Shown: positions 1 through 64,000 of the stretch, one piece after another
How the letters are laid out: each line of letters begins with the position of its first letter
How positions within the stretch are numbered: position 1 is the first letter of the stretch
DNA from: Marchantia polymorpha subsp. ruderalis
Taxonomy: Eukaryota; Streptophyta; Marchantiopsida; Marchantiales; Marchantiaceae
Direction of reading: 5' to 3'
Assembly (NCBI GenBank): GCA_037833965.1
Contig: AP031355.1
Span: 4,117,501 to 4,181,500 of the forward strand
Length of the DNA: 64,000 nt
The notes under the pieces: generated by a model
Databases searched by the model: none
Told to the model about the DNA's origin: nothing
Seen by the model: only the letters and a program-made list of their open reading frames with translations
Made by a program: the position numbers and the translations under genes

Positions 1-271
1 ATCTGCTCGGTCTCGTCATTGCGTTTCTGGGGTTCGCTCGCCCGCTCATTCTACTTCCGCCCCGCCCGCGTTTCTTTCTCTCTCGGCAAACTCTAATCGC
101 TCTCAATTCCAAATCTCGCGCACTCACTTCTCCCTCAATCAACAAGAAATCTCCTGTGCGACGACGTCGAGAGTGTTCCGCAGCCAGCAGATGGATGCGC
201 GCAGCGCGCACAAGAGATTGGAATCGCGAATTCAAGAATGGGACGTTCTCCGCCGCCCGGTCGAAGGTCAT
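1..271 (-). CDS. U3-encoded accessory protein, N-terminal fragment (E1 LTR)
   Basis: First 90 codons of the large LTR ORF, running off the left edge. The first ATG is at 271-269. The ATG that corresponds to the family-B start, preceded by AACGCA, is at 19-17. The visible segment matches the same part of the ORF at 4559 with few substitutions and no break. The start choice is uncertain: the upstream 84 codons are open in every family-A copy seen but have no counterpart in family B. The function is unknown; see the entry at 4559-7711. Confidence 0.7.
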   Translation of the reverse strand, partial: MTFDRAAENVPFLNSRFQSLVRAARIHLLAAEHSRRRRTGDFLLIEGEVSARDLELRAIRVCRERKKRGRGGSRMSGRANPRNAMTRPSR

Positions 272-1516
272 GGTCGGCTCTTGGTCGTGAAGAACGTCTC
301 ACTTGATGGCCGCGCCGGCTGTACGCTGGAACGGTCTTCGCTCTCACGCGCGGCTTCACGCTCCGCCGTCGTCGATTAAACTCTCACGCTCGAATTGGCG
401 GATTTGAACTCCGCGAGCGTGTCACCCTGCGGACATGGGGGCGTAGCGCCGAAGACGAGTTTTCCGCCTTGCGCGGTACACTTGTTCGTACCGTCCCTCG
501 GCCAATCTCCTTCTGCCTTGACGCGTGTGTCCGCATGTCGGACAAAAATTCAACTCCTGCCTGTGCGCAGGCAGGAGCCTCGGCGGATCCTTCGCCGGCG
601 CGGAACTTGAACATCCTCCTGTGCACAGGCGTCCGCCTGGGCGCAGGCGAATTCCGTCCGCGGCGCTGCGCTGGCGCGGAAGGCGTTGACCGTGGTCAGC
701 CGTCTCCGTCCAGTCTGTCCGTTCCTTGTCTCTCCGTCGGCGCTTCCGCCGCCGCAACTCCGTCCGTCCAAGAGCGCATCCACCCGTGCCGTCCGCATGG
801 TCCGTACCGATTGGATTACTCTGGCGGTCTTCCGACGTACGCGGCGCCGCGCTGGCGCGGAAGGCGCCGTACACTTTCTACCTCACAAGGCGCATTTCTA
901 GGGCCCAAGGCGGACTTTCCGCCGACGCCGAAGTGCCTGTGCACAGGCGAACGCCTGTGCGTAGGCGGACTTCGCGCCTTCCCTAACCCTACTTCGCCTG
1001 TGCACAGGCGAACGCCTTCGTCCGCGCATAGGACAAAACTTGATTCCCCCTTCCGCGTAGGCGGAATTCGCGCCGGTGGCGAACTCCTTCCGCCGTAGGC
1101 GACCGCCTCCGTTTCTTCCAGTAGCGATAACTCCCTAAGTCTTCATCCGTTCCAAGCGTTCTTGGGCTCGTTAGAATCAGCGCGTCGAGCTCTTTCCAAC
1201 GGGACCCTAACTTGGTCAAGGCGCCCGAGGGTTGACCTAATTACGGGGGTTTCCCTACAGCCGCGGACGCAACCTCCGAAGGCGGGTTTTGCGCCTTGCG
1301 CCGTAGAGATCCTAACTGCAGAGCTCGCAGGGAGGGTGGTGCCTGTCCTTACTGCGGCACCCCAAATCCCAGATTCTACAAGATCCCTCGAGAATCCCCG
1401 CGATCTTCCGGATTCACTCTGTTTTGATGTACCGAAGGCTATTTACAATGCTGCCAGGGTACAATTTTCCAAAAATGTTTTAATTTCCTCAAAATTGCCA
1501 AAAGTGGGGTACCACA
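1..1516 (-). mobile_element. Family-A giant LTR, minus strand, partial (E1)
   Basis: Reverse complement of the family-A LTR described at 3338-8713. Its 5' terminus (TGTGGTACCCCAC on the minus strand) lies at 1516 and the sequence runs leftwards out of the window. It abuts pol sequence of another element at 1517, so E1 is inserted in the older element E0. The expected 5-bp target duplication is ATCTG (1517-1521), but its partner is outside the window. Whether E1 is a solo LTR or part of a full element cannot be seen here. Confidence 0.93.
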
Positions 1517-2745
1517 ATCTGCTAACCCTCCAGTGTCCCGAAGGCATGGATTTGGAACAGCGAACTGTCTTTATTCATAAGGTAGGCCCGTACCAACTCC
1601 AGCAGGGGGTTTTGTTCAAGAAGATGGCAGATGAGCGCTTATGCAGATGCCTGGAGGAATCAGAGGTACCAAGAATAGTGAGTGCGATGCATACAGAGGA
1701 GGCGGGTGGACACTATGCCACCAGGAACACGGTCACAAAGATCCTAAATGCGGGGTATTGGTGGCCGACCATGTTTAAGGATGTTCTCGATTACATCCGC
1801 AAGTGCGACAGTTGCCAGAGGACGGGGAGACCGACGCCTACAACACGCTGGCCCCTGACTCCCATCATGCCTCTAGCACCTTTCGAAAAGTGGGGTATTG
1901 ACTTTGTAGGGCCGATACAACCAGTGACTAGAAGTACACGAAGGCGCTACATTCTGGTAGCAACGGACTACGCCACCAAAATGGTAGAGGCCAGGGCCAC
2001 CAGAAGGGATGATGCTGCCACAGTGGCAGCATTCTTGTTTGAGTCGATCATCACACGCTACGGATGTCCCTTAGAGCTAGTCAGCGACCGGGGCACGCAT
2101 TTTCTGAATCAGATCATCGAAGATCTGACACGGTATTTCCACATCAAGCACCGGAAGACTACTCCATACAATCCCAAGGCAAATGGACTGACGGAGAAGT
2201 CCAATGGTCTGCTGTGTAAAATACTACTCAAGGTCACGGTGAATCACGCTCACGACTGGGATACGAAGCTAGCAGCCGCTCTATGGGCGTACCGCACAGC
2301 TGAGAAGATCACGACCAAACAGACACCATACTTTCTGGTGTATGGGCAACACCCGATCCTCCCGATCGAATTTGAAGTACCCACCCAACGAACGTTGGAT
2401 TTGCAGAGGATGGGCGCAGAGGAGAGTCAGCTCTACAGGTTACAGGAGGTCACGCTGCTGGATGAGAGGAGACGAGACGCCGAAGATCGCACCAGGAAAA
2501 TCCAGCTCCACCGAAAGGAAAGATACGATAAAAAGATCAAACCGGTACTCCTGCAGGCGGGGGATTTGGCATTACTCTACGACAGCAGGCATGCCAGATT
2601 CCCAGGCAAACTGCACCTAAGGTGGATGGGACCTTACAGGGTTGTCGAAGTCTTCCCGAATGGATCCATCCAACTTGCGGACCTGGCCGGCGATTTGTTA
2701 GGCACCCGAGTGAACGGGTGGCGGTTGAAGAAATACCACATGTGA
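1517..2745 (+). pseudogene. pol: pol 3' fragment (end of RNase H region through integrase), E0
   Basis: C-terminal part of the E0 polyprotein, cut off upstream by the E1 LTR. It contains the complete integrase: the HHCC zinc-binding segment (Cys pair in KCDSCQRTG), the catalytic core with Asp in GIDFVGP, Asp in SDRGTHF and Glu in GLTEKSNG, and the GPY-type module RWMGPYRV near the end. There is no chromodomain; the protein ends in RLKKYHM. The frame also stays open backwards into the antisense E1 LTR (from 1162), but that junction is an insertion boundary and not a gene start. The copy differs from E2's pol by only a few residues. It is truncated and presumably non-functional. Confidence 0.9.
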
Positions 2746-2769
2746 GTGTTCGCGTGGGCGCTCACAATT

Positions 2770-2782
2770 GAGGAGGGGGGCA
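2770..2782 (+). promoter_or_regulatory. Polypurine tract, E0
   Basis: GAGGAGGGGGGCA lies directly before the LTR start TGTGG at 2783 and 24 bases after the pol stop. The same tract precedes the 3' LTR in E2 and E5, and in family B. It primes plus-strand DNA synthesis in LTR elements. Confidence 0.85.
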
Positions 2783-3337
2783 TGTGGTACCCCACTTTTG
2801 GCAATTTTGAGGAAATTAAAACATTTTTGGAAAACTGTACCCTGGCAGCATTGTAAATAGCCTTCGGTACATCAAAACAGAGTGAATCCGGAAGATCGCG
2901 GGGATTCTCGAGGGATCTTGTAGAATCTGGGATTTGGGGTGCCGCAGTAAGGACAGGCACCACCCTCCCTGCGAGCTCTGCAGTTAGGATCTCTACGGCG
3001 CAAGGCGCAAAACTCGCCTTCGGAGGTTGCGTCCGCGGCTGTAGGGAAACCCTCCATAATTAGGTCAACCCTCGGGCGCCTTGACCAAGTTAGGATCCCG
3101 TTGGAAAGAGCTCAATGCACTGATTCCAACGAGCCCAAGAACGCTTGGAACGGATGAGGACTTAGGGAGTTATCGCTACTGGAAGAAACGGAGGCGGTCG
3201 CCTACGGCGGAAGGAGTTCGCCACCGGCGCGAATTCCGCCTACGCGGAAGGGGGAATCAAGTTTTGTCCTATGCACGGATGAAGGCGTTCGCCTGTGCAC
3301 AGGCGAAGTAGGGTTAGGGGAGGCGCGAAGTCCGCCT
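2783..3337 (+). repeat. E0 3' LTR, first part (5' end of U3)
   Basis: Begins TGTGGTACCCCAC and matches E2's LTR from 3338 onward, up to CGCGAAGTCCGCCT, where E2 is inserted. It continues at 19892. It contains the conserved U3 module (about 3080-3175) and several palindromic CCTGTGCACAGG-type motifs. Confidence 0.95.
3333..3337 (+). repeat. Target site duplication of E2, left copy (CGCCT)
   Basis: CGCCT lies immediately before the E2 LTR start and is repeated exactly at 19887-19891 after its end. This fixes the E2 boundaries and the LTR ends. Confidence 0.95.
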
Positions 3338-3639
3338 TGTGGTACCCCACTTTTGGCAATTTTGAGGAAATTAAAACATTTTTGGAAAACTGTACCCTGG
3401 CAACATTGTAAATAGCCTTCGGTACATCAAAACAGAGTGAATCCGGAAGATCGCGGGGATTCTCGAGGGATCTTATAGAATCTGGGATTTGGGGTGCCGC
3501 AGCAAGCACAGGCACCACCCTCCCTGCGAGTTCCGCAGTTAGGATCTCTACGGCGCAAGGCGCAAAATCCGCCTTCGGAGGTTGCGTCCGCGGCTGTAGG
3601 GAAACCCCCCGTAATTAGGTAAACCCTCGGGCGCCTTGA

Positions 3640-3730
3640 CCAAGTTAGGGTCTCGTTGGAAAGAGCTCGACGCGCTGATTCTAACGAGCCCAAGAACGCT
3701 TGGAACGGACGAGGACTTAGGGAGTTATCG
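3640..3730 (+). promoter_or_regulatory. Conserved U3 module shared by all related LTR families
   Basis: A roughly 90-bp noncoding segment around GTTGGAAAGAGCTCG, TTCTAACGAGCCCAAGAACG and GGAGTTAT. It recurs in every family-A LTR, in the family-B LTR (minus strand, about 57915-58010) and three times in the family-C mosaic (33300-33395, 33775-33865, 35095-35190). GCTCG and CGAGC can pair around a short loop. A role as enhancer or RNA element is inference. Confidence 0.5.
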
Positions 3731-4558
3731 CTACTGGAAGAAACGGAGGCGGTCGCCTTCGGCGGAAGGATTTCGCCACCGGCGCGAATTCCGCCTACGC
3801 GGAAGGGGGAATCAAATTTTGTCCTATGCGCGGACGAAGGCGTTCGCCTGAGCACAGGCAAAGTAGGGTTAGGGAAGGCGCGAAGTCCGCCTACGCACAG
3901 GCGAACGCCTGTGCACAGGCACTTCGGCGTCGGCGGAAAATCCGCCTTGGGCCCTAGAAATGCGCCTTGTGAGGTAGAAAGTGTACGGCGCCTTCCGCGC
4001 CAGCGCGGCGCCACGTACGGCCGCCAGAGTAATCCCATCGGTACGGACCGTGCGCACGGCACGGGTGGATGCGCTCTTGGACGGACGGAGTTGCGGCGGC
4101 GGAAGCGCCGACGGAGAGACAAGGAACGGACAGACTGGACGGAGACGGCTGACCACGGTCAACGCCTTCCGCGCCAGCGCAGCGCCGCGGACGGAATTCG
4201 CCTGTGCACAGGAGGATGTTCAAGTTCCGCACCGGCGGAGGATCCGCCGAGGCTCCTGCCTGCGCACAGGCAGGAGTTGAATTTTTGTCCGATATGCGGA
4301 CACACGCGTCAAGGCAGAAGGAGATTGGCCGAGGGGCGGTACGAACAAGTGTACCGCGCAAGGCGGAAAACTCGCCTTCGGCGCTACGCCCCCATGTCCG
4401 CAGGGCGACACGCTCGCGGAGTTCAAATACGCCAATTCGAGCGTGAGAGTTTAATCGACGACGGCGGAGCGTGAAGCCGCGCGTGAGAGCGAAGACCGTT
4501 CCAGCGTACAGCCGGCGCGGCCATCAAGTGAGACGTTCTTCACGACCAAGAGCCGACC

Positions 4559-7500
4559 ATGACCTTCGACCGGGCGGCGGAGAGCGTCCCATTCTTGAAT
4601 TCGCGATTCCAATCTCTTGTGCGCGCTGCGCGCATCCATCTGCTGGCTGCGGACCATTCTCGACGTCGTCACACAGGAGATTTCTTGCTGATTGAGGGAG
4701 AAGTGAGTACGCGTGATTTGGAATTGAGAGCGATTAGAGTTTGCCGAGAGAGAAAGAAACGCGGACAGTGCGGAAGTAGAATGAGCGGGCGAGCGAACCC
4801 CAGGAACGCAATGGCGAGACCGAGCAGATTGCGGATGGTGCCACTTCGCCTGCCGCAGAACGGGCTGCGCGCTTTCGAAGAGCGCTTGATAGCAAGAAAG
4901 CTCGATTTCTTGCTATGGGGATGGAATTACATCTGCGCGAATATGGTGCGCGAGTGGCTAGAGCCACAGGGACCACCCTCGCGCGGATTGCGTCCGCATG
5001 TTGACCGGTGGACAGTCCAAGATTGGGCGCAGGCGTTGGGAAGATGTGCTGGCATGCCAGGGCATCTCCTTTTCGACAGTGAGAGCATCAAGGTGACCAA
5101 GCAAGAAGAGGCGCAATTTGTGGAGCTGTTCAAGACCGGGAGGTCTACCAAGAATGGGTACAGGACCCGTGATTACAAGGATCGATTTCGCCGGACTTTG
5201 TCCGCGGCGCTGATGCAATTACTGCAGCCGCACCGCGCCTGCTACATCACATTGTGGCAGGTCTCTTTTGTGGAGTGCGTCATCGAGGGAACTCCAATTC
5301 ACTGGGCGAGCATCCTGCACAGGGTGATGCGACAGCACGCGTTTGAGGAGAAGGGGGGAACTCTAAACCATCTTTCTCCTTTCCTCATCAATTTTTATCG
5401 ACAGCGAAATTGTTTGACAGCGGCGGAGCTTGAACATTTTCCGCCATTGTCCATCGACCATCCCGGGAAGTATGTGCGGGAGAACGAGGTCGACACTGAC
5501 GCAGAGGAGTCCCCGACTTCTACCCCATCAAGACGGAGAGACGAAGGGAGACACACCCCTGCAGCGCGAGTGCCGCGGAAGCGGCGATGGAGGGAAGAGT
5601 CCGAAGAGGAGCAGCATCAAGAACTCTCTGCTCCCATTCGACCGCGGCCGCTGTGCGAGCCATACAGCCGGCCGAAGCAGAAGGCACGCAGACTGGTGTT
5701 GCCAGCTGACAGTGCAGACACGGCGACGATTGCGACGGAGATAGGAAGTGCGTCGCCGGAGAGGCGAGAGGAAGCGCGGACGACCGCAGGAGCGACGGGC
5801 CACGCTGCAACCTCGTCGGGAGAGAGGCCGCCTACGGGCCAAGGGCCTCCGGAGTTACCACGTGCGATGCGGACAGAGGTTCCGTTTGCGCACAGGCGAA
5901 CCTCCGCGGACGGACGAGCCTCCGCGGACCGGCGAACACAAGTGGACGTGGATCTACGCTTACGCGTGGGAAGGAGCAGTCCGCCTGTGCACAGGCGCTC
6001 GCCTGTGCACAGGTCGCCTGTGCACAGGTCACCTGTGCACAGAACACCTCCGCACGTGCCGCCTGTGCACAGGCAAGAATCACCCCCGTTCCAACGTAGG
6101 AAGGGGAAGGAGCCGGCGGAAGAACCGCCTACGAGACACCGGCCCTCGGGGCCAGACCCTCCGGCGCACCACGCGCCGCAATTCGCGCCTTCGGCGCCAG
6201 GGCCTTCGAGCCGAGGGTATACGAGCAGAGATCGTGCGGAGGCCGCACCATCGGCGGGAAGTCCGCCGATAGATGCGCCTTCGGCGGTAGGGCCTATAGG
6301 CCGAGGAACATCGGGCGTGCGGCCCCCGGCCATGTCGCCTTCGGCGATAGATGTCCGCGGCGCTACGCCTGCGGCGGACAAGGCGCCGGCAAATGCGCCT
6401 GCGCACGGGCCGGGCACAGCCCCCACGGACCGATCGAGGGAGCAGCAGACGGAAGAGCGGAGTGACTGTCCGCGGGACGACATCTCGATGCGCGATGCGC
6501 AATCCAACCCCGCGCAGCCACCCTCCGCTCGATCGCCTTCGGCGACGGACGACGGCGACAGAGAGAATGCGGGAGGCAATCAACAAGTAAGCGACGGGGA
6601 TGCCGCGCGGGTACATTCGCCTTCCGCCTTAGACATTTTGGCGACGAGCAGCGAGGCCGCAGCCGTGCCTTCGCAGGCAGCACACGTCGAGGACGTGCAG
6701 CCCCACTCGGGGCAGTCGCCGACGCATTCAATGGCGACTGAAATTCTCCACTCGGATGATGACGACGGAGGCTCCACGGAAGAAATGTCAGGAGCAGGAG
6801 ACACCGAGGAGGAGGAGGAGGAAATTGTTGGAGCGCCGGCGGCGGCGCTCTCTGAGCAGGTGATTCCGTTGCTGCGGTACTTGGATCGCAAGGTCGATAA
6901 ATACGCCGACCCACTCCAGCCGGGATCTTACATCGAGTTAGTGCGCAGGAGGACTCGCACTAAAGTCCACACCAGCAAGCTATTAGCTAGAGTGGACCAG
7001 GAGTTGAGGGACTTGAAGGAGAAGCATGAGTGCTTGTGGGGACAGTACAAGCTTAATCAGAAATTCTACAAGCACTCCGAGAAGATGAAGGATGAGAAAC
7101 TGGGCGAGCTCACCAAGGAGCAGGTGAAGGTCAAGGAAGCACTCGATTTTGAGCAGGCCCAGAATCGGATTTTGTCAGAGGAGCTCGTGCGACAGACGCG
7201 GTTGTTGGAACAATGTCAGCTCGCACGGCAGGCGGATGAAGAATTAATCCGCAGTCTGCAGTCAGAGTGTGGCGAATTGAGGGCGCAGCGTGCTGAAGCC
7301 GAATCGCAATTAGTGACGATTGAAGAGGATCGCAGGAAGGAGGCGGATCGCACGAAGGTGGAGACGGCGAGGCGAGTCGCCCACTGTCTCAAGGGCTACG
7401 CCCACTGGGAAGTGAAGGCGCAGGAGAAACTCACACTGCGTGAGTTTGAATTGCGCGCAGCCGGGTTGTTGTCAGGCGACAGTAGGAGTCGGCGGAAGGT

Positions 7501-7711
7501 AGCAAAGAAGCTCGAGGCCTTTCTGTCGAAGGCACAGGATACCATGTCCGCCCTCGAGGGGGAGGTGTCCGCGGCGTTGCAGCGGTTGGGACTGCGCAGT
7601 CGAGCGGAAGAGTGGCAGGGTAGAGAGTTAGCGCGCGGCAGTCGGCCGCGTAGGAGACGTAGTACAGGTTCCGCGGAGTGTAGTGTAGCGTGGTTCCGTG
7701 CAGGCGTGTAG
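4559..7711 (+). CDS. U3-encoded accessory protein of family A (5' LTR copy of E2)
   Basis: An uninterrupted 1050-codon ORF inside the LTR, upstream of the element's own TATA box. Residues about 85-315 form a Trp-rich, apparently globular domain (LDFLLWGWN, GYRTRDYKDRFRR, GTLNHLSPFLI). Residues 316-764 are a low-complexity Pro/Arg/Ser/Ala linker partly encoded by palindromic repeats (PVHR units), ending in an acidic run (six Glu). Residues 765-1050 start with VIPLLRYLDRK, then a heptad-rich coiled coil (about 800-935), a conserved YAHWEV...LREFELRAA block and a basic RPRRRR tail that could be a nuclear localisation signal. The blocks 85-315 and 765-1050 are conserved in family B (54490-57045). 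The conserved start is probably ATG 4811 (AACGCAATGG, 966 aa); the upstream ATG at 4559 adds 84 residues not found in B. No catalytic motif is recognised. A role in RNA/DNA binding, particle assembly or silencing suppression would be guesswork. Confidence 0.8.
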   Translation: MTFDRAAESVPFLNSRFQSLVRAARIHLLAADHSRRRHTGDFLLIEGEVSTRDLELRAIRVCRERKKRGQCGSRMSGRANPRNAMARPSRLRMVPLRLPQNGLRAFEERLIARKLDFLLWGWNYICANMVREWLEPQGPPSRGLRPHVDRWTVQDWAQALGRCAGMPGHLLFDSESIKVTKQEEAQFVELFKTGRSTKNGYRTRDYKDRFRRTLSAALMQLLQPHRACYITLWQVSFVECVIEGTPIHWASILHRVMRQHAFEEKGGTLNHLSPFLINFYRQRNCLTAAELEHFPPLSIDHPGKYVRENEVDTDAEESPTSTPSRRRDEGRHTPAARVPRKRRWREESEEEQHQELSAPIRPRPLCEPYSRPKQKARRLVLPADSADTATIATEIGSASPERREEARTTAGATGHAATSSGERPPTGQGPPELPRAMRTEVPFAHRRTSADGRASADRRTQVDVDLRLRVGRSSPPVHRRSPVHRSPVHRSPVHRTPPHVPPVHRQESPPFQRRKGKEPAEEPPTRHRPSGPDPPAHHAPQFAPSAPGPSSRGYTSRDRAEAAPSAGSPPIDAPSAVGPIGRGTSGVRPPAMSPSAIDVRGATPAADKAPANAPAHGPGTAPTDRSREQQTEERSDCPRDDISMRDAQSNPAQPPSARSPSATDDGDRENAGGNQQVSDGDAARVHSPSALDILATSSEAAAVPSQAAHVEDVQPHSGQSPTHSMATEILHSDDDDGGSTEEMSGAGDTEEEEEEIVGAPAAALSEQVIPLLRYLDRKVDKYADPLQPGSYIELVRRRTRTKVHTSKLLARVDQELRDLKEKHECLWGQYKLNQKFYKHSEKMKDEKLGELTKEQVKVKEALDFEQAQNRILSEELVRQTRLLEQCQLARQADEELIRSLQSECGELRAQRAEAESQLVTIEEDRRKEADRTKVETARRVAHCLKGYAHWEVKAQEKLTLREFELRAAGLLSGDSRSRRKVAKKLEAFLSKAQDTMSALEGEVSAALQRLGLRSRAEEWQGRELARGSRPRRRRSTGSAECSVAWFRAGV
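5983..6075 (+). repeat. Cluster of CCTGTGCACAGG palindromes inside the U3 ORF
   Basis: Five closely spaced copies of the palindrome GCCTGTGCACAGGC or near versions. In the ORF they encode PVHR units in tandem. The same palindrome is scattered through the noncoding part of the LTR (for example 3897-3921, 4199-4212, 4255-4272). Copies can be gained or lost in frame: E0 has a shorter array here. Confidence 0.85.
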
Positions 7712-7747
7712 CGTAGTGCAGTGTAGTGTTAGTTAGGATTTAGAAGG

Positions 7748-7776
7748 TATAAAATAGTTCCAGGCGTTTTGCCTGG
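7748..7776 (+). promoter_or_regulatory. LTR core promoter: TATA box and adjoining hairpin (E2 5' LTR)
   Basis: TATAAAATAG at 7748-7757 is followed by CCAGGC-GTTTT-GCCTGG (7760-7776), a 6-bp stem with a 5-base loop. The expected start site (25-35 bases after TATA) falls at or just after the hairpin. Families B and C have TATAAAGTAG and the stem CAAGGC/GCCTTG with the same loop: a C-G pair has become A-T on both arms. This marks the start of R, so U3 and its ORF lie upstream of the transcription start in the 5' LTR. Confidence 0.75.
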
Positions 7777-8735
7777 GGTTCTTTCCCATCAGAAGTATAG
7801 ATCAGGACCCCATTTCCTTTGCGTGTTTGTGTCCTTGAGTTCTGTCACCACGCACGAGGAGTTACAACTTAGCGTTCCGCATTTTGTAGCTGAAGGCCTT
7901 CGGCCGAATGTTCAGAGCTAGTCCATTGGTTAGAGACTTGAGTAGTTCGGATCTGCACCTGCGGGTGACTGCCGATGCTCAGAGCCAGTGACTAGTTAGA
8001 TACTTGAACAGTTTCGCCCCTACACCTTCGAGTGTTTCTTTCTGATTGTACTCCCTTGGGATTTTTCCCCTGAATGCCAAAGTGAAGTTTTGCTACTTCG
8101 TGTAAGCCTTGGTTGTAAATTCAGGTTACGCTGCAGCAGGTGCCTTGAGGGTAACCCCTGTAGTATTTCTGGGAATGACAAGTGCCTGAGAATTCAAACT
8201 CTTCAATAGACTGTTGTTGTGTTACTGGAATGTTTCACAGTGAGTCCTTCAGTGCGGACCTGTGTTCTCTGCGCGTTTTGTGAGTTGAGAGTGTTGTTCA
8301 CCGCGTATGAGTGACTTCGATCCGAAGTAGGCAGTCCAAACCGGGTTTCCTACGCTAGCAGCAAGCTAGTGGAAGTGTTGTAAAAGCCGGAGTTGGAAGT
8401 CACTGCCCGCAGCTTTGCCGAGTGTGCTCGCGAGAGACTTTCCCCCTGAAATCTTGAGTAGAGGTCCTAACGGATCTCTGGGTTGTGTTTCTGTAGTTTC
8501 AGGTGTGTGTGTGTGTTACGCTGCACTGTGCGACCTCCGAGTGCGCTCCGAGTGGACACTTGCAGTATTTCTGGGAGTGACAGTCGCCTGAGAATTCAAA
8601 CTCATCAATAGTCTGTTAAACGTGACACTTTGTACCCTGTGTGTTCCTCTGTCCCTGTGGGTTCGACCTTTCTACCACTATATTGCAGTTTTAGCCTTTA
8701 GTGGGTTATTACATAAGAAGCCGACAACTTCTTTT

Positions 8736-8753
8736 TGGCGCCGCTGCCGGGGA
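8736..8753 (+). promoter_or_regulatory. Primer binding site, tRNA-Asp type (E2)
   Basis: TGGCGCCGCTGCCGGGGA is complementary to the 3' end of plant tRNA-Asp with one mismatch (known plant elements use TGGCGCCGTTGCC). It lies 22 bases after the LTR end. The gap (8714-8735) contains AGAAG...CTTCT, able to form a small stem. Confidence 0.88.
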
Positions 8754-8799
8754 CAGTTGCGTCAACACCGGGGTTTTTACGAGCAGTCATGCTCGGTGA

Positions 8800-11631
8800 A
8801 TGTCGACTGGGGCTGGCGGGAGCAACCTAAGTGCTAGAGCTGTCCGCAAGTTCCGACGAGATTCAGAGAAGGCCGTGGAAGAGACACGGCGTCAAAACAA
8901 GAAAACACCAAAAAGAGTACCTAAGCCTAGTTCGGCCGACGCCCTTGGGGAACCTACCCCCGACGACTCGGAACCAAACTTGGTGCTTACAGTTCTACTA
9001 GATATTCCTTGCACGGACCCGCCTAGTGAAGTAGAACCGACCGCCCGAAGACCGTCGACAGACACACCGATGGCGGACGGACAAGCCAATGTGCGGCTAC
9101 CTCAGCCGATTACTAAACATTCCTACCCGAAGTACAAAGGGAGTGGGGATGACGACGATGCAGATTCATACATCAAGTTGTTCGAGTCGGTGTCTATTGC
9201 CAATCGCGAGATCGCAGACGACGACCGACTAAGGATCTTTCCAAGCCTTCTGCGGAAGAAAGCGAGGAGTTGGTATAATCACGAGAGCATCGATCCGACT
9301 GGGTTGACAACATGGGCCCAGCTGAAGGAGAAGTTCCTTCGCCGCTTTCGCGAGCTCGGCTACGACAGCCGGGTTTTGACGAAGTTACGTAATTTGCAGC
9401 GAGAGAAGAAGGAGAGTCTGCGTGACTACACTGAGAGATTTCTGGACCTCCTCGACAGAATACCGAAAACAGGACCAGGGTCCCCTTTCTCGGTACAACA
9501 AGCTGTGGATTGGTACGTGACCGGTTTAACTCGGGAGATGGAGACTTTTTGCCGACGCAGCAAGTGCGACACTATTGAGGACGTGATTGCATCGGCAGAA
9601 GCCTTCGAAACTTCCACTCTCAACCGAAGAGGGAGAGAGAGACGGGAGTCGAAGGAACGAAAACCGAAGGGGGGGCGAAGACGACGTAGAGGTACAACTC
9701 CGTCATCGGAGGAATCGTCTTCGGACGAGAACCGTTCTTCATCCGAAGAAGAGGAAACCTCATCGTCGGAGGAGGAGAAGAAGAGGAAGAAGCATGGGTC
9801 AGCGAAGAAAAAGGGCATCCGACGAGTGACTACGGACAGAGCGCCGGGAGATATAGCTTCGAAGATGGAGACCCTTGTGAAGGACTTCGCCGATCTCAAG
9901 GTTCAAGTGGTAGGCGGGCATGATCGCAGAAAATCACCCGGGAGAGTGCGAGCGAACTTATGGTGTACTACGTGCGGGGCGGTGGGACATGCAAACACCG
10001 AGTGCCTTACCACCCGGCCGTCATATCCAGTCAACGCAGTAGAGTGGGCGCAACCGTACTATGGAGAGCACCCTCAGTACTATGGAGAGGCTAGCGAAGA
10101 GACAGCCTACGCCGTCCAGTCGGTTCCTACCCCTCCTGCAGTTTCAGCAATGCAAGTCCCACGATATATTCCGGTGGATCGGGCCACTACGGTACCTGTG
10201 AGGCGGAGAGCACCTCCAGGGACGTTTGACCCACCGCCACCTCGAGCTTGTTATAATTGCGGGGAAGTTGGGCACTTCTCACCGCAGTGTCCCCATCCAA
10301 AAAGGCGAAACGATTATGCTCCGACATGTAGTAATTGCAAGAAGGTCGGGCACACTGCGCCAGAGTGTGATCAGCCACCAGTCCCTCGGCCAGTGGTACG
10401 ATTTGTGAACACTCCTGCCAAGGAGGACGTGCAAGTTAACCAGGTCGAAGTAGGTTCAGACGGGGATGGCGAAGACGAAGAATGGCCGGCTGAAGAGGTT
10501 ATGTGCGCACGGGTCGAAACTCGTAGCTCCAAGAAATCCAAGGAGCAAGAGCGTGACACTCGCAAGCACGAACGGAGAACCGCCGACCGGACGGGAAAAG
10601 GAAAGGAGAAGACATCCAGCAAGTCCGACTCGCGACCTGCTCGGAAGACTTCGGCTACGCGGGAGGCACCAGCAGTGCGCCCCCAGACAGCAGTCGAGGA
10701 CGAGCCAGTGCGCCTACTGAAACGTGACTATGCTCCGGATATCCGCAACGAGGTAGCCAACCTGTTGCAGGAAGCGATCCGCACGCAAAAGGACCCACCG
10801 CGGCCAGACTTGACATCCTCCCTTGGGGCGAAGTTGGCAGCCACCGTGGAACCTCGCAGAGCGTCGCCGACCCTGGCGACCCAACGCGCCCACTATGACT
10901 TGGTTGAAGATCTCGGGAGTCGAAAAGTGAACATCACGTTCAAGCAGCTCTTGGAGGACAATAAGACGTATCGGAGAATGTTGATGCTTTCGCTACGGCA
11001 TCCGCGGAAGCCGCGCGCATCCACATCCTCTCAAGTATATCAAGTGGAGAGCGAAGACCAAGGGCCACCCGAGATCGATGTAGAGATCGCAGGGTGTTGT
11101 GTACGCAGGGTGCCAATCGACTCTGGATCAGGAGTCAACATAATGACGGAGGATACAGCGAGGGCCTTGGGGTACAGTCAATACGAACCCTCGAAGCGTG
11201 TGTTGAGATTGGCGGATCAGACGCGGAGAATGCCTGCAGGTATGCTGCGCAATGTCAAGACAACCATCGGGGGTGCGGACTTTCGGTTGACGTATATCAT
11301 CCTTCAACCGATGATGAAGCAGGGCTATGACGTTCTGCTCGGGCGACCATGGCTATATGGTGCACAAGTCAGATGTGATTGGCGAAGACATCGCCTTAAG
11401 TTTCCTCACCCTTCGGAACCGACCAAAACCATTACGGTACCCTGGAATAGGGTCAGGCACGAAGGAGAGACCCCATCGACAAGTGCAGGTTACACATCGG
11501 GCGAGGACAGTGAGTCGACCGCGCGATCGGATTCCAGTGGTACCGAATCCGATTACTTCGTGGGATTCGTTGCCTGCTGTTCGGTGGAAGAAGAAGAAGA
11601 GCCGGAAGCTATTCAGCCGGAAGACGAATAG
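8800..11631 (+). CDS. gag: Gag-protease polyprotein (E2)
   Basis: 943 codons from ATG 8800, 47 bases after the PBS. Residues about 120-270 are the retrotransposon Gag capsid-like domain (DRLRIFPSLLRKKARSWYN). A Ser/Glu-rich acidic stretch follows (300-327). There are three CX2CX4HX4C zinc knuckles (C389-C402, C484-C497, C510-C523), which bind RNA for packaging. The aspartic protease is at the C-terminal end (catalytic Asp774 in PIDSGSGVN, then VLLGRPWL near 845). The ORF stops at UAG 11629, which is followed by CAATTA and an open frame in the same register containing RT. Protease is therefore made with Gag, and RT-INT only by readthrough. Differs from the E5 copy by Asp for His at residue 351. 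Confidence 0.95.
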   Translation: MSTGAGGSNLSARAVRKFRRDSEKAVEETRRQNKKTPKRVPKPSSADALGEPTPDDSEPNLVLTVLLDIPCTDPPSEVEPTARRPSTDTPMADGQANVRLPQPITKHSYPKYKGSGDDDDADSYIKLFESVSIANREIADDDRLRIFPSLLRKKARSWYNHESIDPTGLTTWAQLKEKFLRRFRELGYDSRVLTKLRNLQREKKESLRDYTERFLDLLDRIPKTGPGSPFSVQQAVDWYVTGLTREMETFCRRSKCDTIEDVIASAEAFETSTLNRRGRERRESKERKPKGGRRRRRGTTPSSEESSSDENRSSSEEEETSSSEEEKKRKKHGSAKKKGIRRVTTDRAPGDIASKMETLVKDFADLKVQVVGGHDRRKSPGRVRANLWCTTCGAVGHANTECLTTRPSYPVNAVEWAQPYYGEHPQYYGEASEETAYAVQSVPTPPAVSAMQVPRYIPVDRATTVPVRRRAPPGTFDPPPPRACYNCGEVGHFSPQCPHPKRRNDYAPTCSNCKKVGHTAPECDQPPVPRPVVRFVNTPAKEDVQVNQVEVGSDGDGEDEEWPAEEVMCARVETRSSKKSKEQERDTRKHERRTADRTGKGKEKTSSKSDSRPARKTSATREAPAVRPQTAVEDEPVRLLKRDYAPDIRNEVANLLQEAIRTQKDPPRPDLTSSLGAKLAATVEPRRASPTLATQRAHYDLVEDLGSRKVNITFKQLLEDNKTYRRMLMLSLRHPRKPRASTSSQVYQVESEDQGPPEIDVEIAGCCVRRVPIDSGSGVNIMTEDTARALGYSQYEPSKRVLRLADQTRRMPAGMLRNVKTTIGGADFRLTYIILQPMMKQGYDVLLGRPWLYGAQVRCDWRRHRLKFPHPSEPTKTITVPWNRVRHEGETPSTSAGYTSGEDSESTARSDSSGTESDYFVGFVACCSVEEEEEPEAIQPEDE

Positions 11632-11637
11632 CAATTA
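11629..11637 (+). promoter_or_regulatory. Stop-codon readthrough context between PR and RT (E2)
   Basis: TAG CAA TTA: gag ends at TAG and the following codons are in frame with RT. UAG-CAA-UUA is the well-known tobamovirus readthrough signal (UAG CAR YYA). E5 has the identical nonamer, and family B has TAG CAA CTA, which also fits CARYYA. That readthrough happens in these elements is inference from the conserved motif and shared frame. Confidence 0.8.
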
Positions 11638-14473
11638 ACTGTGGGACTGGGAAGGAGTGAGACGAGTCACACCGAGGGCATTGTCGACCCTAGTGACTGT
11701 CGCGAAGTACAACTCAGTCCCGGCAAGTGCTTGAAGGTATCAAGCGCAGTGAGAGGAGACGAGCTAAGGAAAGTACAGGCATTCCTTAGCCATTATGTCG
11801 ACGTCTTCGCCTGGAAGATCGAAGACATGAAGGGGATACCTGCACGGTATGGGGAACACCGTATCGATTTACTGGACGACTCGGTACCCATACGACAGCG
11901 CCAGTATCGCCTCAACCCAAAGTACTCCTTGCTAGTGAAAGAGGAGATAGATAAGTACTTGAGCGCTGGTATTATTTACCCGGTGCTCAGCAGTGAGTGG
12001 GTGTCGCCGATTGTTATCGTACCCAAGAAGTTGACGGGTAAGATACGAGTGTGTCAGGATTTCCGGAAGTTGAATGCAGCAACACGCAAGGATCATCACC
12101 CGTTACCATTCACAGATGCCATTCTAGACCATGTCGCAGGACATGAATGTTATAGCTTCCTGGATGGGTTCTCAGGTTACAATCAGGTGTCTATCCGTGA
12201 ACAGGACAAGGATAAAACTACGTTCACAACCGACTGGGGAACTTACGCATACCACAAGATGCCCTTCGGTCTGTGCAACGCGCCTGCCACCTTTCAACGG
12301 ATGATGACCAATATCTTTCAGGAACAACTGAGGAAGTTCCTGGAAATATTCATAGATGACTTCTGTGTCTTTGGGAAGCGGTCTGAACACCTAAGTCACT
12401 TGAAGCAGACCTTCGATAAATGCAGGGAGAGCAGTTTATCACTGCATCCCGAGAAGTGCTTTTTTCTTTATGACTAGTGGGATCTTGTTGGGTCATCGAG
12501 TCTCGGCAGACGGCATTGCGGTGGACGTCGAGAAGGTCAAGGTTATACTCGAGCTTGAGCCACCCACGAATCTAAGGGAGCTGCGAGCATTCCTGGGTCA
12601 TGTGGGCTATTACCGAAGATTCATACACATGTATGCAATACTAGCGGCGGACCTGACCAAGTTGTTGAAGAAGGACGAGCCTTATGCTTGGGGTGCGAAC
12701 CAGCAGACAGCATTTGAAGCTCTGAAAGCAAAACTCACGACTGCTCCCGTACTAAGGAGTCCAGACTGGAATCGACCATTCCATGTTTACGTTGACACAT
12801 CGGCATTCGCCATCGGTGTAGTACTGAGTCAAAAGGATGACAACAAAAAGGACTACCCGATCTACTTCGCGAGCCGACAGCTGTCTCTAGCAGAGCGGAA
12901 GTACACCACGACGGAGAGAGAAGCGTTGGGGATGGTGTACTCCTGTAAAAAGTTCCGTCACTACCTAATCTGCTACGAGTTTGTGTTCCATGTGGACCAC
13001 TACGCATTGCAACACCTAGTCAAGAAAGCCGACCTATCCGGTCGAATCGCCAGGTGGGTGTTGTTACTACAAGAGTTCACCTACACAGTCCAGACCAGGA
13101 AAGGGGTGCACCACGAAAATGCGGATTACTTGTCCCGATTATGGACCCAGCCGACAGAGGAGGAATTGGTGGACGATTTTCCAGATGAAGAGTTATTTCA
13201 GTTGTCTGCAGGACATGAGTCCCGCTATGCCGACCTGTATCGATATCTGCTAACCCTCCAGGGTCCCGAAGGCATGGATTTGGAACAGCGAACTGTCTTT
13301 ATTCATAAGGCAGGCCCGTACCAACTCCAGCAGGGGGTTTTGTTTAAGAAGATGGCAGATGAGCGCTTATGCAGATGCCTGGAGGAATCAGAGGTACCAA
13401 GAATAGTGAGTGCGATGCATACTGAGGAGGCGGGTGGACACTATGCCACCAGGAACACGGTCACAAAGATCCTAAATGCGGGATATTGGTGGCCGACCAT
13501 GTTTAAGGATGTTTTCGATTACATCCGCAAGTGCGACAGTTGCCAGAGGACGGGGAGACCGACGCCTACAACACGCTGGCCCCTGACTCCCATCATGCCT
13601 CTAGCACCTTTCGAAAAGTGGGGTATTGACTTTGTAGGGCCGATACAACCAGTGACTAGAAGTACACGAAGGCGCTACATTCTGGTAGCAACGGACTACG
13701 CCACCAAAATGGTAGAGGCCAGAGCCACCAGAAAGGATGATGCTGCCACAGTGGCAGCATTCTTGTTTGAGTCAATCATCACACGCTACGGATGTCCCTT
13801 AGAGCTAGTCAGCGACCGGGGCACGCATTTTCTGAATCAGATCATCGAAGACCTGACACGGTATTTCCACATCAAGCACCGGAAGACTACTCCATACAAT
13901 CCCAAGGCAAATGGACTGACGGAGAAGTCCAATGGTCTGCTGTGTAAAATACTACTCAAGGTCACGGTGAATCACGCTCACGACTGGGATACGAAGCTAG
14001 CGGCCGCTCTATGGGCGTACCGCACAGCTGAGAAGATCACGACCAAACAGACACCATACTTTCTGGTGTATGGGCAACACCCGATCCTCCCAATCGAATT
14101 TGAAGTACCCACCCATCGAACGATGGATTTGCAGAGGATGGGCGCAGAGGAGAGTCAGCTCTACAGGTTACAGGAGGTCATGCTGCTGGATGAGAGGAGA
14201 CGAGATGCCGAAGATCGCACCAGGAAGATCCAGCTCCGCCGAAAGGAGAGATACGATAAAAAGATCAAACCGGTACTCCTGCAGGCGGGTGATTTGGCAT
14301 TGCTCTACGACAGCAGGCATGCCAGATTCCCAGGCAAACTGCACCTAAGGTGGATGGGACCTTACAGGGTTGTCGAAGTCTTCCCGAATGGATCCATCCA
14401 ACTTGCGGACCTGGCCGGCGATTTGTTAGGCACCCGAGTCAACGGGTGGCGGTTGAAGAAATACCACATGTGA
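11632..14473 (+). pseudogene. pol: pol (RT-RNase H-integrase) with a 1-bp frameshift (E2)
   Basis: In frame with gag after the UAG. It encodes the RT N-terminal half, including FLDGFSGYNQ and the catalytic FIDDFCVFG. A run of six T at 12460-12465 (five in E5) then shifts the frame, so translation ends at 12475-12477. The rest of RT, RNase H (VYVDTSAFAIG, TTEREALGM, VDHYALQHL), the integrase HHCC finger, DDE core and GPY-type end continue intact in the other frame from 12470 to 14473. Apart from this single base the sequence is almost identical to the open E5 copy, so the break is very recent. E2 would need RT and integrase supplied by other copies. Confidence 0.93.
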
Positions 14474-14497
14474 GTGTTCGCGTGGGCGCTCACAATT

Positions 14498-14510
14498 GAG
14501 GAGGGGGGCA
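14498..14510 (+). promoter_or_regulatory. Polypurine tract (E2)
   Basis: GAGGAGGGGGGCA immediately before the 3' LTR start TGTGG at 14511, 24 bases after the pol stop. Primer for plus-strand synthesis. Confidence 0.88.
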
Positions 14511-15731
14511 TGTGGTACCCCACTTTTGGCAATTTTGAGGAAATTAAAACATTTTTGGAAAACTGTACCCTGGCAACATTGTAAATAGCCTTCGGTACAT
14601 CAAAACAGAGTGAATCCGGAAGATCGCGGGGATTCTCGAGGGATCTTATAGAATCTGGGATTTGGGGTGCCGCAGCAAGCACAGGCACCACCCTCCCTGC
14701 GAGTTCCGCAGTTAGGATCTCTACGGCGCAAGGCGCAAAATCCGCCTTCGGAGGTTGCGTCCGCGGCTGTAGGGAAACCCCCCGTAATTAGGTAAACCCT
14801 CGGGCGCCTTGACCAAGTTAGGGTCTCGTTGGAAAGAGCTCGACGCGCTGATTCTAACGAGCCCAAGAACGCTTGGAACGGACGAGGACTTAGGGAGTTA
14901 TCGCTACTGGAAGAAACGGAGGCGGTCGCCTTCGGCGGAAGGATTTCGCCACCGGCGCGAATTCCGCCTACGCGGAAGGGGGAATCAAATTTTGTCCTAT
15001 GCGCGGACGAAGGCGTTCGCCTGAGCACAGGCAAAGTAGGGTTAGGGAAGGCGCGAAGTCCGCCTACGCACAGGCGAACGCCTGTGCACAGGCACTTCGG
15101 CGTCGGCGGAAAATCCGCCTTGGGCCCTAGAAATGCGCCTTGTGAGGTAGAAAGTGTACGGCGCCTTCCGCGCCAGCGCGGCGCCACGTACGGCCGCCAG
15201 AGTAATCCCATCGGTACGGACCGTGCGCACGGCACGGGTGGATGCGCTCTTGGACGGACGGAGTTGCGGCGGCGGAAGCGCCGACGGAGAGACAAGGAAC
15301 GGACAGACTGGACGGAGACGGCTGACCACGGTCAACGCCTTCCGCGCCAGCGCAGCGCCGCGGACGGAATTCGCCTGTGCACAGGAGGATGTTCAAGTTC
15401 CGCACCGGCGGAGGATCCGCCGAGGCTCCTGCCTGCGCACAGGCAGGAGTTGAATTTTTGTCCGATATGCGGACACACGCGTCAAGGCAGAAGGAGATTG
15501 GCCGAGGGGCGGTACGAACAAGTGTACCGCGCAAGGCGGAAAACTCGCCTTCGGCGCTACGCCCCCATGTCCGCAGGGCGACACGCTTGCGGAGTTCAAA
15601 TACGCCAATTCGAGCGTGAGAGTTTAATCGACGACGGCGGAGCGTGAAGCCGCGCGTGAGAGCGAAGACCGTTCCAGCGTACAGCCGGCGCGGCCATCAA
15701 GTGAGACGTTCTTCACGACCAAGAGCCGACC

Positions 15732-18700
15732 ATGACCTTCGACCGGGCGGCGGAGAGCGTCCCATTCTTGAATTCGCGATTCCAATCTCTTGTGCGCGCT
15801 GCGCGCATCCATCTGCTGGCTGCGGACCATTCTCGACGTCGTCACACAGGAGATTTCTTGCTGATTGAGGGAGAAGTGAGTACGCGTGATTTGGAATTGA
15901 GAGCGATTAGAGTTTGCCGAGAGAGAAAGAAACGCGGACAGTGCGGAAGTAGAATGAGCGGGCGAGCGAACCCCAGGAACGCAATGGCGAGACCGAGCAG
16001 ATTGCGGATGGTGCCACTTCGCCTGCCGCAGAACGGGCTGCGCGCTTTCGAAGAGCGCTTGATAGCAAGAAAGCTCGATTTCTTGCTATGGGGATGGAAT
16101 TACATCTGCGCGAATATGGTGCGCGAGTGGCTAGAGCCACAGGGACCACCCTCGCGCGGATTGCGTCCGCATGTTGACCGGTGGACAGTCCAAGATTGGG
16201 CGCAGGCGTTGGGAAGATGTGCTGGCATGCCAGGGCATCTCCTTTTCGACAGTGAGAGCATCAAGGTGACCAAGCAAGAAGAGGCGCAATTTGTGGAGCT
16301 GTTCAAGACCGGGAGGTCTACCAAGAATGGGTACAGGACCCGTGATTACAAGGATCGATTTCGCCGGACTTTGTCCGCGGCGCTGATGCAATTACTGCAG
16401 CCGCACCGCGCCTGCTACATCACATTGTGGCAGGTCTCTTTTGTGGAGTGCGTCATCGAGGGAACTCCAATTCACTGGGCGAGCATCCTGCACAGGGTGA
16501 TGCGACAGCACGCGTTTGAGGAGAAGGGGGGAACTCTAAACCATCTTTCTCCTTTCCTCATCAATTTTTATCGACAGCGAAATTGTTTGACAGCGGCGGA
16601 GCTTGAACATTTTCCGCCATTGTCCATCGACCATCCCGGGAAGTATGTGCGGGAGAACGAGGTCGACACTGACGCAGAGGAGTCCCCGACTTCTACCCCA
16701 TCAAGACGGAGAGACGAAGGGAGACACACCCCTGCAGCGCGAGTGCCGCGGAAGCGGCGATGGAGGGAAGAGTCCGAAGAGGAGCAGCATCAAGAACTCT
16801 CTGCTCCCATTCGACCGCGGCCGCTGTGCGAGCCATACAGCCGGCCGAAGCAGAAGGCACGCAGACTGGTGTTGCCAGCTGACAGTGCAGACACGGCGAC
16901 GATTGCGACGGAGATAGGAAGTGCGTCGCCGGAGAGGCGAGAGGAAGCGCGGACGACCGCAGGAGCGACGGGCCACGCTGCAACCTCGTCGGGAGAGAGG
17001 CCGCCTACGGGCCAAGGGCCTCCGGAGTTACCACGTGCGATGCGGACAGAGGTTCCGTTTGCGCACAGGCGAACCTCCGCGGACGGACGAGCCTCCGCGG
17101 ACCGGCGAACACAAGTGGACGTGGATCTACGCTTACGCGTGGGAAGGAGCAGTCCGCCTGTGCACAGGCGCTCGCCTGTGCACAGGTCGCCTGTGCACAG
17201 GTCACCTGTGCACAGAACACCTCCGCACGTGCCGCCTGTGCACAGGCAAGAATCACCCCCGTTCCAACGTAGGAAGGGGAAGGAGCCGGCGGAAGAACCG
17301 CCTACGAGACACCGGCCCTCGGGGCCAGACCCTCCGGCGCACCACGCGCCGCAATTCGCGCCTTCGGCGCCAGGGCCTTCGAGCCGAGGGTATACGAGCA
17401 GAGATCGTGCGGAGGCCGCACCATCGGCGGGAAGTCCGCCGATAGATGCGCCTTCGGCGGTAGGGCCTATAGGCCGAGGAACATCGGGCGTGCGGCCCCC
17501 GGCCATGTCGCCTTCGGCGATAGATGTCCGCGGCGCTACGCCTGCGGCGGACAAGGCGCCGGCAAATGCGCCTGCGCACGGGCCGGGCACAGCCCCCACG
17601 GACCGATCGAGGGAGCAGCAGACGGAAGAGCGGAGTGACTGTCCGCGGGACGACATCTCGATGCGCGATGCGCAATCCAACCCCGCGCAGCCACCCTCCG
17701 CTCGATCGCCTTCGGCGACGGACGACGGCGACAGAGAGAATGCGGGAGGCAATCAACAAGTAAGCGACGGGGATGCCGCGCGGGTACATTCGCCTTCCGC
17801 CTTAGACATTTTGGCGACGAGCAGCGAGGCCGCAGCCGTGCCTTCGCAGGCAGCACACGTCGAGGACGTGCAGCCCCACTCGGGGCAGTCGCCGACGCAT
17901 TCAATGGCGACTGAAATTCTCCACTCGGATGATGACGACGGAGGCTCCACGGAAGAAATGTCAGGAGCAGGAGACACCGAGGAGGAGGAGGAGGAAATTG
18001 TTGGAGCGCCGGCGGCGGCGCTCTCTGAGCAGGTGATTCCGTTGCTGCGGTACTTGGATCGCAAGGTCGATAAATACGCCGACCCACTCCAGCCGGGATC
18101 TTACATCGAGTTAGTGCGCAGGAGGACTCGCACTAAAGTCCACACCAGCAAGCTATTAGCTAGAGTGGACCAGGAGTTGAGGGACTTGAAGGAGAAGCAT
18201 GAGTGCTTGTGGGGACAGTACAAGCTTAATCAGAAATTCTACAAGCACTCCGAGAAGATGAAGGATGAGAAACTGGGCGAGCTCACCAAGGAGCAGGTGA
18301 AGGTCAAGGAAGCACTCGATTTTGAGCAGGCCCAGAATCGGATTTTGTCAGAGGAGCTCGTGCGACAGACGCGGTTGTTGGAACAATGTCAGCTCGCACG
18401 GCAGGCGGATGAAGAATTAATCCGCAGTCTGCAGTCAGAGTGTGGCGAATTGAGGGCGCAGCGTGCTGAAGCCGAATCGCAATTAGTGACGATTGAAGAG
18501 GATCGCAGGAAGGAGGCGGATCGCACGAAGGTGGAGACGGCGAGGCGAGTCGCCCACTGTCTCAAGGGCTACGCCCACTGGGAAGTGAAGGCGCAGGAGA
18601 AACTCACACTGCGTGAGTTTGAATTGCGCGCAGCCGGGTTGTTGTCAGGCGACAGTAGGAGTCGGCGGAAGGTAGCAAAGAAGCTCGAGGCCTTTCTGTC

Positions 18701-18884
18701 GAAGGCACAGGATACCATGTCCGCCCTCGAGGGGGAGGTGTCCGCGGCGTTGCAGCGGTTGGGACTGCGCAGTCGAGCGGAAGAGTGGCAGGGTAGAGAG
18801 TTAGCGCGCGGCAGTCGGCCGCGTAGGAGACGTAGTACAGGTTCCGCGGAGTGTAGTGTAGCGTGGTTCCGTGCAGGCGTGTAG
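15732..18884 (+). CDS. U3-encoded accessory protein (3' LTR copy of E2)
   Basis: Protein identical to that of the ORF at 4559-7711; the conserved start corresponds to ATG 15984. This is the copy that would be present in the full-length element RNA, because transcription starts in R of the 5' LTR and ends in R of the 3' LTR. Here the ORF follows pol by about 1.26 kb (1.5 kb to the conserved ATG), so expression would need a spliced or subgenomic RNA or a promoter within U3. Domain layout as in the 5' copy: N-terminal globular block, Pro-rich palindrome-coded linker, C-terminal coiled coil and basic tail. Position relative to pol and LTR resembles the sag gene of mouse mammary tumour virus; no sequence relationship is claimed. 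Confidence 0.82.
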   Translation: MTFDRAAESVPFLNSRFQSLVRAARIHLLAADHSRRRHTGDFLLIEGEVSTRDLELRAIRVCRERKKRGQCGSRMSGRANPRNAMARPSRLRMVPLRLPQNGLRAFEERLIARKLDFLLWGWNYICANMVREWLEPQGPPSRGLRPHVDRWTVQDWAQALGRCAGMPGHLLFDSESIKVTKQEEAQFVELFKTGRSTKNGYRTRDYKDRFRRTLSAALMQLLQPHRACYITLWQVSFVECVIEGTPIHWASILHRVMRQHAFEEKGGTLNHLSPFLINFYRQRNCLTAAELEHFPPLSIDHPGKYVRENEVDTDAEESPTSTPSRRRDEGRHTPAARVPRKRRWREESEEEQHQELSAPIRPRPLCEPYSRPKQKARRLVLPADSADTATIATEIGSASPERREEARTTAGATGHAATSSGERPPTGQGPPELPRAMRTEVPFAHRRTSADGRASADRRTQVDVDLRLRVGRSSPPVHRRSPVHRSPVHRSPVHRTPPHVPPVHRQESPPFQRRKGKEPAEEPPTRHRPSGPDPPAHHAPQFAPSAPGPSSRGYTSRDRAEAAPSAGSPPIDAPSAVGPIGRGTSGVRPPAMSPSAIDVRGATPAADKAPANAPAHGPGTAPTDRSREQQTEERSDCPRDDISMRDAQSNPAQPPSARSPSATDDGDRENAGGNQQVSDGDAARVHSPSALDILATSSEAAAVPSQAAHVEDVQPHSGQSPTHSMATEILHSDDDDGGSTEEMSGAGDTEEEEEEIVGAPAAALSEQVIPLLRYLDRKVDKYADPLQPGSYIELVRRRTRTKVHTSKLLARVDQELRDLKEKHECLWGQYKLNQKFYKHSEKMKDEKLGELTKEQVKVKEALDFEQAQNRILSEELVRQTRLLEQCQLARQADEELIRSLQSECGELRAQRAEAESQLVTIEEDRRKEADRTKVETARRVAHCLKGYAHWEVKAQEKLTLREFELRAAGLLSGDSRSRRKVAKKLEAFLSKAQDTMSALEGEVSAALQRLGLRSRAEEWQGRELARGSRPRRRRSTGSAECSVAWFRAGV

Positions 18885-18920
18885 CGTAGTGCAGTGTAGT
18901 GTTAGTTAGGATTTAGAAGG

Positions 18921-18949
18921 TATAAAATAGTTCCAGGCGTTTTGCCTGG
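18921..18949 (+). promoter_or_regulatory. TATA box and hairpin, E2 3' LTR
   Basis: TATAAAATAG at 18921-18930 and CCAGGC-GTTTT-GCCTGG at 18933-18949, identical to the 5' LTR. In this LTR it could drive transcription into flanking E0 sequence. Confidence 0.72.
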
Positions 18950-19886
18950 GGTTCTTTCCCATCAGAAGTATAGATCAGGACCCCATTTCCTTTGCGTGTT
19001 TGTGTCCTTGAGTTCTGTCACCACGCACGAGGAGTTACAACTTAGCGTTCCGCATTTTGTAGCTGAAGGCCTTCGGCCGAATGTTCAGAGCTAGTCCATT
19101 GGTTAGAGACTTGAGTAGTTCGGATCTGCACCTGCGGGTGACTGCCGATGCTCAGAGCCAGTGACTAGTTAGATACTTGAACAGTTTCGCCCCTACACCT
19201 TCGAGTGTTTCTTTCTGATTGTACTCCCTTGGGATTTTTCCCCTGAATGCCAAAGTGAAGTTTTGCTACTTCGTGTAAGCCTTGGTTGTAAATTCAGGTT
19301 ACGCTGCAGCAGGTGCCTTGAGGGTAACCCCTGTAGTATTTCTGGGAATGACAAGTGCCTGAGAATTCAAACTCTTCAATAGACTGTTGTTGTGTTACTG
19401 GAATGTTTCACAGTGAGTCCTTCAGTGCGGACCTGTGTTCTCTGCGCGTTTTGTGAGTTGAGAGTGTTGTTCACCGCGTATGAGTGACTTCGATCCGAAG
19501 TAGGCAGTCCAAACCGGGTTTCCTACGCTAGCAGCAAGCTAGTGGAAGTGTTGTAAAAGCCGGAGTTGGAAGTCACTGCCCGCAGCTTTGCCGAGTGTGC
19601 TCGCGAGAGACTTTCCCCCTGAAATCTTGAGTAGAGGTCCTAACGGATCTCTGGGTTGTGTTTCTGTAGTTTCAGGTGTGTGTGTGTGTTACGCTGCACT
19701 GTGCGACCTCCGAGTGCGCTCCGAGTGGACACTTGCAGTATTTCTGGGAGTGACAGTCGCCTGAGAATTCAAACTCATCAATAGTCTGTTAAACGTGACA
19801 CTTTGTACCCTGTGTGTTCCTCTGTCCCTGTGGGTTCGACCTTTCTACCACTATATTGCAGTTTTAGCCTTTAGTGGGTTATTACA

Positions 19887-19891
19887 CGCCT
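19887..19891 (+). repeat. Target site duplication of E2, right copy (CGCCT)
   Basis: Exact repeat of 3333-3337, directly after the E2 3' LTR. Confidence 0.95.
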
Positions 19892-22800
19892 ACGCACAGG
19901 CGTTCGCCTGTGCACAGGCGCTTCGGTGTCGGCGGAAAATCCGCCTTGGGCCCTAGAAATGCGCCTTGTGAGGTAGAAAGTGTACGGCGCCTTCCGCGCC
20001 AGCGCGGCGCCGCGTACGTCGGAAGAGCCGCCAGAGTAATCAAATCGGTACGGACCATGCGGACGGGAAGGGTGGATGCGCTCTTGGACGGACGGAGTTG
20101 CGGCGGCGGAAGCGCCGACGGAGAGACAAGGAACGGACAGACTGGACGGAGACGGCTAACCACGGTCAACGCCTTCCGCGCCAGCGCAGCGCCGCGGACG
20201 GAATTCGCCTGCGCACAGGCGAACGCCTGTGCACAGGAGGATGTTCAAGTTCCGCGCCGGCGGAGAATCCGCAGAAGCTCCTGCCTGCGCACAGGCAGGA
20301 GTTGAATTTTTGTCCGACATGCGGACACACGCGTCAAGGCAGAGGGGGATTGGCCGAGGGGCGGTACGAACAAGTGTACCGCGCAAGGCGGAAAACTCGC
20401 CTTCGGCGCTACGCCCGCATGTCCGCGGGGTAATACGCTCGCGGAGTTCAAATCCGCCAATTCGAGCGTGAGAGTTTAATCGACGACGGCGGAGCGTGAA
20501 GCCGCGCGTGAGAGCGAAGACCGTTTCAGCGTACAGCCGGCGCGGCCATCAAGTGAGACGTTCTTCACGAGCAAGAGCCGACCATGACCTTCGACCGGGC
20601 GGCGGAGAACGTCCCATTCTTGAATTCGCGATTCCAATCTCTTGTGCGCGCTGCGCGCATCCATCTGCTGGCTGCGGAACATTCTCGACGTCGTCGCACA
20701 GGAGATTTCTTGTTGATTGAGGGAGAAGTGAGTGCGCGTGATTTGGAATTGAGGGCGATTAGAGTTTGCCGAGAGAGAAAGAAGCGCGGGCAGTGCGGAA
20801 GTAGAATGAGCGGGCGAACGAACCCCAGGAACGCAATGACGAGACCGAGCAGATTGCGGATGGTGCCACTTCGCCTGCCGCAGAACGGGCTGCGCGCTTT
20901 TGAGGAGCGCTTAATAGCAAGAAAGCTCGATTTCTTGCTATGGGGATGGAACTACATCTGTGCGAATATGGTGCGCGAGTGGCTAGAGCCACAGGGACCA
21001 CCCTCGCGCGGATTGCGTCCGCATGTTGACCGGTGGACAGTCCAAGATTGGGCGCAGGCGTTGGGAAGATGTGCTGGCATGCCAGGGCATCTCCTTTTCG
21101 ACAGTGAGAGCATCAAGGTGACCAAGCAAGAAGAGGCGCAATTTGTGGAGCTGTTCAAGACCGGGAGGTCTACCAAGAATGGGTACAGGACCCGTGATTA
21201 CAAGGATCGATTTCGCCGGACTTTGTCCGCGGCGCTGATGCAATTATTGCAGCCGCACCGCGCCTGCTACATCACATTGTGGCAGGTCTCTTTTGTGGAG
21301 TGCGTCATCGAGGGAACTCCAATTCACTGGGCGAGCATCCTACACAGGGTGATGCGACAGCACGCGTTTGAGGAGAAGGGGGGGAACTCTAAACCATCTT
21401 TCTCCTTTCCTCATCAATTTTTATCGACAGCGGAATTGTTTGACAGCGGCGGAGCTTGAACATTTTCCGCCATTGTCCATCGACCATCCCGGGAAGTATG
21501 TGCGGGAGAACGAGGTCGACACTGATGCAGAGGAGTCACCGACTTCTACTCCATCAAGACGGAGGGACGAAGGGAGACACACTCCTGCAGCGCGAGTGCC
21601 GCGGAAGCGGCGATGGAGGGAAGAGTCAGAAGAGGAGCAGCATCAAGAACCCTCTGCTCCCATTCGACCGCGGCCGCTGTGCGAGCCATACAGCCGGCCG
21701 AAGCAGAAGGCACGCAGACTGGTGTTACCAGCCGACAGTGCGGACACGGCGACGATTGCGACGGAGATAGGAAGTGCGTCGCCAGAGAGGCGAGAGGAAG
21801 CGCGGACGACCGCAGGAGCAACGGGCCACGCTGCAACCTCGTCGGGAGAGAGGCCGCCTACGGGCCAAGGGCCTCCGGAGTTACCACGTGCGATGCGGAC
21901 AGATGTTCCGTTTGCGCACAGACGAGCCTCCGCGGACCGGCGAACACAAGTGGACGTGGATCTACGCTAACGCGTGGGAAGGAGCAGTCCGCCTGTGCAC
22001 AGGCGCTCACCTGTGCACAGGTCGCCTGTGCACAGGACGCCTCCACACGTGCCGCCTGTGCACAGGCAAGAATCACCCCCGTTCCAACGTAGGAAGGGGA
22101 AGGAGCCGGCGGAAGAACCGCCTACGAGACACCGGCCCTCGGGGCCAGACCCTCCGGCGCACCACGCGCCGCAATTTGCGCCTTCGGCGCCAGGGCCTTC
22201 GAGCCGAGGAGATACGAGCAGAGAGCGTGCGGAGGCCGCACCATCGGCGGGAAGTCCGCCGATAGATGCGCCTTCGGCGGTAGGGCCTATAGGCCAAGGA
22301 ACATCGGGCGTGCGGCCCCCGGCCATGTCGCCTTCGGCGATAGATGACCGCGGCGCTACGCCTGCGGCGGACAAGGCGCCGGCAAATGCGCCTGCGCACG
22401 GGCCGGGCACAGCCCCCACGGACCGATCAAGGGAGCAGCAGACGATGGAGCGGAGTGACTGTCCGCGGGATGAAATCTCGATGCGCGATGCGCAATCAAA
22501 CCCCGCGCAGTCACCCTCCGCTCGATCGCCTTCGGCGGCGGGCGACGGCGACAGAGAGGACGCGGTAGGCAATCAACAAGCGAGCGACGGGGATGCCGCA
22601 CGGGTACATTCGCCTTCCGCCTTAGACATTTTGGCGACGAGCAGCGAGGCTGCAGCCGTGCCTTCGCAGGCAGCACACGTCGATGACGTGCAGCCCCACT
22701 CGGGGCAGTCGCCGACGCAATCAATGGCGACTGAAATTCTCCACTCGGATGATGACGACGGAGGTTCCACGGAAGAAATGTCAGGAGCAGAAGACACCGA

Positions 22801-24712
22801 GGAGGAGGAGGAGGAAATTGTTGGAGCGCCGGCGGCGGCGCTCTCTGAGCAGGTGATTCCGTTGCTGCGGTACTTGGATCGCAAGGTCGATAAATACGCC
22901 GACCCACTCCAGCCGGGATCTTACATCGAGTTAGTGCGCAGGCGGACTCGCACTAAAGTCCACACCAGCAAGCTATTAGCTAGAGTGGACCAGGAGTTGA
23001 AGGAATTGAAGGAGAAGCATGCGTGCTTGTGGGGTCAGTACAAGCTTAATCAGAAATTCTACAAGCACTCCGAGAAGATGAAGGATGAGAAACTGGGCGA
23101 GCTCACCAAGGAGCAGGTGAAGGTCAAGGAAGCACTCAACTCTGAGCAGGCCCAGAATCGGATTTTGTCAGAGGAGCTCGTGCGACAGACGCGGTTGTTG
23201 GAACAATGTCAGCTCGCACGGCAGGCGGATGAAGAGTTAATCCGCAGGTTGCAGTCAGGGTGTGGCGAATTGAGAGCGCAACGTGCTGAAGCCGAATCGC
23301 AATTAGTGATGATTGAAGAGGATCGCAGGAAGGAGGCGGATCGCACGAAGGTGGAGACGGCGAGGCGAGTCGCCCACTGTCTCAAGGGCTACGCCCACTG
23401 GGAAGTGAAGGCGCAGGAGAAACTCACACTGCGTGAGTTTGAATTGCGCGCAGCCGGGTTGTTGTCAGGCGACAGTAGGAGTCGGCGGAAGGTAGCGAAG
23501 AAGCTCGATGCCTTTCTGTCGAAGGCACAGGATACCATGTCCGCCCTCGAAGGGGAGGTGTCCGCGGCGTTGCAGAGGTTGGGACTGCGCAGTCGAGCGG
23601 AAGACTGGCAGGGTAGGGAGTTAGTGCGCGGCAGTCGGCCGCGCAGGAGACGTAGTACAGGTTCCGCGGAGTGTAGTGTAGCGTGGTTCCGTGCAGGCGT
23701 GTAGCGTAGTGCAGTGTAGTGCTAGGTAGGACTTAGAAGGTATAAAATAGTTCCAGGCGTTTTGCCTGGGGTTCTTTCCCATCAGAAGTATAGATCAGGA
23801 ACCCATTTCCTTTGCGTGTTTGTGTCCTTGAGTTCTGTCACCACGCACGAGGAGTTACAACTTAGCGTTCCGCATTTTGTAGCTGAAGGCCTTCGGCCGA
23901 ATGTTCAGAGCTAGTACATTGGTTAGAGACTTGAGTAGTTCGGATCTGCACCTGCGTGTGACTGCCGATGCTCAGAGCCAGTGACTAGTTAGATACTTGA
24001 ACAGTTTCGCCCCTACACCTTCGAGTGTTTCTTTCTGATTGTACTCCTTGGGATTTTTCCCCTAAATGCCAAAGTGAAGTTTTGCTACTTCGTGTAAGCC
24101 TTGGTTGTAAATTCAGGCTACGCTGGAGCAGGTGCCTTGAGGGTAACCCCTGTAGTATTTCTGGGAATGACAAGTGCCTGAGAATTCAAACTCTTCAATA
24201 GACTGTTGTTGTGTTACTGGAATGTTTCTCAGTGAGTCCTTCAGTGCTGACCTGTGTTCTCTGCGCGTTTTGTGAGTTGAGAGTGTTGTTCACCGCGTAT
24301 GAGTGACTTCGATCCAAAGTAGGCAGTCCAAACCGGGTCTCCTACACTAGCAGCAAGCTAGTGGAAGCGTTGTAAAAGCCGGAGTTGGAAGTCACTGCCC
24401 GCAGCTTTGCCGAGTGTGCTCGTGAGAGACTTTCCCCCCTGAAATCTTGAAGTAGAGGTCCTAACGGATCTCTGGGTTGTGTTTCTGTAGTTTCAGGTGT
24501 GTGTGTGTGTGTGTTACGCTGCACTGTGCGACCTCCGAGTGCGCTCCGAGTGGACACTTGCAGTATTTCTGGGAGTGACAGTTGCCTGAGAATTCAAACT
24601 CCTCAATAGTCTGTTAAAACGTGACACTTTGTACCCTGTGTGTTCCTCTGTCCCTGTGGGTTCGACCTTTCTACCACTATATTGCAGTTTTAGCCTTTAG
24701 TGGGTTATTACA
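19892..24712 (+). repeat. E0 3' LTR, second part
   Basis: Resumes exactly where 3337 stopped (ACGCACAGGCGTTCGCC) and ends GTGGGTTATTACA at 24712. It is more diverged from E2 and E5 than they are from each other. The (GT)n run in U5 is longer than in E2. The TATA box is at 23741-23750 and the hairpin at 23753-23769. Confidence 0.94.
20584..23704 (+). pseudogene. U3 accessory ORF, broken (E0 LTR)
   Basis: Same ORF as at 4559, with at least two disabling changes. A seventh G in the run near 21378-21386 (six in E2) shifts the frame, so the first reading ends at 21459 after 291 codons. A T-to-A change creates TAA at 21968-21970 in the restored frame (DLR then stop). From 21974 to 23704 the frame is open and matches the coiled-coil half. 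An 18-bp in-frame deletion in the linker near 21918 is also visible. The conserved start equals ATG 20836. These lesions fit E0 being the oldest family-A insertion here. Confidence 0.9.
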
Positions 24713-24959
24713 AGTTGAATAGGGTGAGCTTGGTGCGAAATTATAATTGGAGGTGGGAGTACGCAGAAGTAACTAGGGCTCTTTCGTTGAATGGGGAAGA
24801 CGGGGTGGGGAAGGGTACGATTAGGGTTAGGATTTTTTGGCCAGCAGAGGAGCGTATGCAGCAAACAAGAGCTAGCCACATGGGGAGAACCCGTTGTGAA
24901 CTAAGCGGCTGCGGGGCTACTGTTGTGTGACAGGGGAAATCGGAAGTATGACAAGGGAG

Positions 24960-25310
24960 GAAATTCAAAAGTGTGACTGAGAGAATTGGAAAATGAAGGG
25001 AGAGGAATTGCAGATGTGAGAGAGTGAAATGTATGAGGTGAAAAAAAGAGAACTTTGAAGTTGAGAGAAGTGTATGTTTCGAATGTGAAACAGTGGAATG
25101 TATGAGGTGTTAGAAGGGGAACTTTGGAGGTGATAGATGGGGTATTTTGGATTTGAGAGAGTGGAAGGTTTGAGGTGATAGAGTGAAATTTTGGAAGTGG
25201 AAAGAGAAAGGGATTTTGGAGACGATTGAGAGAAAATTTTGAAAAAGGAAAAAGAAAGAGATTTATGAAGAAAGAGAAGAGAGTTTTGCAAGGAAAGGGA
25301 AGGAAATTTT
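24960..25310 (+). repeat. Degenerate purine-rich tandem repeat, period about 68 bp
   Basis: GAGTGAAATGTATGAGGTG (25022), CAGTGGAATGTATGAGGTG (25091) and GAGTGGAAGGTTTGAGGTG (25159) recur at 68-69 bp, each followed by an (A/G)AACTTTG(A/G)AG-like segment. The repeat fades into A/G-rich sequence by about 25310. The long open frame on the opposite strand is a by-product of this composition. Confidence 0.6.
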
Positions 25311-25429
25311 GAGTGCAAATAGTGCTAAGCTATACCTTGGACTACAACAGCTATGGGAAAAGTACTAAGCTGATATTTGTAGAAGTATCACAAGAGATTC
25401 TTCAAAACAGAAAGTACACAAGTAATCAT

Positions 25430-26480
25430 CAAATTGTGTAAATAGAAGAACTTATGTGGGCATTAAAGTCTCTAACAAGAAAAACTTCACCTTTGTCTTG
25501 ATATTTGAGAACATCTCCTATGAGTTGATGGAATGATTGACTTTGATTGCAAATGTTTGTGGAGTATATATGCATGAATAATGGTGCAAAGTAACAAATT
25601 GCCAAGATACTGTAAGATACTTCAATCAATCCAAGACAAAGCCAATGATATTATTTATCAATATCTTGACTTTCCATATGTATCATAGGAAGAAGTTCAG
25701 ATTTGATGAAAGTAGCCATGACTCCAGAGCCTCAACCAGCTCTTTGATATTTATGATTCTAAGTGGATCCCACCAAAGTAAATCCTTGTATTTCTCCAAT
25801 AGCATTGTTTTCATGCTTCCAACTCTGCACAATGTTGATAATATCTGTCATCTTCCAAATTGTATGTGCACTCATACACTTTGTTGTAGATAGTACTCTT
25901 TTGTTTCACATCAAGATCCTTAACCTTTTGGATTGCTAGGTTGATGATTGTGTCTTCCTCTCACTAATAATAGCTTGATTATCACATAGATTAACAAAAA
26001 AACTTGATGCTTTAGCTTCTTTGTCTTTTGTAAGCTCCTTACTTCTTGCTTCAACTTGTAGAACTGTAAAATCAGCACCTTATCAAATCCTCTGTCCTTT
26101 AAAAATGACCTTGTTAGCTATAGCAGTATCACTTTGAGCTTGATCCACAAATTTACATTCAAAGTACGAGGTTGTGCTCCTTTGTTTTCAATACAAAAAA
26201 CTTGAGCCAAATCCGGATTGGAATTACGGACGATTCAGCCAAGAACTATCCTGATGACACTCTTCAACTCTTCCTGTTTAGATTCAGATAAACCATAAAT
26301 CCTCACATTCTTTCTACAAGCAAAGTGATTAACCTTTTCAATCTTTTGCTCTTGAAAGAAAGAGATATGAGCAGACTTGATAGCTTCAGCATAAGACTTT
26401 ATTTTCACCTCTAGACTTTTATCCACTTCATGCAATCCAGGAATAATAGAATTTAAAGTTTGAGAACCAATCTTCTCTGA
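25430..26480 (-). pseudogene. Decayed LINE-like element (ORF1-like and endonuclease remnants)
   Basis: On the minus strand, broken frames read in order. First comes a Lys/Glu-rich coiled-coil-like part (26483-26610 and 26235-26435). Then RKNVRIYGLSESKQEE (about 26250-26310) resembles the RRM-like part of LINE ORF1 proteins. Much further on, KGEVFLVRDFNAHI (about 25455-25500) resembles the GDFNAxI motif of endonuclease/exonuclease/phosphatase domains. Many stops lie between. The order fits a non-LTR retroelement; no reverse transcriptase part is visible. Alternatively it is an unrelated EEP-domain gene relic. Confidence 0.4.
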
Positions 26481-26596
26481 ATTTATTTAACAGATACTTC
26501 ATTTTTTGCAACACTCAAGGTAGCAATTTGTACCTTGAATTCTTCCTGGAGCACTTTCAATTCTTCCAAAACCGTTTGCACAAGATTGAATAGCTT

Positions 26597-26744
26597 TTCT
26601 TCAAAAGCCATCATGTATCCAACTTTGCAAAATTTTACACAAATCCAAAGCTTAAATTTGACAACTTCTTCAAAACTATACTCCAAGATCCGCCTCCAAT
26701 ACCTAAACTCAAAGTTCTGAATTGACAACTTATTAAAAATTGGC
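26597..26744 (+). repeat. AT-rich dispersed repeat, left of solo LTR
   Basis: Contains CCTAAACTCAAAGTTCTGAATTGACAAC followed by an A-rich stretch and GGCTTCAT, continuing (across the E3 insertion) as TGTGGTTGAAATTCTG at 32167. Related units occur at 38942-39215. Confidence 0.6.
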
Positions 26745-26749
26745 TTCAT
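26745..26749 (+). repeat. Target site duplication of E3, left copy (TTCAT)
   Basis: TTCAT is repeated exactly at 32162-32166 on the other side of the solo LTR. Confidence 0.93.
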
Positions 26750-29700
26750 TGTGGTACCCCACTTTTGGCAATTTTGAGGAAATTAAAACATTTTTGGAAA
26801 ACTGTACCCTGGCAGCATTGTAAATATCCTTCGGTACATCAAAACAGAGTGAATCCGGAAGATCGCGGGGATTCTCGAGGGATCTTGTAGAATCTGGGAT
26901 TTGGGGTGCCGCAGTAAGGACAGGCACCACCCTCCCTGCGAGCTCCGCAGTTAGGATCTCTACAGCGCAAGGCGCAAAATCCGCCTTCGGAGGTTACGTC
27001 CGCGGCTGTAGGGAAACCCCCCGTAATTAGGTAAACCCTCGGGCGCCTTGACCAAGTTAGGGTCCCGTTGGAAAGAGCTCGACGCGCTGATTCTAACGAG
27101 CCCAAGAACGCTTGGAACGGACGAGGACTTAGGGAGTTATCGCTACTGGAAGAAACGGAGGCGGTCGCCTACGGCGGAAGGAGTTCGCCACCGGCGCGAA
27201 TTCCGCCTACGCGGAAGGGGGATTCAAGTTTTGTCCTATGCGCAGACGAAGGCGTTCGCCTGTGCACAGGCGAAGTAGGGTTAGGGAAGGCGCGAAGTCC
27301 GCCTACGCACAGGCGTTCGCCTGTGCACAGGCACTTCGGCGTCGGCGGAAAATCCGCCTTGGGCCCTAGAAATGCGCCTTGTGAGGTAGAAAGTGTACGG
27401 CGCCTTCCGCGCCAGCGCAGCGCAGCGTACGTCGGAGGAGCCGCCAGAGTAATCCAATAGGTACGGACCGTGCGGACGGCACGGGTGGATGCGCTCTTGG
27501 ACGGACGGAGTTGCGGCGGCGGAAGCGCCGACGGAGAGACAAGGAACGGACAGACTGGACGGAGACGGCTGACCACGGTCAACGCCTTCCGCGCCGGCGC
27601 AGCGCCGCGGACGGAATTCGCCTGCGCACAGGCGAACGCCTGTGCACAGGAGGATGTTCAAGTTCCGCGCCGGCGGAGAATCCGCCGAAGCCCTTGCCTG
27701 CGCACAGGCAGGAGTTGAATTTTTGTCCGACATGCGGACGCACGCGTCAAGGCAGAAGGAGATTGGCCGAAGGGCGGTACGAACAAGTGTACCGCGCAAG
27801 GCGGAAAACTCGCCTTCGGCGCTACGCCCCCATGTCCAGAGGGTGACACGCTCGCGGAGTTCAAATCCGCCAATTCGAGCGTGAGAGTTTAATCGACGAC
27901 GGCGGAGCGTGAAGCCGCGCGTGAGAGCGAAGACCGTTCCAGCGTACAGCCGGCGCGGCCATCAAGTGAGACGTTCTTCACGACCAAGAGACGACCATGA
28001 CCTTCGACCGGGCGGCGGAGAGCGTTCCATTCTTGAATTTGCGATTCCAATCTCTTGTGCGCGCTGCGCGCATCCATCTGCTGGCTGCGGACCATTCTCG
28101 TCGTCGTCGCACAGGAGATTTCTTGTTGATTGAGGGAGAAGTGAGTGCGCGTGATTTGGAATTGAGAGCGATTAGAGTTTGCCGAGAGAGAAAGAAACGC
28201 GGACAGTGCGGAAGTAGAATGAGCGGGCGAGCGAACCCCAGGAACGCAATGACGAGACCGAGCAGATTGCGGATGGTGCCACTTCGCCTGCCGCAGAACG
28301 GGCTGCGCGCTTTCGAGGAGCGCTTAATAGCAAGAAAGCTCGATTTCTTGCTATGGGGATGGAATTACATCTGCGCGAATATGGTGCGCGAGTGGCTAGA
28401 GCCACAGGGACCACCCTCGCGCGGATTGCGTCCGCATGTCGACCGGTGGACAGTCCAAGATTGGGCGCAGGCGTTGGGAAGATGTGCTGGCATGCCAGGG
28501 CATCTCCTTTTCGACAGTGAGAGCATCAAGGTGACCAAGCAAGAAGAGGCGCAATTTGTGGAGCTGTTCAAGACCGGGAGGTCAACCAAGAATGGGTACA
28601 GGACCCGTGATTACAAGGATCGATTTCGCCGGACTCTGTCCGCGGCGCTGATGCAATTACTGCAGCCGCACCGCGCCTGCTACATCACATTGTGGCAGGT
28701 CTCTTTTGTGGAGTGCGTCATCGAGGGAACTCCAATTCACTGGGCGAGCATCCTGCACAGGGTGATGCGACAGCACGCGTTTGAGGAGAAGGGGGGAACT
28801 CTAAACCATCTTTCTCCTTTCCTCATCAATTTTTATCGACAGCGGAATTGTTTGACAGCGGCAGAGCTTGAACATTTTCCGCCATTGTCCATCGACCATC
28901 CCGGGAAGTATGTGCGGGAGAACGAGGTCCATACTGACGCAGAGGAGTCACCGACTTCTACCCCATCAAGACGGAGGGACGAAGGGCGACACACTCCTGC
29001 AGCGCGAGTGCCGCGGAAGCGGCGATGGAGGGAAGAGTCCGAAGAGGAGCAGCATCAAGAACCCTCTGCTCCCATTCGACCGCGGCCGCTGTGCGAGCCA
29101 TACAGCCGGCCGAAGCAGAAGGCACGCAGACTGGTGTTACCAGCTGACAGTGCAGACACGGCGACGATTGCGACGGAGATAGGAAGTGCGTCGCCAGAGA
29201 GGCGAGAAGAAGCGCGGACGACCGCAGGAGCGACGGGCCACGCTGCGACCTCGTCGGGAGAGAGGCCGCCTACGGGCCAAGGGCCTCCGGAGTTACCACG
29301 TGCGATGCGGACAGATGTTCCGTTTGCGCACAGGCGAACCTCCGCGGACGGACGAGCCTCCGCGGACCGGCGAACACAAGTGGACGTGGATCTACGCTTA
29401 CGCGTGGGAAGGAGCAGTCCGCCTATGCACAGGCGCTCACCTGTGCACAGGTCGCCTGTGCACAGGTCGCCTGTGAACAGGACACCTCCACACGTGCTGC
29501 CTGTGCACAGGCAAGAATCACCCCCGTTCCAACGTAGGAAGGGGAAGGAGCCGGCGGAAGAACCGCCTACGAGACACCGGCCCTCGGGGCCAGACCCTCC
29601 GGCGCACCACGCGCCGCAATTCGCGCCTTCGGCGCCAGGGCCTTCGAGCCGAGGGGACACGAGCAGAGAGCGTGCGGAGGCCGCACCATCGGCGGGAAGT

Positions 29701-32161
29701 ACGCCGATAGATCCGCCTTCGGCGGTAGGGCCTATAGGCCAAGGAACATCGAGCGTGCGGCCCCCGGCCATGTCGCCTTCGGCGATAGATGTCCGCGGCG
29801 CTACGCTTGCGGCGGACAAGGCGCCGGCAAATGCGCCTGCGCACGGGCCGGGCACAGCCCCCACGGACCGATCGAGGGAGCAGCAGACGGAGGAGCGGAG
29901 TGACTGTCCGCGGGACGACATCTCGATGCGCGATGCGCAATCCAACCCCGCGCAGCCACCCTCCGCTAGATCGCCTTCGGCGACGGACGACGGCGACAGA
30001 GAGAATGCGGTAGGCAATCAACCAGCGAGCGACGGGGATGCCGCTCGGATACATTCGCCTTCCGCCTTAGACATTTTGGCGACGAGCAGCGAGGCTGCAG
30101 CCGTGCCTTCGCAGGCAGCACACGTCGAGGACGTGCAGCCCCACTCGGGGCAGTCGCCGACGCAATCAATGGCGACTGAAATTCTCCACTCGGATGATGA
30201 CGACGGAGGCTCCACGGAAGAAATGTCAGGAGCAGAAGACACCGAGGAGGAGGAGGAGGAAATTGTTGGAGCGCCGGCGGCGGCGCTCTCTGAGCAGGTG
30301 ATTCCGTTGCTGCGGTACTTGGATCGCAAGGTCGATAAATACGCCGACCCACTCCAGCCGGGATCTTACATCGAGTTAGTGCGCAGGCGGACTCGCACTA
30401 AAGTCCACACCAGCAAGCTATTAGCTAGAGTGGACCAGGAGTTGAGGGACTTGAAGGAGAAGCATGAGTGCTTGTGGGGACAGTACAAGCTTAATCAGAA
30501 ATTCTACAAGCACTCCGAGAAGATGAAGGATGAGAAACTGGGCGAGCTCACCAAGGAGCAGGTGAAGGTCAAGGAAGCACTCAACTCCGAGCAGGCCCAG
30601 AATCGGATTTTGTCAGAGGAGCTCGTGCGACAGACGCGGTTGTTGGAACAATGTCAGCTCGCACGGCAGGCGGATGAAGAGTTAATCCGCAGGTTACAGT
30701 CAGAGTGTGGCGAATTGAGGGCGCAACGTGCTGAAGCCGAATCGCAATTAGTGACCATTGAAGAGGATCGCAGGAAGGAGGCGGATCGCACGAAGGTGGA
30801 GACGGCGAGGCGAGTCGCCCACTGTCTCAAGGGCTACGCCCACTGGGAAGTGAAGGCGCAGGAGAAACTCACACTGCGTGAGTTTGAATTGCGCGCAGCC
30901 GGGTTGTTGTCAGGCGACAGTAGGAGTCGGCGGAAGGTAGCGAAGAAGCTCGAGGCCTTTCTGTCGAAGGCACAGGATACCATGTCCGCCCTCGAGGGGG
31001 AGGTGTCCGCGGCGTTGCAGCGGTTGGGACTGCGCAGTTGAGCGGAAGAGTGGCAGGGTAGAGAGCTAGTGCGCGGCAGTCGGCCGCGCAGGAGACGTAG
31101 TACAGGTTCCGCGGAGTGTAGTGTAGCGTGGTTCCGTGCAGGCGTGTAGCGTAGTGCAGTGTAGTGCTAGGTAGGACTTAGAAGGTATAAAATAGTTCCA
31201 GGCGTTTTGCCTGGGGTTCTTTCCCAAACTCAGAAGTATAGATCAGGAACCCATTTCCTTTGCGTGTTTGTGTCCTTGAGATCTGTCACCACGCATGAGG
31301 AGTTACAACTTAGCGTTCCGCATTTTGTAGCTGAAGGCCTTCGGCCGAATGTTCAGAGCTAGTACATTGGTTAGAGACTTGAGTAGTTCGGATCTGCACC
31401 TACGGGTGACTGCCGATGCTCAGAGCCAGTGACTAGTTAGATACTTGAACAGTTTCGCCCCTACACCTTCGAGTGTTTCTTTCTGATTGTACTCCTTGGG
31501 ATTTTTCCCCTGAATGCCAAAGTGAAGTTTTGCTACTTCGTGTAAGCCTTGGTTGTAAATTCAGGTTACGCTGCAGCAGGTGCCTTGAGGGTAACCCCTG
31601 TAGTATTTCTGGGAATGACAAGTGCCTGAGAATTCAAACTCTTCAATAGACTGTTGTTGTGTTACTGGAATGTTTCACAGTGAGTCCTTCAGTGCGGACC
31701 TGTGTTCTCTGCGCGTTTTGTGAGTTGAGAGTGTTGTTCACCGCGTAGGAGTGACTTCGATCCGAAGTAGGCAGTCCAAACCGGGTTTCCTACACTAGCA
31801 GCAAGCTAGTGGAAGTGTTGTAAAAGCCGGAGTTGGAAGTCACTGCCCGCAGCTTTGCCGAGTGTGCTCGTGAGAGACTTACCCCCTGAAATCTTGAAGT
31901 AGAGGTCCTAACGGATCTCTGGGTTGTGTTTCTGTAGTTTCAGGTGTGTGTGTGTGTGTGGGTTACGCTGCACTGTGCGACCTCCGAGTGCGCTCCGAGT
32001 GGACACTTGCAGTATTTCTGGGAGTGACAGTTGCCTGAGAATTCAAACTCCTCAATAGTCTGTTAAAACGTGACACTTTGTACCCTGTGTGTTCCTCTGT
32101 CCCTGTGGGTTCGACCTTTCTACCACTATATTGCAGTTTTAGCCTTTAGTGGGTTATTACA
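26750..32161 (+). mobile_element. Solo family-A LTR (E3)
   Basis: A 5412-bp LTR from TGTGGTACCCCAC to GTGGGTTATTACA with a perfect TTCAT duplication and no internal region. This is the usual product of recombination between the two LTRs of one element. It contains the U3 module, the U3 ORF (with a premature stop), a TATA box at 31186-31195 and the hairpin at 31198-31214. Confidence 0.95.
27997..31149 (+). pseudogene. U3 accessory ORF with premature stop (solo LTR E3)
   Basis: Open for 1014 codons from ATG 27997 (conserved start ATG 28249). CGA has become TGA at 31039-31041, in the segment that reads GLRSRAEEW in E2, removing the last 36 residues including the basic RRRR tail. The downstream frame still runs to the normal stop at 31147-31149. 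The rest, including the N-terminal domain and coiled coil, is intact. CGA to TGA is a CpG transition, typical of methylated plant repeats. The truncated protein could still be made, but it lacks the putative nuclear signal. Confidence 0.88.
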
Positions 32162-32345
32162 TTCATTGTGGTTGAAATTCTGTAATGATGTGCGTTCGGC
32201 CAAACTTTACAACCCCATCAAATTTTAGCTATAGTTGACATTCCATCGCAAAGATATTTGTACCGCAAGATCTAGCATCTAAAACCTAAACTCAAAGCTC
32301 CGAAATATATTTCTTTAAATCGGCTCTTTGTGAGTTCAATTATGA
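32162..32345 (+). repeat. AT-rich dispersed repeat, right of solo LTR (starts with TSD TTCAT)
   Basis: 32162-32166 is the TTCAT duplication. The rest (GTTGAAATTCTG, GTGCGTTCGGCCAAACTTTAC, AAAGATATTTGTACCGCAAG, ATCTAGCATCTAAAACCTAA) matches 38946-39070 closely, so the solo LTR interrupted a copy of this repeat. Confidence 0.7.
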
Positions 32346-32654
32346 ACTCAATTAAATAATTAGCATTAGTTAGTATGATATATTAGAGACCTCAGACAAA
32401 AAAAAATAATTTAAAAATATTTAATAGAGTAGTAGTAGGTTAGTAGTAGTTAGTAACGTAAGTAGACGTAGATTATTTATTGAGTGTATCTTTTAAGTAT
32501 CAAGAACGGGCCTGGCAAGGGTGGCGTGCAGTGAAGCGGGAATTGACGAGCCTTGGGCCCTGGTTGGCTAGCTGGGTCCGTGGATCGATGAAGGGAGACT
32601 CTAATTACTTCTCTTTGAGAGAGGGGAAAAATGGAGTGCTAGACAAATGGTGCA
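32346..32654 (+). other. Unassigned spacer
   Basis: AT-rich with TAGTAGTAGG-type runs to about 32470, then more GC-rich. No gene, repeat or element end recognised. The short open frame from 32480 resembles nothing I know. Confidence 0.5.
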
Positions 32655-33180
32655 ATGTGTGTTCCTCTGTCCCTGTGGGTTCGACATTTCTACCACTATA
32701 TTGCAGTTTTAGCCTTTAGTGGGTTATTACATAAGAAGCCGACAACTTCTTTTTTGGCGCCGCTGCCGGGGATAGAGCGTCAACACAAGAGTACGTGTGC
32801 AGAAATGCACGATCAATATCAATTGCTATCACCAACAAAGAAGAGTGCGATGGTGATAGGCTGCGGATTTTTTCCAATTTCTTGCGCAAGAAGGTCTGGA
32901 GTTGGTTCAATCACAAAAGTAGAGCACCTGACGAGATTGACACTTACTCTCAACGATGCGCGAAGTTGTTGCACAGATCGAGAGCTTGGCTATTACATCC
33001 GAATCCTGTCCAAGCTTCCAAATTTTCAGAGAGTGAAGAAGAAAAATTTTTGTGACTACTTTGAGCAGTCTCAAGATCTCTTAGACCGAATTCCAAAGAT
33101 AGGGATAGAAGATCCCTACACCACTTAACAGAGAACTGCCGGATCTGTCATTACAGTTGTTGGGCACCTGAGTGAACTCC
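32655..33180 (+). mobile_element. Truncated relative: LTR end, PBS and frameshifted gag fragment (E4a)
   Basis: 32655-32731 matches the last 77 bp of the family LTR (to GTGGGTTATTACA). It is followed by the same 22-bp spacer and PBS (32755-32772), then a decayed gag piece. In one frame DRLRIF and LLRKKxxSW-like residues appear (about 32830-32920). In another, RELGYYIRILSKL and DLLDRIPKIG appear (about 32980-33105). The rest of the internal region is missing. GGGCACCTGAGTGAAC at about 33161 may be a scrap of the pol end. Confidence 0.82.
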
Positions 33181-33189
33181 AATTTGAAA

Positions 33190-35648
33190 TATCATTTCTA
33201 AACTATTCGCGAGGTCGCAACAACGCCTTCGGCGATGCGGGAGAGTGCATTCGGCGGAAGAGTGAATCCCTCATAACTTTCTCAATTCGCAACGCCTCGA
33301 CTTGGTTAGGGTCTCGTTGGAAAGAGCTCGACGCGCTGATTCTAACGAGCCCAAGAACGCCATGAACGAAGGAGGGCTCCGGGAGTTATGAAGGTCGCAA
33401 GATACTCAGCTTGCCGCCTGCGCACAGGCGAAGCAAGTTTTGTCCTATGCGCGGACGAAGTAAGTCCGCCTACGCACAGGCGAAATAGGGTTTTGACGTA
33501 GGCGCGAAGTTCGCCTACGCACAGGCGTTCGCCTGTGCACAGGCGCTTCGGCGTCGGCGGGAAATCCGCCTTCGGCCCTAGAAATGCGCCTTTGGGGTTG
33601 GAACTTGTACGGCGCCAGCGCAACAGCGCGGAAGGAGGCGGACGCCTGTGGATAGGCGGCCTGTGCACAGGCGGGCGGCCTGCGGGTAGGACGCGGACGC
33701 TTGCGGATAGGCGAACGCCTTCGGCGGAAGAGTAAAAACCGTCATAACTTTCTCAATTCTCAACGGTTTGACTTAGTTAGTGTCTTGTTGGAAAGAGCTT
33801 GCGACGCTCCTTCTATCGAGACCAAGAAGTCTTGGAACGGATAAGGCGTCACTGAGTTATGAGCGTCGAAAGCGGCTGTCATGGTTAGGAGAGAGGCCTT
33901 CGGCGTTAACATATAGAGGAGCCTTCGGCGTTAACAGTTAGAAGACCCTTTGGCCCAAGGCGGCCTGCGAGTAGGCGGCTTGCGTGTAGGACGCGTGGGA
34001 CCCACAGTCCTCGGATTTTGGAGAAGGAATTTTGGCCTAGGTTCAGAGATCTTGCGTGGCCCATATCTTTGCGATGGACGGTCGGATGGATCTGAAATTT
34101 TGTGGGGCTGTTGATCTCGGCCGGCCACGCATGCTTGCAAATTTTCAGCCTCAGATCTTGGCTAGGAAGGCGCTGGCGGCTCTGTACAGTAGGCTTAGGA
34201 TTCAAATTTAGGGTTAGGGTTAGATTTAGGTTGTAGGTTAGAGGGGAAAGCAGCCGCCGACTCCTCAGGTGTAGGATCTGTTGCGGCTCGCACCATGGCA
34301 GTGCAGTGTAGTGTTAGTTAGGACTTAGAAGGTATAAAGTAGTTCAAGGCGTTTTGCCTTGGGTTCTTTCCCAATTTCGGAAGTGCAGATCAGGAACTCA
34401 TTTTCTCTGCGTGTTTGTGTCTTTAGTTCTGTCACCACGCAAGAGGAGCTACAACTTGGCGTTTCGCATTTTGTAGCTGAAGGCCTTCGGCCGAATGTTT
34501 AGAGCTAGTACATTGGTTAGAGACTTGAGTAGTTCGGATCTACACCTGCGGGTGATTGCCGATGCTTAGAGCCAGTGACTAGTTAGATACTTGAATAGTT
34601 TCGCCCCTACACCTTCGAGTGTTTGTTCTTGATTGTACTCCTTCGGGATTTTTTCCCTGAATGCCAAATGAAGTTTTGTTACTTCGTGTAAGCCTTGGTT
34701 GTAAATTCAGGTTACGCTGCAGCAGGTGCCTTCAGGGTAACCCCTGTAGTATTTCTGGGAATGACAAGTGCCTAAGAATTCAAACTCTTCAATTATCTGT
34801 TATTGTGTTACTGGAATGTTTCTTAGTGAGTCCTTTAGTGCGGACCTGTGGTAACCCACTTTTTGTTTTTTGTCGGAACTAAAACATTTTTGAATAGTAA
34901 GTACCGCGGCAGCAGCTGTAAATAGTAATCGGTACGCGAAACCAGAGTAAAAAGAGGATCGAGGACAGTCAAGGGGTTTTGGGCTTAGGCCACAGTGGGA
35001 CGCTTGGGACGGAACGGGCGGTTCATGCTGCACGATTCGCTTTGAGCACCTTCGGCGGTAGATCACTCATAACTTTCTCAATTCGTAACGCCTTGAGTTG
35101 TTTTGGGTCTTGTTGGAAAGAGCTCGCGACGCTCGTTCTAGTGAGCCCAAGAACTTGTAAAACGGATGAGAGGTCACTGAGTTATGAGTGTCGGAAGTTA
35201 CTGATGAGGGGCCTTCGGCGTTAACAGTTAAAGGGGCCTTCGACATGCGCACGGACGCGGACGGCCTGTGCACGGACGCGGACACCTGCGCACGGACGCG
35301 GACGCCTTGCGCACGGATGGACGGCCTGTGGATAGGACGCGGACGCGGACGCCTGTGCACAGGCGGACACCTGCGCACGGACGCAGGTGTCCTTTAGTGC
35401 GGACCTGTGTTCTCTGCGCGTTTTGTGAGTTGAAAGTGTTGTTCACCGCGTATGAGTGACTTCGATCCGAAGTAAGTAGTCCAAACCGGGTTTCCTGCAC
35501 TAGCAGCAAGCTAATGGAAATGTTGTTAAAGCCGGAGTTGGGAGTCACTACCCGCAGCTTCGCCGAGTGCACTCGTGAGAGATTTTCCCCCCTGAAATCT
35601 TGAGTAGAGGTCCTAACGGATCTCTGGGTTGTGTTTCTGTAGTTTCAG

Positions 35649-35679
<31 letters not shown>

Positions 35680-35873
35680 GCTGCACTGTGCGACCTCAGA
35701 GTGCGCTCCGAGTGGACACTTGCAGTATTTCTGGGAGTGACAGTCGCCTGAGAATTCAAACTCCTCAATAGTCTGTTAAACGTGACACTTTGTACCCTGT
35801 GTGTTCCTCTGTCCCTATGGGTTCGACCTTTCTACCACTATATTGCAGTTTTAGCCTTTACTGGGTTATTACA
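33190..35873 (+). mobile_element. Degenerate related LTR without the U3 ORF (family C, E4b)
   Basis: Contains two copies of the conserved U3 module (33300-33395 and 33775-33865), palindromes CGCCTGTGCACAGGCG near 33530 and 33660, and a TATA box TATAAAGTAG at 34333-34342. The hairpin CAAGGC-GTTTT-GCCTTG is at 34345-34361. R/U5 continues to GGGTTATTACA at 35873, interrupted by a 560-bp insert. No counterpart of the 850-1050-codon ORF lies between the U3 module and the TATA box (only about 0.5 kb separates them). The 5' terminus is not clear, so the start is approximate. Confidence 0.75.
34846..35389 (+). repeat. Inserted LTR 5'-end fragment of the same family (in E4b)
   Basis: Starts TGTGGTAACCCACTTTTTG like an LTR, carries a third U3 module (35095-35190), then GCCTTCGGCGTTAACAGTTA (also at about 33920) and a run of GCACGGACGCGGAC repeats. 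It is flanked by a 20-bp direct repeat ending in GTGCGGACCTGTG (34830-34849 and 35390-35409), far longer than the 5-bp integrase duplication. Template switching or unequal recombination is therefore more likely than normal integration. Confidence 0.65.
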
Positions 35874-36980
35874 GGGTCTCCGGACCAGTGAGGAGAAAAG
35901 GAAGCTCGGTGAGAGAGGAATGGAGAGGAGAGCTCGCGGAAGAGCTGAAGGAGGTTGAGGGAAGAAGAAGCAAGGGCAGCAGCATCAGCAGCAGTCGGAG
36001 GAAGGCTACGAGAAGTATCGAAATACGGGGTCGAATTGGTGACAATTTTCCTGTTGGGGTAAAAGATCAGGGATTATAGAGCTTAGATGGTAGCAGAAGT
36101 TCCGCTGTTGTGGTGTGGTGATGGTTGTACGGAGCGGAGAGCGAGTTGAGTTTGATTGAACAAGCGGTGGAGCTTTTGTGTGATGTGGACACGAGTTTGT
36201 GGGCGCGTCTATGTCCAGCGGTGGTCTCGTTGCCTTCGGACTACCGCTTCTGGATTGAGAGAGGGAGAGGGAGAGAGTTTTTTTCGAGGGAGGAAGAAAG
36301 TGGAGGATTGGTGACCAAGAGGAAGGGTAGGTGAACCTGTGTTAAGGAAGGGAAATTCGGGACGTGGATTTGGAGGCTTATTGAAAAGGCAGTGAGAAAA
36401 GTTTTGGGGACAAGATAGCGGACCAGAGGTACCTCCGAGCTTACACTGAGTTTGGATTGGGAATGCGCGTGGCTGGACAGTTTACTGGATCGTAAGAAGG
36501 ACGCAAGAGTTTGTTGTCCGAACCGGAGAAGCTGTCCATTGTTGGAAAAGAGTGTGGCTTGTTTGTTTTAGGAGTGTATTTTTATTTGACAAGGCAAAGA
36601 GTAAAGCTCGAGCTGAAGTTACGAAGCCGGAGGAGGGTTTAGTAATCCGCGAGTGTCGAAAGGATCGAGTTTCTTGAAGGAAGGCTACTGGAAGCGTAGT
36701 CCCGGTTGGTATTGTCTCGTACTTGTGAAGGGAATGAGAAGCAGTGGAATGAGTGAGCCGTGTTCTAAGTTCTAGCGTAGGTTGCGGAGGTTCAGGAACA
36801 GGCTCATGTTAGGAGATTCTGCAAAAGTTTCAACCTCCTCGTGTCAAAAATCAGGACTTTCAGGAGATGGAGATTTGAGACACTTCCGGTTGGTTTCCTT
36901 GCCAACGCAGACACTGGAACAAGTCCAGTATTGATGCACTGGGTGACGAGAACTGAGTCCCAAAGGCCTGCTCGTCCTCC
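35874..36980 (+). other. Region upstream of the MYB-CC copy, possible 5' UTR
   Basis: Rich in G and A; AGCAGCAGC runs near 35970; no coding similarity recognised. Because the MYB-CC copy downstream has no visible introns, this may be its transcribed leader copied along with it. That is inference. Confidence 0.3.
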
Positions 36981-38136
36981 GTCTGATGTCAGGCATAGAC
37001 AAAAGGTTCAAAAGTGGCAGCCCTTGCAGTTCAATGCGCGGCCAATTCCTCCATGTGGGAACCCCCGCTTCGACCACACAGTACCCGGCTCATCTGCCCT
37101 TCCATTCATCACCATTATGGAGGCAAACAGCCCGTCCTGGGAAATCCCCAATCTCCACCACTCTTGCAGGTTTCTGCAGGTTACATGGTTCCAACGGAAG
37201 CCCCTTCTAGACAACAAGTTTTGCATCCACAGCCGCTGGCTGCATCTAATCCCCCTTCTCTTCACCCTCAATAGCAATACCTAGATGCGGCGCATTCAGT
37301 CCACCAGGCTGCACACTCAAAGCCGGACGTAGACAAAGAGTTCAATGATCAATTGCAGAGGTTTTTGGGCTCACCTGACGGTGCGTCGAGCGACCAAATG
37401 GCCGAGTCGCCTTGTAATGAAGCTTTCGGTGCCACAGTTGAGGATGGGTGGCCATCCTGGTCGGAGTATGTTCCTGACGACAGTGGAATAGCTACTTGTT
37501 GGACCAATTTTGAACCAGGTTGCGAGTCAGGCGGGGATCCAATTGTGCATACTGTCTACTAGTCTAAGGACTATCCAAGCTTAAGGCTTCCTGAAGGTGG
37601 TCAAGCTTCTGATCAGCTTCAACCAGGCGCACTTTTACAACCTCCGAGTAGTTGTGGCCCGTCTGGAAATAGTGCTGCATCGGCCAAGCAACGACTTTGC
37701 TGGACCCCGAACTACATGATCGATTTGTCGAAGCGGTTTCAAATCTTGGCGGTGCCGATAAAGCAACACCCAAAGGTGTTCTTAGAGTGATGGAAGTGAA
37801 GGTACTCACCATATACCATGTGAAGAGTCACTTGCAGAAGTACAGGCTTGCCAAATATATCCCAGACAGTGTTGAAGGGGAAACTGAGAAGAAGAGGAGA
37901 CAGGACATCATACAACAACTAGATCATACATCTGGAATACAGTTGACGGAAGCCTTACACTTGCAGCTTGAAGTCCAAAAACGACTTCATGAACAGCTTG
38001 AGGTGCAAAGACATCTCATGTTGAGGATCGAGGAGCAAGAGCCGGACAAGGGCTTGGATCTGGGCAGGGCAGACGAGGATAGGATAGATCAGTATGCCAA
38101 TGCAATCTGCCACCTTCAATGGGTTTGTCTCGACTA
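36981..38136 (+). pseudogene. PHR1/PHL-type MYB-CC transcription factor, broken intronless copy
   Basis: One frame runs from about 36981 to 37710 with two in-frame stops (TAG 37272-37274, probably from CAG, and TAG 37560-37562), reaching [10 protein letters not shown] 1-bp deletion within WTPELHDRF then moves the frame, and 37697-38136 gives the MYB (GARP-type) domain ([37 protein letters not shown]). It is followed by the coiled-coil MYB-CC block ([21 protein letters not shown]). In plants this family binds P1BS sites and controls phosphate starvation responses. Plant PHR genes have introns in this part; their absence suggests a processed copy. KQRLRW is expected where KQRLCW is seen. The C-terminus departs from the family after LRIEEQ. 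Confidence 0.8.
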
Positions 38137-38149
38137 GTGAAGAAGATAA

Positions 38150-38440
38150 AGTATATCTTGAGTGGAGGAGCTGGATCTTGGCATGCACTTGCAAGTTTCA
38201 GGGTGAATTTGAATCACTCTCTGGTCAGTGAAGTGCTGAAGGTGGTGGAAGATTTCCGGCTTGCTTACGGATTCTTCAAGTGAGCTAGTGAGCAGCAAGG
38301 ATACGAGTATACGGCCGATGTGTACAATATTATGATGGGCAAACTTGCTGTGAGCGGATAGGTCGAGGGTGCAGTACTGCTTTTGGAGGAGATGACAAGC
38401 AAAGGTTTGAGGGTCAACGTAGTCACTTACCAAACTTCGA
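38150..38440 (+). pseudogene. PPR-protein fragment with in-frame stops
   Basis: Reading the frame that contains position 38167, the translation shows VSEVLKVVEDFRLAYGFFK, stop, ASEQQGYEYTADVYNIMMGKL, stop, VEGAVLLLEEMTSKGLRVNVVTY. This is the typical pattern of pentatricopeptide repeats (AxxFFxxA, TYNxMI, AxxLLxEMxxKGxxPNVVTY). Two stops (TGA about 38281, TAG about 38360) break it and only about two repeats remain. It starts within some 20 bp of the end of the MYB-CC copy, in the same orientation. PPR proteins act in organelle RNA processing; this fragment has no function on its own. Confidence 0.75.
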
Positions 38441-38940
38441 AGACTTGGATCGATAATGTGGATAAGGTTGGATAGGATAACGTGCCAGGTGTTACTTTGG
38501 TTGTAACTCCCTTGATTTCCGGGGTGCCTCGGTGGCAGCTCCGTGTTGCTTATAAGGCAGTCTCGTGTTGGTGTTTGAATATTCGACTTCGAGAGAGTAG
38601 TAACGGAGCTATAGCCTTAGTGTGGGTTGTTGTGGATTCATAGTGTAGGAATTGAGCGCGGCTCTCTACCGTTGGTTTTCTGATGGTTTTGGAATTTATG
38701 TACTCTGATGAGTTGGTGTGAGTGGAGGCAAAGTGTAGGAGAAGAGCTGCACCCTCAACAGTGAGTGTTGTGTGGATTTAGAAAAGAACTCTCAAAATTT
38801 GAAGCCTTAATAGTGGTGCTTCATGGGGTTGGGTAAGAGAATGGAGAGTTGTGGTGGCTAAGGTAGCTATACGTGTAGGCTTGGATCCCCACCCGAACTA
38901 CAACGCTAAGGGTGGGAGATAAAAGCTCACACTCTTCTAT
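38441..38940 (+). other. Unassigned region after the PPR fragment
   Basis: No ORF, element end or repeat recognised. A TTATAAGG at about 38551 has no supporting context. Confidence 0.4.
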
Positions 38941-38941
38941 G

Positions 38942-39215
38942 TCTAAAATTTTGCATGAATGTGAGTCCGACCAAACTCAACAATCGCATCAAATTTCAGC
39001 TTCAATTGACATTCTAGCGCAAAGATATTTGTACCACAAGATCTAGCATCTAAAGACTAAATTCAAAACTTCAAATTGATAATTTGTTCAAACTGGCTCC
39101 ATTGTGACTAAAATTTTGCATGAATGTGCGTCCAGTCTCCAAAACCTAAACTCAAAGTTCCAAATTAACAACTTTTTGAAAACCGACTCCGTTGTGGTTG
39201 AAATTTTGCAGACAT
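38942..39215 (+). repeat. AT-rich tandem-like repeat, unit about 166 bp
   Basis: AAATTTTGCATGAATGTG(A/C)GTCC occurs at about 38946 and 39112 (166 bp apart), with a third diverged start (AAATTTTGCAGACATGTG) near 39202. CTAAACTCAAAGTTCCAAATT and CTAAATTCAAAACTTCAAATT mark the same position in successive units. The same unit flanks solo LTR E3. Confidence 0.6.
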
Positions 39216-39229
39216 GTGCACCTAGATTG

Positions 39230-40516
39230 TGCGATGATATCATACAACAAATGATTAAAACAGTTGAATCTTTATATGAATATGTAAAATTTAATTACTA
39301 TTAGCAATTTTATGAAGCTTAATTAAAATTAGGTGAAAATTATTTTTTTATTACAAACTTAATATTGCAAAAAATGCTAATATCTGAAGCAGATTAAAAA
39401 AAATTTCATGGGTTGAAATTAAAATACACAAATCATAGAAAAAGCAAGATAGTTATATTAATGTAGCTTTTATATATTTAAAACTCAAATGAATACATAT
39501 TTTTTCATTTATAATAAATACGTTGAAGGTAGATTAAAAAAAATATATGTTGCACAAGCTATTACAAATTTATTTTTGATGCTTTCATCCGTTTAGTTTG
39601 CTTGAGCTTTTAGTAGCAGGTTCTGAAAGTCTCAATTTTAAAAAAATTAAATTATAAATATTCTATAGAGTTGATTTTTTTTGAGGTTAATTCCGGTTAA
39701 AAAGTAATATTTAAAGTTAGAATGTTCATTGATGCTAGAGTATTTAACCTAGGATTTGTGTATTAACATAAGACTTTTTTGTACATTCTCACACGTGTGA
39801 GTTTCATGTTCGTGGATGTAGCATTTTGAAGGATGAACCACTTTACACTTTGTGTATGTGTTTACTGTTTGACTCGGACTGATTGTGTCTGGTGTTTATC
39901 TATGTGTCTAAGTGTCTTTTATGGCTATCTTGCATGTTTCGTATTGAAATTATTCTTTTCCATTTTTGAATACATTTCTATTTATCTCAACTGAAAATTA
40001 TTCAAAATTTTAATTGACAAAAATATAAAATACCTAAGTTTACTAATACATATCAAGTGCCACGCAGAAACTTACGTTGTCTTTTGAACATCATCAATAT
40101 GCATTTTTAAAATAAAAAATCATGTTTTTACAAACAACATTATCTATGCTTTAAATCGAACACTCTATTCATGATATTAGAATGCTATAGAATGAACCAA
40201 AAAATTTTAATATTTTTGTTGCCTATCTCTCAACGTACTTCACATATATATCATTTCATATCACATGTAATAATTTGCTGAAAGAATAGATCTTGATTAA
40301 ACATAGATACTTCTTTGTCAAAATGAGTATTTATTTTGGAGATCTGATTTTTATTCCTTGAGTGAATAGATAAAATTTCTTTGTCTTAAGAGAGATGTTT
40401 TCTTTTGATAAATATGTATTAAAATAAATCTTGTGTGCAGAAATAAACATTGGCAATAAGAACTTTCTGAATATTTAAAATTTGATAGCAAGAAAGTTTA
40501 TTCACATCATCTATTT
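39230..40516 (+). other. AT-rich noncoding DNA
   Basis: Strongly A/T-rich, with many T and A runs and no ORF of note. No element ends or structured RNA recognised. It forms the target for E5, whose predicted target duplication is CACTT at 40517-40521. Confidence 0.5.
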
Positions 40517-41458
40517 CACTTTGTAATAACCCACTAAAGGCTAAAACTGCAATATAGTGGTAGAAAGGTCGAACCCACAGGGACAGAGGAACACACAGGG
40601 TACAAAGTGTCACGTTTAACAGACTATTGATGAGTTTGAATTCTCAGGCGACTGTCACTCCCAGAAATACTGCAAGTGTCCACTCGGAGCGCACTCGGAG
40701 GTCGCACAGTGCAGCGTAACACACACACACACCTGAAACTACAGAAACACAACCCAGAGATCCGTTAGGACCTCTACTCAAGATTTCAGGGGGAAAGTCT
40801 CTCGCGAGCACACTCGGCAAAGCTGCGGGCAGTGACTTCCAACTCCGGCTTTTACAACACTTCCACTAGCTTGCTGCTAGCGTAGGAAACCCGGTTTGGA
40901 CTGCCTACTTCGGATCGAAGTCACTCATACGCGGTGAACAACACTCTCAACTCACAAAACGCGCAGAGAACACAGGTCCGCACTGAAGGACTCACTGTGA
41001 AACATTCCAGTAACACAACAACAGTCTATTGAAGAGTTTGAATTCTCAGGCACTTGTCATTCCCAGAAATACTACAGGGGTTACCCTCAAGGCACCTGCT
41101 GCAGCGTAACCTGAATTTACAACCAAGGCTTACACGAAGTAGCAAAACTTCACTTTGGCATTCAGGGGAAAAATCCCAAGGGAGTACAATCAGAAAGAAA
41201 CACTCGAAGGTGTAGGGGCGAAACTGTTCAAGTATCTAACTAGTCACTGGCTCTGAGCATCGGCAGTCACCCGCAGGTGCAGATCCGAACTACTCAAGTC
41301 TCTAACCAATGGACTAGCTCTGAACATTCGGCCGAAGGCCTTCAGCTACAAAATGCGGAACGCTAAGTTGTAACTCCTCGTGCGTGGTGACAGAACTCAA
41401 GGACACAAACACGCAAAGGAAATGGGGTCCTGATCTATACTTCTGATGGGAAAGAACC

Positions 41459-41487
41459 CCAGGCAAAACGCCTGGAACTATTTTATA
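41459..41487 (-). promoter_or_regulatory. TATA box and hairpin, E5 3' LTR
   Basis: TATAAAATAG (41487-41478) followed by CCAGGC-GTTTT-GCCTGG (41475-41459), as in E2. Confidence 0.72.
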
Positions 41488-41523
41488 CCTTCTAAATCCT
41501 AACTAACACTACACTGCACTACG

Positions 41524-44500
41524 CTACACGCCTGCACGGAACCACGCTACACTACACTCCGCGGAACCTGTACTACGTCTCCTACGCGGCCGACTGCCGC
41601 GCGCTAACTCTCTACCCTGCCACTCTTCCGCTCGACTGCGCAGTCCCAACCGCTGCAACGCCGCGGACACCTCCCCCTCGAGGGCGGACATGGTATCCTG
41701 TGCCTTCGACAGAAAGGCCTCGAGCTTCTTTGCTACCTTCCGCCGACTCCTACTGTCGCCTGACAACAACCCGGCTGCGCGCAATTCAAACTCACGCAGT
41801 GTGAGTTTCTCCTGCGCCTTCACTTCCCAGTGGGCGTAGCCCTTGAGACAGTGGGCGACTCGCCTCGCCGTCTCCACCTTCGTGCGATCCGCCTCCTTCC
41901 TGCGATCCTCTTCAATCGTCACTAATTGCGATTCGGCTTCAGCACGCTGCGCCCTCAATTCGCCACACTCTGACTGCAGACTGCGGATTAATTCTTCATC
42001 CGCCTGCCGTGCGAGCTGACATTGTTCCAACAACCGCGTCTGTCGCACGAGCTCCTCTGACAAAATCCGATTCTGGGCCTGCTCAAAATCGAGTGCTTCC
42101 TTGACCTTCACCTGCTCCTTGGTGAGCTCGCCCAGTTTCTCATCCTTCATCTTCTCGGAGTGCTTGTAGAATTTCTGATTAAGCTTGTACTGTCCCCACA
42201 AGCACTCATGCTTCTCCTTCAAGTCCCTCAACTCCTGGTCCACTCTAGCTAATAGCTTGCTGGTGTGGACTTTAGTGCGAGTCCTCCTGCGCACTAACTC
42301 GATGTAAGATCCCGGCTGGAGTGGGTCGGCGTATTTATCGACCTTGCGATCCAAGTACCGCAGCAACGGAATCACCTGCTCAGAGAGCGCCGCCGCCGGC
42401 GCTCCAACAATTTCCTCCTCCTCCTCCTCGGTGTCTCCTGCTCCTGACATTTCTTCCGTGGAGCCTCCGTCGTCATCATCCGAGTGGAGAATTTCAGTCG
42501 CCATTGAATGCGTCGGCGACTGCCCCGAGTGGGGCTGCACGTCCTCGACGTGTGCTGCCTGCGAAGGCACGGCTGCGGCCTCGCTGCTCGTCGCCAAAAT
42601 GTCTAAGGCGGAAGGCGAATGTACCCGCGCGGCATCCCCGTCGCTTACTTGTTGATTGCCTCCCGCATTCTCTCTGTCGCCGTCGTCCGTCGCCGAAGGC
42701 GATCGAGCGGAGGGTGGCTGCGCGGGGTTGGATTGCGCATCGCGCATCGAGATGTCGTCCCGCGGACAGTCACTCCGCTCTTCCGTCTGCTGCTCCCTCG
42801 ATCGGTCCGTGGGGGCTGTGCCCGGCCCGTGCGCAGGCGCATTTGCCGGCGCCTTGTCCGCCGCAGGCGTAGCGCCGCGGACATCTATCGCCGAAGGCGA
42901 CATGGCCGGGGGCCGCACGCCCGATGTTCCTCGGCCTATAGGCCCTACCGCCGAAGGCGCATCTATCGGCGGACTTCCCGCCGATGGTGCGGCCTCCGCA
43001 CGATCTCTGCTCGTATACCCTCGGCTCGAAGGCCCTGGCGCCGAAGGCGCGAATTGCGGCGCGTGGTGCGCCGGAGGGTCTGGCCCCGAGGGCCGGTGTC
43101 TCGTAGGCGGTTCTTCCGCCGGCTCCTTCCCCTTCCTACGTTGGAACGGGGGTGATTCTTGCCTGTGCACAGGCGGCACGTGCGGAGGTGTTCTGTGCAC
43201 AGGTGACCTGTGCACAGGCGACCTGTGCACAGGCGAGCGCCTGTGCACAGGCGGACTGCTCCTTCCCACGCGTAAGCGTAGATCCACGTCCACTTGTGTT
43301 CGCCGGTCCGCGGAGGCTCGTCCGTCCGCGGAGGTTCGCCTGTGCGCAAACGGAACCTCTGTCCGCATCGCACGTGGTAACTCCGGAGGCCCTTGGCCCG
43401 TAGGCGGCCTCTCTCCCGACGAGGTTGCAGCGTGGCCCGTCGCTCCTGCGGTCGTCCGCGCTTCCTCTCGCCTCTCCGGCGACGCACTTCCTATCTCCGT
43501 CGCAATCGTCGCCGTGTCTGCACTGTCAGCTGGCAACACCAGTCTGCGTGCCTTCTGCTTCGGCCGGCTGTATGGCTCGCACAGCGGCCGCGGTCGAATG
43601 GGAGCAGAGAGTTCTTGATGCTGCTCCTCTTCGGACTCTTCCCTCCATCGCCGCTTCCGCGGCACTCGCGCTGCAGGGGTGTGTCTCCCTTCGTCTCTCC
43701 GTCTTGATGGGGTAGAAGTCGGGGACTCCTCTGCGTCAGTGTCGACCTCGTTCTCCCGCACATACTTCCCGGGATGGTCGATGGACAATGGCGGAAAATG
43801 TTCAAGCTCCGCCGCTGTCAAACAATTTCGCTGTCGATAAAAATTGATGAGGAAAGGAGAAAGATGGTTTAGAGTTCCCCCCTTCTCCTCAAACGCGTGC
43901 TGTCGCATCACCCTGTGCAGGATGCTCGCCCAGTGAATTGGAGTTCCCTCGATGACGCACTCCACAAAAGAGACCTGCCACAATGTGATGTAGCAGGCGC
44001 GGTGCGGCTGCAGTAATTGCATCAGCGCCGCGGACAAAGTCCGGCGAAATCGATCCTTGTAATCACGGGTCCTGTACCCATTCTTGGTAGACCTCCCGGT
44101 CTTGAACAGCTCCACAAATTGCGCCTCTTCTTGCTTGGTCACCTTGATGCTCTCACTGTCGAAAAGGAGATGCCCTGGCATGCCAGCACATCTTCCCAAC
44201 GCCTGCGCCCAATCTTGGACTGTCCACCGGTCAACATGCGGACGCAATCCGCGCGAGGGTGGTCCCTGTGGCTCTAGCCACTCGCGCACCATATTCGCGC
44301 AGATGTAATTCCATCCCCATAGCAAGAAATCGAGCTTTCTTGCTATCAAGCGCTCTTCGAAAGCGCGCAGCCCGTTCTGCGGCAGGCGAAGTGGCACCAT
44401 CCGCAATCTGCTCGGTCTCGCCATTGCGTTCCTGGGGTTCGCTCGCCCGCTCATTCTACTTCCGCACTGTCCGCGTTTCTTTCTCTCTCGGCAAACTCTA

Positions 44501-44676
44501 ATCGCTCTCAATTCCAAATCACGCGTACTCACTTCTCCCTCAATCAGCAAGAAATCTCCTGTGTGACGACGTCGAGAATGGTCCGCAGCCAGCAGATGGA
44601 TGCGCGCAGCGCGCACAAGAGATTGGAATCGCGAATTCAAGAATGGGACGCTCTCCGCCGCCCGGTCGAAGGTCAT
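41524..44676 (-). CDS. U3-encoded accessory protein (E5 3' LTR copy)
   Basis: 1050 codons from ATG 44676; conserved start at ATG 44424 (966 aa). The protein is identical to both E2 copies, so three separate LTRs keep exactly the same sequence while the older E0 and E3 copies carry stops. The Trp-rich N-terminal block (residues about 85-315), palindrome-coded PVHR linker, acidic run, coiled coil and RPRRRR tail are all present. It sits downstream of an intact pol in the element RNA, about 1.26 kb after the pol stop. The function is unknown. Confidence 0.85.
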   Translation of the reverse strand: MTFDRAAESVPFLNSRFQSLVRAARIHLLAADHSRRRHTGDFLLIEGEVSTRDLELRAIRVCRERKKRGQCGSRMSGRANPRNAMARPSRLRMVPLRLPQNGLRAFEERLIARKLDFLLWGWNYICANMVREWLEPQGPPSRGLRPHVDRWTVQDWAQALGRCAGMPGHLLFDSESIKVTKQEEAQFVELFKTGRSTKNGYRTRDYKDRFRRTLSAALMQLLQPHRACYITLWQVSFVECVIEGTPIHWASILHRVMRQHAFEEKGGTLNHLSPFLINFYRQRNCLTAAELEHFPPLSIDHPGKYVRENEVDTDAEESPTSTPSRRRDEGRHTPAARVPRKRRWREESEEEQHQELSAPIRPRPLCEPYSRPKQKARRLVLPADSADTATIATEIGSASPERREEARTTAGATGHAATSSGERPPTGQGPPELPRAMRTEVPFAHRRTSADGRASADRRTQVDVDLRLRVGRSSPPVHRRSPVHRSPVHRSPVHRTPPHVPPVHRQESPPFQRRKGKEPAEEPPTRHRPSGPDPPAHHAPQFAPSAPGPSSRGYTSRDRAEAAPSAGSPPIDAPSAVGPIGRGTSGVRPPAMSPSAIDVRGATPAADKAPANAPAHGPGTAPTDRSREQQTEERSDCPRDDISMRDAQSNPAQPPSARSPSATDDGDRENAGGNQQVSDGDAARVHSPSALDILATSSEAAAVPSQAAHVEDVQPHSGQSPTHSMATEILHSDDDDGGSTEEMSGAGDTEEEEEEIVGAPAAALSEQVIPLLRYLDRKVDKYADPLQPGSYIELVRRRTRTKVHTSKLLARVDQELRDLKEKHECLWGQYKLNQKFYKHSEKMKDEKLGELTKEQVKVKEALDFEQAQNRILSEELVRQTRLLEQCQLARQADEELIRSLQSECGELRAQRAEAESQLVTIEEDRRKEADRTKVETARRVAHCLKGYAHWEVKAQEKLTLREFELRAAGLLSGDSRSRRKVAKKLEAFLSKAQDTMSALEGEVSAALQRLGLRSRAEEWQGRELARGSRPRRRRSTGSAECSVAWFRAGV

Positions 44677-45897
44677 GGTCGGCTCTTGGTCGTGAAGAAC
44701 GTCTCACTTGATGGCCGCGCCGGCTGTACGCTGGAACGGTCTTCGCTCTCACGCGCGGCTTCACGCTCCGCCGTCGTCGATTAAACTCTCACGCTCGAAT
44801 TGGCGTATTTGAACTCCGCGAGCGTGTCGCCCTGCGGACATGGGGGCGTAGCGCCGAAGGCGAGTTTTCCGCCTTGCGCGGTACACTTGTTCGTACCGCC
44901 CCTCGGCCAATCTCCTTCTGCCTTGACGCGTGTGTCCGCATATCGGACAAAAATTCAACTCCTGCCTGTGCGCAGGCAGGAGCCTCGGCGGATCCTCCGC
45001 CGGTGCGGAACTTGAACATCCTCCTGTGCACAGGCGAATTCCGTCCGCGGCGCTGCGCTGGCGCGGAAGGCGTTGACCGTGGTCAGCCGTCTCCGTCCAG
45101 TCTGTCCGTTCCTTGTCTCTCCGTCGGCGCTTCCGCCGCCGCAACTCCGTCCGTCCAAGAGCGCATCCACCCGTGCCGTGCGCACGGTCCGTACCGATGG
45201 GATTACTCTGGCGGCCGTACGTGGCGCCGCGCTGGCGCGGAAGGCGCCGTACACTTTCTACCTCACAAGGCGCATTTCTAGGGCCCAAGGCGGATTTTCC
45301 GCCGACGCCGAAGTGCCTGTGCACAGGCGTTCGCCTGTGCGTAGGCGGACTTCGCGCCTTCCCTAACCCTACTTTGCCTGTGCTCAGGCGAACGCCTTCG
45401 TCCGCGCATAGGACAAAATTTGATTCCCCCTTCCGCGTAGGCGGAATTCGCGCCGGTGGCGAAATCCTTCCGCCGAAGGCGACCGCCTCCGTTTCTTCCA
45501 GTAGCGATAACTCCCTAAGTCCTCGTCCGTTCCAAGCGTTCTTGGGCTCGTTAGAATCAGCGCGTCGAGCTCTTTCCAACGAGACCCTAACTTGGTCAAG
45601 GCGCCCGAGGGTTTACCTAATTACGGGGGGTTTCCCTACAGCCGCGGACGCAACCTCCGAAGGCGGATTTTGCGCCTTGCGCCGTAGAGATCCTAACTGC
45701 GGAACTCGCAGGGAGGGTGGTGCCTGTGCTTGCTGCGGCACCCCAAATCCCAGATTCTATAAGATCCCTCGAGAATCCCCGCGATCTTCCGGATTCACTC
45801 TGTTTTGATGTACCGAAGGCTATTTACAATGTTGCCAGGGTACAGTTTTCCAAAAATGTTTTAATTTCCTCAAAATTGCCAAAAGTGGGGTACCACA

Positions 45898-45910
45898 TGC
45901 CCCCCTCCTC
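45898..45910 (-). promoter_or_regulatory. Polypurine tract (E5)
   Basis: GAGGAGGGGGGCA on the minus strand, directly before the LTR start at 45897. Confidence 0.88.
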
Positions 45911-45934
45911 AATTGTGAGCGCCCACGCGAACAC

Positions 45935-48775
45935 TCACATGTGGTATTTCTTCAACCGCCACCCGTTGACTCGGGTGCCTAACAAATCGCCGGCCAGGTC
46001 CGCAAGTTGGATGGATCCATTCGGGAAGACTTCGACAACCCTGTAAGGTCCCATCCACCTTAGGTGCAGTTTGCCTGGGAATCTGGCATGCCTGCTGTCG
46101 TAGAGCAATGCCAAATCACCCGCCTGCAGGAGTACCGGTTTGATCTTTTTATCGTATCTCTCCTTTCGGCGGAGCTGGATCTTCCTGGTGCGATCTTCGG
46201 CGTCTCGTCTCCTCTCATCCAGCAGCATGACCTCCTGTAACCTGTAGAGCTGACTCTCCTCTGCGCCCATCCTCTGCAAATCCATCGTTCGATGGGTGGG
46301 TACTTCAAATTCGATTGGGAGGATCGGGTGTTGCCCATACACCAGAAAGTATGGTGTCTGTTTGGTCGTGATCTTCTCAGCTGTGCGGTACGCCCATAGA
46401 GCGGCCGCTAGCTTCGTATCCCAGTCGTGAGCGTGATTCACCGTGACCTTGAGTAGTATTTTACACAGCAGACCATTGGACTTCTCCGTCAGTCCATTTG
46501 CCTTGGGATTGTATGGAGTAGTCTTCCGGTGCTTGATGTGGAAATACCGTGTCAGGTCTTCGATGATCTGATTCAGAAAATGCGTGCCCCGGTCGCTGAC
46601 TAGCTCTAAGGGACATCCGTAGCGTGTGATGATTGACTCAAACAAGAATGCTGCCACTGTGGCAGCATCATCCTTTCTGGTGGCTCTGGCCTCTACCATT
46701 TTGGTGGCGTAGTCCGTTGCTACCAGAATGTAGCGCCTTCGTGTACTTCTAGTCACTGGTTGTATCGGCCCTACAAAGTCAATACCCCACTTTTCGAAAG
46801 GTGCTAGAGGCATGATGGGAGTCAGGGGCCAGCGTGTTGTAGGCGTCGGTCTCCCCGTCCTCTGGCAACTGTCGCACTTGCGGATGTAATCGAAAACATC
46901 CTTAAACATGGTCGGCCACCAATATCCCGCATTTAGGATCTTTGTGACCGTGTTCCTGGTGGCATAGTGTCCACCCGCCTCCTCAGTATGCATCGCACTC
47001 ACTATTCTTGGTACCTCTGATTCCTCCAGGCATCTGCATAAGCGCTCATCTGCCATCTTCTTAAACAAAACCCCCTGCTGGAGTTGGTACGGGCCTGCCT
47101 TATGAATAAAGACAGTTCGCTGTTCCAAATCCATGCCTTCGGGACCCTGGAGGGTTAGCAGATATCGATACAGGTCGGCATAGCGGGACTCATGTCCTGC
47201 AGACAACTGAAATAACTCTTCATCTGGAAAATCGTCCACCAATTCCTCCTCTGTCGGCTGGGTCCATAATCGGGACAAGTAATCCGCATTTTCGTGGTGC
47301 ACCCCTTTCCTGGTCTGGACTGTGTAGGTGAACTCTTGTAGTAACAACACCCACCTGGCGATTCGACCGGATAGGTCGGCTTTCTTGACTAGGTGTTGCA
47401 ATGCGTAGTGGTCCACATGGAACACAAACTCGTAGCAGATTAGGTAGTGACGGAACTTTTTACAGGAGTACACCATCCCCAACGCTTCTCTCTCCGTCGT
47501 GGTGTACTTCCGCTCTGCTAGAGACAGCTGTCGGCTCGCGAAGTAGATCGGGTAGTCCTTTTTGTTGTCATCCTTTTGACTCAGTACTACACCGATGGCG
47601 AATGCCGATGTGTCAACGTAAACATGGAATGGTCGATTCCAGTCTGGACTCCTTAGTACGGGAGCAGTCGTGAGTTTTGCTTTCAGAGCTTCAAATGCTG
47701 TCTGCTGGTTCGCACCCCAAGCATAAGGCTCGTCCTTCTTCAACAACTTGGTCAGGTCCGCCGCTAGTATTGCATACATGTGTATGAATCTTCGGTAATA
47801 GCCCACATGACCCAGGAATGCTCGCAGCTCCCTTAGATTCGTGGGTGGCTCAAGCTCGAGTATAACCTTGACCTTCTCGACGTCCACCGCAATGCCGTCT
47901 GCCGAGACTCGATGACCCAACAAGATCCCACTAGTCATAAAGAAAAAGCACTTCTCGGGATGCAGTGATAAACTGCTCTCCCTGCATTTATCGAAGGTCT
48001 GCTTCAAGTGACTTAGGTGTTCAGACCGCTTCCCAAAGACACAGAAGTCATCTATGAATATTTCCAGGAACTTCCTCAGTTGTTCCTGAAAGATATTGGT
48101 CATCATCCGTTGAAAGGTGGCAGGCGCGTTGCACAGACCGAAGGGCATCTTGTGGTATGCGTAAGTTCCCCAGTCGGTTGTGAACGTAGTTTTATCCTTG
48201 TCCTGTTCACGGATAGACACCTGATTGTAACCTGAGAACCCATCCAGGAAGCTATAACATTCATGTCCTGCGACATGGTCTAGAATGGCATCTGTGAATG
48301 GTAACGGGTGATGATCCTTGCGTGTTGCTGCATTCAACTTCCGGAAATCCTGACACACTCGTATCTTACCCGTCAACTTCTTGGGTACGATAACAATCGG
48401 CGACACCCACTCACTGCTGAGCACCGGGTAAATAATACCAGCGCTCAAGTACTTATCTATCTCCTCTTTCACTAGCAAGGAGTACTTTGGGTTGAGGCGA
48501 TACTGGCGCTGTCGTATGGGTACCGAGTCGTCCAGTAAATCGATACGGTGTTCCCCATACCGTGCAGGTATCCCCTTCATGTCTTCGATCTTCCAGGCGA
48601 AGACGTCGACATAATGGCTAAGGAATGCCTGTACTTTCCTTAGCTCGTCTCCTCTCACTGCGCTTGATACCTTCAAGCACTTGCCGGGACTGAGTTGTAC
48701 TTCGCGACAGTCACTAGGGTCGACAATGCCCTCGGTGTGACTCGTCTCACTCCTTCCCAGTCCCACAGTTAATTG
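45935..48775 (-). CDS. pol: Pol: reverse transcriptase, RNase H, integrase (E5, intact)
   Basis: Open from the codon after the gag UAG to TGA 45937-45935. There is no ATG near the start, which fits expression as a Gag-PR-Pol readthrough product. Numbered from the GTG at 48766: RT with Asp174 (FLDGFSGYNQ) and Asp239-Asp240 (FIDDFCVFG). RNase H follows with Asp385 (VYVDTSA), Glu425/427 (TTEREA) and Asp452. The integrase zinc finger uses His593, His600, Cys631 and Cys634. The integrase core has Asp663, Asp725 and Glu761, giving the D-35-E spacing, and ends with a GPY-type module (RWMGPYRV). There is no chromodomain and no env-like ORF before the PPT. It copies RNA to DNA and integrates it. All catalytic residues are present. 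Confidence 0.95.
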   Translation of the reverse strand, partial: QLTVGLGRSETSHTEGIVDPSDCREVQLSPGKCLKVSSAVRGDELRKVQAFLSHYVDVFAWKIEDMKGIPARYGEHRIDLLDDSVPIRQRQYRLNPKYSLLVKEEIDKYLSAGIIYPVLSSEWVSPIVIVPKKLTGKIRVCQDFRKLNAATRKDHHPLPFTDAILDHVAGHECYSFLDGFSGYNQVSIREQDKDKTTFTTDWGTYAYHKMPFGLCNAPATFQRMMTNIFQEQLRKFLEIFIDDFCVFGKRSEHLSHLKQTFDKCRESSLSLHPEKCFFFMTSGILLGHRVSADGIAVDVEKVKVILELEPPTNLRELRAFLGHVGYYRRFIHMYAILAADLTKLLKKDEPYAWGANQQTAFEALKAKLTTAPVLRSPDWNRPFHVYVDTSAFAIGVVLSQKDDNKKDYPIYFASRQLSLAERKYTTTEREALGMVYSCKKFRHYLICYEFVFHVDHYALQHLVKKADLSGRIARWVLLLQEFTYTVQTRKGVHHENADYLSRLWTQPTEEELVDDFPDEELFQLSAGHESRYADLYRYLLTLQGPEGMDLEQRTVFIHKAGPYQLQQGVLFKKMADERLCRCLEESEVPRIVSAMHTEEAGGHYATRNTVTKILNAGYWWPTMFKDVFDYIRKCDSCQRTGRPTPTTRWPLTPIMPLAPFEKWGIDFVGPIQPVTRSTRRRYILVATDYATKMVEARATRKDDAATVAAFLFESIITRYGCPLELVSDRGTHFLNQIIEDLTRYFHIKHRKTTPYNPKANGLTEKSNGLLCKILLKVTVNHAHDWDTKLAAALWAYRTAEKITTKQTPYFLVYGQHPILPIEFEVPTHRTMDLQRMGAEESQLYRLQEVMLLDERRRDAEDRTRKIQLRRKERYDKKIKPVLLQAGDLALLYDSRHARFPGKLHLRWMGPYRVVEVFPNGSIQLADLAGDLLGTRVNGWRLKKYHM

Positions 48776-48778
48776 CTA
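48770..48778 (-). promoter_or_regulatory. UAG-CAA-UUA readthrough context (E5)
   Basis: Minus-strand TAG CAA TTA joins gag-PR and pol in one frame. Identical to the E2 site. Confidence 0.8.
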
Positions 48779-51607
48779 TTCGTCTTCCGGCTGAATAGCT
48801 TCCGGCTCTTCTTCTTCTTCCACCGAACAGCAGGCAACGAATCCCACGAAGTAATCGGATTCGGTACCACTGGAATCCGATCGCGCGGTCGACTCACTGT
48901 CCTCGCCCGATGTGTAACCTGCACTTGTCGATGGGGTCTCTCCTTCGTGCCTGACCCTATTCCAGGGTACCGTAATGGTTTTGGTCGGTTCCGAAGGGTG
49001 AGGAAACTTAAGGCGATGTCTTCGCCAATCACATCTGACTTGTGCACCATATAGCCATGGTCGCCCGAGCAGAACGTCATAGCCCTGCTTCATCATCGGT
49101 TGAAGGATGATATACGTCAACCGAAAGTCCGCACCCCCGATGGTTGTCTTGACATTGCGCAGCATACCTGCAGGCATTCTCCGCGTCTGATCCGCCAATC
49201 TCAACACACGCTTCGAGGGTTCGTATTGACTGTACCCCAAGGCCCTCGCTGTATCCTCCGTCATTATGTTGACTCCTGATCCAGAGTCGATTGGCACCCT
49301 GCGTACACAACACCCTGCGATCTCTACATCGATCTCGGGTGGCCCTTGGTCTTCGCTCTCCACTTGATATACTTGAGAGGATGTGGATGCGCGCGGCTTC
49401 CGCGGATGCCGTAGCGAAAGCATCAACATTCTCCGATACGTCTTATTGTCCTCCAAGAGCTGCTTGAACGTGATGTTCACTTTTCGACTCCCGAGATCTT
49501 CAACCAAGTCATAGTGGGCGCGTTGGGTCGCCAGGGTCGGCGACGCTCTGCGAGGTTCCACGGTGGCTGCCAACTTCGCCCCAAGGGAGGATGTCAAGTC
49601 TGGCCGCGGTGGGTCCTTTTGCGTGCGGATCGCTTCCTGCAACAGGTTGGCTACCTCGTTGCGGATATCCGGAGCATAGTCACGTTTCAGTAGGCGCACT
49701 GGCTCGTCCTCGACTGCTGTCTGGGGGCGCACTGCTGGTGCCTCCCGCGTAGCCGAAGTCTTCCGAGCAGGTCGCGAGTCGGACTTGCTGGATGTCTTCT
49801 CCTTTCCTTTTCCCGTCCGGTCGGCGGTTCTCCGTTCGTGCTTGCGAGTGTCACGCTCTTGCTCCTTGGATTTCTTGGAGCTACGAGTTTCGACCCGTGC
49901 GCACATAACCTCTTCAGCCGGCCATTCTTCGTCTTCGCCATCCCCGTCTGAACCTACTTCGACCTGGTTAACTTGCACGTCCTCCTTGGCAGGAGTGTTC
50001 ACAAATCGTACCACTGGCCGAGGGACTGGTGGCTGATCACACTCTGGCGCAGTGTGCCCGACCTTCTTGCAATTACTACATGTCGGAGCATAATCGTTTC
50101 GCCTTTTTGGATGGGGACACTGCGGTGAGAAGTGCCCAACTTCCCCGCAATTATAACAAGCTCGAGGTGGCGGTGGGTCAAACGTCCCTGGAGGTGCTCT
50201 CCGCCTCACAGGTACCGTAGTGGCCCGATCCACCGGAATATATCGTGGGACTTGCATTGCTGAAACTGCAGGAGGGGTAGGAACCGACTGGACGGCGTAG
50301 GCTGTCTCTTCGCTAGCCTCTCCATAGTACTGAGGGTGCTCTCCATAGTACGGTTGCGCCCACTCTACTGCGTTGACTGGATATGACGGCCGGGTGGTAA
50401 GGCACTCGGTGTTTGCATGTCCCACCGCCCCGCACGTAGTACACCATAAGTTCGCTCGCACTCTCCCGGGTGATTTTCTGCGATCATGCCCGCCTACCAC
50501 TTGAACCTTGAGATCGGCGAAGTCCTTCACAAGGGTCTCCATCTTCGAAGCTATATGTCCCGGCGCTCTGTCCGTAGTCACTCGTCGGATGCCCTTTTTC
50601 TTCGCTGACCCATGCTTCTTCCTCTTCTTCTCCTCCTCCGACGATGAGGTTTCCTCTTCTTCGGATGAAGAACGGTTCTCGTCCGAAGACGATTCCTCCG
50701 ATGACGGAGTTGTACCTCTACGTCGTCTTCGCCCCCCCTTCGGTTTTCGTTCCTTCGACTCCCGTCTCTCTCTCCCTCTTCGGTTGAGAGTGGAAGTTTC
50801 GAAGGCTTCTGCCGATGCAATCACGTCCTCAATAGTGTCGCACTTGCTGCGTCGGCAAAAAGTCTCCATCTCCCGAGTTAAACCGGTCACGTACCAATCC
50901 ACAGCTTGTTGTACCGAGAAAGGGGACCCTGGTCCTGTTTTCGGTATTCTGTCGAGGAGGTCCAGAAATCTCTCAGTGTAGTCACGCAGACTCTCCTTCT
51001 TCTCTCGCTGCAAATTACGTAACTTCGTCAAAACCCGGCTGTCGTAGCCGAGCTCGCGAAAGCGGCGAAGGAACTTCTCCTTCAGCTGGGCCCATGTTGT
51101 CAACCCAGTCGGATCGATGCTCTCGTGATTATACCAACTCCTCGCTTTCTTCCGCAGAAGGCTTGGAAAGATCCTTAGTCGGTCGTCGTCTGCGATCTCG
51201 CGATTGGCAATAGACACCGACTCGAACAACTTGATGTATGAATCTGCATCGTCGTCATCCCCACTCCCTTTGTACTTCGGATAGGAATGTTTAGTAATCG
51301 GCTGAGGTAGCCGCACATTGGCTTGTCCGTCCGCCATCGGTGTGTCTGTCGACGGTCTTCGGGCGGTCGGTTCTACTTCACTAGGCGGGTCCGTGCAAGG
51401 AATATCTAGTAGAACTGTAAGCACCAAGTTTGGTTCCGAGTCGTCGGGGGTAGGTTCCCCAAGGGCGTCGGCCGAACTAGGCTTAGGTACTCTTTTTGGT
51501 GTTTTCTTGTTTTGACGCCGTGTCTCTTCCACGGCCTTCTCTGAATCTCGTCGGAACTTGCGGACAGCTCTAGCACTTAGGTTGCTCCCGCCAGCCCCAG
51601 TCGACAT
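48776..51607 (-). CDS. gag: Gag-protease polyprotein (E5)
   Basis: 943 codons from ATG 51607, the same as the E2 protein except His351 in place of Asp. It has a capsid-like Gag domain (about 120-270), Ser/Glu-rich stretch, three CCHC knuckles (first cysteines at 389, 484 and 510) and an aspartic protease with PIDSGSGVN (Asp774). The protease lies upstream of the leaky stop, so it is produced at Gag levels. The product forms the cytoplasmic particle that packages the RNA. A short upstream ATG (minus strand, 51618) opens a small overlapping ORF in another frame; its effect is unknown. Confidence 0.95.
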   Translation of the reverse strand: MSTGAGGSNLSARAVRKFRRDSEKAVEETRRQNKKTPKRVPKPSSADALGEPTPDDSEPNLVLTVLLDIPCTDPPSEVEPTARRPSTDTPMADGQANVRLPQPITKHSYPKYKGSGDDDDADSYIKLFESVSIANREIADDDRLRIFPSLLRKKARSWYNHESIDPTGLTTWAQLKEKFLRRFRELGYDSRVLTKLRNLQREKKESLRDYTERFLDLLDRIPKTGPGSPFSVQQAVDWYVTGLTREMETFCRRSKCDTIEDVIASAEAFETSTLNRRGRERRESKERKPKGGRRRRRGTTPSSEESSSDENRSSSEEEETSSSEEEKKRKKHGSAKKKGIRRVTTDRAPGHIASKMETLVKDFADLKVQVVGGHDRRKSPGRVRANLWCTTCGAVGHANTECLTTRPSYPVNAVEWAQPYYGEHPQYYGEASEETAYAVQSVPTPPAVSAMQVPRYIPVDRATTVPVRRRAPPGTFDPPPPRACYNCGEVGHFSPQCPHPKRRNDYAPTCSNCKKVGHTAPECDQPPVPRPVVRFVNTPAKEDVQVNQVEVGSDGDGEDEEWPAEEVMCARVETRSSKKSKEQERDTRKHERRTADRTGKGKEKTSSKSDSRPARKTSATREAPAVRPQTAVEDEPVRLLKRDYAPDIRNEVANLLQEAIRTQKDPPRPDLTSSLGAKLAATVEPRRASPTLATQRAHYDLVEDLGSRKVNITFKQLLEDNKTYRRMLMLSLRHPRKPRASTSSQVYQVESEDQGPPEIDVEIAGCCVRRVPIDSGSGVNIMTEDTARALGYSQYEPSKRVLRLADQTRRMPAGMLRNVKTTIGGADFRLTYIILQPMMKQGYDVLLGRPWLYGAQVRCDWRRHRLKFPHPSEPTKTITVPWNRVRHEGETPSTSAGYTSGEDSESTARSDSSGTESDYFVGFVACCSVEEEEEPEAIQPEDE

Positions 51608-51653
51608 TCACCGAGCATGACTGCTCGTAAAAACCCCGGTGTTGACGCAACTG

Positions 51654-51671
51654 TCCCCGGCAGCGGCGCCA
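51654..51671 (-). promoter_or_regulatory. Primer binding site, tRNA-Asp type (E5)
   Basis: Minus-strand TGGCGCCGCTGCCGGGGA, again 22 bases inside the LTR end at 51694. Confidence 0.88.
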
Positions 51672-51693
51672 AAAAGAAGTTGTCGGCTTCTTA

Positions 51694-53535
51694 TGTAATA
51701 ACCCACTAAAGGCTAAAACTGCAATATAGTGGTAGAAAGGTCGAACCCACAGGGACAGAGGAACACACAGGGTACAAAGTGTCACGTTTAACAGACTATT
51801 GATGAGTTTGAATTCTCAGGCGACTGTCACTCCCAGAAATACTGCAAGTGTCCACTCGGAGCGCACTCGGAGGTCGCACAGTGCAGCGTAACACACACAC
51901 ACACCTGAAACTACAGAAACACAACCCAGAGATCCGTTAGGACCTCTACTCAAGATTTCAGGGGGAAAGTCTCTCGCGAGCACACTCGGCAAAGCTGCGG
52001 GCAGTGACTTCCAACTCCGGCTTTTACAACACTTCCACTAGCTTGCTGCTAGCGTAGGAAACCCGGTTTGGACTGCCTACTTCGGATCGAAGTCACTCAT
52101 ACGCGGTGAACAACACTCTCAACTCACAAAACGCGCAGAGAACACAGGTCCGCACTGAAGGACTCACTGTGAAACATTCCAGTAACACAACAACAGTCTA
52201 TTGAAGAGTTTGAATTCTCAGGCACTTGTCATTCCCAGAAATACTACAGGGGTTACCCTCAAGGCACCTGCTGCAGCGTAACCTGAATTTACAACCAAGG
52301 CTTACACGAAGTAGCAAAACTTCACTTTGGCATTCAGGGGAAAAATCCCAAGGGAGTACAATCAGAAAGAAACACTCGAAGGTGTAGGGGCGAAACTGTT
52401 CAAGTATCTAACTAGTCACTGGCTCTGAGCATCGGCAGTCACCCGCAGGTGCAGATCCGAACTACTCAAGTCTCTAACCAATGGACTAGCTCTGAACATT
52501 CGGCCGAAGGCCTTCAGCTACAAAATGCGGAACGCTAAGTTGTAACTCCTCGTGCGTGGTGACAGAACTCAAGGACACAAACACGCAAAGGAAATGGGGT
52601 CCTGATCTATACTTCTGATGGGAAAGAACCCCAGGCAAAACGCCTGGAACTATTTTATACCTTCTAAATCCTAACTAACACTACACTGCACTACGCTACA
52701 CGCCTGCACGGAACCACGCTACACTACACTCCGCGGAACCTGTACTACGTCTCCTACGCGGCCGACTGCCGCGCGCTAACTCTCTACCCTGCCACTCTTC
52801 CGCTCGACTGCGCAGTCCCAACCGCTGCAACGCCGCGGACACCTCCCCCTCGAGGGCGGACATGGTATCCTGTGCCTTCGACAGAAAGGCCTCGAGCTTC
52901 TTTGCTACCTTCCGCCGACTCCTACTGTCGCCTGACAACAACCCGGCTGCGCGCAATTCAAACTCACGCAGTGTGAGTTTCTCCTGCGCCTTCACTTCCC
53001 AGTGGGCGTAGCCCTTGAGACAGTGGGCGACTCGCCTCGCCGTCTCCACCTTCGTGCGATCCGCCTCCTTCCTGCGATCCTCTTCAATCGTCACTAATTG
53101 CGATTCGGCTTCAGCACGCTGCGCCCTCAATTCGCCACACTCTGACTGCAGACTGCGGATTAATTCTTCATCCGCCTGCCGTGCGAGCTGACATTGTTCC
53201 AACAACCGCGTCTGTCGCACGAGCTCCTCTGACAAAATCCGATTCTGGGCCTGCTCAAAATCGAGTGCTTCCTTGACCTTCACCTGCTCCTTGGTGAGCT
53301 CGCCCAGTTTCTCATCCTTCATCTTCTCGGAGTGCTTGTAGAATTTCTGATTAAGCTTGTACTGTCCCCACAAGCACTCATGCTTCTCCTTCAAGTCCCT
53401 CAACTCCTGGTCCACTCTAGCTAATAGCTTGCTGGTGTGGACTTTAGTGCGAGTCCTCCTGCGCACTAACTCGATGTAAGATCCCGGCTGGAGTGGGTCG
53501 GCGTATTTATCGACCTTGCGATCCAAGTACCGCAG
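51694..53535 (-). repeat. E5 5' LTR, 3' portion (interrupted by E6)
   Basis: Holds U5, R, the TATA box (52650-52659), the hairpin (52631-52647) and the end of the U3 ORF. The match to the family-A LTR stops after CGCAG at 53535, where the family-B LTR terminus TGTAATAACCC begins. CGCAG (53531-53535) is the predicted E6 target duplication; its partner is outside the window. Confidence 0.94.
52696..53535 (-). pseudogene. U3 accessory ORF, C-terminal part, cut by E6
   Basis: Encodes from LRYLDRKVDKYADP to the normal C-terminus: the coiled coil, the YAHWEV block and the RPRRRR tail. The upstream part is displaced by the E6 insertion. The open frame extends into E6's LTR to about 53787, but those extra residues are antisense-independent LTR sequence of family B and not part of the protein. 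Confidence 0.88.
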
Positions 53536-54427
53536 TGTAATAACCCACCAAAGGCTAAAACTGCAGTATGGTGGTAAAAAGATCGAACCCACAGGGACAG
53601 AGGCAACACACAGAGTAAAAGTGTCACATTTAACAGACTTTTGGTAGAGTTTGAATTCTAGGCGACTGTCACTCCCAGAAATACTGCAGTGCTCGACTCG
53701 GAGGCTCGACTCGGAGGAGGATCTCAACTCGGAGGATGCTCGGAGGATGCACGGTACAGCTTGGTCACTCAACACACACACACACACCTGAAACTGGCAA
53801 AAAGCACAACTCGGAGGTCGGTCAGGACCTCCGCTTCGGATTTCAGGAGGAAAGTGTCTCGCAAGTTCACTCAGAGGTTCTGCAGGAAGTGCCTCCCACT
53901 CCGGCTTTTACTGCCCTTCCGCCAGGAACTAGCGGGGGTACCCGGACTGGACTTCTCACTTCGGAACGAAGCCTCTACGTACGCCGTGGACGTCACCCTC
54001 GACTATCACACAAAACGCAGGGAGTGCAGACCCGACTGAGAACTTACTGAAAACACGATCCAGTAACACACACAACCTGAATTACAAACCAAGGTTTACA
54101 CGAAGTAATGAAACTTCACATTGGCATTCAGGGGAAACTTCCCGTAGGAGTACAATCAGGATATGTCACTCGAAGGAGTAAGGGGGAACTGTTCAAGTAT
54201 CTAACTCGCAGCCGGCTCTGAGTATCAGAAATCACCCGCAGGTGCAGATCCGCACTACTCAAGTCTCTAACCGGGTACTAGCTCTGAACATTCAGCCGAA
54301 GGCCTTCAACTACAACATACGGTAACTTCGCTATGCTGCAGCTTCTCTACGTGGTGCCAGGACCAAAATGCACAAACACGCCAAGAAAGTGAGTTCCTGA
54401 TCTGCACTTCCGAAACTGGAAGAGTCC

Positions 54428-54456
54428 CAAGGCAAAACGCCTTGATCTACTTTATA
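54428..54456 (-). promoter_or_regulatory. TATA box and hairpin, family-B LTR
   Basis: TATAAAGTAG (54456-54447) and CAAGGC-GTTTT-GCCTTG (54444-54428). Relative to family A one stem pair is changed on both arms, which keeps pairing. Confidence 0.72.
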
Positions 54457-54489
54457 CTCTCAAAAGATCCTAACTAGCACTACGCTATC

Positions 54490-57045
54490 CTATCTACCAC
54501 TCGCAGCATCTGCGCGAAACCAAACTACTCTACTGCACTCAGCAGATCCGGTGCTGCGCCTCCTGCGCGCCGGACTGCTCCGCTTACTGTCTCTACCTTG
54601 CCAGTCTTCCGACCGGCTGCGTAACCCCAGGCGTCGGAGCGCTGTGGTGACTTCCGACTGCAAGTGCGCCATAGTGTCGCGCGCACCCGACAAGAAGGTT
54701 TCTAATTTTCTCGCCACTCGCCGCCGACTCCGACTGTCACCTTCCGTCAATGCCGCCGCCCGAAGCTCGAACTCCCTGAGTGTAACCCTCTCTTGAGCTG
54801 CCACCTCCCAATGGGTGTATCCGTTTAGACAACGAGTCACCCGTGCCGCCAACTCTCCTCGTACCCTGCAGCTGCTCTCCACCTCTGCCAGCTGCATTTC
54901 TAAATCCGCACGTTGTGCCCTCCAATCCGAGCACTCGGTTTGCAAGTTGCACAACAACTCCTCATCCTCCTTGCGGGCTCGTTGACTTTCCTCTAAGGCG
55001 CGCGTCTGGCGCGCAAGCTCGGCTGCTAGGACTTTGTTCTGTCTCCGCTCCTCCTGCAGTTCCGACTCGATCTTTGCCTGTATTAGTTCGGCCTCCGCCT
55101 GACTCTTCGTCGCCGCATCCTCCTTCTGCTGCTGCAAGGCTTGGTACAGCTTCTGGGTGACCGCCAGGTGTTGTCGGAGGGCGGTGTTCCTATCCACATA
55201 TACTCCGCATCTAGAGGCCCACCTTGCCACCTTGCTCCTCGTCCTTCGCCTGATTGTCTCCACATAAGACTGCGGTTTTAAGGCACTTGCGTATTTGGAT
55301 GTCTTGCGATCCAGATATCGCAGGAGTGGAACTATCTGTTCGCACAGCACCCCTGTTGGCGTTTTCTGCACTGAATCCTCTTCTTGCTCTTCCGAGCTCG
55401 TCTCATCCTCAGTCTCGAGGATCTCAGTCGCCACCGAATCCCTTGGCGACTCCCTGGGACTGTGGCGCGCAGCAGCTTCTGCTGCGACTGCTGCTCCACT
55501 GCCTGCTAAAATATCCAGGGCAGTGGGAGATCCCACTGCTTGAGCCCCTGTTCCGGCTTGATCTTCGGTTTGTGAAGGGGTCGACGCCGCAGCGACTTTT
55601 GTCACTCTTGCACCGCCCGCTTCTGCTGCTTGTCCTTCCGGCGCAATCTGCGCGGAAGGTGTCCTTGCTGAAGGTGCGTCCGCCGAAGGCGTCCGCACAC
55701 TGGTCGTTGACTCCATCCGTCTCGCAGTCGGCGAATCCGGCTGACTCTCTGTTGTCCGACTCGCAGTCGGCCGACCAGCAGTTGTCCGACTGGGAGTCGG
55801 ATACACCCTGCGCGTCTTGACTCCACTTGGCCTGTTTGCTGGTGGCGTTCTTCCAGAAGTGCCTTCCGCCGAAGACGACCCTCTAAGGATTGTTGGCTCG
55901 TCAGCCAAACTCTCTTCCGCTTCCGGCCTGCTGTCCGGTTCAACGCGCCGTTCAGTTGGCCTTCCTTCCGCTTGTCGACCTTCAGTCATCCGACTCGCAG
56001 TCGGACGATCGTCAGTCCGTCCATCTCCTCCCGAAGACCGTGGTGCCTTCTGTGCAGAGGTTTCTGCCGTCTTCCCTAGGACCTGAGCAATTATCTCTTC
56101 CTGTGTGAGATTCCGCCGGGTCAGAGTTCGCCTGGTCTCCTCAGTAACAGTTGGCATTCTGCGTGCCCTCTGTTTTGGTCGACTGTGAGGCTCGGGGGTG
56201 GGCCGACCACGAGTCGGCGCAGCTGGTACTTCCGGCTGCCTGTCCTCAGGTCTCTCATCCCACTTCCGCTTGCGCGGAATGCGCTCACTTCGACGTTCTT
56301 CTGCTGCTCTGTCTGGAGCCGGAGCCGGAGGCGTACTGGCAGGTTCCTCGTCCGGATCCGTGTCTACTTCGGCCTCCCTCGAATATCTACCTGGATAAGA
56401 CCGGCTCAGCTGCGGAAACCGAGTTTTCTCAGCATTCGTCAAACATCCCATCGCCCGGTAAAACACGATTAAGTAAGGCGATAGATGATTGAGCGTTCCT
56501 CCCCTCTCTTCTTGCGCATGTTGGCGCGTCACCTTCCACAGGAGCCGTGCCCAATGCACCGGAGCTCCTGACAACACCAGCTCCACGAACTCTACCTGCC
56601 AACCATGCATGTAAGCGGTCTTGGTCGGCTGCAATATCTGCAGCAATGCTGTCGCGACATTTCTCCGCAATCGATCCTTGTAATCCCGAGTCCGGAAACC
56701 GTTCTTGGGATGTCTAGCCACCTTGAAGAGCTCATTGTAAGAGACTTCTTCCTCCTGGGACACTTTCACGCTGTCGGCCTCGAAGAGGAGATCCCCTTCC
56801 TCGCCGGCACACCTGCCCAACACCTGCGCCCAATTGCAAATTTCCCATCTCTCTGGGTGTGGGCGAAATCCACGGGAAGGCTTGTGTCTCTCTTGCAGGT
56901 ACTCGCGCACCATCTCCGGACACGTCCAATTCCACCCCCAGAGGAGAAAATCGAGCTTCAGCCTCGTCAGCACATCTTGAAATGCGCGTAGACCGATCTG
57001 CGGCACCCTGAGTGGAGACACTCGCAGCTGGGGAACCTTCGACAT
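54490..57045 (-). CDS. U3-encoded accessory protein of family B
   Basis: 851 codons from ATG 57045, preceded by AACGCA exactly as at the proposed family-A start. The frame is open a little further upstream (to 57063), but without an ATG. Residues 1-230 align with family-A residues 85-315 (LDFLLWGWN, PSRG.RPH, WAQ.LGRCAG, RTRDYKDR.RR, GGTLNHLSP). About 65% of a 51-residue stretch is identical by eye. Residues about 231-560 are a Pro/Arg/Thr/Ser-rich linker with no alignable counterpart, encoded partly by CGACTCGCAGTCGG palindromes. The C-terminal third aligns again: VPLLRYLDRK, a coiled coil, YTHWEV, LREFELRAA, GDSRSRR, LGLRSR, EDWQGR, and RRRRSTGSAECS. Preservation of both ends across diverged LTRs argues for selection on a real protein. 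Confidence 0.85.
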   Translation of the reverse strand: MSKVPQLRVSPLRVPQIGLRAFQDVLTRLKLDFLLWGWNWTCPEMVREYLQERHKPSRGFRPHPERWEICNWAQVLGRCAGEEGDLLFEADSVKVSQEEEVSYNELFKVARHPKNGFRTRDYKDRLRRNVATALLQILQPTKTAYMHGWQVEFVELVLSGAPVHWARLLWKVTRQHAQEERGGTLNHLSPYLIVFYRAMGCLTNAEKTRFPQLSRSYPGRYSREAEVDTDPDEEPASTPPAPAPDRAAEERRSERIPRKRKWDERPEDRQPEVPAAPTRGRPTPEPHSRPKQRARRMPTVTEETRRTLTRRNLTQEEIIAQVLGKTAETSAQKAPRSSGGDGRTDDRPTASRMTEGRQAEGRPTERRVEPDSRPEAEESLADEPTILRGSSSAEGTSGRTPPANRPSGVKTRRVYPTPSRTTAGRPTASRTTESQPDSPTARRMESTTSVRTPSADAPSARTPSAQIAPEGQAAEAGGARVTKVAAASTPSQTEDQAGTGAQAVGSPTALDILAGSGAAVAAEAAARHSPRESPRDSVATEILETEDETSSEEQEEDSVQKTPTGVLCEQIVPLLRYLDRKTSKYASALKPQSYVETIRRRTRSKVARWASRCGVYVDRNTALRQHLAVTQKLYQALQQQKEDAATKSQAEAELIQAKIESELQEERRQNKVLAAELARQTRALEESQRARKEDEELLCNLQTECSDWRAQRADLEMQLAEVESSCRVRGELAARVTRCLNGYTHWEVAAQERVTLREFELRAAALTEGDSRSRRRVARKLETFLSGARDTMAHLQSEVTTALRRLGLRSRSEDWQGRDSKRSSPARRRRSTGSAECSRVVWFRADAASGR

Positions 57046-57914
57046 TGCGTTGCCTGCACACACAAACGTTCTCCCTTTCGCTCACTCTCTCACAATCGCC
57101 ACTGCGCGTCGGCCACTCAAGCACTGACTGCTCACTCTCTCTGCGCTCGTTCAAGATCGCTACTCCCAATTCTTTCAAGGTCCGCCAAGATCCTTGCGCA
57201 ACTCGTCTCCGCACTCTCTACTCTCACTGCAGGTCGCTCCGCCCTTGCGCGTAATCTTGGAACTGGAAATTGCAAAGTCAAGAATGAGAGAATGAGACTG
57301 GAGCGCAGTCTTTTCTTCTCCGATTTCAAGAACGTCCAACGTTCTTACTGGTTGCAACGTACGCAGCCGGCTATACGGCTTAACGGTTCGCCCTTTGCAT
57401 GCGCGAATTCACGTCTCCGCATTGCGCGCATTCGCATGCTGAAACGTTGAATTCTCCCGCCGCCGCCACCTTCCGGACTCGAGTCCGCTGCAGGGTATAC
57501 GTCGGCCCTGTTATCTTTTCCTAACCCGCCCTTCTCCGGAGGCGTGTCGTCGCTGGTGCGTTCATTATCCGTCGGCGCCTTGCTGGAGGCGCACATCCAG
57601 CCGGAGCGAATTACGCCGGCGCGCAGTCGTACCGCCTATTTTGTCCTTTATGCCTCGTCCGTTGCTGCCAGCGCATATCCGTCAGCGCAACTCATGCCAG
57701 CGCATCCGGCCGTCAGCGCCACGTCGGAGGCGTACATCCGACCGGCGCTTTCCTTCCATGAACAGCCGCCAAGGGCGCTTCCGACTCTGAGTTGGTTTCC
57801 TCCTGTGAGCGCGTGATTCCGCCGAAGGCGCATCGCCGAGGGCGTACGGGAATCCTTTCCGGCTGTGAACCCTAGCGCGAACGGCGCATGTCCGGCTACG
57901 AGTTTTCCGACGCT

Positions 57915-58010
57915 CATAACTTCTCCATTCCTGATCCATCTCCGGCGCTCTTGGACTCGTTAGAACGAGCGTCCCGAGCTCTTTCTAATGCAACTTCAAC
58001 CAACTGGATC
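57915..58010 (-). promoter_or_regulatory. Conserved U3 module, family B
   Basis: On the minus strand GAAAGAGCTCGGGACGCTCG, TTCTAACGAGTCCAAGAGCG and AGTTATGAGCG correspond to the family-A module at 3640-3730. Here CTCGTTCTAACGAG is a near-perfect palindrome. Confidence 0.5.
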
Positions 58011-58399
58011 TACCGTGTATCCCGATTGTTATGAAGGTTTTCCCTTTCCGCGCTAGCGGCGCTTCGCCGAAGGCGCACTCATGGTCGGATGCCTTTAGAG
58101 GTCCGGGCCCTTCTCCTGACGTCTTTAGCAAAACCTTCTCCTGAGGTGTCTGCGCCGGAAGCGTAGCTTCCTTATACGCTAGAGGCGCGTGAGTAGAGAC
58201 ACCTTAAAAAGGAGCCTTTGTCGAGGGCGCCGAAGACGTGGGCGTTGGTACATCCGACTACGTGATTCTTGGTGCCCTCGTGACGATCTCATCAATCCAC
58301 TCTATTTAGCGTACCCTTCTCTAGCTACAAACACTGCTTTGGTACTAGTTTTCTAAAATTGTTTAAATTCTGCAAAAAAACAAAAAGTGTGTTACCACA

Positions 58400-58412
58400 T
58401 GCCCCCCTCCTC
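58400..58412 (-). promoter_or_regulatory. Polypurine tract, family B
   Basis: GAGGAGGGGGGCA on the minus strand just before the LTR start at 58399, identical to family A. Confidence 0.87.
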
Positions 58413-58436
58413 AATTGTGAGCGCCCACGCGAACAT

Positions 58437-61277
58437 TTACACGTGGTATTTCTTCAGACGCCATCCGTTCACGCGGGTGCCTAACCATTCTCCCGTCAGT
58501 TCTGCGAGTTGGATGGATCCATTTGGAAAAACTTCTATCACCTTGTAAGGTCCCATCCACCTCAAGTGGAGCTTGCCTGGAAATCTAGCATGTCTGCTAT
58601 CGTATAGCAGAGCCAAGTCGCCCTTCTCCAGCAGTACTGGTTTGAGCCTTCGATCGTACTTCTCCTTCCGCCTGAGTTGTAATTGCTTTGTCCGATCTTC
58701 GGCCTCTTGACGTCTTTCCTCCAGTGCCATTACCTCTTGCAGTCGATATGCCTGACTTTCTTCCGCGTCCAGCCTTCTCTGATCTAAGGTCCTCTTCGTA
58801 GGTATCTCGAATTCGATGGGTAAGATTGGATGCTGCCCATAAACTAGGAAGTAAGGTGTTTGCCTGGTGGTGACTTTTTCTGCCGTTCTATATGCCCATA
58901 AGGCGGCCGGTAGCTTGGTGTCCCAGTCATGAGCATGGTTTACAGTCACCTTGAGGAGTATCTTACAGAGTAATCCATTGGACTTCTCTGTCAGACCATT
59001 TGCCTTGGGGTTGTAAGGTGTAGTCTTTCGATGCTTAATCTGGAAGTGCCGCGTCAAACTTTCTATCACCTGATTCAGAAAGTGCGTTCCTCTGTCACTG
59101 ACTATTTCTAGGGGGCACCCGTAGCGGGTGATGATTGATTCGAATAGGAACCGTGCTACTGCGGCTGCGTCGTCGTGCCTTGTGGCTTCTGCCTCCACCA
59201 TCTTGGTCGCATAGTCTGTTGCTACCAATATGTAGCGCCTGCGCGTGCCTTTAGTGACAGGTTGTATTGGTCCCACGAAGTCGATCCCCCATTTTTCAAA
59301 CGGTGCCAATGGCATGATTGGTGTAAGAGGCCATCTCGTGGTCGGAGTCGGCCTTCCCGTTCTCTGGCAGCTGTCGCATTTGCGAACGTAGTCGTGTACA
59401 TCTTTGAACATCGTCGGCCACCAGTATCCTGCATTCACAATTTTCGTCACTGTGTTTCTGGTGGCGTAGTGACCACCAGCGTCTTCTGTGTGCATGGCTT
59501 TGACAACTCGCGGTACTTCAGACTCCTCTAGACATCTGCACAACCTCTCGTCTGCCATTTTCTTGAACAAGACCCCCTGTTGAAGCTGGTAAGGTCCCGC
59601 TTTATGAACGAAGACTGTGCGCTGCTCCGCATCCAATCCTTCCGGACATTGGAGTGTGAGCAGAAACCTGTATAAGTCCGCGTACCTGGACTCATGGCTG
59701 GCGGACAACTGAAAAAGTTGTTCGTCGGGAAAATCATCCACTACTTCCTCCTCTATGGGTTCGGTCCATAGTCGGGAGAGGTAGTCCGCGTTCTCATGGT
59801 GAACGCCTTTCCGTGTCTGTACAGTGTAGGTGAATTCCTGCAGCAGTAGTACCCACCTGGCAATTCGTCCGGACAGATCCGCCTTCTTCACCAGGTGCTG
59901 TAAGGCGTAATGATCTACATGAAACACGAACTCATAGCAGATCAAATAATGTCGAAACTTCTTGCAGGAGTACACCATTCCCAACGCCTCCCTCTCAGTT
60001 GTCGTGTACTTCTTCTCTGCTGCTGACAACTGACGACTCGCGAAGTAAATCGGGTAGTCTTTCTTGTTGTCGTCCTTCTGACTGAGAACCACTCCGATTG
60101 CAAACGCCGACGTGTCTACATAGACATGGAAAGGTCTGTTCCAATCCGGACTTCTCAGAACCGGAGCAGTCGTCAGTTTGGCTTTGAGCGTTTCAAAGGC
60201 CAGTTGTTGCTCCTTGCCCCACACATAGGGTTCATCCTTCTTAAGCAGCTTCGTCAGATCGGCTGCCAAGATGGCATACATATTTATGAACCTTCTGTAA
60301 TAACCTACATGGCCAAGGAAGGCCCTCAACTCCCGCAGATTCGTTGGCGGCTGCAGTTCAAGAATAATCTTCACCTTCTCTACATCCACTGCAATGCCAT
60401 CGGACGAAACTCGGTGCCCCAGCAGGATCCCGCTGGTCATGAAGAAGAAACATTTCTCAGGATGTAAGGACAAGCTGCTCTCCCTACATCTGTCGAACGT
60501 TTGCCGAAGATGGTTAAGGTGCTCCGACCTCTTACCGAAGACACAAAAGTCGTTGATGAAAATTTCTAGGAACTTCCTCAGGTGCTCTTGGAAGATGTTT
60601 GTCATCATCCGCTGGAACGTCGCTGGCGCGTTGCACAGACCGAACGGCATCTTGTGATAAGCATAGGTTCCCCAGTCGGTCGTGAAGGTTGTTTTGTCCT
60701 TGTCCTGTTCCCTGATGGACACCTGGTTGTAGCCGGAAAATCCGTCTAGGAAACTGTAGCATTCATGCCCTGCTACATGGTCCAGAATAGAGTCCGTGAA
60801 AGGAAGAGGGTGATGGTCCTTCCGCGTTGCTGCGTTCAGCTTCCTGAAGTCCTGACACACCCGGATCTTACCCGTCAGTTTCTTGGGCACGATCACGATA
60901 GGCGACACCCACTCGCTACTGAGTACCGGGTAGATGATTCCTGCGCTCAGGTACTTATCGATTTCGTCCTTCACCAATAATGAATATTTTGGGTTGAGCC
61001 TGTATTGGCGTTGGCGAACCGGAACTGCCTCGTCCAACAAGTCGATCCTGTGCTCTCCATACCTTGCAGGTATGCCTTTCATGTCTTCAATCTTCCATGC
61101 GAAGACATCCTCATACTGGCGAAGAAACGCCTTTACCCTGTTCAACTCTTCTCCTTGTACCTGGCTTGACACCTTCAAGCCCTTACCTGGACTGATTTGC
61201 AGTTCGCAACAATCACTCGGGTCAACAATCCCCTCTGTGTGACTGATCTCGCTTCTGCCCAGTCCGGCTGCTAGTTG
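58437..61277 (-). pseudogene. pol: Pol of family B with a mutated RT active site
   Basis: Open through 946 codons after the gag UAG to TAA 58439-58437. The first ATG is at 61178, but the homologous sequence begins right after the stop. RT, RNase H, integrase finger, DDE core and GPY-type end are all present and close to family A. However the RT motif reads FINDFCVFG: Asn at residue 209 (codon AAC, 60554-60552) replaces the first Asp of the catalytic FIDD pair seen in E2 and E5. Loss of that Asp abolishes polymerase activity in known reverse transcriptases, so although the frame is open the enzyme is probably dead. The change must postdate the insertion, or the copy was mobilised in trans. Confidence 0.88.
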
Positions 61278-61280
61278 CTA
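61272..61280 (-). promoter_or_regulatory. UAG-CAA-CUA readthrough context, family B
   Basis: Minus-strand TAG CAA CTA between PR and RT, in one frame. It differs from family A (CAATTA) at one base but still fits CARYYA. Confidence 0.78.
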
Positions 61281-64000
61281 TTCCTCATCCGGATACACCT
61301 CGTCTCCTTCCTCCTCAATGGAGCAGCAAGTGACGTAGCCCACAAAGTCTTCCGACGTTTCGGTCTCTGAAGTGCATGATGAGCTGGTCTCCCCTCCGGT
61401 TGTGTAACCGGAGGTGGTGGAAGGTGTTTCGCCCTCATGGGGTACCTTGGTCCACGGTACGGTAATGACAGTCGGAGGGTCCGCAGGGCTACGGAACTGT
61501 AATCTCTTCCTACTCCAGTCACACCTTGCTTTGGCATCGTATAGCCACGGTCTGCCAAGCAGCACATCATAACCTTTCTTCATCAGAGGTTGCAGTATTA
61601 TGTAGGACAGTTGAAAGTCCACTCCTCCAATGTTGGTTCTCACATTGCTCAACATTCCTAGTGGCATTCTGCGTGTTTGATCGGCCAGTCGCAATACTCG
61701 GGATGTAGGCTCGAAGGTCTGGAACCCCAAGGAGTTCGCTGTCTCCTCGGTCATGATATTCACGCCCGAGCCGGAGTCCACTGGTACCTTCTGAATGACA
61801 CAGCCTCCGATCTCTACTTCGATCTCTGGTGGTCCCAGGTCTCCTCCTTCCACTCTGTACACAGCCGGAAGTTTCTCTTTTCGGGGTTTGCGTGGTCGGC
61901 GCAACGAAAGCATCAGCATCCTCCTGTACGTCTTATTGTCTTCCAACAACTGGTGGAAGGAAATATTTGCCCTCTGGCTCCCCATGTCTTCCACTATGTC
62001 GTAGGGAGTGCTGGAAGTCACGGCCGGAAGTTTCCCTGTACTCGCGGTCGGAAGGGGTGTAGGGGGCCTAACTGCCTTCCGGTCGTCGGATGTCATTCCG
62101 GCGCCCAGTGCTTCCTTGATGAGGTGACTCACCTCATCTTTGATGTCCGGAAGGTAATCTCGAGTCCGGAACTCTTCTGAATACCTGTCCGCCTTTTCTG
62201 AGTTCTGCTCCGGCTGGTTGTTTCTCATAGCCGGAGGTGTACCCGGCCTTCTCCTCTGGCCTTCTCTAACTTCTTTAGACTTCCTCCTTTCTTCCCTACG
62301 CTCGAGGCGGCGAGTGTCCTCGTGGCCTTCTCCTTTCCTCTTCGAACTTCGGGTTTCTACCCGACCGCACATTACTTCTTCCTCTGGCCATACTTCGTCT
62401 CCTTCAGCTGGGTCCAGACTCAGTTCTACCTGGTTGACTTGCACTTCTTCCTTGCCCGGTGTTGATACGAAACGCACGGCTGGCCTAGGGATTTGGGGCT
62501 GGTCACATTCAGCTGCTGTATGTCCGGACTTCTTGCAATTGCTGCACAATGGTGCATACCCCATTGGCTTCCTCGGGTGGGGACAACTTGGCGCGTAATG
62601 CCCCATGTCTCCGCAGTTGTAGCAACCATCGAATTGTGGTCGAGGTCGGTTGTGATTGCCTGGAGGTGCCATGCGTCTTGGTGGGAGTGTACCCGCCATT
62701 TCCCTCGGAACAAAGCGCGGTATATGCACCGGTGGGTTCGGAGTTGTAGCTGGAGCTGTCTGTACCGAGTAGGCGGTGTCCTCAACCTGCTCAGCATAAT
62801 ACATAGGCGGCTCAGCATAATACATGGGGTTCTCCCACTGTGGTGCCCATTCGACCGCATTCACTGGGTAAGATGGCCTCGCGGACATGCACTCCGTGTT
62901 GGCATGTCCCACCTGTCCGCACGTAGTACACCAGAGATTCGCTCGTTGTCTCGCAGGTGATTTACGTCGGTCTTGGCCTCCCACTACATGAACTTTCAGG
63001 TCCGCAAAATTCTTCACCAGGTTGTCTACCTTGGCTGCGATGTCCCCTTGAGTCTTCACTGGGATTCCCTTACCTCGATCCTTCTTCTTGATCGCACTGC
63101 GTTTCTTCTTCCGTCTTTCTTCTTCTGAAGATGACGAGTCCTCTTCCTCTTCCGAGGAAGAACTTGATTCGGAGGAACTTGATTCTTCTGTCGAGGAAGG
63201 CGAGTTCCTTCTCTTCCGACGTCCGCCTTGCGACTTCTTCTTCGTCGACCGTCGGTCGCGTCTTCGAGTGTCAAGGGTTGACGTCTCAAAGGTCTCCGCG
63301 GAAGCTATCACATCTTGGATTGTGTCAGTCTTGCCTCTCCTACAGAAGGTCTCCATTTCTCTTGAGAGCCCTGTCACATACCAATCCACTGCCTGTTGTA
63401 CCGAATACGGTTCTCCCGGGCCTGTCTTCGGAATTCGATCTAGGAGGTCTTGGAATCTCTCAGTGTAGTCTCGAAGATTCTCCTTCCGCTCGCGTCGAAG
63501 ATTTCGAAGCCGGGTCAGAACTCGACTGTCATATCCGAGTTCGCGGAACCGCTTCAGAAACTTTTCCTTGAGCTGAGCCCAGGTCCGGATGCCAGTGGGG
63601 TCGGTGCTCTCATGGTTGTACCAACTACGCGCTCGTTTGCGTAGCAGGCTAGGAAAGATTCGTAATCTGTCTTCATCACTGGTCTCACGATTGGCGATGG
63701 AGACAGACTCGAAGAGCTTTATGTATGAATCTGCATCATCGTCGTCGCCCGTTCCCGTGTATCTTGGATACGAATGTTTGGTGGTAGGTTGGGAAAACAC
63801 CTGGCGGAGATTGGCTTGATGTTCTGCCATCGGTGATCCTGTCGACGGACTGATCCTAGGTTGGCCAAACTCAGGAAGAGTTCCCGTCGGAGGGATGTCC
63901 AATAGAACTGTTAGCTCAATGCTCTCGGTAGGTGAACTGGAACGCCTTTGTCTTCCAGTAGTCGGTGATGGCGATCTTTCTGCAGAGTCCTCACCGGGAG
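61278..64000 (-). CDS. gag: Gag-protease polyprotein of family B, 5' end outside window
   Basis: Open from the right window edge to TAG 61280-61278. There is no ATG at the apparent internal start near 63902 (TTG, in LTVLLDIP, which aligns with family A), so the true start lies beyond the window. It contains the Gag domain (DRLRIFPSLLRKRARSWYN), a Ser/Glu-rich run, three CCHC knuckles (CTTCGQVGH, CYNCGDMGH, CSNCKKSGH) and the protease motif VDSGSGVN with VLLGRPWL. It is similar to family A in all domains, with the linkers diverged. No break seen. It should supply capsid and protease. Confidence 0.93.
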   Translation of the reverse strand, partial: PGEDSAERSPSPTTGRQRRSSSPTESIELTVLLDIPPTGTLPEFGQPRISPSTGSPMAEHQANLRQVFSQPTTKHSYPRYTGTGDDDDADSYIKLFESVSIANRETSDEDRLRIFPSLLRKRARSWYNHESTDPTGIRTWAQLKEKFLKRFRELGYDSRVLTRLRNLRRERKENLRDYTERFQDLLDRIPKTGPGEPYSVQQAVDWYVTGLSREMETFCRRGKTDTIQDVIASAETFETSTLDTRRRDRRSTKKKSQGGRRKRRNSPSSTEESSSSESSSSSEEEEDSSSSEEERRKKKRSAIKKKDRGKGIPVKTQGDIAAKVDNLVKNFADLKVHVVGGQDRRKSPARQRANLWCTTCGQVGHANTECMSARPSYPVNAVEWAPQWENPMYYAEPPMYYAEQVEDTAYSVQTAPATTPNPPVHIPRFVPREMAGTLPPRRMAPPGNHNRPRPQFDGCYNCGDMGHYAPSCPHPRKPMGYAPLCSNCKKSGHTAAECDQPQIPRPAVRFVSTPGKEEVQVNQVELSLDPAEGDEVWPEEEVMCGRVETRSSKRKGEGHEDTRRLERREERRKSKEVREGQRRRPGTPPAMRNNQPEQNSEKADRYSEEFRTRDYLPDIKDEVSHLIKEALGAGMTSDDRKAVRPPTPLPTASTGKLPAVTSSTPYDIVEDMGSQRANISFHQLLEDNKTYRRMLMLSLRRPRKPRKEKLPAVYRVEGGDLGPPEIEVEIGGCVIQKVPVDSGSGVNIMTEETANSLGFQTFEPTSRVLRLADQTRRMPLGMLSNVRTNIGGVDFQLSYIILQPLMKKGYDVLLGRPWLYDAKARCDWSRKRLQFRSPADPPTVITVPWTKVPHEGETPSTTSGYTTGGETSSSCTSETETSEDFVGYVTCCSIEEEGDEVYPDEE

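What the first reader, a model, noticed from the sequence alone, without database searches (positions are those of the whole stretch)
3338..8713. Giant LTRs that encode a large protein in U3
The 5376-bp family-A LTR, bounded by verified target duplications (CGCCT for E2, TTCAT for E3), contains a 1050-codon sense ORF upstream of the element TATA box. In the full-length RNA the ORF lies in the 3' LTR, downstream of pol. A retroelement gene in U3 is known from mouse mammary tumour virus (sag). I know of no established plant retrotransposon gene in this position. Three LTR copies here (E2 both, E5) encode identical proteins.
Basis: partly seen in the sequence, partly recalled or inferred. Interest (0 to 1): 0.95.

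Follow-up and report, generated by a model that had tools for sequence, protein, structure and literature searches.

The report
Retrotransposon gene inside its LTR
A family of jumping genes in a liverwort genome carries an extra, selectively preserved protein gene inside its very long end repeats, so that even a leftover single repeat can keep a copy of the gene.

Summary
E2 has two 5376-bp LTRs with the CGCCT duplication; E3 is a solo LTR with TTCAT; E2 (both LTRs) and E5 carry identical sense ORFs in U3, ending 36 nt before a TATA box. The likely start is codon 85 (966 aa). The gene is not private to one copy group: family B (4864-bp LTRs, 49% identical protein) has it in both LTRs, and one decayed LTR of a third family has it too. 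Of 36 R-U5 matches outside the window I read 12; all 12 hold the ORF over 52-100% of its length, 6 with stops. Against a mutation-class null, 14 copies give omega about 0.37; stops are private only (10 seen, 8.4 expected; none shared, 7.9 expected); shared N-domain changes give 0.04. Named homologues are all Marchantia polymorpha. No Pfam, PDB, Gag or transmembrane match was found. I read it as an accessory gene of Ty3/gypsy elements enclosed in U3. Expression and function are unshown. My searches found no plant precedent for the position.

The parts
3338..8713 (+). Family-A element E2, 5' LTR (5376 bp, TGTGG...TTACA)
8714..14510 (+). E2 internal region: gag-PR ORF 8800-11631, RT ORF 11641-12477, RNase H/integrase ORF 12470-14473 (pol read in two frames in this copy)
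14511..19886 (+). E2 3' LTR
4559..7711 (+). LTR (U3) ORF, 1050 codons; likely start at 4811 (966 aa)
15732..18884 (+). Identical ORF in the E2 3' LTR, downstream of pol in the element RNA
14496..14510 (+). Polypurine tract region (TTGAGGAGGGGGGCA, by inspection) directly before the 3' LTR, hence upstream of the ORF
7748..7754 (+). TATA box (TATAAAA), 36 nt after the ORF stop; TATAAA core shared by families A, B and the third
8736..8754 (+). PBS-like TGGCGCCGCTGCCGGGGAC, 22 nt after the LTR end (tRNA-Asp type by recall)
26750..32161 (+). E3 solo LTR (TTCAT duplications) with ORF 27997-31041 (1014 codons)
2783..3337 (+). E1 3' LTR, first part (interrupted by E2)
19887..24712 (+). E1 3' LTR, second part; its ORF copy has a 1-nt insertion and a stop
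40522..45897 (-). E5 3' LTR with intact ORF 44676-41524
45898..51693 (-). E5 internal region (gag 51607-48776, pol 48766-45935, each one open frame)
51694..53535 (-). E5 5' LTR, downstream part; the rest lies beyond the family-B insertion
53536..58399 (-). Family-B element, 3' LTR (4864 bp)
54490..57063 (-). Family-B U3 ORF (857 codons; likely start 57045, 851 aa)
58400..64000 (-). Family-B internal region as far as the window goes (pol 61178-58437, gag 63902-61278); its 5' LTR lies outside the window (L049)

Best explanation
The ORF is a genuine accessory gene of a lineage of Ty3/gypsy elements in a Marchantia genome, enclosed within U3 because the PPT/LTR boundary lies upstream of it instead of downstream (shown by anatomy). 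Each round of reverse transcription should therefore copy it into both LTRs (established retroelement replication), and solo LTRs can keep it (shown: E3, with a slightly shorter ORF). It has been kept by purifying selection while the element lineages were active (shown for family A). Inferred: the protein, a conserved probably helical N domain plus a basic/disordered linker and a coiled-coil-like C part, acts in the nucleus to help the element, for example at its own LTR chromatin or with the pre-integration complex. It is made from an RNA that starts upstream in U3, or from a spliced or 3'-end RNA of the element, and ends at the poly(A) site of the same LTR.
For: LTR pair, duplications and PPT before the ORF. 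Same anatomy in B, both LTRs, and in one LTR of a third family. Genome: 44 family-A copies listed, 20 of them in 10 pairs 11.17-11.20 kb apart; 53 family-B copies, 31 in 16 pairs 10.63-10.66 kb apart. Selection: omega 0.21 E2/E3, N domain 0.06, C part 0.09; 12 of 12 R-U5-chosen copies hold the ORF (52-100% of it) with omega 0.18-0.33; mutation-class null, omega 0.37, 0 shared stops against 7.9 expected, and in 13 of 14 copies none of 300 simulations reached as few amino-acid changes (L040: 11 of 300). TATAAA core after the stop in three families; shared start context. Basic stretches like PRKRRW and RPKQKARR in 6 of 7 rows of A1, with substitutions; no hydrophobic segment of TM strength.
Against: No transcript, ribosome or protein data. 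No known domain. Both structure models were poor (mean pLDDT 41.9 and 47.7), so 'helical' is tentative; 'coiled coil' and 'nuclear' are my reading of the sequence, no predictor was run. A search for TATA[AT]A[AT] found none upstream of the ORF in A or B U3 and one at LTR position 71 in the third family; the pattern is narrow, as it also misses B's own TATAAAG. The protein changes much faster than pol (49% against about 90% identity, A to B) and its middle part is weakly constrained (omega about 0.6). 6 of the 12 R-U5-chosen copies carry in-frame stops and 2 a frameshift, as expected for decay but not proof of function in present copies. No unbiased copy sample was taken for family B.
Confidence: 0.62

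Rival explanations
1. Same gene, expressed only from the 3' LTR: an env- or sag-like gene translated from a spliced subgenomic RNA that starts at the TATA box of the 5' LTR, with the ORF as last exon. The 5' and solo-LTR copies are then silent by-products.
For: The conserved TATA lies downstream of the ORF, so element RNA from the 5' LTR includes only the 3'-LTR copy. [quoted passage not shown]
Against: No splice sites were tested. The U3 stretch before the ORF is 1.2-1.5 kb with a block conserved among three families, more than a bare last exon needs.
Confidence: 0.3
2. Captured host gene carried passively, with purifying selection inherited from the time before capture.
For: No similarity to the element's Gag or to Pfam families was found.
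Against: Shared changes within family A, which arose while the elements multiplied, are constrained (omega 0.3 for changes in 4 or more of 14 copies). The protein searches, which score only about 8000 candidates each, found no named relative outside Marchantia polymorpha. The gene is in families A and B whose pol silent sites are saturated.
Confidence: 0.05
3. A sense relative of the plant aORF proteins with Transposase_28 / Transposase_32 domains (Retand ORF4 and the like), moved into the LTR.
For: Similar outline by recall: an N domain with a pattern like 'HLsPflInFY', then a long coiled-coil-like part; Retand ORF4 carries PF04195 and PvRetro13 ORF2 an SMC domain (PMC7264820).
Against: 0 of 31 members match PF04195 or PF20167 at E<=1. 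Genome searches with both families found nothing, but rang in none of the 14 control genomes either, so they say little. Those aORFs are antisense.
Confidence: 0.15
4. A long open frame without function, from GC-rich sequence.
For: GC is about 60% here, and long antisense open frames exist (320 codons).
Against: Shuffles reach at most 359 codons; codon constraint, shared start context and homologous proteins in other families.
Confidence: 0.02

Closest known systems
MMTV sag (betaretrovirus LTR-encoded superantigen)
   Same: Sense gene in U3, therefore present in both LTRs and in the 3' end of the RNA.
   Different: Sag is a type II transmembrane protein (PMC11998498, passages); this protein has no segment of TM strength and is about three times as long (Sag length recalled). 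Here the element is Ty3/gypsy with only 37 nt between pol stop and 3' LTR, so no env there. No sequence comparison with Sag was made.
Plant sense aORF elements (env-like aORF-3S, for example Athila and Bagy2)
   Same: Extra sense gene downstream of pol in a plant LTR element.
   Different: Those lie in the internal region between pol and the 3' LTR (PMC7264820); here the PPT and LTR start precede the gene.
Plant antisense aORF elements (Retand, Grande gene23, RIRE2, PvRetro13)
   Same: Accessory gene of unknown role; GENE23 protein nuclear, SMC domain in PvRetro13 ORF2 (PMC7264820).
   Different: Antisense and internal there; no shared Pfam domain found here.
Rice Retrosat2/RIRE3/RIRE8 (LTRs about 3 kb or more, ORF0)
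   Same: Long LTRs plus an extra ORF.
   Different: ORF0 lies upstream of gag-pol (ORF1), not in the LTR (PMC3485330, passages).
[not shown]
   Same: Ty3/gypsy, Marchantia host, no additional RNase H (PMC10508981, passages; no second RNase H domain).
   Different: Lineage not tested by phylogeny; no LTR gene was mentioned in the passages I saw.

Membership tests
Ty3/gypsy LTR retrotransposon | Paired TG...CA LTRs with short target duplications | tested here: met
Ty3/gypsy LTR retrotransposon | gag, protease, RT-RNase H-integrase in that order | tested here: met
   Pfam: PF03732, PF19259, PF13650 (just under its cut-off), PF00078, PF17919, PF17917, PF17921, PF00665
[quoted passage not shown]
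   PPT by inspection; PBS-like site 22 nt after the LTR, farther than usual by recall
[quoted passage not shown]
   The ORF lies inside the LTR; PPT and LTR start lie between pol and ORF
Plant sense aORF (env-like) element | Transmembrane segment | tested here: not met
   Highest 19-residue Kyte-Doolittle mean 1.14 (A) and 1.22 (B)
Antisense aORF (Retand/Grande type) | Antisense to gag-pol | tested here: not met
   Sense
Antisense aORF (Retand/Grande type) | PF04195 or related domain | tested here: inconclusive
   No hmmscan match in 31 members; genome searches rang nowhere, controls included; no profile-profile test was possible
MMTV sag-like U3 gene | Sense coding region within U3, upstream of the LTR promoter | tested here: met
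MMTV sag-like U3 gene | Type II transmembrane protein | tested here: not met
MMTV sag-like U3 gene | Expression from a subgenomic RNA | not testable with these tools
   no transcript data
[not shown]
   no reference set at hand

The most novel reading that the evidence does not exclude
The LTR itself is a self-contained gene unit (promoter in the 5' part of U3, gene, terminator in R). A single LTR, solo or paired, can then make the protein, which acts in trans on all LTRs of the family. Loss of the element body by LTR recombination would leave working helper genes behind, so the copy number of helper genes could exceed that of complete elements: a retroelement regulatory system that I know of in no plant.
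Probability: 0.25. Interest if true: 0.85.

Novelty: new variant of a known kind. Interest (0 to 1): 0.68.

Why it matters
Plant LTRs are usually treated as non-coding control regions (my statement), and the review of plant accessory ORFs describes them in the internal region (PMC7264820). A constrained gene of nearly 1000 codons inside U3, held in at least three families, means that repeat annotation can miss it or book it as host genes: relatives are in the M. polymorpha protein set as Mp_8g15400 and AXG93 'hypothetical proteins'. It makes testable whether solo LTRs can act as helper genes, and why some LTRs are so long.

Tried and rejected
Relation to the element's own Gag: profile-profile comparison, probability 0.5%, 7 columns aligned. 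Known domains: Pfam on 10 window proteins and 31 family members; for the LTR protein only weak hits in one member each (Extensin_1, CENP-K and the like; 18 families). PDB by profile: 0 matches at E<=1. Two AlphaFold models of the N domain (mean pLDDT 41.9 and 47.7) were too poor for a fold search, so none was run. Family searches PF20167 and PF04195 in the genome rang nowhere, controls included. An env-like reading was dropped for lack of a TM segment. The first sample of copies (20 loci; pooled pN/pS 0.19 over 105 pairs of distinct sequences, 0.13-0.75 for single copies against E2) was ranked by protein similarity and so biased; the argument rests instead (12 of the 36 R-U5 matches outside the window, every third; the other 24 were not read). 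In one search those 12 plus E3 and the second part of E1 were used; the protein-ranked copies were left out. Sixteen further protein-ranked regions (L021-L036) appear only.

Literature: PMC7264820 read in the main text, parts 1-2 of 3; passages only of PMC3485330, PMC10508981, PMC9985172, PMC5784723, PMC10714607, PMC11302176, PMC4031123, PMC11998498, PMC12037069, PMC4016481; other titles and abstract starts in search listings only. Papers in subscription journals were mostly not available.
Full report
What is there. The window holds nested Ty3/gypsy elements. E2 (3338-19886) has LTRs of 5376 bp that differ at 1 position, TG...CA ends, the duplication CGCCT and a polypurine tract directly before its 3' LTR. 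E3 (26750-32161) is a solo LTR between two TTCAT. E1's 3' LTR (2783-3337 and 19887-24712) was split by E2. E5 (minus strand) has the duplication AAGTG, an intact 3' LTR, and a 5' LTR with an internal deletion (LTR positions 497-2321) and a family-B element inserted in it. Family B has 4864-bp LTRs that are 99.96% identical, one in the window (58399-53536) and one just outside it (L049).

The gene in the LTR. Four family-A LTRs in the window hold a long sense ORF: E2 (both), E5 3' (1050 codons each, identical in DNA) and E3 (1014 codons); the E1 copy is broken. The ORF ends 36 nt before a TATA box; in family B the distance is 33 nt and in a third family 66 nt, with TATAAA(A/G)TAG shared. The ORF is therefore wholly within U3. 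Shuffles of the LTR gave at most 359 open codons. In alignment A6, 12 of 20 relatives have a Met at the column of codon 85 (M[AS]...LRM.PL..PQ.GLRAF; for most of them the start is a gene predictor's choice), and the context AACGC(A/G)ATG is shared by families A, B and the third. Codons 1-87 show little constraint. I therefore take 4811-7711 (966 aa) as the gene.

It is a gene under selection. E2 against E3: dN/dS 0.21; N domain 0.06, middle 0.37, C part 0.09. For comparison, pol of E1 against E2 over 408 codons is 0.17. To avoid choosing copies by their protein, I took copies by the R-U5 DNA (40 scored of 2668 candidates, 36 outside the window) and fetched every third, 12 of 36. All 12 hold the ORF over 52-100% of its length, with omega 0.18-0.33 against E2; 6 of the 12 carry at least one in-frame stop and 2 (L038, L046) a frameshift. 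A null that keeps the base and CpG class of each change expects 926 amino-acid changes, 411 silent ones and 48 stops over 14 copies (the 12, E3 and part of E1); 625, 750 and 10 were seen; in 13 of 14 copies none of 300 simulations had as few amino-acid changes, in L040 11 of 300 did. Counted once per distinct change, stops were 10 (8.4 expected) among changes private to one copy and 0 (7.9 expected) among changes shared by two or more; omega was 0.47 for private changes, 0.49 for those in 2-3 copies and 0.30 for those in 4 or more. Stops falling only among private changes is the pattern of selection while elements multiplied and decay after insertion; that private changes also lie below 1 shows that they are not all post-insertion decay. 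In the N domain, shared changes are 2 amino-acid to 23 silent (16 to 8 expected), omega 0.04; the C part gives 0.28; the middle 0.62.

It is not confined to one copy group. Searching the genome (241.5 Mb, 9 contigs; the window is C6:4117501-4181500) with the A protein listed 44 copies, 3 of them with stops, 20 of them in 10 same-strand pairs 11.17-11.20 kb apart, the LTR spacing of E2; the B protein listed 53 copies, 2 with stops, 31 in 16 pairs 10.63-10.66 kb apart. These lists are ranked by protein score and cut off (44 of 13855 and 53 of 13099 candidates scored), so they are lower bounds and biased to intact copies. A and B differ much: RT and RNase H/integrase about 90% identical, gag 63%, this protein 49%, with saturated silent sites in gag and pol. 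The M. polymorpha protein P0001 finds one place 98% identical (residues 81-710) and many older ones, mostly at 60-88%, many with stops (63 scored). At the first place (L050) an LTR start lies at 685 and the gene region runs from an ATG at 1981 in the shared context to a stop at 4513, with two in-frame stops near its start; sequence similar to the family-A LTR continues to 5260, where a family-A LTR on the other strand interrupts it. I count this as a third family with the same anatomy; its other LTR and target duplication were not looked at.

Host. Named protein homologues were all from Marchantia polymorpha (nearly all subsp. ruderalis), the rest from unnamed assemblies (4, 28 and 43 proteins; each search scored about 8000 candidates). 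P0001 is 98% identical to its place here, P0038 (Mp_8g15400) 95% to the B protein. The genome is thus probably of the Marchantia polymorpha complex or very near; the name was not given and I did not settle it.

What the protein may be. No Pfam or PDB relative, no similarity to Gag, no hydrophobic segment of membrane strength. The N domain models are low in confidence and mainly helical. The alignment shows basic stretches (like ARVPRKRRW, SRPKQKARR; 6 of 7 rows, with substitutions) after the N domain, an acidic and proline-rich middle, and a C part that reads as coiled coil (my reading, no predictor was run). A nuclear accessory protein is the most economical guess, in line with Grande GENE23 (nuclear) and PvRetro13 ORF2 (SMC domain) (PMC7264820).

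How it may work. In plant elements with sense accessory genes the gene sits between pol and the 3' LTR. Here the PPT and LTR start lie between pol and the gene, so second-strand synthesis primed at this PPT would put the gene in the LTR and each new copy carries it twice (inference from the replication of LTR elements). Recombination to a solo LTR can keep it. Which RNA makes the protein is open: an RNA from the 5' part of U3 (1.2-1.5 kb, with a block conserved in three families; a narrow TATA pattern found none there in A or B and one in the third family), or a spliced or 3'-end RNA of the whole element.

Known kinds. The review of plant aORFs (PMC7264820; parts 1-2 of 3 read) describes none in an LTR. 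Retrosat2, with LTRs over 3.2 kb, has ORF0 upstream of gag-pol (PMC3485330, passages). MMTV sag shares the position only (PMC11998498, passages). Searches for ORFs in LTRs and for Marchantia elements brought no plant precedent in the listings and passages that I saw; I did not open most of the papers listed. I rate it a new variant of a known kind: an accessory gene of LTR elements, in a position not known to me in plants, with a protein family for which I found no described relative.

Noticed in passing
8714-8754 and L049 (family B): The PBS-like TGGCGCCGCTGCCGGGGAC starts 22 nt after the LTR end, with a spacer conserved between families A and B; the usual distance is a few nt (recalled).
   Followed up: partly
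8800-14473; 45935-51607: gag-PR and pol are in the same frame, separated by a stop, in E2 and E5. In E2 the pol frame is broken between the RT and RNase H/integrase parts, while E5 pol is one frame.
   Followed up: no
P0038 (Mp_8g15400), P0056 (MARPO_0006s0274): A B-type LTR gene is in the M. polymorpha protein set as an ordinary hypothetical protein; another model joins a piece of the LTR gene, a low-complexity stretch and gag.
   Followed up: partly
33293-35873: Remains of a related LTR without the ORF: similarity covers part of the 5' U3 (LTR positions 295-671) and resumes at the position equal to 7715, just after the ORF stop at 7711; a fragment with an LTR-like start lies within it at 34847. 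tblastn found no ORF remnant there beyond chance-level hits.
   Followed up: partly
G000:C5:9246375-9270257: Three family-B LTR genes in a row at 10656-base spacing, as from recombination between elements sharing an LTR.
   Followed up: no
3655-3699: Block GTTGGAAAGAGCTC...GCGCT...TTCTAACGAG.CCAAGA.CGC in U3, largely conserved in three families.
   Followed up: no
1-1516: Start of a further LTR on the minus strand, abutting the E1 pol remnant at 1517.
   Followed up: no
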